Notes under the pieces: model-generated | Told to the model about the DNA's origin: nothing | The model's input: only the letters and a program-made list of their open reading frames with translations | The model's database searches: none | Assembly: GCF_026151205.1 (NCBI RefSeq) | Contig: NC_087083.1 | Coordinates: forward strand, 14,996,280-15,060,279 | Source of the DNA: Bolinopsis microptera | Taxonomy: Eukaryota; Ctenophora; Tentaculata; Lobata; Bolinopsidae | DNA: 64,000 nt | Reading direction: 5' to 3' | Program-made: the position numbers and the translations under genes | Shown here: positions 1 to 64,000 of the stretch, in pieces | How the letters are laid out: each line of letters starts with the position of its first letter | Position numbering within the stretch: the first letter of the stretch is position 1

Positions 1-115
1 ATAAACCCGGTGAAAAATATTATTTCGCACTGAATATCATGAATATTTTGTAGTGAATATGTACCATAGAATATTTTGTACTGTACTGGAGTAGAGAGAG
101 GGAGAGAGAGAGGGA

Positions 116-720
116 GAGAGAGAGGGAGGGAGGGAGGGAGGGAGGGAGGGAGGGAGGGAGGGAGGGAGGGAGGGAGGGAGGGAGGGAGGGAGGGAGGGAG
201 GGAGGGAGGGAGGGAGGGAGGGAGGGAGGGAGGGAGGGAGGGAGGGAGGGAGGGAGGGAGGGAGGGAGGGAGGGAGGGAGGGAGGGAGGGAGAGAGGGAG
301 GGAGGGGGGAGAGAGGGAGGTAGGTAGGGAGAGAGAGAGGGAGGGAGGGAGGGAGGGAGGGAGGGAGGGAGGGAGGGAGGGAGGGAGGGAGGGAGGGAGG
401 GAGAGAGGGAGGGAGGGAGGGAGGGAGGGAGGGAGGGAGGGAGGGAAGGGGGGAGGGAGGGAGGGAGGGAGGGAGGGAGGGAGGGAGGGAGGGAGGGAGA
501 GAGGGAGGGAGGGAGGGAGGGAAGGGGGGAGGGAGGGAGGGAGGGAGGGAGGGAGGGAGGGAGGGAGGGAGGGAGAGAGGGAGGGAGGGAGGGAGGGAGG
601 GAGGGAGGGAGGGAAGGGGGGAGGGAGGGAGGGAGGGAGGGAGGGAGGGAGGGAGGGAGGGAAGGGGGGAGGGAGGGAGGGAGGGAGGGAGGGAGGGAGG
701 GAGGGAGGGAGGGAGGGAGG
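116..720. repeat. (GGGA)n microsatellite
   Basis: Tandem GGGA tetranucleotide with occasional interruptions (GAGA, AAGGGGGG) over about 600 bp. The plus strand is homopurine here, so all frames stay open and give Gly/Arg/Glu low-complexity ORFs with no coding meaning. No gene is seen in the first 1.2 kb; 721-1217 is AT-rich sequence upstream of a calpain exon, probably intron. Confidence 0.97.
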
Positions 721-1217
721 AAAATTATCGCTATGATGCTATTTCGTAGATATGATCTAATTTAAAAGATAATATTATGATGTAATTTAGAAGATATCAT
801 CTAATTTAGGACGGTCAGAACAAGTTTTACAAAGCAAATTACACCCAAGCTACCTCAAAACAATAAGCTTTATTGTCTCTACACAGTGATTTTATTGGTT
901 AAAACATAATCACGTGCCTTCAATACTGTGTTTTGATTGGTCGACTCTACACACTACACACGTCACTCTCCATATATCGTTCTGTAGTATCTCTATGATG
1001 AACAATGGACATCTAGATCAGATCAATATTGACATTGTTCTGATCTTTCTTATAACATCACAATGTAACTTCAGTTGTTTAACTTTACACGCTCCAAATT
1101 TAGAGTTAGAAATGATGAATTCTTTTATGAAGTATATATAAACATGATAGGACTGTATGAGTCCATTTTGAAGTACGTATGACGTATGTGTGTTTGTAAA
1201 TAAGATTTTGTTTTCAG

Positions 1218-2672
1218 TTGGAGGTTCCCGGTCATGGTTTGGCTCGTTTGATAAAGCTAAGGAATCCTTGGGGACAAAAGGAATGGCAAGGAGACTGGAG
1301 GGACGAGTAAGTTATTTTCTGTATCTTTAGGGACGAGTAAGTTATTTCCTGTATTTTTTAGAGACAGTAGTTGGTAAAGTTAAGGTGACCTTTCGTGGAA
1401 AGCATGTTTTTTATTTCATTGAACGGAGTGTAATTTGTAAAAATGTTTGGACTAGTAGCTATTGGTGGACATACTGATGATGTTGTTCAGAAGGAAGCAC
1501 AGCCGAACCTATTAAACCTGTTAAAGTACCGTTAAATTTGGTCCAGGAAACTTGAATTTAAGAAGGTAGAAATGTTATGGACTTGATGGAAGGCGCGGAG
1601 ATGTATGGTGTGGCGCGCATTAGTATTATTGACGCGCGTTTCGGGGCTCAAATAATTTAATCGGATTAGATCAAAATAAACGTATTAGCTACCTTACTCG
1701 GGATTATTATGACCGGGATAAAGTGGTGGGTTTAGGGTAATTTCGCCATATTTTTCCCGAACCACATTTTCACCGGTCGTTAATAAACCCGCCTACTCAG
1801 CTTTTAGGGTTCCCAAGGTGTATGGGTGCTCATATTTTAATCGTTGTCTTATATTCACTAAAGAAGACTATTGGGACACTTGTTCAGTGGCGTAACGAAG
1901 GGCCCTGCTGACCCTGCTGTGCAGGGGGGCGCCGTCTTAGGGGGGCGCCAAATCGTCGTTTGAATGTGGGACAATTTCGAAAACTTAACTAAAGTATGTA
2001 AAATCCGGATTGGAGTATTATTTATGAGTCGCATTGTTGTAACACTAGATACATACCTACACACTTCACATCATGCACCTGTTCACCGTTGTAGCACTCC
2101 ATGCTTCTGTATCATGTGTAGTATATTTAGTAGTAGTTTTAGGAATGTACAATATTTACTATAAAAGTTTGTCGTCGTATAAATTAGTTTTGTTATGAAT
2201 TTTGTTATGACTTTTTTGTATCGAATTTTTGGATAAAGTTGATTGATTAAAAATAAATTAATGTACACAAATTTTGCCTCAGATATATGTTTTTTACGTT
2301 TTGAATTTTTAACACTTGTTTTTAGATCATGAATACGATGTAGTTACATTGAAACGTCGAGTAATCTCCTTTCCCTAATAAGAGCATTTTTACTTGTCGC
2401 AACAACCGGGATAAAGATAATTTTACCCAGAATACATTAACTAAAGTACTAGCAAAACTGCGCGTTTTGCTCTAGATACACACTTTTTTAGAGATTTTAC
2501 CGGCGTATCCTCTTAAATCACCTAATTTGTTCAATTTTAGGGAGGGGCACCAAAAGGGGAGGGGGCGCCAACAGGGGGGCGCCTTTTCGGCAGGGGGGCG
2601 CCAACAGGCAACGTTACGCCACTGCACTTGTTGTAGGTTTTTCGACTTCATTTGGCTAAAATTGCAAAAATT

Positions 2673-2704
<32 letters not shown>

Positions 2705-5700
2705 AACCCGCGATGGGGTGGCATGTGCCTCAATAAAAATATTACAATCATTTATTATTATATCAATGTATCATTAAATATTTCAAAAATATCAATAACG
2801 TATGGTTGATCCTTCACACTTGGTAAAATATATAAAAATAAAGTTAATCTACACTAAAGAATAAATAATCTATATTATATAAATCAACAATATTAACTCC
2901 CCATCTTCATGTAGTCATTTATCAAAGCGGTAGAAATCCAAGTAATTTTAGTACGCGGTGCGCAAGGAATTTTGTTTTTTTTTAAATGTGTAGGCAAGAT
3001 AAGCCTAAGTGTGGCAGTGAAAATTGAAAAATAAGTTGCAGAATAAATTGCAGTGACTGACTGTCAAATGCATTATCGCAGTTCATTTATTTGACTGCAC
3101 AGTGCACTAACGTTTAGGATTCTTACAGCTGTTATATTTTGCTAATATTTTGTTTAAAAGTTGTAAAGGACAAAGTTCTTGTCCGTCCACGAAAGGTTTT
3201 CTAGGTCAAGTTTTTGTTTGTCCAGTAAGTAACGTACAATGTTGTCCTTGTATGAATTAATAAACTTATCTTGTAACTTAGGTACGTTGAAGGGAAGGAT
3301 TTTGTTTATTTCGTTTATCGTGTTGTTATATAATCGTGGTCCTACGTTAGAGATGCTATAATCGGTGATCCGTAATCTGTTGAACTTAATTTCAAAATAC
3401 TTTGGATTTCTCCTTTCCGTTTGTATAAGCGGTGATTTTTCAAATATACTACAGATACTCGATGGTGCTACTCCCATATAAACCTTGTGCATCAAAGTTA
3501 GACAGCTTTTAGCAATGAGATTAGGAAGAGCCAAAATTCCTATTTTGTTGAAGATGGATTTTGTGTGAGATGGTAGTTTACGTTTTTCTTTGTCGTAAAA
3601 ATAGTTATGATATTCTGAATCAGTGGCGCGAATAGCTTTCTTTTGAGCAGAGAATAAAGACTGAATGGAATTTAAAGATTTAGTACCCCAAACAGTAGCG
3701 CAGTAATACAGGTGAGATTGAATTAAACTATTGTATAGCATTTTTTGAGCTTTATTCGGAATGGAACTTTTAAGTTTCATCATTACGCCTGCATTTCTGG
3801 ATATTTTAGTCTTTAACTGTTTAATGTGCTGGCTCCAGCTAAGTTTTGAGTCAATAATGACACCTAAAAATCGTTCATGTTCACTTTTCACTAGTCGCTG
3901 TCCTTCTATACTAATATTTATATCCTCTGGTAATCTGTTAGTGAATATCATGTATTTAGTTTTTCCTACATTAAGTTTAAGACCGTTGTTTTTAACCCAT
4001 GTCTGTACAGTATTTAATACTCTGTTTGCACGCATGTTCAGTTCAGTGTACGTGTCGGCAGAAACGATGATGTTTGCATCATCAGCGAAGAAAATATAAT
4101 GGGCTATATCGCTTACATTTGCAAGGTCGTTTATGTAAATAATGAACAATATAGGACCAAGAATGGACCCTTGAGGAACTCCATGTTCCAATCCCATTTT
4201 TTCTGAACTGCAACCGTTAACGTGAACATACTGTTTCCGGTTAGTTAGATAAGACTCAAACCAGGATAAGCTAAGGCCTCTTACACCATAGTGCTCCAGC
4301 TTATGTAGCAGTATCTCACTGTCTACTAGGTCAAACGCCTTGGAGAAGTCAAGAAGCAGTAATGCTGACACTTGCTTCCTTTCTAGAGCTTTATGTATGT
4401 TAAACTGAGCTTCAAGCAACGCATGTTCACAACTGTGACCCGATCTAAAACCAAATTGCGACGCATATAGAATATTACGTGATTTTAGGTGCTTTACTAA
4501 ACGTGCATGCATTATTTTTTCGAATATCTTTGAGAAGCAGGACAAAAGTGAGATTGGTCTGTAGTTTGTAATTTCGCTGCGCGATCCTCCTTTATGGAGT
4601 GGGATAACCTTAGCAAGTTTGAGCTTTTCGGGGAATACTCCTTCGTGAAGGGAGTGTGAGATCAGGTGATTAACTACTGGAGACAGCACATTGCAAACCT
4701 TTTTAAGAGGCTGTATATTCATATCTGAAGTCGATTTGTTCTTAAGATCATGTATGATTTCAGCAATTTCGGAGGGCGAGGAGTCCTCCAGCTCCATATC
4801 AAAATCACATCGACTTGATTGGGGAAGAGAATGTCCTACTGATCCTGCTGCCTGCACCGCGAACCAGATTGTTTTCGCTCTTTAGGTTCTCAGCTATATT
4901 AGTAAAATAATCATTAAAACTGTCAGCTATATCTTGTGAGTCGGTTATAACTCTATTTTTATAGTTAATCTTACTTATTTTTATTTTTTCTTTTGATTTC
5001 TTGTTTAATATTTGATTAATCATTTGCCATTGTAATTTGCTATTGCTCGCATGCTTTTTAAAATATGATGCGTAATACTTCTTTTTCGCAATATCTACTT
5101 GTTTTTCAACAAACTTTTTCATATGCTTATAAGTTTTTTCATTTTTTTCAGTAGGCTCTTTAACAAAGGATTTATATAGTTGGTTCTTTCGATTGCATGC
5201 ACATTGAAGCCAATCTAATATCCACGGTTTAGAGTTTTTTCTGTGGTTTGATTTTTTCTTTTTAACTGGAAAACACTCATTATAGACTTCTTCATATTTA
5301 GTGTGAAAAGCTTCAAATTTTGTATTTGTCCCGTCAACGTTGTGTAAAAAATTCCAATCAATAGACGCTATTTTCTCCTCAAAACGAGCGATTTTCTCTT
5401 CATTTATTACTCGGTTTGATGATTCACAAGTTTCATTTTTCAATTTATTTCCTATTCTATTAGTGTCGAGAAGTATGCCGGTAAATGTGGCAAGGTGATC
5501 AGATAGCGATTCAGTTATAATGCCTGACTTTGTTATAGCATGGCATTGGTTTACGAAAATGTGATCAATAAGTGTAGCACTGTGACAAGTAATACGAGTT
5601 GGTCGTGATATCGTTGGTGCGAATCCATACTCTGCAAAAATATCAACATATTTAGTAGTATGGTCATTTACGCCGTATTCTAATAGATTAATATTGGTAT

Positions 5701-8700
5701 CACCTAGAAATAATACGTTTTTGTTGCTATGTCGCGCCAAATCTTTTAGGGTGTTTTCCAATTTTTCTAAGTAACTGGGGACATTACCACTGGGAGACCG
5801 ATACATATTGCATAGTATGACGTTTTTGTGGCCATTTTGAGCTATCTCTATTAACTGAAATTCGCCAACGTTTGGATCATCTCTATAAGATAATTCAGAT
5901 CGTGCAGTGACATCAGATAATTCACAGAGATTCTTGTTTACATAGGTTACTAGACCACCGCCCTTACCAGAGTCCCTTGCGGGAGCCTGAATAAAGGGGG
6001 GATGAAAGCCTTCTAACTCTAATTCTTTTCCTTGAAATGACATACTTACAACCGTGCAGTTTGTTTCGTTGAAACACAGAACATCAAATTTTAGGTGCTG
6101 TTCAATTTCATCACGTATATTAGAGATTGCTTTGCTCAAAGATCGAATGTTAAGAGATTGAACTTTAAATTCATAAGGCCTACTCGTGTTGATTTGCCGT
6201 GGTTCGTAGTATTTACAGCTATTTAGTACATCTGAGCAGTTATCCCATGGATTAAAGTTTAAGTCATTGTTTTCTTCAAAAGTATTACCTATATAATTAG
6301 AGTCATGGTTTCTATGGTATGGGTTAAATTTTGCGCTATTCTCGTAATTACCGTGTACGGTGTATAATTGTCTAGGTGATACCTCGAAACCAGGAAACAA
6401 TTCACGTGTGCAGCTTTTGCATCCTAACTCGCCCGCTGAGCATTTATTGTGCGAATAAGCGTCGCATATCCAGCAAACCGCCATTTTTGATTTGTTTCCT
6501 AGCTTTTTACAAGTTTTGCAACTCACCCTGGCAAAACTTACTTTAGATTTAGCTTTTGTTTCTGTACTACAGGGTATGTAAGTGTTACACGAATTTTCAT
6601 TAGTTAGAGTGGTAATATCAGTATTAGTAAACGGAAATATGTCAGTAGTACATGCCAAACAATACCAGTTTATGAAACTATTGTCTAATTTCATTCGATT
6701 TACGTCATTTGGTTCAAGATTAGCACATTTACGATGAAAAATACCGTTACAAAGGCTGCATTTTAGCGGATCTTTACGTTCTAAACATTTTTTAGAACAT
6801 AATCTACATCTACAAGACTCTTTGCACATCTTTAATTTGCAAAGTATAACTATAGATTACTGGTTATATGATATACGATAGATTACTGATTATCAATATA
6901 AAATTAAAGATCTAAAGAGATTTAATTTTATACAGGAACTGTGGGTCAAGAAAACGGGTTAAGTTTTATGTTTGACTCCTAGTTCCAAAATCAGTCAAAA
7001 TCTGTAAAGGTTAAATAATTGATTAAATAGTTAAAATATTTAAATATAAATACACTGAATTTACTCCAGTAATTCTACGCTTGTGTTGTGTTGAAATTAG
7101 TTCGGTCCGGATTTATGTTGTTGTTATCTGCAATTTTGCTTATAACCGGTTCAGATAAGATAAGAAAGAGTAAAAAACCGTTTAAAATTTACTGTGATAC
7201 ATTTACCATGGTCTATAAGCCATCGCAATAAAAAATAATTTATGATTAGAAAAGAAAAAAGAAGATAAGGGACTTGCTGTTTTTTGAAAAATTTGAACTT
7301 AGGTACTTTCTGTGAACGTTACTATACGTTTAGCTTTGAAAAATTAAATTTGTTCAAAATTGTGTTGTAAACGATTATGTATTCGCGACGAAAAATTTGA
7401 TTTAAGAATTTCTACTGCATTGGCAAAAGAGATCGGAACTCATCCCTTAAAGGCCACACCTCTTCGATTACTGTCGGTCTTCGCCTGGCCAGTTCAATGA
7501 TGCAGTCCAAGAGACGCGAAACGATCCCTTTCTTGGCTGCTAAGGTTAGATGAATACCGTTCCCATTTGGATCTAGTATAGTGCACCTTTTCCTCACCAG
7601 CTCAAAGCATATTTGATGCGAGTCAAACATCAATAGATTTTCAACCTTCGTGGTTAAAATAAATAAAGACTCGTTAAACCTACGAATTTCTGGATTTAGC
7701 CAGTGATAAGTGGTTAGTGTTATGGAGTTAAAGATGAATGTGGTGTTTGGGTATCTCTCACAATAAGTACGCAGATCATTCGCCACGACATCAAACAACG
7801 AGTAAGAACGGTGATTATACCTGGACAAATCGTTGATGCCTGCCGAAATCACCACGTAACTCATGTGAGGGAATAGGTGCTCAAACTTGTGAAGATCGGT
7901 GATTTTGTACATTGTCTCCTTGGTGCATGGCAAGTGAGTAGGAAACAAGCTGACGGGTGTGGTTGAATGAATTGAATCCGTCAATAGCAGAACACGTTCC
8001 GTTGGAATCGGAGTCGGGTCTGTTTCTGGTCTACTAGATTGGCGGATTGGTGGTATATGCTGTGGTGTGGTGGGAGCTGAGAGTCTGCGAAAAGTTAGTG
8101 ATAGTCTCTCGCCTTGTGCTGTGGGATCTGCTTTAATACCATGTTCCTAAAAGTCCTGGGAGGACCTTGACATGCAATAAGTCTGCCCGTGTTTGAGGTG
8201 TATGGATTGTGTCGTGAGAGGTCCTATTTTGCTGCGGAAGTCAATTGTTCGGGTAGCACCGAGACTGACTGTGATTATGTTACTGGGATTGACGATGCAA
8301 GCTTCGTTGTCACTGTGCATGGGAATTGAAGATTTACCGTTCTCATAACGAGTAAGAAGGCAAGTTATGTTGTCTGTGGTGAATGTTGGGTCTTCTGTGT
8401 GATGAGCGATTGAGTCTATGATTTCAAGGAGTGGGTGATTCGTGGGAATATCAAGTGGTTTCACCTTTTTGCCCAATTCTTGTCATATATCCTTATTGTC
8501 AAATTTGATTTAAATAGGCCAATTTTTAATTTCTTAGGTATTGACTATCTCTACATAATGAAATAGGACTCAAAGTAAAAGTAACAGTTAAATTAAAACT
8601 TGAATTAATTAAAACTGATGAAAGGGATGATCCAGATGAAGATAACGAAGATGATTACAACTTATTGGAAGACTAAACAGCTCTCCCTTTATCTTAATAT

Positions 8701-11700
8701 CGATCTGGTTGTTACGCTTCAAATGTTAAAAATTATTTTCCATCTAGTTTGATTAACCACGAGTCATTATTTCTGTCTACTTTCAACAATTATTGATAAT
8801 TCGACTTGTTTCACAAGTTTTAGCAATGCGAAAATTTCTAAACTTGCTTATCTCTAATAAGGAAATTTACATCTGAGACAAAATTTTTGAATCTAAAATT
8901 GAAAGGTTGGACACCGGTAAAATGGCGACCGGGAAAATGTGGTGGGTTTTGAGCAATTTCGCCATATTTTTCCCGAACCATATTTTAACCGGTCGTTAAT
9001 AAACCCGTCGTAATAATCCCGAGTAAGGTAGGCTGATTTGATTTTGGTATCAAACAAATAATTTCCGTGATCCAACGGACCTAGTATCATTCACTAATTA
9101 ATAAATATGATTTTAATTGCTGTGGAATTGTCTTGATTTGATTTTACATAATATTGTAATGTGTAGCTGAAACCTAATTTTTGGATGTTGTTTGTTTGTT
9201 TGTTTATAGAACCCGTCCCCAATCTCGTATCGGAAAATGACTAAACTCAATTCTGAGTGTGAATACGGGTGGTACCTGCAAGGTACATCCTTTTTGGATA
9301 CAAAGTAATTTAAACTCACTACCCAATAATTAACACTTACAACCCCTCAGCGACCCAAAGTGGGGCCAACTCACAGAAGACCAGAGGAAAGAACTCGACC
9401 TAACAATTGAAAATGACGGTGAATTCTGGATGAGTTTCGACGATTACCTGAGCATTTTCACTCACACCACAGTGTGCAGAGTTGTGAACCTCTGTAAATC
9501 TGACGAGTTTTGGGTTTTGGAGGAGAGAAAGGGGATGTGGCAGAAGGACGTTAGTGACGGTGGATGTGTAAACTTCAAGGTAATTAGTTAATCAAAAACA
9601 ACATATTATGTGAACAGTCGCTTCCGCATGTTTTTTTTTCAGAAGTAATAGGCTCTCTACTGTACGCTAGGTTAACACACAACAGTGACTGGCACTAAAC
9701 TCTAAACTCTAAACTATAAAGTACCCTGTTAATTTCCCCTCGCAGGATACCTTCCTATCGAAGAACCACCACTATCAGTTTGAGATCCTAGAAGCAGACG
9801 ACGAAACTGTACAAGTGATGTTGTGCCAGAAAGATGTTCGTATTGATGACACCACCAATATTACCATTGGTTTTTCCATCTTCAAGGTATGTCCTGGTTC
9901 AGACCCTGGTCATTAGAAACACCCCTAAAAAGTTTTTTTGTTGACAAAAAAATTAAAACTTCTGTAATTCCATTTCTGTTTTAGTTACGCATTTGATTTT
10001 TGGTATGCGTATAGAAAATCGATTCGGCTTTACAATGAGATGTCCGGCGACCTCCATTGCGATGGAAACTGCATTGCAATGAAAACTGCGATAAAAAGCC
10101 GTGCATATAACATAAAAACGTGCGCGATGTCCTCCTCCTCTTATCTCCCTCTCCTCCTCCTCTTATCTCCCTCTCCTCCTCCTCTTATCTCCCTCTCCTC
10201 CTCCTCTTATCTCCCTCTCCTCCTCCTATTATCTCCCTCTCCTCCTCCTCTTATCTCACTCTCCTCCTCCTCTTATCTCACTCTTATCTCCTCCTCCAGG
10301 TGGCTGATAACAACAAGTACAGGATGACGAGGTTCACCAAACACATCGCCAGTACCAAATACCTCAACACTCGACAGGTAAAAAGTTCGGCTGTATTATA
10401 GCGGCGGTTATTAAGTTGCTGTCACAGCTCTCTATTGGCTTTTACGGCTGTATAGCGGTTTTTACGGCTGTATAGTGTATACTCTATATAGCGGAAAAAA
10501 CACAGGAACTTATCCGTTTTTTGAGTTACTGTGTTTCTTCTGGACATGATAAATGAAGAATAGCTTGATGTAAATGTACGGACATATTTTGTTGCAAAAT
10601 CCTCTGGAGTGAAAACATTACAGTGGTGTACTTTTCCTATAACATGGAGATTAGTGAATTGTTAAATGATGGTATTACCATATATTATGGTCGTGTCATC
10701 ATGGTAACTATTCCTTGCACAGGTGTTCAAGCGACTGGAACTGGAAGTAGGAACTTACGTGATTGTACCAACAACCTTCAAACCCAACACTGAAGGACAC
10801 TTTCTTCTCCGTCTCTTCAGTGAGGACGAAGCAAACCTCAAGTTAGTATCCTGTTTTTCAGGGTAATCTTAACTGCACGATGGACGATGCTCAAAGACAT
10901 AATGTTTTTTCTTACACACCCTCGAGATTTACCATACTTTGTATAAACTTAACGTGTAGATGAGGTTGTGATCTCTTTGTATTAGAGACAGAACTGGGAG
11001 ACTTGACCTCAGTTTTAGTAAAATGTGTGCGACATGTAATAACTTCCCGTAGTTAAGCAGTATTTGAGGGGGTGTTCGTAAGTAACATCCCCTTTCTTCC
11101 CTTCAAGGTTTTGTAGATCAAGTGAGTCCTGTTTTGTAGAGTCATGTAATAATGTCGCTATGTTATTATTATAATTAAGGCATAATTGTGATAATTAAAG
11201 CATAATAAATGTTTCAGTATTTATGTGACTGTGAAATGTTTTTTACAGTTTTTATTCACCCGTGTTTTGCGCTCCAGTGATGTCTTAATTAGGGTTACCG
11301 AATAGTTTGGAAATTGTTCGGATTAGGAGAATATATTCGTTAACGAATATCTGATATTTGATTATTCGGTAAGTTTATTGGATAATAAGTTAATTTGATA
11401 ATAAGTTAATTGGATAATAAGTTAATTGGATAATAAGTTAATTGGATAATAAGTTAATTGGATAATAAGTTAATTGGATAATAAGTTAATTGGATAATAA
11501 GTTAATTAGATAATAACTTAATTGGATAATAGGTTAATTGTATAATAGGACAATTGGATAATAACTTAATTAGATAATAGGTTAATTGTATAATAAGTTA
11601 ATTGGATACTAAGTTAATTGGATAATAAGTTAATTGGATAATAAGTTAATTGGATAATAACTTAATTATATAATAGGTTAATTGTATAATAGGTTAATTG

Positions 11701-14162
11701 GATAATAGGTTCCCCTTGCACGATGAGTTAGTTTACGTCTCAGGTTGCTGGAGAAAGAGCCGAGCAGCAGTGCGCTAGGTACAGCTGACGTGGAAGTGGT
11801 AAAGTGTGACGGACTCAACCTTCCTGACGACAATATCGGAGTTTACGTTGCTCTGGTAATTATTTCCTTGGTTGGGGAATCAATATTTGTTTTATTCTAC
11901 ATATTGTCAGTCTGATGATATACTACTAATTATGAAAATGTTTAATGAGCCGCTCCCCGGCGGATGTGATTTATAATTATTTTAAGTTATTTGGTCCTTC
12001 ATTTTACAAAATCTTCTCGGTAAGATATTAATTTATTATTGTAAGTAATTGTTTTCAGGTTTGTGAGAACAGAATGGCCAAGACCCCCTTAAAGCAAGGA
12101 AATAACCCCGAGTTCAACTGCAAAGCTGCCTTCCATATTAAGGCACCTGAGAAAGCTACTGTAGTCGCCCAGGTAATTAGTTTGTTAATTAGTTAATTGT
12201 TGTGTTAACTTTGTTTTAAGTTTAATAGGGGTGTCAATAACGTTTATTTGACGTATAATTTTATAAAAACTACAAGATAAAATAGGTATACGGCGTGTAT
12301 AATTAGCTTTCACTCTGCGTTTTTCTATTTTCTGGAATACTATTTATTTATTGTCATGTTATTTTTCAGATAATGGGTTTCAAAATAAAGTATAACTTAA
12401 AAACATTAATACAAAGTTATGTGACACAGCGCAAGGTCGAGACTTTCAACTCAAAACAGAATATCTTGATGCAATATCTTGATGAATAAAATCTTGGAAC
12501 TATCATCGTTACACTTTACGACTTATAAAGTTATAACTTAATAATTAATCTTCCAAAATGGAAATTAATTGATCAAATCATCATCAATTTATTTAAAATC
12601 TCGTGTATTTTCAGGTGTATGCGAAATACCCCGAGGGAACGAAGGATGTGTTGTTAGGACGCTCCCTAAACTTGCCCTTAAAAGAGGGAGGCAAAATGTA
12701 CACCTCCCAACTGGGTTAGTTAATATATATTATACAATAAGTGATGTAAGTTAATATTTAATAAGTAAGTTAATATTCAATAAGTTAATATCATATCTAG
12801 TTACTAAAGTGAGTTAATATTTAGTAAGCTAATATCATATCTAGTCACTAAAGTAAGTTAATTCTTAGTAAGTCAATATCATATCTAGTTAATATTTAAT
12901 AAGTTAATATTATGTTATTACTGAAGTATGGAAATGTGCAAGGAATTGGTAAATTTTAACTTTCGTTTTTAGTAAAAAGAAAGAAGCTGGCTTTCAAGCG
13001 TCAACAAAAGAAAGGTATTAGAGCCGTTATGCCAGGATTCGTGAATTATTTTTATAAAGATGGGGCACGTCCTACTGGTACCAAATCTTTTTTCAACAAC
13101 TACTCGATCCTAACTATACACAGCATAATTTTATCTAATTCACTAATTTTCATGAATAACATTTTCTATTTCCCTAATCAGCTCCCTCCTCCCGTCGCAA
13201 AAACTATTCACGTAAATGTGCCGTCTCGTAACTTAAAAGTTATCACTGAAGCTAACTATGATTGGTTCAATGACTGCAATACTGCCATATATAGAAATTC
13301 AATATTCTTCAACAGCCCACTCCTATTTGTAGACGCATCGATAGACGAAGCATTCAATTCAGTGTCATGCCAATCGCTGAAGGTGTTCAAATCACAATGT
13401 AAGAAAACAATAATGAAGCTGCAGAAGAGGGATGATTGTGTAAATGAGTGGTCCACGAGTAAATTTCTCATCCACGAAATCAGTGGCCTCGCTCCGTAGG
13501 TCCACAAGAAACAGAAATTCCTAACTGTTTTTGCTGCTAATTGGCGCTAAATCCAACGTCCAGAATTAAGTTTTAAATTTGTTTTCTATCACTTTTATAC
13601 CAATCCAAATCAATGCTATTATAATATGTAAATTTTTAAAGAGAATCTGTTTGTTGTATGTAGTGAAATTAATTTTTAAACTCAATCTCAAACCCATTTG
13701 TAAACGTGATTTGTGAAGAAAAAAAATTCTTTTGTACTTTTACTACATTTTTTATAATCTGCTGCGTGCCATTAAATAACGAATCCAAAATGTATTTTCC
13801 ATTATTTGCAGTTTGTTGCGATTTTATCACATTTGTCCTCAGTTTTTTTCTATTTAGTTTTGATATATTTTCTAGTAGTTATGTTTTCAGGAGTGCCCAT
13901 TGGGGTCTTTATTTTTAACTTATTATGATTGTAATCAATAAATTAGTTCATTAGAGACAACCCCCTTACGAGGGGCTTTCAATCAATCAAGCTAGCAAAG
14001 TAAGGTGATTTTTATTAGGTATGTTGTAAATGTAAGTTTCATATCTATAAAGTCCCTGACCCACTCCCATTTCTAGGTACAGGTGATAAATCAAAGGCTG
14101 GTACGGGTCAACAAGTTCCTGGAACTGTTAAAGTGATCATCCGGTATAGGACGACTAAGTGA
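1218..14162 (+). CDS. Calpain-type cysteine protease with C-terminal C2 domain (3' part of gene)
   Basis: Exons read in a consistent phase: 1218-1306, 9351-9579, 9746-9886, 10300-10377, 10723-10841, 11744-11855, 12059-12172, 12615-12714, 12973-13014 and about 14077-14162, each with GT/AG ends. The first exon contains KLRNPWGQKEWQGDW, the calpain core segment that carries the catalytic Asn. The next gives GEFWMSFDDYLSIF, which closes the protease core. Domain III follows (IGFSIFK; then a segment with GTYVIVPTTFKPNTEGHFLL). The last exons give a C2-like fold starting near LGTADVEVVKCDGLNLPDD and ending GTVKVIIRYRTTK. This order matches CAPN5/TRA-3-type calpains, which lack EF hands. The catalytic Cys and His exons lie left of the window. 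The end is uncertain: TGA at 14160-14162 overlaps a strong donor (GTGAGT), and splicing to an acceptor at 15289 would add about 15 basic residues. Intracellular Ca-dependent proteolysis is known for the family. Confidence 0.9.
1655..1800. repeat. Dispersed foldback-type repeat, copy A
   Basis: Shares about 60 bp with copy B (8930-9010), including TTTCGCCATATTTTTCCCGA and CCGGTCGTTAATAAACCCG. Its left part, CTACCTTACTCGGGATTATT, is the reverse complement of the right end of copy B. The intact element therefore probably had terminal inverted repeats, each copy having lost one end. Confidence 0.6.
1885..2624. mobile_element. Non-autonomous hAT-like DNA transposon (MITE), 740 bp
   Basis: It starts CAGTGGCGTAACG and ends with the exact inverted copy CGTTACGCCACTG. 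The flanks are a perfect 8-bp target duplication, CACTTGTT (1877-1884 and 2625-2632). An 8-bp duplication and CAGTGGCG-type ends are typical of hAT elements. Subterminal GGGGGCGCC motifs occur near both ends. No transposase frame is present; the small ORFs inside are not convincing. It lies in the calpain intron. Confidence 0.9.
3154..4857 (-). CDS. LINE reverse transcriptase domain
   Basis: Frame of 567 codons, overlapping the endonuclease frame by 53 bp. RT motifs in order: AKVIPLHKGG with NYRPISLLS, QFGFRSGHS, LLLDFSKAFDLVD (first catalytic Asp), VPQGSILGPILF, FFADDANI (catalytic Asp pair, FADD variant), FLGVIIDSKLSW. A C-terminal region typical of LINEs follows, with a spaced Cys and HLYYCATVWG. 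It would copy element RNA at a nicked target. The start at 4857 is only the first Met in this frame; the real protein would be continuous with the endonuclease. Confidence 0.9.
   Translation of the reverse strand: MQAAGSVGHSLPQSSRCDFDMELEDSSPSEIAEIIHDLKNKSTSDMNIQPLKKVCNVLSPVVNHLISHSLHEGVFPEKLKLAKVIPLHKGGSRSEITNYRPISLLSCFSKIFEKIMHARLVKHLKSRNILYASQFGFRSGHSCEHALLEAQFNIHKALERKQVSALLLLDFSKAFDLVDSEILLHKLEHYGVRGLSLSWFESYLTNRKQYVHVNGCSSEKMGLEHGVPQGSILGPILFIIYINDLANVSDIAHYIFFADDANIIVSADTYTELNMRANRVLNTVQTWVKNNGLKLNVGKTKYMIFTNRLPEDINISIEGQRLVKSEHERFLGVIIDSKLSWSQHIKQLKTKISRNAGVMMKLKSSIPNKAQKMLYNSLIQSHLYYCATVWGTKSLNSIQSLFSAQKKAIRATDSEYHNYFYDKEKRKLPSHTKSIFNKIGILALPNLIAKSCLTLMHKVYMGVAPSSICSIFEKSPLIQTERRNPKYFEIKFNRLRITDYSISNVGPRLYNNTINEINKILPFNVPKLQDKFINSYKDNIVRYLLDKQKLDLENLSWTDKNFVLYNF
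4805..6829 (-). CDS. LINE ORF: PHD-like zinc finger plus APE-type endonuclease
   Basis: Frame of 674 codons. Residues about 5-65 form a Cys/His cluster (CRLCSKKC..., CSLCNGIFHRKC, WYCLAC) like a PHD finger, and a second Cys-rich patch lies near residues 100-140. The endonuclease follows from about residue 225. It shows LNIRSLSK, the catalytic Glu in LCFNETNC, YRSPSGN, LGDTNINLL, TLIDHIFVN and SDHLATF, which are the expected APE motifs. The C-terminus leads towards an RT domain but runs out of frame near 4860, where the RT continues in another frame. That suggests a one-base indel rather than a natural second ORF. Confidence 0.85.
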   Translation of the reverse strand: MCKESCRCRLCSKKCLERKDPLKCSLCNGIFHRKCANLEPNDVNRMKLDNSFINWYCLACTTDIFPFTNTDITTLTNENSCNTYIPCSTETKAKSKVSFARVSCKTCKKLGNKSKMAVCWICDAYSHNKCSAGELGCKSCTRELFPGFEVSPRQLYTVHGNYENSAKFNPYHRNHDSNYIGNTFEENNDLNFNPWDNCSDVLNSCKYYEPRQINTSRPYEFKVQSLNIRSLSKAISNIRDEIEQHLKFDVLCFNETNCTVVSMSFQGKELELEGFHPPFIQAPARDSGKGGGLVTYVNKNLCELSDVTARSELSYRDDPNVGEFQLIEIAQNGHKNVILCNMYRSPSGNVPSYLEKLENTLKDLARHSNKNVLFLGDTNINLLEYGVNDHTTKYVDIFAEYGFAPTISRPTRITCHSATLIDHIFVNQCHAITKSGIITESLSDHLATFTGILLDTNRIGNKLKNETCESSNRVINEEKIARFEEKIASIDWNFLHNVDGTNTKFEAFHTKYEEVYNECFPVKKKKSNHRKNSKPWILDWLQCACNRKNQLYKSFVKEPTEKNEKTYKHMKKFVEKQVDIAKKKYYASYFKKHASNSKLQWQMINQILNKKSKEKIKISKINYKNRVITDSQDIADSFNDYFTNIAENLKSENNLVRGAGSRISRTFSSPIKSM
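7412..8476 (-). pseudogene. AlkB-like 2OG-Fe(II) oxygenase fused to SGNH hydrolase (transposon-type ORF, one stop)
   Basis: One minus-strand frame runs from 8476 to 7412 with a single in-frame TAG at 8147-8149. The upstream part looks like the C-terminal half of an AlkB-type dioxygenase: HSDNE (metal His and Asp), then IITVSLGATRTIDF, and after the stop GERLSLTFRRL, which contains the usual Arg strand. The stop replaces a position where a Trp codon would be natural (inference). The downstream part is an SGNH/GDSL hydrolase: VLLLTDSI (block I), SAGINDLSRY (block III G-x-N-D) and GNGIHLT (block V His). The 5' end is truncated. SGNH domains are known in CR1-type ORF1 proteins; the AlkB partner is less usual. 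It could be a separate element or an upstream ORF of the LINE 580 bp downstream. Confidence 0.7.
8918..9045. repeat. Dispersed foldback-type repeat, copy B
   Basis: Partner of the repeat at 1655-1800. It shares the CGCCATATTTTTCCCGAACC core and ends AATAATCCCGAGTAAGGTAG, the inverted form of copy A's left end. 8477-8917 and 9046-9350 show no gene. Confidence 0.6.
10127..10292. repeat. 22-bp CTCCT/TTATCTCCCT minisatellite at a calpain splice acceptor
   Basis: About seven copies of a 22-bp pyrimidine-rich unit (CTTATCTCCCTCTCCTCCTC core) run directly into the CCTCCAG acceptor of the exon at 10300. The repeat thus supplies the polypyrimidine tract of that intron. Confidence 0.9.
11370..11711. 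repeat. 16-bp minisatellite in calpain intron
   Basis: About twenty copies of a 16-bp AT-rich unit (GATAATAAGTTAATTG), decaying at the right end to GATAATAGGTTAATTG variants. It lies between the exons ending at 10841 and starting at 11744. Confidence 0.93.
12740..12915. repeat. Imperfect ~58-bp tandem repeat in calpain intron
   Basis: Three diverged units built around TTAATATCATATCTAGT and AAGTAAGTTAAT lie between the exons ending at 12714 and starting at 12973. No coding content. Confidence 0.7.
13016..13990 (+). mobile_element. 3' end of a truncated LINE in calpain intron
   Basis: The frame at 13029-13499 encodes the C-terminal tail seen in many LINE RT proteins: ILTIHSIILSNSLIFMNN followed by YRNSIFFNSPLLFVD and EWSTSKFLIHEISGL. 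No RT motif is left. Downstream is a 3' UTR ending near 13990 in GAGGGGCTTTCAATCAATCA, the short-repeat tail typical of CR1/L2-like elements. It is in the same orientation as the calpain gene and sits between the exons ending at 13014 and starting near 14077. Confidence 0.75.
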
Positions 14163-14187
14163 GTGTAATTCCCCCGGACTTTCGCTG

Positions 14188-14298
14188 CGCGCCACGTGAT
14201 CACGTGATTTTACACCATGTGACGTTATCATGACGCTATCATGACGTCATGTTAACTGTGACGTCACGTGAGTTGTAACGCCACGTGTGATGTGAGTT
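14188..14298. promoter_or_regulatory. Cluster of CACGTG and TGACGTCA-like palindromes
   Basis: Within about 110 bp just after the calpain stop there are four CACGTG E-boxes, a TCACGTGA, a TGACGTCA-type CRE and related ACGT cores. Similar ACGT-core clusters occur at 28828-28935, 29510-29545 and 30890-30965. A regulatory role is inference; a mutated tandem repeat is an alternative. Confidence 0.4.
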
Positions 14299-16868
14299 GT
14301 GTTCGCGCGTGCTTGGCTTTAAAAGTTATTGATCTGTTTACGACCCTTATAACAACTGTTAAGATTTTGTACATAGCCGGTATCCTTTACGACTAATCAT
14401 TATTATATTTTCAATTCAAGTTAAGCTATATGTTACAAGCGAGCAAATCTAATTTTGACGTGGTTAAGAAGGTTTGAGGCCCTTTCTGGTAGGGATCAAT
14501 TTCTTTGTTTAAATCTACAATTAACCTGCCTATTGCTCTGATTATATTTATGATATGGTCTAGATTTTAGTGATAACCCCTCAAAGTATAATGATTATAT
14601 TTTCTTTTAACTTTTAGTTACAATTTACACTGCGAAGAGCTAATATTGCTGTACGATAAAATTTCACCGAAGCTTTGGATAGAGAACAGCCTCCCTTTTG
14701 CTAGTATAATAGTAGAGGGTGCGCAAATTTATTGAACAAATTTACAATTTAGTTATAACTAACTTCTTATTATTTACACGGTATAATGTATATGATTAAA
14801 TGGTATTTTAAATCAAACGCGTTGTTTTCTATCGGATTTATATCGAATATTGTTGTTTTATGGATATGTATGTAAACTAATTAACTATCAGTATTATATT
14901 ATAATTATGGTTATTTTGGTACAAGTTGTGAATTTAAATAGGTTAAAGTATCGGGCTAGCTTCTAACATGCTCCTATTCCTAATTATAATCGTAACTTTT
15001 TTCACCGTTATTTTATCGATATTATATTATTCAACTCATCCGCATATGAATAGTACACAATATTTAGTGTTTAAAACGTGGAACTTGATTCAAAAACGAG
15101 TTTCAGGAGTATTCATTTTTTGAGAAACTTGTTTTGGTTGAGTAAATTGATACGTATTTTGAACATTTTCAAACTTGAAGTAACAAATACGATTATTAAT
15201 AAAATGAGGAGTTTATTTATTTCATAACTCTGTTTTTCTTCAGCACTTAAATTCATGAGTACAAAATAAATGACTGGTGTTATTTGCAGGCACACAAAAA
15301 GTCAGTACTACACAAAAAATCGGACCTACAGACGATAAAATGGAGGCTTACTACCGACAAACAGTCACAAAGACGAACAAACAGTCACAAAGACGAAGAA
15401 ACACACACAGACACACAGTACACACACACTAGTTATAGTCACTACACAGACAGACAGCGTACCTGTGAAATTACCCAAAAAAATGTTTATCTTCATTAAC
15501 TCTCAGACTGCTTATCTTACCAATCTTCATTAACCTGTTTATTATTTGAATATGTTATGTACTTTATCGGAACTTATTTGGACGGACATAACTTTGGGAG
15601 GATTTCATTAAAGAGAACCCTAATATAACACTCCCGACTTGACAATACAAGAATTTATGATTGATGATCGAAACTGCAAAATACGACTCAGAAAATATAT
15701 AATGCAATTAAAAGGGTTAAAGCATAAAGGGTTGAGAAAAAACAACCAGTTTATTTTCACAATCGGTCCAGCCGGGCCGGGTTCAAATTCTCAAATAACA
15801 ATTTAGCCTGTCTCTATCGGGAAACGTACTTTACTCATTTGAAAGTTTGAACTAAAATCTTGACACACGCTGCTGACGAATGTTACTCGTCTAAATTTCT
15901 TTGAAGTCTAGTAGTAGTAGCGCACTTGCCCGATGGCAAGTGCTACGTCGCGCGCTACGAAGTAGAGCGCGCGCCGGGCCAGACCATTAACAATGGTCAA
16001 CACACGCTGCAACCCCTAGTTTTTGATAGCCGCGCGCGTGCACGAGAGGTATACAACGTGTCTAGCAACTAAAATCTTACTGTCCGTGAACTTGAAGAGA
16101 AGGTCCATATTTCACATTTGCGAAGAGGTTCATGGTCTTGGCTTCGGAACTGAGCTAAAAGATGAGAAGCACGTAATGTTCGTACTTTAATGTTTAAGTT
16201 TAACAGCTGTTTTAAAAGCACCCTCACGAAAATCGGGGAGAGGTCGGTGGTGGGTTACATAAACAAACGCGTGTGCAACTTTGATAAAATTTAACGTCTT
16301 AATTTAGATCTGGATCGTGAAGACATGAGTGACGAGTTCCAACATGTCAAAATTCATATAACTGCAAAGGTTATAACAAAACCAAGGTTATAGCACATTT
16401 CTACAGATCATGTCACCGTCAAGAGATACCATGTGTTATACCACTACTGCAGTAAATTCATTAGCTAGGCTTACTTGATTACGTAATACGTACTCAATAG
16501 ACTAGATAGACACTCACGCAAACACGCTATGTTTTATAAAGGCGATGCAAATTGCAAATATTGATCAAGCCAGAACCTCATTGACACACTGGCAAAATAT
16601 ATGGTTTTATTCAAACGGTTTCCAAACCAACGGCAACACGAGCAACGTCCAACGAGCAGTGACCAGCCTAGTTAGCAGCAGTGAGCAGCAGTTAGCAGCA
16701 GTTTCTTGGCTGTTGCACTATATTCCTCGATCCTGTGCACAGTGCCACCCTTATAATTGTTGTCATACGTTGTATGACCCGCCGCGCACGAGTGCGCGGC
16801 TCCCCTGCATGTATCGTAGAAACTCTACTATAGTGAAGCGGCAGTGGGGGTCACCACGTGATACAATA
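14299..16868. other. Intergenic stretch, no supported gene
   Basis: AT-rich. 15289-15340 could be an alternative last calpain exon. 15360-15470 is an ACAGTCACAAAGACGAA / ACACACAC simple-sequence patch. 15905-15990 is GC-rich with small hairpins (GCACTTGCC/GGCAAGTGC). The ORF at 16545-16901 has no domain or splice support. Confidence 0.5.
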
Positions 16869-16950
16869 TTACCTGGGGACCTCAGGCTATCATGTTCATA
16901 AACATACAGATTATATTAGGCGGAATGACAGGCTGAGCGCGGCCCAGTAA
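16869..16950. mobile_element. 82-bp hAT-like MITE, copy 1
   Basis: It starts TTACCTGGGG and ends CGGCCCAGTAA (short inverted ends TTAC-TGGG). The flanks are a GATACAATA direct repeat (16860-16868 and 16951-16959). The body is almost identical to the copies at 17897-17984 and 23342-23427. Confidence 0.85.
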
Positions 16951-17040
16951 GATACAATATAATTGATTTGACCATGTGTATATACAAATGATATTGAAAA
17001 CACATTAAATAGTACTACTTATAGTACTATTAATATTAGT

Positions 17041-17106
17041 CAATGTCAACCCATCGTCGATCGTTGCTCTGCTTCGCAGAGCAACGATCTCGATGGGTTG
17101 ACATTG
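17041..17106. repeat. 66-bp near-perfect hairpin
   Basis: Arms of about 31 bp (CAATGTCAACCCATCG ... GATCGTTGCTCTGC and the reverse complement), a two-base loop and one small bulge. It lies about 300 bp beyond the 3' end of the minus-strand secreted gene. Confidence 0.9.
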
Positions 17107-17403
17107 CATCGTCAACCAAGCTTCCTCCCTGCGACCACGGGCTTTCTGTATAATGTAGAATGCATGGGTACTGGGTTTCTGCTGTCATACTTTTCCACCC
17201 GGAAAACTCAAACATACATTTTCTTATTTAGATATCTAAGTTAGATTGCAGTATCATCTGAGCTATTGGTCATAGCCCATCAACTGTAAGATTAAATTAA
17301 ATTAGTTTTCTATAGTCATATAACCAACTCTTTCCCTTACGACATTATTTTACCCCCTTTCGTCGGTTCTGATGATACTGTCCTGGTTGTATGAAGAGTT
17401 TAG

Positions 17404-20400
17404 TTATCCTTTTGTAGTGATGCTATGGTCATTTAGCATATTTGCTTCTACAATACCTGTATTTATACACTCTGGTTCATTAAAATCGAAAATAAATTCC
17501 GTTCCTGAGGTGCAGGTCACCTCGCTGCTCCCTTTATTGAGAACTCCAGAGTCCGAGCATGTCACTTCCACCACGGTTCCTGGGACTACTGGGAACCTTG
17601 TTGTTGTTCTGATCGCAGTTGTCCACTCAGCCTTCAGTCCCGTACAGCTCACTGTCGATGACGATATAATGTCATATTAATTAAATCAAGTTAAACTGAT
17701 TAATTGGGTTGTGTGATACAATTATAAGGGTTATTTTGACGGTTTCTTATGTTCTTTTCCGCGATTTAATTTTCCTGTCCCAACCCGAACCCTTTCAACT
17801 TTTCAAGCAACCTCTAACATAACTATACTATCGTTTGCTCGGTGGTCCAAGTCTCAAATACTGTATACAGTTTACCATTCTGTAGCATAGTTTATTTTAC
17901 CTGGGGACCTCAGGCTATCATGTTCATAAACATAAAATAGTCATAGAGATTAGGCGGAATGACAGGCTGAGCGCGGCCCAGTAAAGTTTATTCAAATTTA
18001 AAACATAACAATAATATAAAATGTAAAGTTATCTTACCACAGGCAGTTTTGTTAGTGTTTGGTTTCCATCCAGCGTCACATGTCTCACAGCTTGTCATAG
18101 CATCATTCCGATATGTTCCTTCCCCACACGGCTCTGGAATTAAAACTTTACACTTACAACTGGCAAATCGTTGCTCACCAATGACAGTTTATGTGAAATC
18201 TTGAAAATAACACTGTCTGGTGTTTTGAACTGTGTAATCGCATTATACGCAGTTAGATTAGCGTATAAAACAATATGTGAAAAATTAAATATCCACACAA
18301 CCACAGTTTTTTGATAGAATTAGAATGATTACCACCCTGACTTACGGTTTTTGTCGTTTCGTACCACAAATTTGCCTTTTTGATTCTAAGTCCTATCTGG
18401 CGCCTTATCCTTATCCCTTCTCAACCTTTATCCTATCTATGCCCATCTATGTATAGATATAATCATCTCAGCTCGGTTCTTGTTAACAATCCTTACCACA
18501 TTTTGTTTTCCCTGAGTTTCGTTCCTGGCCAAGTTCACAAGTTGTACACAAGGCTGCTCCTTCTGAACTGATCGTGTTATCAGGACATTCTTCACATGTG
18601 TTCATTTCAATGTTCTTGTAGCTTCCAGCTGGACATGGCTCTGAAGAATTAGGAAATCTTTAAGCAGCAATTCGTTTGAACTTCCTTATTAAGAAGTTAT
18701 TGCGAGTACCAATATCTTCGGTTTTCATTCTATAGCACCTTTAATTCAAATTTTAAACATAACAATAATATTAAATATAAGCTTTAAAGTTATCTTACCA
18801 CAGGCTGTTTTGTCAGAGTTTGGTGTCAATCCAGCGTCACATGTCTCACAGCTTGTCATAGCATCATTCCGATATGTTCCTTCTCCACACGGCTCTGGAA
18901 TTATAACGTTACAACTGGAAAATCGTAGTGGAAAATAAGAAAATCGTTATTATATAAGAACTTAAGTACACTTCAGATGTGTTACAATAACATTAGATTT
19001 AAAACAATATGTAAAAAATTAAACATCCTCACAACCACAGTATTTTGATAGAATTATTTATATTACCACCCAGACTTTTACGGTTCTTGTCTTTTCGTAC
19101 CACAAATTTGCCTTCTTTATTCCAAGCCCTATCTGGCGCCTTATCCTTGTCCCGTCTGAAGCCTTATTATATCTTTGCCCATCTATATATAGATATAATC
19201 ATCTCGGCTCGGTTAACAATTCTTACCACATTTAGTTCTCCCTGAGTTTCGTTCCTGGCCAAGTTCACAAGTTGTACACAAGGCTGCTCCTTCTGAACTG
19301 ATCGTGTTATCAGGACATTCTTCACATGTGTTCATTTCAATGTTCTTGTAGCTTCCAGCTGGACATGGCTCTGAAGAATTAGGAAATCTTTAAGCAGCAA
19401 TTCGTTTGAACTACCTTATTAAGAAGTTATTGCGAGTACCAATATCCTCGGTTTTCATTCTATAGCACAGATAAATTTAAATTTAAAACATACCAATAAT
19501 ATTAAATAAAAGCTTTAAAGTTATCTTACCACAGGCTGTTTTGTCAGAGTTTGGTGTCAATCCAGCGTCACATGTCTCACAGCTTGTCATAGCATCATTC
19601 CGATATGTTCCTTCTCCACACGGCTCTGGAATTATAACGTTACAACTGGAAAATCGTAGTGGAAGATAAGAAAATCTTTATTATATAAGAAATTAAGTAC
19701 ACTTCAGATGTGTTGCAATAACATTAGATTTAAAACAATATGTAAAAAATGAAATATCCACACAACCACGGTTTTTCGAGGAAATTATTGCCACTCAGAC
19801 TTTTGTGGTTCATGTCTTTTCGTACCACGAATTTTCCTTCTTAATTCTAAGCCCAATACTAATTCAAATTGTTATCAGTCATCAGGGTTAACGCTAAAAA
19901 TTCGCCTAATCAACAAACTATGAAGGCACAATGCACATACTGTGTAAACTCTGCAAAATAAATATTGAACCAAAACAGTTTTGAGTTTGTTTGGTAAAAT
20001 ACCTTACTGCTTATGTTCAAGATATTTTGTAAAAACATCAGTTTTCAATTGATAATTGTTTTAACCTTTAGTAGCTGAAAATGGCTTGTCTCCATGATGT
20101 CTACTACAAAATATGCAATATTTCTAAATTATAGTTAGCTATTTTGCAATCCGCTATCGCCAATATGATTATAACTCTGCCTTCAGTGAAAGAATGTGAT
20201 TCTATCTCATTCGGAGAACAGTAATTGATAAAATTATGACCACTTTATTAAGTTATAAGTAACAATATGCTAACTATCCTATATCCCATATCCTATATAT
20301 GTGTTATATTATGTTAAATAACACACTCGTGATTACGTGTTTTTTTTTGCTCATGCAGGCACAAAAACACGTAATCACGAGCTTACGAGAGAAACAGCAA

Positions 20401-22698
20401 GTTAGTTTATTTATAAATTAAAGTTTAAATTGTTACTTTGTTAAACCAGTGCTTGTTGTTATTAGTCACCTGGTTGTTGTCGGTAGTAATCAGATGCTCT
20501 GTGACTGTCGGCGGAAGCAAACCTTATCTTTGTCACGTCTCTGTTCCAGATAGTGCTCCAAGCGTTATTACTGCACGTTGATTCAGAGAGCAGTATGTTG
20601 AGAACCTCCACCTCGTTACAGTGTATCACTAGTCTAGGGTGGTGTCTAAGGTTAAAATCACCTGCAGTTCTGGTTAGAGTGATACGCCACACCTTGTCAG
20701 TAGCAGAGGGGGGATTAACAGGGAAGTTAGTGTTGGAGTTGCTGCACCAGTTGAGCCAGTATTGTAGAGTACATCTGAAGAAGATGTAGACTGCTCCTGC
20801 ATAATCTCCACCAGCAGAGAAGAAGACCACTCTCACCGTTTCGTCATTCCCCAGCACGCTATCAGTTCTAACTTCGAAAGGTGTCGACTCAAGATCCCAC
20901 TCTATAAACACCAGAGGTACGACTGGTAGCCAACCTGTTAATTTTATGTTTAACTCATAACTACTGAGCAACGATTAATGATTATAGGTGAAAATTCTGT
21001 TTTCCTCCACTAGCGAGCTCAACAAATGAAACAAGCAGTTAATCACACAAAAATATTTTCGATGGTCTACATCTTCATCAGTTCTCAAATTATTTGTTAT
21101 ATAGTAGTGTTGAAAGTTTTAATACTTTCAACACTATAAAAAACTATATATAGTTATATATAACAAATAATACTATATAACAAATAATTTGAGAACTGAT
21201 GAAGATGTAGACCATCGAAAATATTTTTGTGTGATTAACTGCTTGTTTCATTTGTTGATCTCGCTAGTGGAGGAAAAACAGAATTTTCACCTATCAACAT
21301 TACGTCATGCGACTCTTAAACAACGCCCCACTTACTCATCTTTACGATTAATGAATATCATGAATTTATAAAGAAACGGTGTTCTATCAAAATTGTAAAG
21401 GAATTGTAAGAATGTCGCCGATAGTTTATTCTCAAAATTTAAGGGCCCGACCATACTATCATACTATGACTGTTGTCACCATGACTGTTGTCATAGTGCA
21501 GTCAGATGTAATCCCAACAGGCACGACAGTCATGACCAAAGGCACGTAGTGTGTTTAGAGGGCGTGCCAAGGATACGTGACAACTCCCGAGGCATGTCAG
21601 GCACTTCTTTCAAAAAGCCGTACCTAGCTAAAAATCCGTGCCTGACGTGACTGCAGGCACCAGGGACAAAAGGATTTCGCGATTATTTTGGCCAAAAATC
21701 GCGATACCGCGAATTACATTTCGCGGTATATTAAACTATACATAAAATTTGTCGCAAATAATGGGAAAAATCGCGATTCGGTAGGGACTAGTAAGACATT
21801 TTGGCATTTGCTTAGTGCTTAATTTCCAGCGAAAAATTAAAGAGCAGTAGTACCACTGGGAAATGTCAAACTCTTAAGACGATGAGGCCTGAGTAAATCG
21901 TAAATTCTGATTGGAGAATGCAGATTGCTGTTGTGAAGTTACAAAATTTACGTGAGTACTTGATTCTTTTCAGTCCCAGTTTATTGCTGTCCCCTGGACC
22001 CGCTGCGCCCCCACGATATGCTAACTAGTAAGTGTTGAATACGATATTCTAATTAGTAACTGTTGAATACGATATTCTAACCAGTAACTGTTGAATACGA
22101 TATTCTAATTAGTAACTGTTGAATACGATATTCTAACTAGTAACTGTTGAATACAATATTCTAACTAGTAACTGTTGAATACGATATTCTAACTATAAGT
22201 AACTGTTGAATACGATATTCTAACTAGTAACTGTTGAATACGATATTCTAACCAGTAACTGTTGAATACGATATTCTAACTAGTAACTGTTGAATACGAT
22301 ATTCTAACTAGTAACTGTTGAATACGATATTCTAACTAGTAACTGTTGAATACAATATTCTAACTAGTAACTGTTGAATACGATATTCTAACTATAAGTA
22401 ACTGTTGAATACGATATTCTAACTAGTAACTGTTGAATACGATATTCTAACTAGTAACTGTTGAATACGATATTCTAACTAGTAACTGTTGAATACGATA
22501 TTCTAACTAGTAACTGTTGAAAACGATATTCTAACTAGTAACTGTTGAATACGATATTCTAATTAGTAACTGTTGAATACGATATTCTAACCAGTAACTG
22601 TTGAATACGATATTCTAACTAGTAACTACTGTGTACGTACCATCATCATCAGTAGCAGCAGCTCCAGCGAAGAAGAGGGCTGTGAGGAAGATAACCAT
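17404..22698 (-). CDS. Secreted cysteine-rich repeat protein with C-terminal sushi domain
   Basis: All exon joins are phase 1: 22641-22698 (start Met and signal peptide MVIFLTALFFAGAAA), 20470-20934, 19530-19625, 19227-19370, 18799-18894, 18497-18640, 18038-18133, 17457-17651. The second exon encodes a roughly 155-residue domain I cannot name with certainty; it starts GW and has FEVRTDS, VWRITLTR and KIRFASAD. It matches in position and size the second exon of the gene at 50172. The 96- and 144-bp exons alternate and encode GCC2/GCC3 (ephrin-receptor-like) repeats: PCGEGTYRNDAMTSCETC and PCPAGSYKNIEMNTCEEC. The 17457-17651 exon is a CCP/sushi module (VPGTVVEVTC, GSSEVTC). The protein ends at 17404 if the last exon reads through; otherwise more exons follow a GTATTG donor. 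Extracellular, possibly adhesive or matrix; function unknown. Confidence 0.8.
17897..17984. mobile_element. 88-bp hAT-like MITE, copy 2
   Basis: TTACCTGGGG ... GCCCAGTAA, flanked by the 8-bp direct repeat AGTTTATT (17889-17896 and 17985-17992). It lies in the intron between the last two exons of the minus-strand secreted gene, so it inserted into a transcribed region. Confidence 0.9.
18038..19625 (-). repeat. ~730-bp tandem duplication of a two-exon unit
   Basis: The pair of exons (96 bp plus 144 bp) and both introns is duplicated. 18799-19370 is nearly identical to 18038-18640 in order and sequence, and a further 96-bp copy sits at 19530-19625. Exon-to-exon offsets are 730-761 bp. The introns match as well as the exons, so the duplication is recent. 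Confidence 0.9.
20326..20381. repeat. 56-bp hairpin in intron
   Basis: Perfect 19-bp arms (CTCGTGATTACGTGTTTTT and its complement) separated by 18 bp, about 90 bp past the exon that ends at 20470 on the minus strand. Confidence 0.9.
20984..21294. mobile_element. 311-bp foldback element
   Basis: Two arms of about 122 bp (20984-21105 and 21171-21294) are reverse complements with very few mismatches, beginning ATAGGTGAAAATTCTG. A second hairpin (21107-21134) occupies the loop. Imperfect direct repeats ACGATTAATGA lie at about 20970 and 21343, just outside, and might be a target duplication. The element ends about 50 bp upstream of the acceptor of the exon 20470-20934. Confidence 0.85.
22014..22625. 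repeat. 28-bp minisatellite beside the signal-peptide exon
   Basis: About 21 copies of a 28-bp unit containing TAACTAGTAACTGTTGAATA and CGATATTC. The last partial unit runs to within about 15 bp of the donor GTACGTAC of exon 1 (22641). It fills the 5' part of intron 1 of the minus-strand secreted gene. Confidence 0.95.
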
Positions 22699-23341
22699 CT
22701 TGATCCCAGTCTGGGTAACTACTAACTATGGTAACACGTCTGGGACTTGTTACCTCGGCAACTATCACGACTTGATAGTGGACTACTCCGGAGGTGGTTA
22801 TCTGATCTAACTTTGGATAGCTTTAAAATTGTAAGCAGTGTCACAAACGAAGGAGAACCGTTGGCGTGTATAAGTATTGTGGCTACAAAGAGAGCATGCT
22901 CCCTCTTTCTAACCTTGTATTACGTGGTTGTCATGTGGAGGAAAAGGGACTAATGGCTCAACAAGCCCAGGTTTTATGTTATTGTTACTGAGAGCCAGTG
23001 AGAGCTGCTCTTTAATACTAGTCTGTATGGCATTATATGTTCATTATATGCAAACCTCTTGATTTATTATGCTCGATGATCTCAACCCGTGGGACGTGCT
23101 AACCTGTGCTATTCAGCAGCTCATGCGAGAGAGTTGTACTATGGACTACTAAAGGTAGACCTGTAAAGGTAGATTTAGCAGTTCACCAGGCGCGCAGACT
23201 AATGAATCACAAACATGGTTCTAGCTTTTTAAACAGTAGCTGAGATGAGAATCCCGGCTCTTTGGTTTACAAGGCCAGATAGTGTGGATAATGTTAGGGT
23301 AACCAGGGTTTCTTTCTCTAGCTGGTGAATTATGCATTGTT

Positions 23342-23427
23342 TTACCTGCATGGGGACCCCAGGCTATTATGTTCATTAACATAGAATAGAGATTAGGCGG
23401 AATGACAGGCTGAGCGCGGCCCAGTAA
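23342..23427. mobile_element. 86-bp hAT-like MITE, copy 3
   Basis: TTACCTGCATGGGGACCCC ... GGCCCAGTAA, flanked by GCATTGTT direct repeats (23334-23341 and 23428-23435). The body GATTAGGCGGAATGACAGGC is shared with the two other copies. Confidence 0.9.
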
Positions 23428-24879
23428 GCATTGTTTTGAAAAAAATACCATATTTTCGGACTACCAAAAGTTAATAGGTCACCGTCATTACTTTCCAAGC
23501 GTTCTACTGCTAAATCAAATTTTACGATCGATCTTCGAGATTGTTCTAAAAGAACCCCTGACATGGTTGAAATATACTTGGTTCAATGTATTTTCGAAAG
23601 CTGATTCCGAATCACTTAACGGCCCGGGTGATACTCGTAAAATATTTGTTCCACGACCGTCGTCGAGTCCAATTAACTCGGCGCGCGTTTTGGTAGGTTA
23701 TACTTATAAACCTACAAGTACAAGTACAAAGTACAACGAATCACCCCACATGACATAAAGTTAGGCGGTGCGCCATCAACAGTAAGACGCGCGCGCTGAC
23801 CATTGAATGGTTTTTTAGCTCTTATTTCGGCCAGCACATTATTTTGGAAACAATCGAAAAGTTATAATACTTCCCATATAACAATTTTGTTGAAATTTGG
23901 TCAGCTTACGTAAACACTTATGTTCTACTGAACCTAATTTAGTTTGAGCAATTTCGATGGTCAGAATTCGAGTTATCAACGAATTTATACCTATTTTGTC
24001 ATTTTTAGACCTCTTCATCAAGACCAATCTCTCCCAACTAAATTAGGTTCGGTAGGTAAGTATGATTGGAAGGTTCTGACAAATTTTCAGCATGATTCAT
24101 GATCAGGAAGCGAAGATATGACAAAATAATACGACAAAAATCAACGAATTTCGTCAAATTACGCGACTTTTACACCTAATTTTGCTGGCTAAAGCCGCGC
24201 ACCATCAAATATGGCATTTAGGCAAAACTCACTGATCATTCCAAAAAGGTATGAAAAATTTGGTACTGTGAAAATTCTCACAGTCTCTAGAAAACAATAA
24301 TACAAAAATTTTGAAAATCCGAGCAAGTTTATTTTTATCGTGCACTCCCTAATAAAGTTAAATAAATACTCCCCTAGCGAGATATCGGCGAAAATCTGTC
24401 TCGATCATGTGATAATGATATGACTAGGTAGTGCGCTGGATTATGATTAATGATTCTATTCACCTAGCTAGCCATAATATATATTACTGGATGGAGCCTA
24501 ACTTTGAAAGTAAAAGAGTTAGAGACTTCCGGTTTTTTGTAACATGTTCGTCTTGTAAAAGTTATTAGTAAGTCACGTGATTATTTTTGGGCGAGCGAAT
24601 TAGTAAGAGCCCTAGTTGACATGGTAACTAACGGATTACGACATATATAAAACCAAGTACCTACCTCGCTCACCAAAATCCACGTTTTTCTGCAAAAAAG
24701 TCCATTAGTAATTTTTCAATATTGCCTTTTTACAAATAAAAAGGGTAAACGGAAAAAATACGTTTAGAAAGGAGCAGTGTTTCTGAAGTCCCTAGCGTAT
24801 CGAGCAGAAAATGCCCGTAAGAGCTTCTACTAACGTGCAAATTAGGTAAAAAGCAAAAGATTGCAAAGTAACCCCAAAA

Positions 24880-25290
24880 TTACTGGAAGTCCAAATCTTG
24901 AAGAAAATTTAAATTTAAAAATCATATTCAATATTGTCCCATTTGCAAATTTTGAAGATGAAATTTCCAGAACCGAAATTTTACAGTTTTTACTGAATTT
25001 CTCACCTGCAAACAATTTAATTAGTCAGTCAACTATAATTGGAATATGACACGATTGAGGTGCTGGAAGTTTTATTTCAGTTGGAAGAAGCTCACTGCAT
25101 GCAGAAAGCTTAACAAAACGAAATTAAATTTCGTATTTTCCAATTTCTGTCCCATTTTCAAATATGAAAATTTCTGAACGCAATTTTGACAGATTGGATG
25201 GAGATTTTTCCCAGAAACCAATTATTCAGTTAAAAGATGATGGTATGAAACCAAATTGAGGTACTGGAAGTAAAAATTGCGGTTCATAAG
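24880..25290. repeat. Diverged ~245-bp tandem repeat
   Basis: Two units share the phrases TTGTCCCATTTGCAAAT / CTGTCCCATTTTCAAAT, ATGAAATTTCCAGAACCG / ATGAAAATTTCTGAACGC and GATTGAGGTGCTGGAAG / AATTGAGGTACTGGAAG in the same order. Confidence 0.5.
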
Positions 25291-25629
25291 ATAAATTACA
25301 AAAAATTCAATTGATTGCAGATTCAGTATTGTCATCAAAATAAGCTATATTTTAAGAGGTAACATGAAAACCACAAAATAACAGTAAGCACTAAAATAAG
25401 TAACACTACCGGTAAGTAATGAAGTAAAACTAAAACAACTCTGTTTCACTTTCAGCTGAACAATAAAACTATAGCCAATTTCTCTGTAACCTGCAAAACT
25501 GCTTAAAATGTTTACACAGTTTAGTTAAGCCCAAGAAGTCTTCAATCTTTGACCATAAAAACACATCAACTGCGGTAATTTAAACAAATTGTTCCACAGT
25601 ATAACACCAAACGTTCCTCAGAACTCCTA

Positions 25630-28600
25630 CTACAAACACTTACATTTACTGACAATCAAATCATCAAACTTTTTAAGCACAGTCACGTGATCACCACTCA
25701 ACATTAGAGTAGCAGGCTTGTAAGTGGAAGGTACACAGCAGGGCCTCGCTACCGAGTCCGGGAATTTCTTGTACCAGGCCCCTCTGAAGAGAGCACTGGT
25801 TGAGTGGTCGATGGCATGGGACATAGGGTAGGGACACTGCCCCGCGCACTGATTTATCTTTAGCTCTAGCGGGTGGATTATCTTACTGCCCCAGCCTAGT
25901 TTAGTGAAGTTTAAATACAGATCCATGAGGACACACCTATGTTGGAAGCCCCTGCTAGCTCGCACTCCCTGGTCTCCCTCCCCGGGAGAGCGGCCTGTCT
26001 CCCCTCTTGGTTACTCCTCATGTACTCTCTAAAGGGCTTAGATGAGTTATTCACTGTGTACACCACCAGGGTTGGCTCCTTGCTCCTGGAGATGCTGAAG
26101 ATAGGGGTTCTGCCCCCGTATTTGTCCAGGTAACCATGACTGAGCTGGGTGGTGATGGAGCAGCGCACCACGAAGTGGTAGAAGTGTCGGTAGGGGGTGA
26201 GGTTATTTAGGGTGCGTTCTATGGAGCTTACTTTGATCTTTATCCACTGTCCAGTGTCTGACTTCTTCAGCTGAGGTACATGTGTTGGTTAGAATCGTCT
26301 TTTTGGACTTTATTTGGGCGGAAATTGCGAGAACGGATATAATTGAATTATGGACGCAACAATTTCTTTGGAAACACATGGTAAGATTCATTTTCAATCT
26401 GGACGTTTCATTCAAACTATAAGAAAACAAATTCTCAGCAAATTGTAACATTTCCATGCCTGTTTAGTATGTCTCCAAACCCTTCCTTTCACCAGTAAAA
26501 CATCTGAGCGGTCGTATATTCTCGTTTTACAGGTCGTTTTCAATGTTACGGCTGTAACGGAGCCCTCTTTTGTTAAAGGTATACTCTCACTTATATCGCC
26601 CACAAATACTCTCAGATTTGAAGCTGAAATGTGTGAGTGTTTAATCAACTGGAGTTTCACTTTTTCGATAGGATTCTTAGCTAGCACGTCGATACGACGA
26701 AAATTGTGGTTTAATCTTAATCTCTTCGCAATCTCTTTAGCATCATCAATAATAATTGCATTCATCTTAAATCCCTTCTCGTGATCTTCTAACCAACTGC
26801 AATTATAAGTTTTGTACTATATATTCCTTATTTTTAATTCTCTCACCTAAGATTCTATCCTCTCTGTTAAAAGCTGATATATTAAAATCCAATTTCGCTT
26901 TTTGTGGTAAATAGAAACCTTCCAATTCTGTCACACCTGAAGATGTAAAGTGTTTTTAGTATATAAATATAAGTTCTTTTCAGTAATTGAATAGATTTTT
27001 TTACTAAGTGAATAGTGTTTTTTAGAAATCAAATAAGTTTTCTCTACTAATTCAATGTGTGTTATTGTAGAAGTCAGATACATTTTCTTTTAAATAATCA
27101 AACTTGCATTATTTACTAATCAAATAAGTGTTATTTTTTGTTTCAGTAAGTAAATGAATTTCCCCGAGTAACTATGGTCCTTGTTCAGGTAATTACATGA
27201 ACTACAATAGAAGTCTCCAATGGTTCCCACAACCAATAAACCGCACCTAACCTTATAAGGCTTCTTAATTAAAATCTGCTGAGAGTTCAGTTTTAAGGCT
27301 TCTCCAGCAATAGGAGCTGCATCCCTCTGTAACCATGGTTACCATGGTTATTGTAACCATGGTTATTGTAACCATGGTTATTCATATTGTAACCATGGTT
27401 ATTCATATTTTCTTGAATTACTTTACACTTAAGTAATGATTTATAAACTTGCTTGACACCAACACATGAACTTTCAAATGTAACGAGTTGATTGATTTGG
27501 ATGTGGGACAGCAAATTGGTGGTATAAAATAATAAGAGTCATGCTCGACTATAAATACAAATCCTTACGCTCCCGTAGAGCGATCGATTGTTGATAAGAT
27601 ATCTCTTGGATTGCAAGGGCGAAACTTTTTAATTCGGAAATTACATCTCCATTGCCCTGGTTATTGTGCTTACCATGGTTAACGATGCATTATTTCAGTA
27701 ACATACAATATTCATGTGCTTCACATATATGTCGCTACCATAGCCTTATCATGTATCAACCCTGCTTATAACCATAATGTTTATAATAACCACAATAAGT
27801 TTCATGTGTCGAACACTGGTCAAGTCTCGAAATAATTTTAGACGGCAACATTTAGGTCAATAAGATAGTAGATACGGGCTCTGTATTTATCCTCCATACT
27901 GTTTTACTTAGTTACTATAAGTTATGCATCCCAATTAACTTTTTTACACGCGTGTTTATTACATATGATTCTGTACACGTGACGGATGTTGCGCCTTTCA
28001 TCTACCTTAATAACATCGCGATAATTCATTATATTCACAATTATAATCACTGGTCTAATTTATTGGCAATTGACAGAAATTAGTGATTTCCTCCTCACTT
28101 AAACAAATTGGACCGCACAATCAAACAATTGACAAGTTGTAGTATACACCTAACCTGTTTTACTTTTAGTATATTATAGTATACAAGTGCGAGAACATGT
28201 TTGTTATCGGCGCGGTTTTTCAATTATTTTAATCTTGGCAAGGATGGATATCCCGATCTTCAAAATACCTTTTCATACAAAATAGATACAATTCACTTTG
28301 CAGAGACTCAACGAGGTGATTGATAAAATTTTGTTTAACAAATGTTTAGTAAAATGTGAATATCTTGTTAGTGTTCTCCTCCCCATCCTCCCCCTTCTCA
28401 CCCTCCTCATCCTCCTCCCCCTCCTCCCTTCCTTAATCCTTAACCCCTACTGTACCTGATCTGTAAAATTTGAATATCTTGTTAGCGTTCTCCTCCCCCT
28501 CCTCCCCATCCTCCCCATCCTCCCCCCTCCTCCACATCCTCCCTCATCCCTTCCTTTACCCCATACTGTACCTGATCTGTAAAATTTGAATATCTTGTTA

Positions 28601-29520
28601 GCGTTCTCTTCCTCCTCCTCCCCCTCCTCACCCTCCTCCCCCTTCTCACCCTCCTCATCCTCCTCCCCCTCCTCCCTTCCTTAATCCTTAACCCCTACTG
28701 TACCTGATCTGTAAAATGTGAATATCTTGTTAGCGTTCTCTTCCTCCTCCTCCACTTCTCCGACTCCTCTGTTGAACTTGTTGTAGAGCTCTATCAGATA
28801 ATCCGGGGCTGATACCTCGTTATCACTGGGATAGTCACGTGTTATCACTAGGGTAGTCACGTGTTATCACTAGGGTAGCCACGTGTTATAACGGGATAGT
28901 CACGTGTTATCACTAGGGTAGTCACGTGTCGTCGTAATTGAATGGTGAGTTTAAAACAGGTAAAATAATGATATGAAATTTTAGTTTTAACTCTTACTTC
29001 AGAGCTTCAGCGTTACTGAGCGTTAGTTGAACCGTATAACGATTAGCGGGTTTTTTTTGGCCAACATTTACGATTTCTATCCGGTTTTCAGAAAATAGCC
29101 CCCAAATCGGCCGAACAGTTATAACTTTTTGATCAACATTTTGTTTGTTGATAGTTGAGTTTGACTAAGCTCGCTTTTGATTTGGATATAGAACAAAATG
29201 AAATTGCATCATATGTATAACGATCAGTTTGAAATGCTATATCTATCCCGAATATGCCTTGGTATAACTATTATATCAGGAGGAAGTTTCTTTCGTGAAT
29301 TCTCGTCAACCCCTTAACTACACATGTTTTTGTGGAAATCATGCATTGTCTCAAAAACTGCGAACTAGAGAGGAACTAACAATAATTCCTTGATAATCAA
29401 ACTTCTGAGCGTGAAAAAAGAAAGTAATGATTACCCTCCACAGTCGAGATGTGTGAAGCTACTGAGGAAGATAACGAAGCTGCAGAGCAAAGTCCTGCTC
29501 GATCCCTGAAGTGACGTCAT
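25630..29520 (-). CDS. TGF-beta superfamily ligand precursor
   Basis: Five exons in consistent phase: 29435-29520 (Met and hydrophobic signal LLCSFVIFLSSF), 28704-28825 (PDYLIELYNKFNRG, the usual start of a BMP-type propeptide), 26847-26936 (LDFNISAFNREDRIL), 26493-26788 (LRVFVGDISES ...) and 25630-26270 (TGQWIKIKVSS, EPTLVVYTVN, then the mature domain). The mature domain has seven cysteines in the family spacing: RCVLMDLYLNFTKLGW, CAGQCPYP, HAIDHS, PCCVPSTYKPATLML and the terminal CKCL. The propeptide and mature parts of the last exon lie in different frames. A 74-bp GT/AG intron at 25952-26025 would join them in frame; otherwise there is an indel. RETR (propeptide frame) and RASR (mature frame) are possible furin sites, but both fall inside that putative intron. 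Secreted dimeric morphogen; the subfamily (BMP, nodal or activin type) is not resolved. Confidence 0.88.
26937..28340. other. TGF-beta gene intron
   Basis: No exon seen. It contains an AT-rich part with CAAATAAGT-like repeats (about 26950-27130) and a CCATGGTTAY minisatellite (27320-27405: repeated TTGTAACCATGGTTA), which gives a false Asn-His-Gly-Tyr repeat ORF on the minus strand. Confidence 0.6.
28345..28703 (-). repeat. ~120-bp tandem repeat copying the end of TGF-beta exon 2 and its splice donor
   Basis: Copies of the exon's 3' end (on the minus strand, AACGCTAACAAGATATTC through the donor CAG|GTACAG) recur downstream in the intron, with extra donors at 28571 and 28455 and a third, donor-less copy near 28350. 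They are separated by CCTCCTCCCC tracts on the plus strand. The true exon is 28704-28825. Confidence 0.85.
28828..28935. promoter_or_regulatory. 24-bp tandem repeat with CACGTG boxes
   Basis: Five copies of a unit with TCACGTGTTATCACTAGGGT, one carrying CCACGTG. The array abuts the acceptor of TGF-beta exon 2 (exon high end 28825). Each unit has an E-box core; enhancer function is inference. Confidence 0.55.
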
Positions 29521-29558
29521 CTTCTTTCTTGTCACGTGTTAAGTGAGCTGTAATATCT

Positions 29559-29572
29559 GTTACCTTGGTAAC
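29559..29572. promoter_or_regulatory. RFX X-box-like palindrome upstream of TGF-beta ligand
   Basis: GTTACCTTGGTAAC matches the RFX X-box form GTNRCC-N-RGYAAC as a perfect inverted repeat, about 40 bp upstream of the start codon on the minus strand. A second one, GTTACCATGGTAAC, lies at 29718-29731. Binding is inferred from the motif only. Confidence 0.45.
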
Positions 29573-29731
29573 GAGCACGTGCTGTGTGTGCAGTAAGTTG
29601 TCGCGTGCTTTATCAACGTTGAATTATCTGAATTAAACTGCAACACTGGATCCTGGAATAACAAAAACTCATGTCAAACTCAACAGATGTCAAACTGATT
29701 TGATGCCCTGGAAACATGTTACCATGGTAAC

Positions 29732-32712
29732 TTGTACACGGACATAGGCAATTTCCCTCGCTATTGTGAACCAATCAGATTGCTCTATTCAGCTCAGGGA
29801 CGTGTCACGTGGTGAGCTCAAAGTAATTGAAATATAGACTCTGTAATGATTTATGTGTCCTATTTCCTTGGTAGCTAGAGTTTTATTAATGCGATGGAGA
29901 GGGGGGTTGTGATTTAAACAACACGCGTATGCAGTGCCCCACTCTGTACCTAATACAAGCTGTGATAGAGTCCAGCTGATCTTTAATCGAAAATCAGCTA
30001 CACTGTGATTAATAATTATCTGTTTTATTTGCCAACATCTGAATGGATGAGTACCGTATTACTAATACTACTTAAATTTAATTATTGAAACGTTGTGTAC
30101 TGACGGAGTGATTGTAACTGCAGTTAAAACAGGAAATTGGAAAAAAATGCAGAAAACTGAAAAAAAAACTGAAAAAAAATGCTGAAAAGTGGTGAAAAAT
30201 GGGATTATGTCAAAGGTTTACCTTCGATTTTGATCCAACTGTTCGATTTGAAATTTAAACTAACAAAGCTACATTTTTGTAACCCTAACCAAATTTATAT
30301 AAATGGAAAAAAACCCTAACATAACATGTAACATAACATTAACATGTTACAGCTTTACAGTATCTAAAAATGTCCACTACTTAACAAACTGAACCGATCT
30401 AAATCAATTTTGAAGGGTTGGAATTATATCAGTTATTGCAGTCACATGCTACAAAATTAATGTGAAACCTATCTAAATAGATAATTGACAATTAGTATTA
30501 CACGTTTTAAATTATAAGGTGACGTACACATTACAATTCTAGGCAACAAAAACATAATTAGAAACCAATATGTTATTTATATATTTATAAAATAAAATCT
30601 AAACCCTAACTTCATAAAAACGAACCTCTCCATTTTCCAGATGTTACGAATGAAGAAAATGAATGAAGAAAGAAGGCGTTAAAACGACCAGGGAATTCAG
30701 AAAGTAAAGCCTGCGACTGGTCTAGTACAGTATATGAAACTTAAAACTAGCCTACAAGCAATAGTATGCAGTAAGCCCTCGTCTGTCAATATACTAACTC
30801 ACTAATATACGATAACAAACTGATAGGATGAAAGGAATACTTCTCATACAACACCCGTGATGTCACGTAGCTAATCAGCACTCCGGCTCTAATAAACCTA
30901 ACACGTGACACGCACGTGGTAACACGCTGTAACACGTGGGCGCGCTCTCTTATCACGTGACCGCGAGGTTTAGTGGTTCGGTTAATTAACGATACGTTTT
31001 AATGTCCTGTAGACGAGCTCTTGTGGTTCATCGGGCGACTTGGGTTTATAATGTTTTAATTACAGCCAACTAAAGTAATTGGGAGTACTGCTACAGTTTG
31101 CTAATATAAGAATATAGCAGTAATTATTAATTAATGTGCTACCATAAACATAAACTTTTTATGACTGAGGTCTCGAGTAACAGTGCTACAGTAGCCAGTA
31201 CGTAACTCTAACAATAAAATCATCATGGCACACGTTAGTCGTTACCATAGGAACACGTTACCATAGCAAAATGTTGCCATATTTGATAGCAATAAGATAC
31301 CGCAACATTAACATGTTTGCATAGCAAAACGTTACGTAGCAAAACGTTACCGTAACTGTGCGTTACCGTAGCATCATGCTACAAAAATTGTTGTTGCAGT
31401 GATGCGTATAAGTGAAATTCAAAATGTTAAAGTTTCTAAAAACTTACTTGTAATCAATATAATATGTTACTTTCAAGCAAATCTTCACGACCAATTAAAA
31501 TCGATATTTGATTTTTACTTTCTAACGTCCAAGAAATTAAAAAACAATTAGAAGAAAAAATGTGTCAGGGCATGGAAACTTAACTATTGATAAAAATTAA
31601 AAATGTAAGATCTGGAAATAACAAGGAGATCAGGGAAATCACGGAAATCAGCATGTTAATATCCTGATTGGGAGTATTTGTTCTGTCGAGGGCGTGTTCT
31701 TATAAGTGTCCTCATTGTATAGCGACTCATTGTTATCTGTATAGCCACACACCAACCATTACTTATTGTATTCTTTGTAGTATTGTTTAAGTAACGAAAA
31801 TTATATCGTAAGCCCGCGACGAGCTGATGACTTGATAGGTTGTCAGTGTTGTATAAAGTTAGTAGAATCTTGTAAGTTGTAACACTGAAATATTAAAAAA
31901 TCGCAGCGGTTAGCGCGTCATTTTGAGAGTCAAGCATATTCGGAGGGTATGTCAGAAACTGCAGGAGGGTCAGCTTGGACAATAGAGCGCGGTGGAAATT
32001 AGTTCATAGGATAAAATCCAAGATACAGACTACTATAATAGTTCAATGTTAAAACGTTGCAGTCAGCAGTTGTTAACTGTAGAAAGTTGTGGGAGAATTC
32101 AATAAAATTTCATATTTCACAAACATTGTACAAAACTTTATGTTTTACTGTTACAACCATTATTTTAGAAAAAAAAGTAATTTGGGGATGATCATCCATT
32201 AAAACCTAACAAAATTGTGCCAAATCAATTATAAATCTCACTATACTGTGCTGACTTTAATAAAGCAGTAAAATTTAAAACTGCTAATAAATCTCGGGGT
32301 TTTGTAACCCTCGGCCAAGTAAATCTCCTTAATCAGTTTATTTAATAAACTGTTTTTTAATAAACTGTTCACAAACACATAAATGTGTGATGAAATAGAA
32401 TCGTAAGTATTCCGATAAATTTTCATCACATCATCATTAACAGTTCCAGGCCTTATAGCCCTCGTATAAAAACGAATCCTTGTGTTTGAACTGCGTTACA
32501 GATACATGACGTCAGTTTCCCCTCATTCTTTTAGTTTTAAAGTGAGCAGCAATTCGAGCTAAAAGTAGGGGGTTGTCGTCTCTTAACCAGCCAGAGGAGA
32601 GAGTGAGGGAAGTAACCAGGACCCATGCTGACCTAGGGGAACGTTATATTTATACACTTTCACTGTCACTGTTACTTTCACTTTCACTTTCACTTTCATC
32701 TTCACTTTCATA

Positions 32713-32773
<61 letters not shown>

Positions 32774-32777
32774 CATT

Positions 32778-32814
<37 letters not shown>

Positions 32815-33970
32815 CACTAATACTGACCTGGGGGAACATTATAAACGAAAATCTGAATTTTATTTATAACAAAGTCGAGACTACTATGAGTTACCTTGGA
32901 AACGAAAACAGACTACATTGAGTTTGGATCGTCAGGTAAAGACTCTACGATGAAGCCGCACATCCACTGACAACCTGAGTCAATTAAGTAATTAAGTAAT
33001 TATGTAATTATGTAATTATGTAATAATGTAATAATGTAAAAAATTATGTAAGTTAATACAGTAAAACCCCTATTAACAGTACAGTTTTGGTAAAGGAAAT
33101 TAGTATTGTAAATCAGGGTGTACGGTAAATTTGGGTTTTGACTTTTGAATGATGTTCGTCTTCTTGAAGAACTGAAAGTGAAACATGCCCTCAACTGGAA
33201 TGCTATCAATATTTGTTAAATCCACTGGTGTTGTTTGGTGGATTGAGCAGATTAGAGAAGTGCTCTGCCCAACTAATTAAGAATAAGTTACAAGTTTTAA
33301 GTGATAATTAATAATAATTAAATAAATAAATAGTTAATTAATTAAATAATAATAATAATTAATTTTTTTTATTTTTTATCATAAACTTTTCAAATTTTTA
33401 CACAAATACATCATTTTATTTCAAACAAAAATTCGCCGAATGACCTGACATGCCTTGACAAGTGACCGAGTGTAAACAAAGATTAGGACAAACCTAAACA
33501 CCATTGACCAGTAAACTTGATTCGCAGCAATTACATCGGGGCCCTAGATGCACCGAGAAGTGAAGCGATGCAGCAACCAAGGCATGCTAGGATGATTCCA
33601 TTGAATTAATAAGGTTACAGCCTAAAATAATAAATAATTAATTAAACAATTAAATAATTATTAGAATTCAGATAACTAAAAGGTCCCTGTACTACTTTAT
33701 CCAGAGGGACAGTCGGATAGGTAATCTCCCAGTGACCAACATGCTTTTTTTGGTCCTGAAGAATCTTATTTTAGTTTTACATACTGATGCACAGATTACA
33801 CAGCGTATATTCCGGAATAAATGTACTTTTTTTCTCTAATGAGGTAGAATGCGATAGACCCATGAATAAAAAATATTAAAAATTCAAACATGAAAGGATG
33901 CCTTAATATTAGCAAATCACTGCCATATCCAATCCTTAATTTCTGCATCATATTGAAAAAACACAGGCTC
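29732..33970. other. Intergenic region upstream of TGF-beta gene
   Basis: No supported coding region. It contains an ACGT-core cluster (30885-30965, four CACGTG), a GTTACCATAG-type repeat patch (31235-31385), a TTTCAC hexamer array (32650-32815) and AT-rich runs (33290-33380). The small ORFs here have no domain. Confidence 0.5.
32650..32820. repeat. (TTTCAC)n minisatellite
   Basis: About 25 copies of the hexamer TTTCAC with a few interruptions. The opposite strand reads GTGAAA repeats. The His/Phe/Thr repeat ORF across it is a composition effect. Confidence 0.95.
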
Positions 33971-33988
33971 CTCTTTCATACTGTCCCA

Positions 33989-34727
33989 TTAGACAGTGTT
34001 TGTCTTGATCTGCAATATACTCTGAAGAAGTTCAGTAAGTGACCATGGTTAATTGAAGAAGTGGTAAGTGTAACCAGGTATATAAAAGAAGTGGTAAGTA
34101 ACCATGTTACTAGAAGAAGTTGGTAAGTCCTTGCTGAGGAATGATCACTTTTTCTATAGAAAAGTTCTCGAGTTTTGGTGGAGTTTATTGACTTAAAAAA
34201 ACAAAAACTACTAGTCCACAGTGTACATTAAATAAGTCGTAACCATGGTAACATGACGATAATATATTGAAAATATGGATTGTAAGTTGTAGCAATAAAA
34301 ATTGTACCACATATCTGTAGATTTCTCGTTGATAGTCTGTCGACCACCATGGCTTTATTGGAGGTAGCATGTCGTACCTCAATTTTGTTGTTCAATTGGT
34401 TCAGGTGATCCACCAGGGTATCACAGTCCAGCATTCTACTAAACATGTTACAAACCGCAGAATACTTATTAGCTGTGTTTTAAATTTTTATCCAAAATAA
34501 TTACCAAAATAAATGTGTTTCTTGCGGAAAATGGGAATTGGGCAGTCACCAACTAGCTTGCTAATAAATCGCGAAACAAATAAATTTTACTTAAACCATT
34601 TAAACTTAAATTGTGAAGAAATAGTATTCACTGTAAGTTCCTTTAACAATGTAAATGAAATATACTCACTGTAATTTATAGAACAGTGTTTCCCAAAATC
34701 CACACTCCTCGCTTTGGAGCGATAACC
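33989..34727 (-). CDS. Possible 3' exons of a small unidentified gene
   Basis: Three minus-strand segments join in phase with good splice signals: 34670-34727 (LSLQSEECGFWETLFYKL, donor GTGAGT), 34378-34438 (RMLDCDTLVDHLNQLNNKIE, donor GTACGA) and 33989-34021 (SILQIKTNTV then TAA). The result reads like a short helical, coiled-coil-prone C-terminus. I do not recognise the family. A 5' exon was not settled; 35325-35365 has an acceptor and open frame, but its phase does not match. Confidence 0.4.
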
Positions 34728-35680
34728 CTGCCGAAATTAAGTAATTAATTAATTGGATCCATCAACAACATAATAAAACAATAATGATACATTTTTACCC
34801 CTCATTTCGTTATGGCAGCATAAGCTGGTGAAATTTGTTTAATCTTTTAATATGCTGACTGTTGCGGCCTGTGGTACGAAATAACAAGTGAACCCTAAAT
34901 TAGACAACTGACAAGGGGCAAACCCTGAAACAAACAATGTACCCTAAATCACACAAGTGTACCCGAAATCACACTGTACCTAAAATCACACAAGTGTACC
35001 CTAAATCACACAACTGTACCCTTAAAAATCCACAAGTGTAACCCTAAATCACACAATTGTCAATTACTGCCAGGGTAAAGGTTGAGTGGGCTGAGTGAGA
35101 GAATCTGACGCTTTCTATTATCCCAACATAGTCTTTAAATAACTCTCCGGAAGATTTCTTAGCTTTAGATTCGTATGTTTGCTCAAGATTCGCTGAGAGA
35201 ATCGAGACGTTTTGCAGGAGTAAAATGCTATATGTTTAAATGTACGTAAATTATTATTAACAACTTGCCTCACTCAATAAAGTGATAAATGTAAATCTTA
35301 AAATCTTTTTTCTTACAAGTAACGCTTTGAAGTATCGCTCATGTTGGACATGACACTGTTCTGAAATAAAAGGATCTGATTTGTTATCAGTATCATTACC
35401 AAAATCATATACTCAATAACAAGAAATAACCACATTAAACCTATTATAAATATATTGCTGAAGGAGTTGCATGACTCTCATCACATACCGTGTTTTAATC
35501 TTTACCCCAGATAGCAATTTAAAAAAAGGAGAGAACCACACTTTTTAACATGATGGTAAACCTTTCGAGTGGAGAAAGCGAGTTTTCCAACCAGACTCTG
35601 GGGAATCTGTTCTCCTTGTATGATTATACTTTGCATAAGCGACTCCTGGAGATGAACATGGATTAACAGAACTATATATA
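34728..35680. other. No supported gene
   Basis: AT-rich. 34905-35060 is a degenerate repeat of TGTACCCTAAATCACACAAG. No domain in any frame. Confidence 0.5.
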
Positions 35681-36439
35681 CAGGGTGGGCCAAAAGTCAG
35701 TACCCATACGTTGGCCTTTATAGCTCATTCACTGAGTGCCCAATTTAAATACTTCTTTCTGGTATGACTTAGTACCACCACTGGTTCGAGGAATTTGTCA
35801 ACTCGAAAAATATTTGCGTTCATTTTTTTCAAATGGAGGTTCATTTTCACATTTATTTGATAGTTTGGATAGTCGGATCAAGCTAAATGTTATTGAATTG
35901 TGTTTGGCCATTCGAATTACGTTTGTCCTGAAAGAATTAGACCTGTAGCTTCTCAGATGACCGAGATATGAAGTATATATAACGAGTTTATTCATTACGT
36001 GTGATCAGGTGATTGGTTTACCTAATCACGTGATAAGGTGCCCCCGTTAAACATTATGGGAATTGTTAAGGGTGCCCAATTAAAGTGTCGTGTCACGGTG
36101 TCACATAATCACCCATTCAATTTTGTTAACGAGAAACAGAAAATGCTTGATTACTTCGTCATTTCTAATCCGTTTTGCCTCATGTTTTCAGATCATATGC
36201 AACATTTGATAATCTACCGTCTCTGAAAAAATTAGGTGTTCAGCATGTTCAGAGAAAACAATATAGGTGTTTTAATATTGAATGGGCGTGGTCTAAAATA
36301 TCCGAATTTTCAAATTTTGACGACGGAATCCTCGAACCAGTAAGTAGAGTATGCCATCTGCAAAGCAACAGCTCTCAAATATAAAACACGGCGGAGCTAT
36401 TAAGGCCAACGTATGGGTACTGACTTTTGGCCCACCCTG
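35681..36439. mobile_element. Mariner-like non-autonomous transposon (759 bp)
   Basis: The ends are 46-bp inverted repeats with a single mismatch, starting CAGGGTGGGCCAAAAGTCAG. Both ends abut TATATA, fitting a TA target duplication (Tc1/mariner/IS630 type). The interior has only short broken frames, so any transposase is gone or was never there. Confidence 0.88.
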
Positions 36440-36597
36440 TATATATATATTTTTTTAAATCTCAACACTTATTTTACTTCGGACATTCCAACAGCCACAT
36501 TGTTACACAAGTGTGTAACCAGCCAATTACAGGAAGCCGAAGGATTCAATTATACATTAGGCCAGTGACGGTTAAGGTAGTGTGTACCATACTTTCT

Positions 36598-36816
36598 TCG
36601 CCCGAGACTTAGCTGCAATGGGCAGCTCCTCATTTAGCCCTCACACCCGATTTCGCGAGTATTTGGCCTGAGTGGACCAGGGGGCTGCATAGACCACTCA
36701 GGATCCTTAGCTGAGCGTCGACGACGCTCACCCCACGGCTAGTGACAGAGTCGGGAATCGAACCTGGTACCTCAAGCAATGCCAGGCAGATTAACCAACT
36801 GAGCCACTACGCCGTG
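36598..36816 (-). mobile_element. tRNA-derived SINE
   Basis: Read on the minus strand from 36816, the head has a pol III A box (GTGGCTCAGTTGGTTAATC) and, about 35 bp on, a B box (GGTTCGATTCCC), as in a tRNA. A tRNA-unrelated body of about 140 bp follows. The cloverleaf is degenerate, so this is a SINE, not a working tRNA gene. Confidence 0.8.
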
Positions 36817-36852
36817 AAAGTATATATACTTTACAATGGTACTTTACATTAA

Positions 36853-36896
36853 TACTAGCTCTGTAGTATATATATATATATACTACAGAGCTAGTA
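36853..36896. repeat. Perfect 44-bp palindrome
   Basis: 22-bp perfect arms (TACTAGCTCTGTAGTATATA...) with an AT-only centre and no loop; prone to cruciform extrusion. 36897-37156 contains no gene, only a C-rich stretch with a C run near 37117-37131. Confidence 0.95.
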
Positions 36897-37156
36897 TCTA
36901 TGTAACGTACCATTTTAAAGTTGATAACTGCACAAATCACAATGGATCACGCTCTCTGTACGCTCAGCTAGGTACTACATGGTCTGGTACAGTCGAACAA
37001 TATTTGAGTATTATATCGCTGGATTAAGAAACACTTTCACTTTAAGTGATCTACAGTTGGAGCCCCTCATTCTCTATCCCCTCCCCCTTATACTTTCCTG
37101 AGAGCCCCCTTCTCCCCTCCCCCCCCCCCCCCCATCCCCCCTTCACCCCCTTCCCC

Positions 37157-40100
37157 TCAACTTTCCTGAGAACCCCGAGCACTCTGTTCATCCTCACTAC
37201 TGTCAACATAAAACACCACTAACGGATCGTCGAGAAGATAAGGTTCCTGAAAATTTTGAGATGAGGCTCCTGAAACATAAGGAGATGACAACATATTGAT
37301 GTAAGGATGAAAACTTGAGAAGTCACCATTAAACCTTAGAACTTCCAATAACTTTTTCATGATTAAGTTTAGACAAACTTAAGATTGTAAAATATTGAGA
37401 TCTGATATTGGTAACTCACAGAGAATGATTTCATGGAGAGCGGAGGTGAGCTGTTGTTGGTAGAGGTAACAACTGATCGAGCTGAAGAAAAAGAGTCACG
37501 TCTTTCCATTCCCGTCCATCTGCCACAACCTACAATTTTACTTATCGGCAAATAAAATAGGAAATGGGGAGGGGAAGGGGAGAGGGAGAGGGAAAAGAGG
37601 GGGAGAGGAGGGTGGGGCAAGAGGAAAGTGGGAGGGGAAAGAGGGGGAGACGAGGGAGGGGCAAGAGGGAGGTGGGAGGTGGGAGGGGGGTAGAGGGGAG
37701 AGGGGAGGAGCAAGAGGGAGATGAGAGGGGGAGGGGAAGAGGGGGAGAGGAGGGTGGGGCAAGAGGGATGTGGGAGGGGGTGAGAAAGAGGGGGAGAGGA
37801 GGGTGGGGCAAGAGGGATGTGGGAGGGGGAGGGGAAGAGGGGGAGAGGAGGGTGGGGCAAGAGGGAGGTGGGAGGTGGGAAGGGGTAGAGGGGGAGACGA
37901 GGGAGGAGCAAGAGGGATGTGGGAGGGGGTGAGAAAGAGGGGGAGAGGAGGGAGGGGCAAGAGGGAGGTGGGAAGTGGGAGGGGAAGAGGGGGAGACGAG
38001 GGAGGGGCAAGAGGGAGGTGGGAGGTGGGAGGGGAAGAGGGGGAGAGGAGGGTGGGGCAAGAGGGATGTGGGAGGGGGTGAGAAAGAGGGGGAGACGAGG
38101 GAGGGGCAAGAGGGAGGTGGGAGGGGTGAGAAAGAGGGGGAGAGGAGGGAGGGGCAAGAGGGAGGTGGGAGGGGGAGGGGAAGAGGGTGAGAGGAGGGAG
38201 GGGCAAGAGGGAGGTGGGAGGGGGAGGGGAAGAGGGGGAGACGAGGGAGGGACAAGAGGGAGGTGGGAGGGGTGAGAAAGAGGGGGAGACGAGGGAGGGG
38301 CAAGAGGGAGATGAGAGGGGGAGGGGAAGAGGGGGAGAGGAGGGTGGGGCAAGAGGGAGGTGGGAGGGGGTGAGAAAGAGGGGGAGACGAGGGAGGGGCA
38401 AGAGGGAGAGGGGAGGAGCAAGAGGGAGATGAGAGGGGGAGGGGAAGAGGGGGAGAGGAGGGTGGGGCAAGAGGGATGTGGGAGGGGGTGAGAAAGAGGG
38501 GGAGACGAGGGAGGGGCAAGAGGGAGGTGGGAGGGGTGAGAAAGAGGGGGAGACGAGGGAGGGGCAAGAGGGAGGTGGGAGGTGGGTAGAGGGGAGAGGG
38601 GAGGAGCAAGAGGGAGATGAGAGGGGGAGGGGAAGAGGGGGAGAGGAGGGTGGGGCAAGAGGGATGTGGGAGGGGGTGAGAAAGAGGGGGAGACGAGGGA
38701 GGGGCAAGAGGGAGGTGGGAGGTGGGTAGAGGGGAGAGGGGAGGAGCAAGAGGGAGATGAGAGGGGGAGGGGAAGAGGGGGAGAGGAGGGTGGGGCAAGA
38801 GGGATGTGGGAGGGGGTGAGAAAGAGGGGGAGACGAGGGAGGGGCAAGAGGGAGGTGGGAGGTGGGAGGGGGGTAGAGGGGAGAGGGGAGGAGCAAGAGG
38901 GAGATGAGAGGGGGAGGGGAAGATGGGGAGAGGAGGGTGGGGCAAGAGGGATGTGGGAGGGGGTGAGAAAGAGGGGGAGACGAGGGAGGGGCAAGAGGGA
39001 GGTGGGAGGGGTGAGAAAGAGGGGGAGAGGAGGGAGGGGCAAGAGGGAGGTGGGAGGGGGTGAGAAAGAGGGGGAGACGAGGGAGGGGCAAGAGGGAGAG
39101 GGTAGGAGCAAGAGGGATGTGGGAGGGGGTGAGAAAGAGGGGGAGACGAGGGAGGGGCAAGAGGGAGATGAGAGGGAGAGGGAAAAGAGGGGGAGAGGAG
39201 GGTGGGGCAAGAGGGATGTGGGAGGGGGTGAGAAAGAGGGGGAGACGAGGGAGGGGCAAGAGGGAGGTGGGAGGGGGTGAGAAAGAGGGGGAGACGAGGG
39301 AGGGGCAAGAGGGAGAGGGGAGGAGCAAGAGGGATGTGGGAGGGGGTGAGAAAGAGGGGGAGACGAGGGAGGGGCAAGAGGGAGATGAGAGGGAGAGGGA
39401 AAAGAGGGGGAGAGGAGGGTGTGGCAAGAGGGATGTTGGAGGGGGTGAGAAAGAGGGGGAGACGAGGGAGGGGCAAGAGGGAGGTGGGAGGTGGGAGGGG
39501 GGTAGAGGGAGAGGGGAGGAGCAAGAGGGAGATGAGAGGGGGAGGGGAAGAGGGGGAGAGGAGGGTGGGGCAAGAGGGATGTGGGAGGGGGTGAGAAAGA
39601 GGGGGAGACGAGGGAGGGGCAAGAGGGAGGTGGGAGGTGGGAGGGGGTGAGAAAGAGGGGGGAGACGAGGGAGGAGCAAGAGGGAGATGAGAGGGGGAGG
39701 GGTAGAGGGGAGAGGGGAGGGAGGGGCAAGAGGGAGGTGGGAGGTGGGAGGGGCAAGAGGGAGAGGGGAGGAGCAAGAGGGAGATGAGAGGGGGAGGGGA
39801 AGAGGGGGAGAGGAGGGTGGGGCAAGAGGGATGTGGGAGGGGGTGAGAAAGAGGGGGAGACGAGGGAGGGGCAAGAGGGAGGTGGGAGGTGGGAGGGGGG
39901 TAGAGGGGAGAGGGGAGGAGCAAGAGGGAGATGAGAGGAGGGTAAGAGCGGGAGAGGAGGAAAGTGCAATAGGGAGGTGGGAGGGGGGTAGAGGGAGAGG
40001 GGGAGAGAGGGGAGATGAGAGGGGGAGGGGAAGAGGGGGAGAGGAGGGAGGGGCAAGAGGGAGGTGGGAGGGGTGAGAAAGAGGGGGAGACGAGGGAGGG

Positions 40101-43100
40101 GCAAGAGGGAGGTGGGAGGTGGGAGGGGAAGAGGGGGAGAGGAGGGTGGGGCAAGAGGGATGTGGGAGGGGGTGAGAAAGAGGGGGAGACGAGGGAGGGG
40201 CAAGAGGGAGGTGGGAGGTGGGAGGGGTAGAGGGAGAGGGGAGGAGCAAGAGGGAGGTGGGAGGTGGGAAGGGGTAGAGGGAGAGGAGGGAGGGGCAAGA
40301 GGGATGTGGGAGGTGGGAGGGGAAGAGGGGGAGAGGAGGGTGGGGCAAGAGGGATGTGGGAGGGGGTGAGAAAGAGGGGGAGACGAGGGAGGGGCAAGAG
40401 GGAGGTGGGAGGTGGGAAGGGGTAGAGGGAGAGGGGAGGAGCAAGAGGGAGGTGGGAGGTGGGAGGGGAAGAGGGGGAGAGGAGGGTGGGGCAAGAGGGA
40501 TGTGGGAGGGGGTGAGAAAGAGGGGGAGACGAGGGAGGAGCAAGAGGGAGATGAGAGGGGGAGGGGAAGAGGGGGAGAGGAGGGAAGTGAGAGGGGGAGG
40601 GTAAGAGCGGGAGAGGAGGGAGGGCAAGAGGGATGTGGGAGGGGGTGAGAAAGAGGGGGAGACGAGGGAGGGGCAAGAGGGAGGTGGGAGGTGGGAAGGG
40701 GTAGAGGGAGAGGGGAGGGAAGTGAGAGGGGGAGGGTAAGAGCGGGAGAGGAGGAAAGTGCAATAGGGAGGTGGGAGGGGGGTAGAGGGAGAGGGGAGGA
40801 GCAAGAGGGAGATGAGAGGGGGAGGGGAAGAGGGGGAGAGGAGGGAGGGGCAAGAGGGATGTGGGAGGTGGGAGGGGAAGAGGGGGAGAGGAGGGAAGTG
40901 AGAGGGGGAGGGTAAGAGCGGGAGAGGAGGAAAGTGCAATAGGGAGGTGGGAGGGGGAGACGAGGGAGGAGCAAGAGGGAGATGAGAGGGGGAGGGGAAG
41001 AGGGGGAGAGGAGGGAAGTGAGAGGGGGAGGGTAAGAGCGGGAGAGGAGGAAAGTGCAATAGGGAGGTGGGAGGGGGGTAGAGGGAGAGGGGGAGAGAGG
41101 GGAGATGAGAGGGGGAGGGGAAGAGGGTAGAGAAGGGAGGGGCAAGAGGGATGTGGGAGGGGAAGGAAAAGAGGGGGAGGGGAGGGAGGGGCAAGAGGGA
41201 TGTGGGAGGGGAAGGGGAAAGAGCAGCGGGAGAGGAGCGAGGGGCAAGAGGGAGGTGGGAGGGGAAGGGGAAGAGGGGAGAGGAGGGAGGGGCAAGAGGG
41301 ATGTGGAGGTGGGAGGGGAAGAGGGGGAGAGGAGGGAAGTGAGAGGGGGAGGGTAAGAGCGGGAGAGGAGGAAAGTGCAATAGGTAGGTGGGAGGGGGGT
41401 AGAGGGAGAGGGGGAGAGAGGGGAGATGAGAGGGGGAGGGGAAGAGGGTAGAGAAGGGAGGGGCAAGAGGGATGTGGGAGGGGAAGGAAAAGAGGGGGAG
41501 GGGAGGGAGGGGCAAGAGGGATGTGGGAGGGGAAGGGGAAAGAGCAGCGGGAGAGGAGCGAGGGGCAAGAGGGAGGTGGGAGGGGAAGGGGAAGAGGGGG
41601 GAGGACGGAGGGGCAAAAGGGAGGGACAAGAGAGAGGTGGGAGGGGCAAGAGGGAGGGACAAAAGAGATGTGGGAGGGGAGGGGAAAGTGAAAATGGTAA
41701 CACAACCTTTGTCCGCGGACAGCAGCACATCGGAATTCGCCCAAACTTATGAAACAAATATGTGCTTTGTCAAAAAAAGTTCTGACCGATTGAACCGAGT
41801 GAAGTAGTAGAAGGTAATCTGATTAGGTTTCTGCTGGAGTCAGAATTTCTGCTATCTCCTGAGTTTTGGCGCGAGAGGCCTACAGTCGAGAGGGAATCGT
41901 GTTATAAGCTGTTAAGGAGGGTAACTATAACAACACGTTACCATAACAACACGTTACCATAACAACACGTTACCATAACCACTCGATAATATAGGAGGGT
42001 AACTAAAGTCCGTTAAACCAGCTAATGTGGGATGGTAAATATTGTGATTATAAAATATTTAACCAAATGTGAGAAAGCAATTACGCGAGTTAAGCGTTTT
42101 CTTTTCTTTTACTCGTTTACTCGAATCTTTTCACAAACATTGCATAACCAAGTAAATAAATCTAATTAATGAAAATGATCAGTTAAACTATCTATTAGCA
42201 ACTCAAAAGGATATCCCAGAATCACTGAACCCAGGGGAGAGTAGACATTTCTCCAGGACCATCTTGATGTTACCTAGCTGTGTCATTTGCCTCTCCAACG
42301 CGAAGTTTACCACAAACATTGGCAGGTCTCCTTTGTAATCAAACTGTAGATGATTGTTGCATTTTTAAAAGTTTTAAAGGTGTTTCTGTATTTGGGTATA
42401 GAATAATGAAATGAAATAGTGTGCTTATATCCCGCCCATATGGACAGCAGCAGGCACAAGTGCTAGCAGTAGCTACTAACCATTTCAGTGCGGCTCTAAA
42501 GGGCGACAATATGAAAATGAAAATTTGGAAAATAATTTTAATTACTTTAAATTTAAGATCGTGTCCTCACAACAAATATTACCACTTTTGATATAATAGC
42601 GTCTATTCAAATCAAAAGAAAAAAGAGTGGAGGACATTGGCCAACGTATACCAGAAGCCGGCCACTCGAATGATTGAGCTAGGAGACTGTTACAACTACA
42701 AATAAGTACAAATCTTCCTTGGTATTTAAATGTAAGATGACTAGTCACAATAGTATAGAAGCTGTGGGGGAGTGATTAAAATTATGTTTGATAAATATGA
42801 ACACAGTGCCTCTTCCTAAATCTCAAACTGAAGGGTGTTTATAGGTTAACCTGAAATATGTAGAAAACGTCAGAACAAGGTTTCCCCTCTTTGTCGAATC
42901 CTGGTTTTATGACAAACCCACTGTAGTGTACCTGGTAAAATGTTGAAATGGTAACGCGTTGTTATGGTAACGTGTTGTTATGGTAACGTGTTGTTATGGT
43001 AACGCGTTGTTATGGTAACGCGTTGTAATGGTAACGTGTTGTTATGGTAACGTGTTGTTATGATAACGTGTTGTTTTGGTAACGCGTTGTTATGGTAACG

Positions 43101-46100
43101 CGTTGTTATGGTAACGCGTTTTTATGGTAACGTGTTGTTATGGTAACGTGTTGTTATGGTAACGTGTTGTTATGATAACGTGTTGTTATGGTAACGTGTT
43201 GTTATGGTAACGTGTTGTTATGGTAACGTGTTGTTTTGGTAACGTGTTGTTATGGTAACGTGTTGTTATGGTAACGTGTTGTTATGGTAACGTGTTGTTA
43301 TAGTAACGTGTTATTAGGGTAACGTTTTGTTATAGTAACGTGTTATTAGGGTAACGTTTTGTTATAGTAACGTGTTGTTATGGAACGTGCTGTTATGGTA
43401 ACGTGTTGTTATGGTAACGTGTTGTTATGGTAACGCGTTGTTATGGTAACGTGTTGTTTTGGTAACGTGTTGTTATGGTAACGTGTTGTTATGGTAACGT
43501 GTTGTTATGGTAACGTGCTGTTATGGTAACGTGTTGTTGTAGTAACATGTAGTTATGGAACGTGCTGTTATGGTAACGTGTTGTTATGGTAACCTGGTGA
43601 AATACTTTGTAAGTTATTAATAAAGGATAAAGTAGAGACCCTAGTAAGCACAAATAACATCTCAGATCTAGTTAACTCTTTTTGCGAGAGAACACCTAGA
43701 AAAATAGAACCCCCACCCCCCTTTCCCCCCCCCTCCCCCCNNNNNNNNNNNNNNNNNNNNNNNNNNNNNNNNNNNNNNNNNNNNNNNNNNNNNNNNNNNN
43801 NNNNNNNNNNNNNNNNNNNNNNNNNNNNNNNNNNNNNNNNCAACTTCACGTTGTGTCCCCCCCGTTACTTTGGGCCCGGTTTAAAAAACTAGCAATTTTA
43901 TTGGGGGGGGGGGGGGGTAATTGGGGGGGTTGGGGTTTCCCCCGTTCAGGGGGTCCCAAAGCTTTGGGGGGGGGGGGAGGGGGGGGGGGGGTCCAACTTC
44001 ACGTTGTGATCCACCCCGTCTACATCTGGCCGGTAACAACTTAGCAATTGGGGGGGGGGGGGGGGTCCAACTTCACGTTGTGTTCCACCCCGTCTACATC
44101 TGGCCGGTAAAACTTAGCAATATTGGGGGGGGGGGGGGGGGGGGGGGGGTCCAACTTCACGTTGTGTTCCACCCCGTCTACATCTGGCCGGTAACAACTT
44201 AGCAATATTGGGGGGGGGGGGGGGGGGGTCCAACTTCACGTTGTGTTCCACCCCGTCTACATCTGGCCGGTAACAACTTAGCAATATTGGGGGGGGGGGG
44301 GTCCAACTTCACGTTGTGTTCCACCCCGTCTACATCTGGCCGGTAACAACTTAGCAATATTGGGGGGGGGGGGGGGTCCAACTTCACGTTGTGCTCCACC
44401 CCCGTCTACATCTGGCCGGTAACAACTTAGCAATATTGGGGGGGGGGGGGTCCAACTTCACGTTGTGTTCCACCCCGTCTACATCTGGCCGGTAACAACT
44501 TAGCAATATTGGGGGGGGGGGGGTCCAACTTCACGTTGTGTTCCACCCCGTCTACATCTGGCCGGTAACAACTTAGCAATATTGGGGGGGGGGGGGGTCC
44601 AACTTCACGTTGTGTTCCACCCCGTCTACATCTGGCCGGTAACAACTTAGCAATATTGGGGGGGGGGGGGGTCCAACTTCACGTTGTGTTCCACCCCGTC
44701 TACATCTGGCCGGTAACAACTTAGCAATATTGGGGGGGGGGGGGGGTCCAACTTCACGTTGTGTTCCACCCCGTCTACATCTGGCCGGTAACAACTTAGC
44801 AATATTGGGGGGGGGGGGGGTCCAACTTCACGTTGTGTTCCACCCCGTCTACATCTGGCCGGTAACAACTTAGCAATATTGGGGGGGGGGGGGTCCAACT
44901 TCACGTTGTGTTCCACCCCGTCTACATCTGGCCGGTAACAACTTAGCAATATTGGGGGGGGGGGGGGTCCAACTTCACGTTGTGTTCCACCCCGTCTACA
45001 TCTGGCCGGTAACAACTTAGCAATATTGGGGGGGGGGGGGGTCCAACTTCACGTTGTGTTCCACCCCGTCTACATCTGGCCGGTAACAACTTAGCAATAT
45101 TGGGGGGGGGGGGGGGTCCAACTTCACGTTGTGTTCCACCCCGTCTACATCTGGCCGGTAACAACTTAGCAATATTGGGGGGGGGGGGGTCCAACTTCAC
45201 GTTGTGTTCCACCCCGTCTACATCTGGCCGGTAACAACTTAGCAATATTGGGGGGGGGGGGGGGTCCAACTTCACGTTGTGTTCCACCCCGTCTACATCT
45301 GGCCGGTAACAACTTAGCAATATTGGGGGGGGGGGGGGGTCCAACTTCACGTTGTGTTCCACCCCGTCTACATCTGGCCGGTAACAACTTAGCAATATTG
45401 GGGGGGGGGGGGGGTCCAACTTCACGTTGTGTTCCACCCCGTCTACATCTGGCCGGTAACAACTTAGCAATATTGGGGGGGGGGGGGGGTCCAACTTCAC
45501 GTTGTGTTCCACCCCGTCTACATCTGGCCGGTAACAACTTAGCAATATTGGGGGGGGGGGGGGGTCCAACTTCACGTTGTGTTCCACCCCGTCTACATCT
45601 GGCCGGTAACAACTTAGCAATATTGGGGGGGGGGGGGGGTCCAACTTCACGTTGTGTTCCACCCCGTCTACATCTGGCCGGTAACAACTTAGCAATATTG
45701 GGGGGGGGGGGGGGGGTCCAACTTCACGTTGTGTTCCACCCCGTCTACATCTGGCCGGTAACAACTTAGCAATATTGGGGGGGGGGGGGGTCCAACTTCA
45801 CGTTGTGTTCCACCCCGTCTACATCTGGCCGGTAACAACTTAGCAATATTGGGGGGGGGGGGGTCCAACTTCACGTTGTGTTCCACCCCGTCTACATCTG
45901 GCCGGTAACAACTTAGCAATATTGGGGGGGGGGGGGGGGTCCAACTTCACGTTGTGTTCCACCCCGTCTACATCTGGCCGGTAACAACTTAGCAATATTG
46001 GGGGGGGGGGGGTCCAACTTCACGTTGTGTTCCACCCCGTCTACATCTGGCCGGTAACAACTTAGCAATATTGGGGGGGGGGGGGTCCAACTTCACGTTG

Positions 46101-48436
46101 TGTTCCACCCCGTCTACATCTGGCCGGTAACAACTTAGCAATATTGGGGGGGGGGGGGGTCCAACTTCACGTTGTGTTCCACCCCGTCTACATCTGGCCG
46201 GTAACAACTTAGCAATATTGGGGGGGGGGGGGGTCCAACTTCACGTTGTGTTCCACCCCGTCTACATCTGGCCGGTAACAACTTAGCAATATTGGGGGGG
46301 GGGGGGTCCAACTTCACGTTGTGTTCCACCCCGTCTACATCTGGCCGGTAACAACTTAGCAATATTGGGGGGGGGGGGGGGTCCAACTTCACGTTGTGTT
46401 CCACCCCGTCTACATCTGGCCGGTAACAACTTAGCAATATTGGGGGGGGGGGGGGGTCCAACTTCACGTTGTGTTCCACCCCGTCTACATCTGGCCGGTA
46501 ACAACTTAGCAATATTGGGGGGGGGGGGGGGTCCAACTTCACGTTGTGTTCCACCCCGTCTACATCTGGCCGGTAACAACTTAGCAATATTGGGGGGGGG
46601 GGGGGTCCAACTTCACGTTGTGTTCCACCCCGTCTACATCTGGCCGGTAACAACTTAGCAATATTGGGGGGGGGGGGGGGTCCAACTTCACGTTGTGTTC
46701 CACCCCGTCTACATCTGGCCGGTAACAACTTAGCAATATTGGGGGGGGGGGGGGGTCCAACTTCACGTTGTGTTCCACCCCGTCTACATCTGGCCGGTAA
46801 CAACTTAGCAATATTGGGGGGGGGGGGGGTCCAACTTCACGTTGTGTTCCACCCCGTCTACATCTGGCCGGTAACAACTTAGCAATATTGGGGGGGGGGG
46901 GGGTCCAACTTCACGTTGTGTTCCACCCCGTCTACATCTGGCCGGTAACAACTTAGCAATATTGGGGGGGGGGGGGTCCAACTTCACGTTGTGTTCCACC
47001 CCGTCTACATCTGGCCGGTAACAACTTAGCAATATTGGGGGGGGGGGGGGGGTCCAACTTCACGTTGTGTTCCACCCCGTCTACATCTGGCCGGTAACAA
47101 CTTAGCAATATTGGGGGGGGGGGGGGTCCAACTTCACGTTGTGTTCCACCCCGTCTACATCTGGCCGGTAACAACTTAGCAATATTGGGGGGGGGGGGGG
47201 GTCCAACTTCACGTTGTGTTCCACCCCGTCTACATCTGGCCGGTAACAACTTAGCAATATTGGGGGGGGGGGGGGTCCAACTTCACGTTGTGTTCCACCC
47301 CGTCTACATCTGGCCGGTAACAACTTAGCAATATTGGGGGGGGGGGGGTCCAACTTCACGTTGTGTTCCACCCCGTCTACATCTGGCCGGTAACAACTTA
47401 GCAATATTGGGGGGGGGGGGGGTCCAACTTCACGTTGTGTTCCACCCCGTCTACATCTGGCCGGTAACAACTTAGCAATATTGGGGGGGCCCCGTCTACA
47501 TCTGGCCGGTAACAACTTAGCAATATTGGGGGGGGGGGGGTCCAACTTCACGTTGTGTTCCACCCCGTCTACATCTGGCCGGTAACAACTTAGCAATATT
47601 GGGGGGGGGGGGGGGGGTCCAACTTCACGTTGTGTTCACCCCCGTCTACATCTGGCCGGTAACAACTTAGCAATATTGGGGGGGGGGGGGGTCCAACTTC
47701 ACGTTGTGTTCCACCCCGTCTACATCTGGCCGGTAACAACTTAGCAATATTGGGGGGGGGGGGGGTCCAACTTCACGTTGTGTTCCACCCCGTCTACATC
47801 TGGCGGTAATAACTTAGCAATATTGGGGGGGGGGGGGGGGTCCAACTTCACGTTGTGTTCCACCCCGTCTACATCTGGCCGGTAATAACTTAGCAATATT
47901 GGGGGGGGGGGGTCCAACTTCACGTTGTGTTCCACCCCGTCTACATCTGGCCGGTAACAACTTAGCAATATTGGGGGGGGGGGGGTCCAACTTCACGTTG
48001 TGTTCCACCCCGTCTACATCTGGCCGGTAACAACTTAGCAATATTGGGGGGGGGGGGGTCCAACTTCACGTTGTGTTCCACCCCGTCTACATCTGGCCGG
48101 TAACAACTTAGCAATATTGGGGGGGGGGGGGGTCCAACTTCACGTTGTGTTCCACCCCGTCTACATCTGGCCGGTAACAACTTAGCAATATTGCCAGTAA
48201 TTAGTTAAAACATAATCAAATTTAAACAAGATTCACTAGGCTATAGGAGAAGTTGGGTACATTTCCTCACAAAATAGAGAACCATCGAAGGAGCATTGCA
48301 TGTAATGATAGCTGTAATGGATTACCTATGTACTCCACTGTGGAGCAGAACACGTAATCTTTGAGGGGCTGTCCAGGAGTTGTTCCGTCAGTTTCCACTA
48401 CACTACTCGGATCTGCAGTGTTGAACAGTCTTCTTC
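37157..48436 (-). CDS. START-like lipid-transfer domain protein (partial)
   Basis: Five minus-strand exons join in phase: 48326-48436 ([11 protein letters not shown]), 43640-43695 ([17 protein letters not shown]), 42226-42343 ([19 protein letters not shown] and the following helix), 37420-37529 and 37157-37351 (ends [14 protein letters not shown], stop). The [10 protein letters not shown] strand-turn plus a closing helix, preceded by an alternating strand, fits the C-terminal half of a START domain, which binds a lipid in a helix-capped pocket. The N-terminal half of the domain was not found and may lie in the gap or upstream. The donor of the third exon is ambiguous: TTCA|GTGATT keeps the final helix, CTAG|GTAACA would cut it. 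The Ser-rich C-terminal tail is unrecognised. Its introns hold the two largest satellites in the window. Confidence 0.6.
37560..41692. repeat. 4.1-kb homopurine/homopyrimidine satellite
   Basis: The plus strand is nearly all G/A. Higher-order units of roughly 40-50 bp carry phrases such as GGGGCAAGAGGGAGGTGGGA, GGGTGAGAAAGAGGGGGAGA and GAGCAAGAGGGAGATGAGAG in shuffled order. A strand of C/T only cannot contain stop codons, so very long Pro/Leu/Ser ORFs (up to about 1460 codons) arise without selection. It lies in the START-like gene intron between 37529 and 42226. Confidence 0.97.
41928..41985. repeat. Short array of CGTTACCATAACAACA
   Basis: Three to four copies of a 16-bp unit that is the reverse complement of the unit in the array at 42946-43600, so the two arrays face opposite ways. 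Confidence 0.9.
42946..43600. repeat. 16-bp minisatellite GGTAACGTGTTGTTAT
   Basis: About 40 copies with GTG/GCG variants. Each unit has a GGTAAC half X-box. It lies in the START-like gene intron between the exons at 42343 and 43640. The stretch 42344-42945 shows no supported exon. Confidence 0.96.
43741..43840. other. Assembly gap (100 N)
   Basis: A run of exactly 100 N between a C-rich sequence and the start of the 74-bp satellite. The size is likely a placeholder; satellite copies or an exon may be missing. Confidence 0.99.
43841..48192. repeat. 4.2-kb satellite of ~74-bp units with poly-G runs
   Basis: Roughly 57 copies of a unit: a run of 10 to 26 G, then TCCAACTTCACGTTGTGTTC, CACCCCGTCTACATCTGGCC and GGTAACAACTTAGCAATATT. 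Units are almost identical apart from G-run length; the first few beside the gap are degraded. The runs shift the frame from unit to unit and create chimeric ORFs on both strands with no meaning. It lies in the START-like gene intron between the exons at 43695 and 48326. Confidence 0.98.
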
Positions 48437-50171
48437 CTGCCCAGATAATATGTTATTTATAACTCATCTCATTCTTCTCATTAATGCGAATTCTCAAAAA
48501 AGCCATTGACGAGGGTTAGAAATGGGTATTTTTTTGTGAAACTTGATTTCGAGATAGTTGACCAACAAACTAGGACCAGTGACCGAACTTTTGAGGGGGT
48601 CCCGGACCCCAACCGCGCCAAACGGTTCGCGCAGGGCAGCCACGCCCATATTTGGTCCAAATTAGGCCCAATTTATCCAAATACCCTGAACATGCCCAAA
48701 ACCCAGGTTAATGGTGCTCTACTTGTAGCTAGTGGTCTCCTGAACTCGTATACGAAATTTCATCAAGATTGGACAAAAAATGACTGAGTTATGAGCCAAA
48801 AACCATATGCCCATATTTGGGCATACGCACCAAATTTGGTAGATTCCGTCCCATAAATTTGTCAAACATCAATATTTTTGAATGAGACTTACTTTTTATG
48901 AAAGGTAAGCCTTAAACTACATATTCTCTGTAAGTTATAGCTTTATATCTGTTTAAATGTGGATACTAAGGCGAAAAAACCACAAAAAATTAACCAAATT
49001 GCCTGTATCTTGGTTCGCGATATTCGCGAAATTGATCTCATTAAAATTGTAACAACTCAATCAGTTTTCAAAATTTTTGCATGAAATTTTCGGAATCGAC
49101 TCGAAATCGCATTTCGACCTTATTTTGAAAAACGGATTTTTGATTCAGGCCTCCAAAAAAATTTGGCCGCCATAAACTAAATTGCACGTGCATTGCACGT
49201 GCATTGTGCTCATAGAGACTAGATTAACTGACCTTATTATTCCTTAAATACCGTGCGAAAGTCATAATGCAAAAATCTAGTGTGATAAACACAAACAAAT
49301 GTGTGTTAGATTCTATACATTTACCAACGCATAGTATTTCTTGAAATTTCATCTTTTAACGCAATGGACCACAAAAAACCAAATATTAGGGCGAGGGACA
49401 TAACGCGTGCGCGCATAATTTTCACAAAAACATCCAACATCCTAAATTAATGACACGCAGTATGCCTAGTAACGTAGTAGCTGCTTTCTCTGTGGATTAA
49501 CAATAACACAGTATGAGATACTCTTATTCATTTAACTTATATTATTATTTCAGACATATGGTGCACGTAAAGATCATGTGTGAGATGCTGTTCCAGAAAT
49601 AGAATTGTGTGATCCGTGACTACAGATATACAAATAATACATTGATATCTGCGATGATTTAAATATATAGGGAAGACATTGTGAATTTATTATGTGCAGG
49701 GTTGAGTGTTCACTTCGTCTTTCTCAAAATGGGCTAATACAAGAAATCTCTTTGTTCTGTGTTTAACTTATTGACGGTGTCAATTGCCTAATGAAAAGGC
49801 TACAATCACTACAAGACAAGTGTCGTACAATGCTTTTGGGATGATTGCTATAAATTTTGGTGAGATCTTAATTTTGTTGATGTTGTTTAACTTTTTTCAG
49901 TTTTCCAGATCGCATGTTTTATTTATTTGATAACTTAACTAAATGAAATTCCTTAACGAACAAGACCAACACACTACACGTTAGTCGTTAATGAGTATTG
50001 TTTAATCAATTGTGCAGCAAAAGTGTTGCTTGCTGTACTCGGGAATTCAAAGAGATACGTTCAGTGTTAGAATAAAATATATTGATTATTAATGTTATTG
50101 TTTACAGGATTAAATTATACTCATGAGGATGGAAAAAATAGCATAACAGTACAATAACGAAGCTGTTATTG
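48437..50171. other. Region between START-like gene and plus-strand secreted gene
   Basis: No supported gene. 48490-49200 looks like old repetitive sequence. 49500-50100 is AT-rich and is the probable promoter side of the gene starting at 50172. Missing 5' exons of the START-like gene could lie here, but none was convincing. Confidence 0.45.
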
Positions 50172-53100
50172 ATGAAGAAGATAACTAATCTCGTAAGGAA
50201 CGGGATGGTATCTGCATATATATTTCTCCTTTTGGCCCATGTTACATTGCAAAATGTTCAAACTGAAGGTGAGATTAATAAAACTCGATATGGGGTTCCC
50301 GGTCAAGTGGTTTTATCTTACTATATATAAAGCAAGACGATATAATATATGGATGGATGGATGTGTTTATCCGTACCATTTTACTGACACCACGGCATCA
50401 ACTTTAACGCGACTTTACGCAAAAAACCGTAAAAGATATACAACTGAAACTTTTTTGACTGGGTCAAAGGCTTTAATGGCCTCCAAATCAGCATAAATGA
50501 ATAAGAAATAGGGGTTTTAGAGCCCAAAATTTGGACCCCCAAGTAGTGTCAAAAACGCGAATTAAATAAGGAATAATTTATTTAGTCTCTTGAGTCTTGA
50601 CACCATTTTGGGGTTACCGTATACAGGTTCCTGAATTCACTTTAATGGCGTTTAACCCCCCCCCCCCCCTTCTGTTATCAGTTTCACTCAAAAGTAGTAT
50701 CTTAAAATGACGTACTAGCGTAATCATTAAGAAACCCCCTGCCTCCCCTCAGTGATTGGGTAATATGTGAAAGACCCTTTATTAAAAGTGATTTAATTGA
50801 ACAAAATTGTTGATATAACAAATCTTGGAATTTTACCATAATATTTTTTCTCATCTAACTGTCTCTTGGAAATTTAAGATTAATACGTCTTATAATGCCG
50901 TTCTCACAAATATAAATTCAAATTGACTTTGTGTAATTGATGTCCCTATGATGCTTAACCGTCGCTCTCTCAAATGTGATGACAATAAAACGAATAAATT
51001 AAATGAGAACTTAATTGAAACTGTTTTTACTCGCTCCTTATTTTGCTTTCAGTTTTTGAATATTTTTGACATTTAAGCTTTTAACGAACATTTTCGTGAC
51101 AGTCCTCACAAATTAACTATACAATGAACATCTAAAATTGATAATTATTCACAGATCAGATCTCCACTTAGCGAATTTATGTTCCTTGTGAAAACTATAA
51201 GTTGCGGTAAAAGTATTTTTTTTAGTTTAAAAAAATTTAATTTTTATACAAGCTTCCATTCACGGGATAGCCCGCTCATGATGCTTCTCCAAGCTCACAC
51301 AAGTGTCAGCAAGGAGGAAGATATTTATGCATTTCTGCACGATGATCAATGAGCCCATCAAAGCTACCAACGAAATTGTATTGTGATGATAACAATGGCG
51401 TTTCTTTTGTCGCTAATAGTAATATAAATGATGTCAGGAAATTTCTAAAAATTATTTGTGGAAATTAATTATTTTTCACAGATCTAACATTTCTAACTGT
51501 TATTTCTCTTCGGTACTTACAGAAGATTTAACAGGTTGGGCACCAGTGGAAGAGGATGGAACAACAACTGTCGTACTAAACGAAATGTTGTCAAACACAA
51601 CCCAATTTGAAATAAAAACAAAACAGCATCTTGATGCCTCTGACATGATAGCTGTTGATTTTCTGTCCAGGGATCTAGAAAAGCTTGGCAGCATGACAAT
51701 CGGACCAGCGGGTCTGAAATTTGAGATAATCTGTTCTGGAGATGGTAAAAAATTAAATGATCAATACCAAGACGGAATAATTGAAAGTGGAATCTGGTCC
51801 CTTCAGCTGAACAGTACGAGGCTGACAGTTCGATTCAATGGAGAGTATTTCTACATGTTTGACATATACGATGAGTGTGTCCCTAATGAGATAAAAGCAA
51901 TTCAGTTTAAAGAGACTACTAACGGGGCCTCTCAGTTTTACAAAGGAAACAATATCACAGGTAAACAAGCAAAACCACACTTTTTAATCTCAAAACCAAA
52001 TCTGATCACTGATTCTGTTTCAGATATGACATTCTGTGAACACGTCGTACACATGTGCTTAAAAATAAAAGGATCAATGGCCATATATAATTTATTCATC
52101 TTAAAGTATTGAAATACTCAGCATATTCTTTATTCTTTAACAATAGATCTTTTGCAGTTTTTAAAGAATGTCCAGCGGGAACTGTACCTAATGATGATTT
52201 GACAGAATGTGGTAAGTGGATACTGGATAAACCCACGATGAGATTCTTATCTGCAATATTCTTATCTTATTAATTTCTTTTCAACTCTCTTTCAATGAGA
52301 TATCTTATTTATGATTGGTACCACTCCGCAGATGAATGTGCAGCGGGAACATACAGAGACGCACGCATGTCTTCCTGTGATAGTTGTGATGAGAACTCTG
52401 TCAGTACTGCAGGAGCATCTTCTTGCACTACTTGTAATGCTGGAAGGGTAGCTAATGATGATTCGACAGAATGTGGTAAGTTGATAAACCTACGATGAGA
52501 TTCTTATCCCATTATTCTTATCTTATCTTATTAATTTCTTATCAATTCTCTTTCAAAAGAGATATTATCTTATTCATGATTGGTACCACTCCACAGATGA
52601 ATGTGCAGCAGGAACATACAGAGATGCAGACATGTCTTCCTGTGATAGTTGTGATGAGAACTCTGTCAGTACTACAGGAGCATCTTCTTGCACTGCTTGT
52701 GATGCTGGAACTGTTGCTAATGATGATTCGACAGAATGTGGTAAGTTGATAAACCCACGATGAGATTCTTATCCCCACTATTCTTATCTTATCTTATTTA
52801 TTTCTAATCAATTCTCTTTCAATAAAGATATTATCTGATTCATGATTGGTACCACTCCACAGATGAATGTGCAGCGGGAACATACAGAGAAGCAGGCATG
52901 TCTTCCTGTGATAGTTGTGATGAGAACTCTGTCAGTACTGCAGGAGCATCTTCTTGCACTGCTTGTAATGCTGGAAGGGTAGCTAATGATGATTCGACAG
53001 AATGTGGTAAGTTGATAAACCCACGATGAGATTCTTATCCCCACTATTCTTATCTTATCTTATTTATTTCTAATCAATTCTCTTTCAATAAAGATATTAT

Positions 53101-56100
53101 CTGATTCATGATTGGTACCACTCCACAGATGAATGTGCAGCGGGAACATACAGAGAAGCAGGCATGTCTTCCTGTGATAGTTGTGATGAGAACTCTGTCA
53201 GTAATGCAGGGGCATCTTCTTGCACTGCTTGTAATGCTGGAAGGGTAGCTAATGATGATTCGACAGAATGTGGTAAGTTGATAAACCCACGATGAGATTC
53301 CTATCCCCGCTATTCTTATCTTATCTTATTAATTTCTTATCAATTCTCTTTCAAAAGAGATATTATCTTATTCATGATTGGTACCACTTCACAGATGAAT
53401 GCGCAGCGGGAACATACAGAGATGCAGACATGTCTTCCTGTGATAGTTGTGATGAGAACTCTGTCAGTACTGCAGGAGCATCTTCTTGCACTGCTTGTAA
53501 TGCTGGAACTGTAACTAATGATGATTTGACAGAATGTGGTAAGAGGATAAACCCACGATGAGATTCTTCTCCCCACTATTCTTATCTTATCTTATTTATT
53601 TCTTATCAATTCTCTTTCAATAAAGATATCTTATTCATGATTGGTACCACTTCACAGATGAATGCGCAGCGGGAACATACAGAGATGCAGACATGTCTTC
53701 CTGTGATAGTTGTGATGAGAACTCTGTCAGTACTGCAGGAGCATCATTTTGCACTGCTTGTAATGCTGGAACTGTAGCTAATGATGATTCGACAAAATGT
53801 GGTAAGTTGATAAACCCACGATAAAATTCTAATCCCCACTATTCTTATCTTATCTTATTTATTTCTTATCAATTCTCTTTCAAAAACAAATTATCTTATT
53901 TATGATTGGTACCACCCACCAGATGAATGTGCAGCGGGAACATACAGAGACGCACACATGTCTTCCTGTGATAGTTGTGATGAGAACTCTGTCAGTACTG
54001 CAGGAGCATCTTCTTGCACTGCTTGTGATGCTGGAACTGTTGCTAATGATGATTTGACAGAATGTGGTAAGAGGATAAACCCACGATGAGATTCTTATCC
54101 CCACTATTCTTATCTTATCTTATTTATTTCTTATCAATTCTCTTTCAATAAAGATATCTTATTCATGATTTGTACCACTCCGCAGATGAATGTGCAGCGG
54201 GAACATACAGAGAAACAGACATGTCTTCCTGTATTAATTGTGATGAGAATACTGTCAGTAATGCAGGAGCATCTTCTTGTACTGCTTGTGATGCTGGAAC
54301 TGTAGCTAATGATGGTTCGACAGAATGTGGTAAGTTGATAAACCAACGATAAAATTCTTATCCCCACTATTCTTATCTTATTTATTTCTTATCAATTCTC
54401 TTTCAAAAAAGATATTATCTTATTCATGATTGGTACCACTCCACAGATGAATGCGCAGCGGGAACATACAGAGACGCACACATGTCTTCCTGTGATAGTT
54501 GTGATGAGAACTCTGTCAGTACTGCAGGAGCATCTTCTTGCACTGCTTGTAATGCTGGAACTTTAGCTAATGATGATTCGACAAAATGTGGTAAGTTGAT
54601 AAACCCACGATAAAATTCTAATCCCCACTATTCTTATCTTATCTTATTTATTTCTTATCAATTCTCTTTCAAAAAAAAATTATCTTATTTATGATTGGTA
54701 CCACCCAACAGATGAATGTGCAGCGGGAACATACAGAGACACACACATGTCTTCCTGTGATAGTTGTGATGAGAACTCTGTCAGTACTGCAGGAGCATCT
54801 TCTTGTACTGCTTGTAATGCTGGAACTGTAGCTAATGATGATTTGACAGAATGTGGTAAGTTGATAAACCCACGATGAGACTCTTATCCCCACTATTCTT
54901 ATCTTATCTTATTTATTTCTTATAAATTCTCTTTCAAAAAAGATATTATCTTATTCATAATTGGTACCACTCCGCAGATGAATGTGCAGCAGGAACATAC
55001 AGAGAAGCAAGCATGTCTTCCTGTGATAGTTGTGATGAGAACTCTGTCAGTACTGCAGGAGCATCTTCTTGCACTGCTTGTGATGCTGGAACTGTTGCTA
55101 ATGATGATTCGACAAAATGTTGTAAGTTGATAAACCCACGAAAAGATCATTATCAGCAATATTCACTTGCCAGGCATCCTTTCAAAAGAATGCGTGGCAA
55201 GTGAATAAATAGACTCCTCTTTGATTGCATGTAAACTATGCAGAGATAAAATTATCAGTAACAATGCAATGAAAATTTTGCAGTTTTGGGAGAATGCTCA
55301 GCGGGAACTGTAGCTAATGATGATTTGACAGAATGTGGTAAGTGGATAAACCCACGATATGATTCTTATCTGCAATATTCTTATCTTATTAATTTCTTAT
55401 CAATTATCATTCAATAAAGATATCTTATTTATGAATTGTACCACTCCGCAGATGAATGCTTAGCAGGAACATACAGAGATGCAGACATGTCTTCCTGTGA
55501 TAGTTGTGATGAGAACTCTGTCAGTACTGCAGGAGCATCTTCTTGCACTGCTTGTAATGCTGGAACTGTAGCTAATGATGATTCGACAGAATGTGGTAAG
55601 ACGATAAACCCACGATGAGATTCTTATCTCAAATATTCTTCTCTTATTTATTTCTTATCAATTCTCTATCAATAAAGATATCTTATTCATGATTTGTACC
55701 ACTCCGCAGATGAATGTGCAGCGGGAACATACAGAGAAGCAGACATGTCTTCCTGTGATAGTTGTGATGAGAACTCTGTCAGTACTGCAGGCGCATCTTC
55801 TTGCACTGCTTGTAATGCTGGAACTGTAGCTAATGATGATTCGACAAAATGTGGTAAGTTGATAACCCACGAAAAAATTCTTATCGCCACTATTCTTATC
55901 TTATCTTATTTATTTCTTATCAATTCTCTTTCAATAAAGATATCATATTCATGATTTGTACTACTCCACAGATGAATGTGCAGAGGGAACATACAGAGAA
56001 GCAGACATGTCTTCCTGTGTTAATTGTGATGAGAACTCTGTCAGTACTGCAGGAGCATCTTCTTGCACTGCTTGTAATGCTGGAACTGTAGCTAATGATG

Positions 56101-59100
56101 ATTCGACAGAATGTGGTAAGTTGATAAACCCACGATGAGATTCTTATCTCCAATATTCTCATCTTATCTTATTAATTTCTTATCAATTCTCTTTCAAAAG
56201 AGATATTATCTTATTCATGATTGGTACCACTCCACAGATGAATGTGCAGCAGGAACATACAGAGACACACACATGTCTTCCTGTGATAGTTGTGATGAGA
56301 ACTCTGTCAGTACTGCAGGAGCATCTTCTTGCACTGCTTGTAATGCTGGAACTGTAGCTAATGATGATTCGACAGAATGTGGTAAGTTGATAAACCCACG
56401 ATGAGATTCTTATCCCCACTATTCTCATCTTATCTTATTAATTTCTTATCAATTCTCTTTCAAAAGAGATATTATCTTATTCATGATTGGTACCACTCCA
56501 CAGATGAATGTGCAGCAGGAACATACAGAGACACACACATGTCTTCCTGTGATAGTTGTGATGAGAACTCTGTCAGTACTGCAGGAGCATCTTCTTGCAC
56601 TGCTTGTAATGCTGGAACTGTAGCTAACGATGATTCGACAGAATGTGGTAAGTTGATAAACCCACGAAAAGATCCAATTAAACAAATAATCAATTAAACA
56701 AATAATCAAAGTTTTAGCACATTTTACAGCATAAAATTTAAACAAATGAAAACATATAATGCTCTTAGTGGTAAATGGCCGTTTGTTCTGAGCTGTATGA
56801 TTTTTTGACAATCAACTAGCGGGGCAAGGAATGTACTGGCTGGTAGCTTTTGTACACACCAGAACGCTAGTCTGGTTGATTAGTGACCAAATTAGAGGCG
56901 TTGATAGGAAGGCATTATAATTTGTGGGTGTAAGAGGGAATATTTGGCATGCATTATTCTAGCAGCTATTTTGTAACAAATGGTCTTTACGATTATTAAG
57001 GACGGTAAGTATTTTGGGTGTTCAATACTAAATCATGGCTAAATGTCTAAGTGGGGGTTTAAATTTAAGGGAGAAAAAGAAATGAATATTGGGTTATAAT
57101 ATTAATCATAGAAGTCAACCCTGATATAACTATTGTACTAAAAATTTGATCATTATGCTTAGGGTCTTTATTAGAATTCAAATTGGATACAAAAATAGGA
57201 TCTCTTTACACTACACTTACTCACTCACACATCACATTTAACTTGACAGAGGAATACGCTGGCAGAGTAAGTCGATTTGGTCATGAAATTTTGGAGGTCA
57301 GGTGGAATCCCTGCAGGAGCCTACGAAAATTTAAGGTTACAAATATCAAAGTCTTTATTTGTCCAGTCATACACGGCATGACAATGCTGGTTGGAAAGTA
57401 GTGAAGATTTCAGTTTGGATTTCAGGCAAGAAATACTAACAGAACAATCAAAGATTTTAAGGTTAGGGGTTATTATATTCCATATTTTCGTTGACCTCGT
57501 GTTATGGTTGTCTGGGGGATCCGGTTTATTGATAATAAGCATTGGTTTCCTGGAAGAACGAGAATACTCTTCGTACATAGACATAGGAGTAGAAAACTTC
57601 ATGATCTTGAATAATTCTATGTAGCTATGGTAAGTATAAAGATTTTGTACAGTGAGTATCTCGTTGTTTTTAAACAGAGGTTTAGTGTGCTCCTTTTTAT
57701 AAAATTTACTATCAAGTTTCTGGTCAGTAAATGGTCTGGTTCGAACACACGTTTTGAATTTATCCAGGTAGGCTGCTCTATCACCAAACAGGACCCTCAG
57801 ACAGTACTTCTGTGCAGTGAATATTGAGCTTATACGATTTTTAGCTGCCCCACCCGTGCTGATATGCAGTACGACAGATGGGATTCAAAAAGAGTGTAGT
57901 ATAACTGTCTGTGGAGAAATTCTGGGAGGGAGCAGCGTAGACGACACAGAGTTGAGGTGGCATGGTTAAGCTTTCGTTTTAGGGCTATTATATGTTCTTC
58001 CCATGTTAGATTTTCGTCAATGACGACTCCTAAAAATCTAGCTGACGTTACTCTTTTGATGGGGTAGTTGTCTATATTCATTATGAATTCTTCTTCAACG
58101 TTTGCTTCAGTACGTGACTTAGGTCTAAAGTGAATGTAGCAGCATTTTGACATGTTTATGTGAAGCTTGTTAGCCCGCATGTATGTTTGAAGGTTTGAAA
58201 GTAGGGCGTTGCTGCGTTCATATGCTTCTTGTGCAGTTTTACCAACAACAAATATGTTGGTGTCATCCGCAAAGGTGACAAACGATCCCAAGCTAGAGCT
58301 ATTAGAGATATCATTTATGTAAAGTAGGAATAAAAGGGGTCCGAGAATTGACCCCTGGGGAACCCCAAATTTTATTGGAAGTAGGTCAGACTTTTCTCCT
58401 ACAACATCAGTGTACTGAAATCGATTAGTTAGGTAGCTCTTGATCAGATCGTTTGCCACGCCACGGATGCCATACCTTTCTAGTTTGGTAAGTAATGTTG
58501 AGTGATCTATAGTATCGAAAGCTTTGCTGAGGTCGATGAATATGCCTAACACATGGTGCTTCAATTTGATGTGCTTAGATATGAGGTCAACAGAGTAGTT
58601 TACTGCATGGGAGGTTGAGTGCGATTGCCTGAAACCAAACTGAGTCTTAGATATTATTCCCTGAGAGCTGACAAACGAATAAATCCTAGAATATATGATT
58701 TTCTCAAATATTTTGCCAAATATGGACAAGGTGGATATAGGACGGTAGTTTTCTATTTCTTCTGGATTACCTTTTTTGAAGACGGGTGTGATTCTGCCAG
58801 TCTTAAGTATATCAGGGAATATACCATTTGACATAAGTTTGTTTAAGTATCTGCTGATAATTGGTGCAATAACGTGGGACGAAGTTTTAATAACGGTTAT
58901 GGGAATATCACTGGCCTTTCCATTCTCGAATTCTTTGATTATTCTTAGAACCTCCTCAGGAGTGCTGTCCTCTAACATAATAGATCGAGAGTTACTAGGG
59001 CTAAGGAAGTCATGGAATGTTTTCATGGGGAGAATTGGAATACCAGAAGACAAGTCAGTTGTGATAGTTTCATTGAGCTTGGGAGCAATTGATACAAACC

Positions 59101-62100
59101 AGGAATTAAAACCATTGGCAATTGCTCTCCGGTTCAAGATTCTTTCATTATTGATGATGAAAGGTGGTTTGGTTGTTTTCTTTCTTTTGCCCCTAAGCTC
59201 ATTTATTATCTGCCAAGTTTTCTTACTGCTTTCAATGTTTTTATAGATTTCGTTACAGTAATAGGAGCGTTTGGCTGCCTTTATGATACCCTTAAGCATC
59301 CTACGATAGTCACTAAATGTCTTATAAAGAAGGACATTGCCAGATGGATCTTTATTTGTTACTGTATCTGACCATTCTTTACAAAGCTCATGTTTTCTGT
59401 CGATTGAGAGGATGATTCCATCTGTAATCCAAGGATTAAGCTTTGGTGTTCTTTTGGTCGTTTTCGGTACTTCTAATTTACAGTGCTTGTCAAGGGTGGA
59501 TTTGAAGCAATCGACAAATTCGCAAAAATCTGAAGATTGGGACAGCTGATTCACCTTCACCTCAAGGTCAGAAACAAAATTTTTAAGCTTGGCACTTGAG
59601 TAGTCGTAGTAGCGGACATGTTTTTCATTGTTCTTATTTCTTGGGGCCGGGGTTGAGGTGAAGGAGAATATGAACGTGTGTTCACTTAATCTATCCTGAA
59701 GTACACCAGAGAGCAAAACATTATCAATATCACTAACTAGGATGTTATCTATACACGAGTTTTTACAATTAGGCCGGAAGTGGGTAGCAATTGAGATGGA
59801 TGGATACAAACCATTACTAATTATAGTGTCTTCAAATAACTGGTTGTGTGACGAAACTTTGAAGAGGTCTGAGTTAAAGTCGCCAAGCAAACGAAAGGGC
59901 TTGCCGGATATCTGCTTAGCAATGGTTTGTAAAGTTTCACAAAAAGCCTCAAGGCAGCCACTAGGGGGACGGTATACAACTCCGTAGACAACCCCAACAC
60001 CAGTGCTATCAGTGATTTCAGCGAATAAGCATTCAATGTTTACAGTACAGTAGGATAACTTTTCTAGGACAACAGTGTTAAGGTTGTCTGAGACATAAAG
60101 CGCAACCCCAGTGCCCTTTTTCTTATCTGGGAGGGTATTTTGGGAGGGTATTCCCTATATGTAATATTCACTTACCAGGCATCCTTTCAAAAGAATGTGT
60201 GGCAAGTGATAATAGATTCCTCTTTGATTGCATGTAAACTATGCAGAGATACAATTATCAGTAACAATGCAATGTAAATTTTAAGTTGATAAACCCACGA
60301 TATGATTCTTTTCTGCAATATTCTTATCTTATCTTATTAATTTCTTATCAATTATCTTTCAATGAAGATATCTTATTGATGATTTGTACCACTCCGCAGA
60401 TGAATGTGCAGCGGGAACATACAGAGAAGCAGGCATGTCTTCCTGTGTTAATTGTGATGAGAACTCTGTCAGTACTGCAGGAACATCTTCTTGCACTGCT
60501 TGTAATGCTGGAACTGTAGCTAATGATGATTCGACAGAATGTGGTAAGTTGATAAACCCACGATAAGATTCTTATCCCCGATATTCTTCTCCCATTTATT
60601 TCTTCTGAAATTTTTATAGGACTGGTCCACAGTGTGAACAGATTCCAGATTTATATCTTTTTAAACTGATATTTAATAAATGATTAAAGGAACCAATTTT
60701 AAAGTTGCCATATTAAAACCTTTAGGCCCAAAAATATACCCATTATACTCACTCAAAAACAACTCTAAATCAGTAGGCTGTCACTCTGTTAATGCACCAC
60801 ACCGCTCCCTCCACTGCACTAAAAGTTATACAATAAATTCTACAATCCTTATTTTGTATCGTGATGGAGACCAGTGTCCATACAAAACATTTACTAGGTT
60901 GCCGTTTGGTGTGAACAATAGCGAACAGCACGCACACTCCTTTGCCCCGTCAACCTATATCTAATCTATTTAAAGAGTGACAACCATACTACACATTGAA
61001 TTAGGATTCCTTTGAATATCAAATTGATTTATTGTAAACTTGTTTACTCTGTAATAAATGGCATAAAATTGAAATTTTTGTTTAACTGAAATTTTTGTTT
61101 AACTGAATAAAGATGTCTTATTGATGATTGGTACCACTTCACAGATGAATGTGCAGCGGGAACATACAGAGAAGCACACATGTCTTCCTGTCTTAGTTGT
61201 GATGAGAACTCTGTCAGTACTGCAGGAGCATCTTCTTGCACTGCTTGTAATGCTGGAACTGTAGCTAATGATGATTCGACAGAATGTGGTAAGTTGATAA
61301 ACCCACGAAGATATTCTTATCCACACTATTCGTATCTTATTTATTTCTTATCAATTCTTTTTCAATAAAGATATCATATTTATGATTTATACCAATGCAA
61401 TCCGCAGATGAATGCGCAGCGGGAACATACAGAGACGCACACATGTCTTCCTGTGATAGTTGTGATGAGAACTCTGTCAGTACTGCAGGAGCATCTTCTT
61501 GCAATGCTTGTAATGCTGGAACTGTAGCTAATGATGATTCGACAGAATGTTGTAAGTTGATAAACCCACGATGAGATTCTGATCCCCACTATTCTTATCA
61601 TATTTATTTCTTATCAATTCTCTTTCAAAAAAAGATATTATCTTATTCATGATTGGTACCGCTCCACAGATGAATGCGCAGCGGGAACATACAGAGACGC
61701 ACACATGTCTTCCTGTGTTAGTTGTGATGAGAACTCTGTCAGTACTGCAGGAGCATCTTCTTGCACTGCTTGTGATGCTGGAACTGTTGCTAATGATGAT
61801 TCGACAGAATGTTGTAAGTTGATAAACCCACGAAAAGATCATTATCAATCAATATTCACTTGCCAGGCATATTTTTAAACGAATGCGTGGCAAGTGAATA
61901 TATGGGCAATTCCACGATAACGGTAACCAGTAACAAAATAATAAAGTTTGGAGGTGGTTTGGGAGAGATAGAAAATCTTGACCATATTTTCAGGGGCAAA
62001 AAACCGTTTGTTGATATCTAGCCTAGTTTAAAAACTGTAGCGCGTCAAAGTTGGCTTAAATTTAGTGTATCTTTAGTGTGAATATCCAGTTATTTTCCGA

Positions 62101-64000
62101 AAGATTTTAGGGAGCTTTATTAATCGTAGAATTCAATATTTTATCCTGTATATCAACCTAGTGGGCTTCAGATAGAAGGCCAGCCTAATTTTGAGGGCCA
62201 AATTTCTTTACTTTTTGAGTGTCTTATGATCAAATTTTTCCTCTTCGCGTGTGAATTACGCTACCAAATAGTGAAAAATGTTTTACTGTGGCTACACTAT
62301 AAGTCTGTTTGATTCGAAACTCTCTCTCTAACGGCAACTTTAGTCATCTATAAAGGTCAGAAAATTTCATTCGTTTTGTCACACTGGAAGTGCAAAAAGT
62401 AGGGGTAGTGTAATTCACAGGTAGCGTAATTCACAGCTTGGTAGTGTAATTTACACAGCGGAAAATTAATAAAACAAGTGGTTTAAATGCTTTGTTGTGA
62501 AATAAATTGTACTTTCAATACTTCCTGGGCAATTCTAGGGACCTATTTTCAACAACTGCCTGAAAGTGTTGGTAATTTTATCGAAATTAGGGTTCCGCCA
62601 GGGCAAAATGTGCCACTTTTAGACCTTAAATCGCAAAAATAATGATTTTTAAATGGATTAGGACATCAAAATTGATTTGAAAGTGTTTTATAGTCACTGT
62701 TAGGTCTGGGAACACTTATTTGAGTAATTTAAAGGCTTATTTTCAGAAAATATCAGCAATTTGGGGCTAAAATTACTTTATTTTCTTGTCACGTAACTAA
62801 ATTTTGCTCAAAAGAGCAGTGTTTTTGCCCCAAAAATTCTAATTTTTATCGAAAACCATGTATAGAGGTATCAAATTAAAGCTCTTGATGACCTCTTCAC
62901 ATTAAAAACACAAAGAAGTAGTTTAGAATTGATATAAGTGATGAAATGGTCTAAAAATGGATTCAAAAAGTTCTAAATTTCACCCAATTTCTGTCTAATC
63001 ATGAACCTTTGACTCTTTGAGAGCTCATAAAAAATCATGCCACAATATTACACTGTACATTTTTCTAGGGTTACTCTAAATATTCTATACTTACAGATAA
63101 ATCAACTTATAGATGCTTACCAAAGTTAATTTGCAACTTATTTTTGTAGTTTGTCCTAAAAAATGGCAAAAAATTGCCAAAAAATGCAATTTTTGACAAA
63201 AAATGAGGTTAAATTAATATTTGAGGTCAAATATCCATTTAATCACTCTAAAAACCTTTTTAAACGTTATTTTGGGGCAAGATTATCTTACAACTTGTAT
63301 CCCATTTGCAAATAGTTCACTATAGTTCAAAACTTGTTAAGTATTAAAATGTAATTGTCAAATAATACGGTGAACTTTTCTACAGATAGTAATCATTTAG
63401 GTTTGAATCTGTACAGCTTCTTGGCGGTTAGATCAATAAAAGTATGTTAGGATCAAACTTTCATTGCGATAATATAATCTATTTGCTTCATTTTTTCAGT
63501 TGTTGCAGTATGTGAAGCTGGAAACTTCAGTAATGGATCTGCAACCTGTTCTGAATGTAAAGCTGGAAAATTCAGTGCTGCTGGATCTGCAACATGTTCT
63601 GAATGTGAAGCAGGAAAATTCAGTGCTGCTGGATCTGCAACATGTTCTGAATGTGAAGCAGGAAAATTCAGTGCTGCTGGATCTGCAACATGTTCTGAAT
63701 GTGAAGCTGGAAAATTCAGTGCTGCTGGATCTGCAACATGTTCTGAATGTGAAGCAGGAAAATTCAGTGCTGCTGGATCTGCAACATGTTCTGAATGTGA
63801 AGCTGGAAAATTCAGTGCTGCTGGATCTGCAACATGTTATGAATGTGAAGCAGGAAAATTCAGTGCTGCTGGATCTGCAACATGTTCTGAATGTGAAGCT
63901 GGAAAATTCAGTTCTGCTGGATCTGCAACATGTTCTGAATGTGAAGCAGGAAAATTCAGTGCTGCTGGATCTGCAACATGTTCTCAATGTGAAGCAGGAA
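50172..64000 (+). CDS. Secreted protein with giant array of cysteine-rich (GCC2/GCC3-like) repeats, runs off window
   Basis: Exon 1 (50172-50268) gives a signal peptide with core AYIFLLLAHVTLQ. Exon 2 (51523-51960) encodes a 146-residue domain starting DLTGW, with FEIKTKQ and GIWSLQL, the counterpart of the gene at 17404-22698. A short exon follows (52158-52211, ECPAGTVPNDDLTEC). Next come 20 exons of exactly 144 bp, all phase 1-1, starting at 52332, 52597, 52863, 53129, 53395, 53658, 53923, 54186, 54447, 54712, 54978, 55452, 55710, 55972, 56238, 56504, 60400, 61145, 61408 and 61670. A second short exon is at 55284-55337. Each long exon encodes 48 residues: DECAAGTYR, MSSCDSCDENSVSTAGASSC, TACNAGTVANDDSTEC. 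The last visible exon (63500 onwards, still open at 64000) encodes 16-residue repeats CEAGKFSAAGSATCSE. Such repeats occur in extracellular and receptor proteins; the function here is unknown. Confidence 0.85.
50269..51522 (+). other. Intron 1 of the plus-strand secreted gene
   Basis: Starts GTGAGA after a phase-1 exon and ends TACTTACAG. Mostly AT-rich with a C run near 50650. No exon or element recognised. Confidence 0.6.
52332..56647 (+). repeat. Exon-intron tandem array, ~265-bp unit
   Basis: Each unit is a 144-bp exon plus a roughly 120-bp intron beginning GTAAGTTGATAAACCCACGA and ending with a GATTGGTACCACTCCACAG-like acceptor. Unit length is 258-266 bp. Introns are as conserved as exons, and some adjacent units (for example 52863 and 53129) are almost identical over their full length. 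The array resumes at 60400-61813 after a LINE. Confidence 0.95.
55161..55206. repeat. 46-bp hairpin (ATTCACTTGCCA ... TGGCAAGTGAAT), copy 1
   Basis: Imperfect inverted repeat with ends ATTCACTTGCCA/TGGCAAGTGAAT around CTTTCAAAAG. Found three times, each inside the exon array: here, 60166-60209 and 61854-61899. Copies 1 and 2 share about 100 bp of flanking intron (CTCTTTGATTGCATGTAAAC). Confidence 0.9.
56673..60160 (-). mobile_element. 5'-truncated LINE inserted in the exon array
   Basis: Array-module sequence CCCACGAAAAGATC stops at about 56672 and resumes as AATATTCACTTACC at about 60164, so the whole stretch between looks inserted. The coding part lies at 57321-60150. The far 3' side has a duplicated ATTATTTGTTTAATTG tail (minus strand, 56675-56710). 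It is antisense to the host gene. The 5' end is cut within the endonuclease. Confidence 0.75.
57321..60150 (-). pseudogene. LINE endonuclease (partial) and reverse transcriptase, frameshifted
   Basis: Read from about 60150 down, the frame enters the endonuclease at KGTGVALYVSDNL, then VVYRPPSG, RLLGDFNSDL, SCIDNILVSD and LSEHTFIF (His motif; SEH instead of SDH). RT motifs follow: RITPVFKKGN with NYRPISTLS, QFGFRQSHS, GIFIDLSKAFDTID, VPQGSILGPLLF, TFADDTNIF and FLGVVIDENLTW. The frame stops at 57830. The C-terminal tail (RISSIFTAQKYCLRVLFGDR to the end at 57321) continues in another frame from about 57855, so one indel breaks the gene. The N-terminal part of the endonuclease is missing. It is a different lineage from the LINE at 3-7 kb, which has a PHD finger. 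Confidence 0.88.
60166..60399 (+). repeat. Duplicated array module with short exon deleted
   Basis: It repeats 55161-55283 (hairpin, then intron text through AACAATGCAATG). It then jumps directly from AAATTTT to AAGTTGATAAACCCACGA, losing the acceptor, the short exon equivalent to 55284-55337 and the first bases of the donor. Confidence 0.85.
61814..63499 (+). other. Long intron before the 16-residue-repeat exon
   Basis: Starts GTAAGTTGATAAACCCACGA, includes hairpin copy 3 (61854-61899), and ends TTTTTTCAG at 63499. A second in-phase acceptor (GTTGCAG) ends at 63508, so three residues may be optional. The middle is AT-rich with no gene seen. 60544-61144 is a similar longer intron with an unrecognised insert. 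Confidence 0.7.
63536..64000 (+). repeat. 48-bp coding tandem repeat
   Basis: About ten units of 48 bp encoding CEAGKFSAAGSATCSE, nearly identical in DNA (GGAAAATTCAGTGCTGCTGG core). One unit has TAT for TCT (Ser to Tyr) near 63838. It continues beyond the window. Confidence 0.97.

Follow-up and report, generated by a model that had tools for sequence, protein, structure and literature searches.

What kind of protein is encoded by a run of near-identical small exons in the ctenophore Bolinopsis microptera, and does the number of these exons differ between chromosomes? We considered these questions for a locus in the window (the whole 64,000-nucleotide stretch of scaffold C12 that was analysed). 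A preliminary description had listed 20 near-identical 144-bp phase 1-1 exons between 52332 and 61813, and every one of them was found there, intact. Sequence clues to the source were mixed: mitochondrial COX1 had no match in the genome, and of two ionotropic glutamate receptors from it, one had its best PDB score with chains named ML032222a iGluR, which belong to Mnemiopsis, and the other with kainate receptor chains. The features of the region, in window coordinates, are as follows.

43741..43840: assembly gap of 100 N, left end of the gene's contig
50205..50268, + strand: putative first exon, recognised by eye (signal-peptide-like start, ATG ... CTGAAG/GTGAGA, phase 1 end)
51523..51960, + strand: N-terminal domain exon, family not recognised (open frame, 438 bp, phase 1-1)
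52158..52211, + strand: first short exon, 54 bp, phase 1-1, its 3' part like a module end
52332..55121, + strand: module exons 1-11, 144 bp each, ~120-bp introns
55284..55337, + strand: second 54-bp exon, like the one at 52158
55452..56647, + strand: module exons 12-16
57830..60154, - strand: LINE reverse-transcriptase ORF, 774 aa, in the intron between module exons 16 and 17
60400..60543, + strand: module exon 17
61145..61288, + strand: module exon 18
61408..61813, + strand: module exons 19-20
63500..64270, + strand: minisatellite exon, 771 bp (257 codons), phase 1-1 (the window ends at 64000)

Anatomy of the module array

Every module exon in the window has CAG immediately upstream and GTAAG immediately downstream, and all are read in one common open frame. 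Pairwise identity among the 20 exons ranges from 88.9 to 99.3%, with a mean difference of 5.5%. TRF detected the array independently as three pieces with a period of 263 to 266; the unit is 265 bp long and consists of one 144-bp exon and an intron of ~120 bp. The array continues past 61813 with six further full-length module exons, a shortened one and an additional 54-bp exon, up to 66705 (C12:15062984), which gives the window copy of the gene 26 module exons. The exon symmetry pointed out earlier holds for all of these modules (144 bp, phase 1-1) and extends to all placed exons from 51523 to the array end. The locus thus has the tandem, near-identical, symmetric exon units sharing one open reading frame that characterize a coding VNTR.

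The units are well preserved. No in-frame stop was found across the 26 module exons of the window copy and the 29 of a second copy described below, and the GTAAG donor and CAG acceptor are kept in 26/26 and 29/29 units, respectively. For 20 regular units, none of 160 splice-site cells was changed, while the intron rate predicts ~9 changes (P = 6e-5).

The amplification of whole exon-intron units, as proposed in the preliminary description, is supported, but its statement that exons and introns are equally conserved is not. In the window copy, the mean pairwise difference is 0.057 for exons and 0.0935 for introns (plus ~5% gap columns in introns), as calculated for 20 units with a regular intron (6 of the 26 were dropped); a per-unit Wilcoxon test of exon versus intron difference gave p = 0.001. 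Similar values, 0.060 and 0.091, were obtained for 21 of the 29 units of the second copy. When all 26 exons of the window copy were assessed, the synonymous difference was 0.083 and the nonsynonymous difference 0.051; it is therefore the silent sites that approach intron divergence. The pN/pS values among modules are 0.62 and 0.75.

The array is not continuous, since a LINE with a reverse transcriptase (RVT_1 at 1.4e-36) lies between exons 16 and 17. The element is specific to the window copy: the region 56701-60140 had no match at E 1e-8 in the 50 kb of the second copy that were searched. The LINE, as well as the contig gaps and the receptor identity considered in the next section, had been overlooked in the preliminary description.

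Of the exons outside the array, the putative first exon is part of a region of homology with the second copy. The N-terminal domain exon shares 95% identity with its counterpart in the second copy; the only other genomic match, also on C12, has 47% identity, and the exon has no Pfam match. The 771-bp exon is a 48-bp coding minisatellite made of 16-residue Ephrin_rec_like units, and it was not found in 50 kb of the second copy. Exons similar to it are present on C2, C3, C5, C7, C9, C10, and C11. We considered whether it is part of a mobile element by comparing two matching places, in which the homology ends at the exon on C3 (63510-64220) and just past it on C7 (63448-64293). Homology confined to the exon or its immediate surroundings makes it look like an exon common to several genes rather than a transposon.

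The same strategy had been suggested to operate at a smaller scale at 17404-22698. We found no such array there. The region contains copies at a spacing of ~730 bp together with a 28-bp minisatellite, lacks a Pfam match above the cut-off, and matches about twenty other places on twelve scaffolds in 130 pieces, and so looks like a dispersed repeat.

The gene that contains the array

Three joined modules matched Ephrin_rec_like (PF07699) at 3.5e-11, with 43.2 bits against a cut-off of 23.1, while NCD3G was barely above its cut-off (39.4 versus 38.9). This agrees with the earlier description of a 48-residue cysteine-rich module, which has six cysteines. Downstream of the array, beyond the window, a GPS motif was detected at ~74606 (PF01825, 4.2e-8, 34 bits versus 22.5), with an HLT at the site, noted by eye, which we take to be the GPS cleavage motif. 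Farther evidence comes from six joined exon pieces, located downstream on the same strand as the array, that matched the secretin-type 7TM domain 7tm_2 (PF00002) at 1.4e-33, scoring 116.6 bits (cut-off, 20.6). GAIN-like exons before the GPS and an HRM-like exon pair at 67240-67553, also beyond the window, were recognised by eye; Pfam gave no GAIN match and no HRM match at E<=1, HRM being an optional domain in this receptor class. Judged by the downstream GPS and secretin-type 7TM domains, the gene encodes an adhesion GPCR (class B2), and the repeated exons belong to its ectodomain.

The receptor part (GPS, 7TM) is under purifying selection: 14 single-copy receptor exons differ between the copies by 47 mismatches in 2453 bases, with no gaps and a pN/pS of 0.16. 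These exons were hand-picked from a gene model that is incomplete around GAIN and GPS, and a GAIN-like stretch at 73531 and a pre-GPS stretch with indels between the copies were left out.

A second copy with a different number of modules

The second copy of the gene is located at C12:14.246-14.290 Mb, in inverted orientation, and contains 29 modules compared to 26 in the window copy. The LINE and the 257-codon exon are features of the window copy only. The order of modules is partly different. In six pairs formed across the copies, both units resemble their partner more than any unit within their own copy; designating window-copy units R and second-copy units L, order is kept in five of them (R11-L05, R12-L06, R13-L07, R18-L15, and R26-L29), with R08-L18 out of order. 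Among 11 reciprocal-best pairs, three are out of order (R04-L10, R08-L18, and R15-L01). The closest neighbours are copy-specific: R03 and R04 are 2.6% apart, and in the second copy L22, L24, and L26 interleave with L23 and L25 at 2 to 3% difference. Closest units show only weak spatial clustering (permutation p of 0.22 and 0.07). Units differ within a copy as much as between copies, with no copy-specific homogenisation seen in this comparison, which suggests that gene conversion may contribute.

The gene's contig occupies 43841-88538 (44.7 kb), and another 100 N follow directly after 88538. Its homology to the second-copy region extends from a tandem repeat near the left end to the last base, while sequence beyond the gaps has no alignment to C12:14.246-14.290 Mb over 300 bp on the left or 150 bp on the right. 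Both neighbouring contigs have their matches elsewhere on C12. The left one is 95-100% identical to C12:10.67-10.69 Mb in two of three stretches probed, reaching 99-100% over most of 6 kb; its third stretch, 2800-8800, is a mobile element with ~40 matches, none of which, among those listed, is near C12:10.69-10.71 Mb. The right one matches C12:11.63 Mb at 70-96%, with 70-75% over most of the aligned length. For the N-terminal domain as for the post-array segment, at least 95% identity is reached only at the two gene copies, and 7TM exon matches outside them have at most 76% identity. Since the contig is bounded by gaps and its neighbours match other C12 places, the scaffold tail appears to be composed of leftover haplotigs. 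Most likely, then, the window copy and the copy at 14.25-14.29 Mb are two alleles of one locus, and one of the two was most likely misplaced at the scaffold end as such a haplotig. The proposal that module number in this array varies is strengthened by the finding of 29 versus 26 modules, the second copy being most likely the other haplotype.

The two copies could instead be true paralogs: an inverted segmental duplication would have placed them ~0.8 Mb apart, and each would have a separate module array. We consider this rather unlikely, because a real duplication should show unique flanking sequence joined to the copy, while the window-copy contig is gap-bounded on both sides, is covered by homology to its right end and lies between contigs that are likewise redundant with other C12 places. 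The synonymous difference between the copies, 5.6%, speaks against allelism: it exceeds the divergence of the left contig from its partner, consistent with paralogs or with a locus of unusually high divergence. The receptor exons are open and gap-free in both copies, as paralogs would have them, and both copies are followed by a second, shorter module gene (five exon hits, where the contig end cuts it, versus nine), so that a duplication would have spanned a two-gene unit.

Two further explanations concern the module number itself. It is unlikely that the number is an assembly artefact, a long-read stutter or collapse in the tandem array. The units can be told apart, with the 20 window exons differing by 0.7-11%; all 26 are free of stops and exactly 144 bp long; and anchor units reappear in collinear order in the second copy, which lies on a 65-kb N-free stretch. 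The sequence of the scaffold tail is nevertheless poor, as the mostly 70-75% match of the right contig to its partner illustrates, and a few near-identical neighbouring units might be miscounted. Use of the array mainly for combinatorial alternative splicing, with one allele yielding transcripts with variable numbers of modules, is also quite unlikely: many cassette exons carry weakened splice sites, whereas GTAAG and CAG are kept by every module exon here, with no sign of weakened sites among them. Splicing would nonetheless be favored by symmetry throughout the placed exons and by the observation that N-terminal modules of vertebrate adhesion GPCRs often vary by splicing (PMC6667449).

Variation in ectodomain length and related systems

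Overall, we find it likely that the array encodes an adhesion-GPCR ectodomain, changes by unequal exchange, exists as alleles with 26 and 29 modules and is attached to a constrained receptor part. Unequal exchange involving one or two complete exon-intron units per event would add or remove modules and make the stalk longer or shorter; since every exon is symmetric, the reading frame would stay intact. All modules are presumably spliced together, and their number may affect ligand binding or mechanical reach. The different module numbers in the probable alleles imply that receptor length probably varies between chromosomes. A broader reading, which we advance only tentatively, is that a coding VNTR encodes this surface receptor. 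Haplotypes would then differ in how many modules they carry, in which combination and order, and in whether a second repeat exon is present; the ectodomain would be specific to the individual, a property to be expected of receptors for recognition or host defence.

A few human genes are well-known cases in which entire extracellular modules vary in copy number. In LPA, one unit corresponds to one disulfide-rich kringle; apolipoprotein(a) is secreted, whereas the Bolinopsis protein is a membrane receptor. The EGF-TM7 receptors have a small number of EGF modules, varied by splicing, in contrast to at least 26 near-identical modules that vary between gene copies in Bolinopsis. The ctenophore array resembles LPA in the allele-variable number of coding units with exons and introns; kringle IV type 2 is described as present in 1-40 units per allele, each of ~5.6 kb, compared to ~265 bp with one exon here (PMC11462820, PMC6314250, PMC4378929). 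DMBT1 alleles likewise vary in cysteine-rich modules, having 8 to 13 highly homologous SRCR modules whose number alters bacterial binding, but the protein is secreted and mucosal, its modules are SRCR rather than Ephrin_rec_like, and the domain list given in that source does not include GPS or 7TM (PMC5435793). Among adhesion GPCRs, EMR2/ADGRE2 and CD97/ADGRE5 are described as having a variable number of EGF modules in the ectodomain (PMC6667449). Sponge adhesion GPCRs, also from an early-branching animal group, bear repeated cysteine-rich modules, which are SRCR repeats; "ephrin" and "GCC2" are absent from the main text of that paper (PMC4302439). Ephrin_rec-like domains are described in the ectodomains of choanoflagellate glutamate-family GPCRs, a GPCR family other than the adhesion one (PMC12716839). 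In the portion of the PMC literature that is open-access, we found no report of an adhesion GPCR with copy-number variation of whole modules.

If the copies are alleles, a single animal would possess two forms of the receptor, distinguished by several modules and one entire exon, and whether an adhesion receptor is tuned by the length of its ectodomain could be tested directly. The analysis also points to the scaffold end as redundant sequence, which matters for gene or duplication counts there.

Gene and module array of the window copy

The window occupies C12:14996280-15060279 of a 264.65-Mb genome, and the sequence was extended beyond it to C12:15099999, with window numbering carried on past 64000 (extended coordinates). 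Of two ionotropic glutamate receptors encoded in this genome, one has its top PDB score with ML032222a, from the ctenophore Mnemiopsis, and the other with kainate receptors. All 20 exons placed by the preliminary description at 52332-61813 are exactly 144 bp long, bounded by CAG and GTAAG, open, and in phase 1-1. Each encodes one 48-residue module, and the six cysteines per module are invariant across the 20 exons. The array ends at extended position 66705 and comprises 26 full module exons in total, accompanied by the following features.

Further features of the array
Starts 52158, 55284 and 65616: three 54-bp exons; multiples of three, phase 1-1 by reading
57830-60154, minus strand: LINE reverse-transcriptase ORF (RVT_1, 1.4e-36), between module exons 16 and 17
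63500-64270 (extended): 771-bp exon; multiple of three, phase 1-1 by reading
64490-64594 (extended): one shortened module exon; multiple of three, phase 1-1 by reading

In Pfam, three joined modules matched Ephrin_rec_like (PF07699, 3.5e-11), as did the 167 residues of the 771-bp exon that fall inside the window (2.3e-16). Upstream of the array lie a putative signal-peptide exon, read by eye, and a 438-bp phase 1-1 exon whose encoded domain has no Pfam match. An HRM-like exon pair, recognized by eye and without a Pfam match, is located downstream. Also downstream, in the same direction as the array, are GAIN-like exons recognized by eye, a GPS motif (4.2e-8), and exons that, taken together, match 7tm_2 (1.4e-33). 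Judged from its sequence, the gene product is an adhesion GPCR.

The array would work like the coding VNTRs of LPA KIV-2 (PMC11462820, PMC6314250, PMC4378929) and DMBT1 (PMC5435793), here in an adhesion GPCR. The ectodomain modules of vertebrate adhesion GPCRs are described as varied through splicing (PMC6667449). Searches of open-access PMC text turned up no description of a module VNTR in a receptor of this class.

The 771-bp exon (window part at 63498-64000) is a coding 48-bp minisatellite of 16-residue Ephrin_rec_like units. It is shared with places on C2, C3, C5, C7, C9, C10, and C11 at 74-95% identity, and at two compared places the homology is limited, or nearly so, to the exon.

Divergence of exons and introns

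Whole exon-intron units have been amplified, as had been proposed. Exons and introns had also been called equally conserved, which they are not: in the 20 of 26 window-copy units with a regular intron, the mean pairwise difference is 0.057 for exons versus 0.0935 for introns. Non-consensus bases number 100 of 2880 in exons versus 131 of 2213 in introns (Wilcoxon p = 0.001). Every exon is 144 bp long, introns range from 114 to 122 bp, and none of 160 splice-site cells is changed (P = 6e-5). Across all 26 module exons, pN is 0.051 and pS is 0.083; set beside the intron value, this means that silent sites drift nearly at the intron rate and that the protein is under mild constraint.

The second copy and module turnover

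The same gene is present in inverted orientation at C12:14.246-14.290 Mb (second copy), with 88-98% identity in blocks outside the array and tandem repeats. In 14 hand-picked single-copy exons, which leave out one GAIN-like stretch and an indel-bearing stretch just before the GPS, 47 of 2453 bases differ between copies with no gaps (pS 0.056, pN 0.009, ratio 0.16). Full modules number 29 in the second copy (L01-L29) versus 26 in the window copy (R01-R26). In the 50 kb of the second copy that was searched, the LINE stretch at 56701-60140 has no match and the 771-bp exon is absent.

Order is kept in 8 of 11 reciprocal-best unit pairs between copies and broken in 3. In six pairs, the two members are closer to each other than either is to the units within its own copy; five of these pairs are collinear, the exception being R08-L18. 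Between anchor units, each copy has expansions of its own: R03 and R04 differ by 2.6% in the window copy, and in the second copy a two-unit repeat is formed by L22, L24, and L26 interleaved with L23 and L25, at 2-3% difference. The closest unit lies in the same copy for 14 of 26 window-copy and 14 of 29 second-copy units, and closest units cluster only weakly in space (p = 0.22 and 0.07). On average, units differ as much between copies (exon 0.060, intron 0.095) as within them; therefore, copy-specific homogenization is not seen.

At extended 75186-76026, a 40-bp tandem repeat has, by eye, ~20 copies versus ~3 in the second copy; its apparent source is the first transmembrane exon, at the 3′ end and splice donor. 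Downstream, both copies have the start of another gene built from these modules (extended 87272-88460; C12:14.247-14.250 Mb). One module exon of this further gene is apparently out of frame in the 14.25-Mb copy, as placed here.

Contig context of the two copies

The window copy sits on a 44.7-kb contig bounded by N gaps at 43741-43840 and extended 88539-88638. On the right, homology to the second copy extends to the last base of this contig; on the left, it begins inside a tandem repeat, from 47280. The 73-bp repeat occupies most of the first 4.4 kb of the contig and also adjoins the second copy. Beyond the left gap, no alignment over 300 bp to 14.235-14.300 Mb was obtained, and beyond the right gap none over 150 bp.

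Three stretches of the left neighbor were probed. For window 24000-30000, the partner is C12:10.67-10.68 Mb, with 99-100% identity along most of the stretch, and for 17000-23000 it is C12:10.685-10.689 Mb, with 96% across 3.4 kb; for 2800-8800, no C12 match near these partners occurs among the matches listed. The right neighbor matches C12:11.63 Mb and looks like poor sequence, because identity is 70-75% with one part at 96%. Three pieces in succession, every one a duplicate of another part of C12, look like leftover haplotigs, and we therefore take the window copy and the second copy to be alleles, which we consider probable; that they are instead true paralogs appears rather unlikely.

The G-rich tandem repeat at window 43979-48193 (73-75 bp) has >50 units versus ~4 beside the second copy, and it may perhaps have caused the contig break. 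Window 17000-23000 looks like a dispersed repeat without a Pfam match above cut-off; it has at least 130 matching pieces at 74-97% identity in about twenty other places on twelve scaffolds, and contains a 28-bp minisatellite as well as copies at ~730-bp intervals. Within 2800-8800, a 5.7-kb stretch, a recently active mobile element, recurs in part or whole at 96-100% identity at ~40 genomic places.
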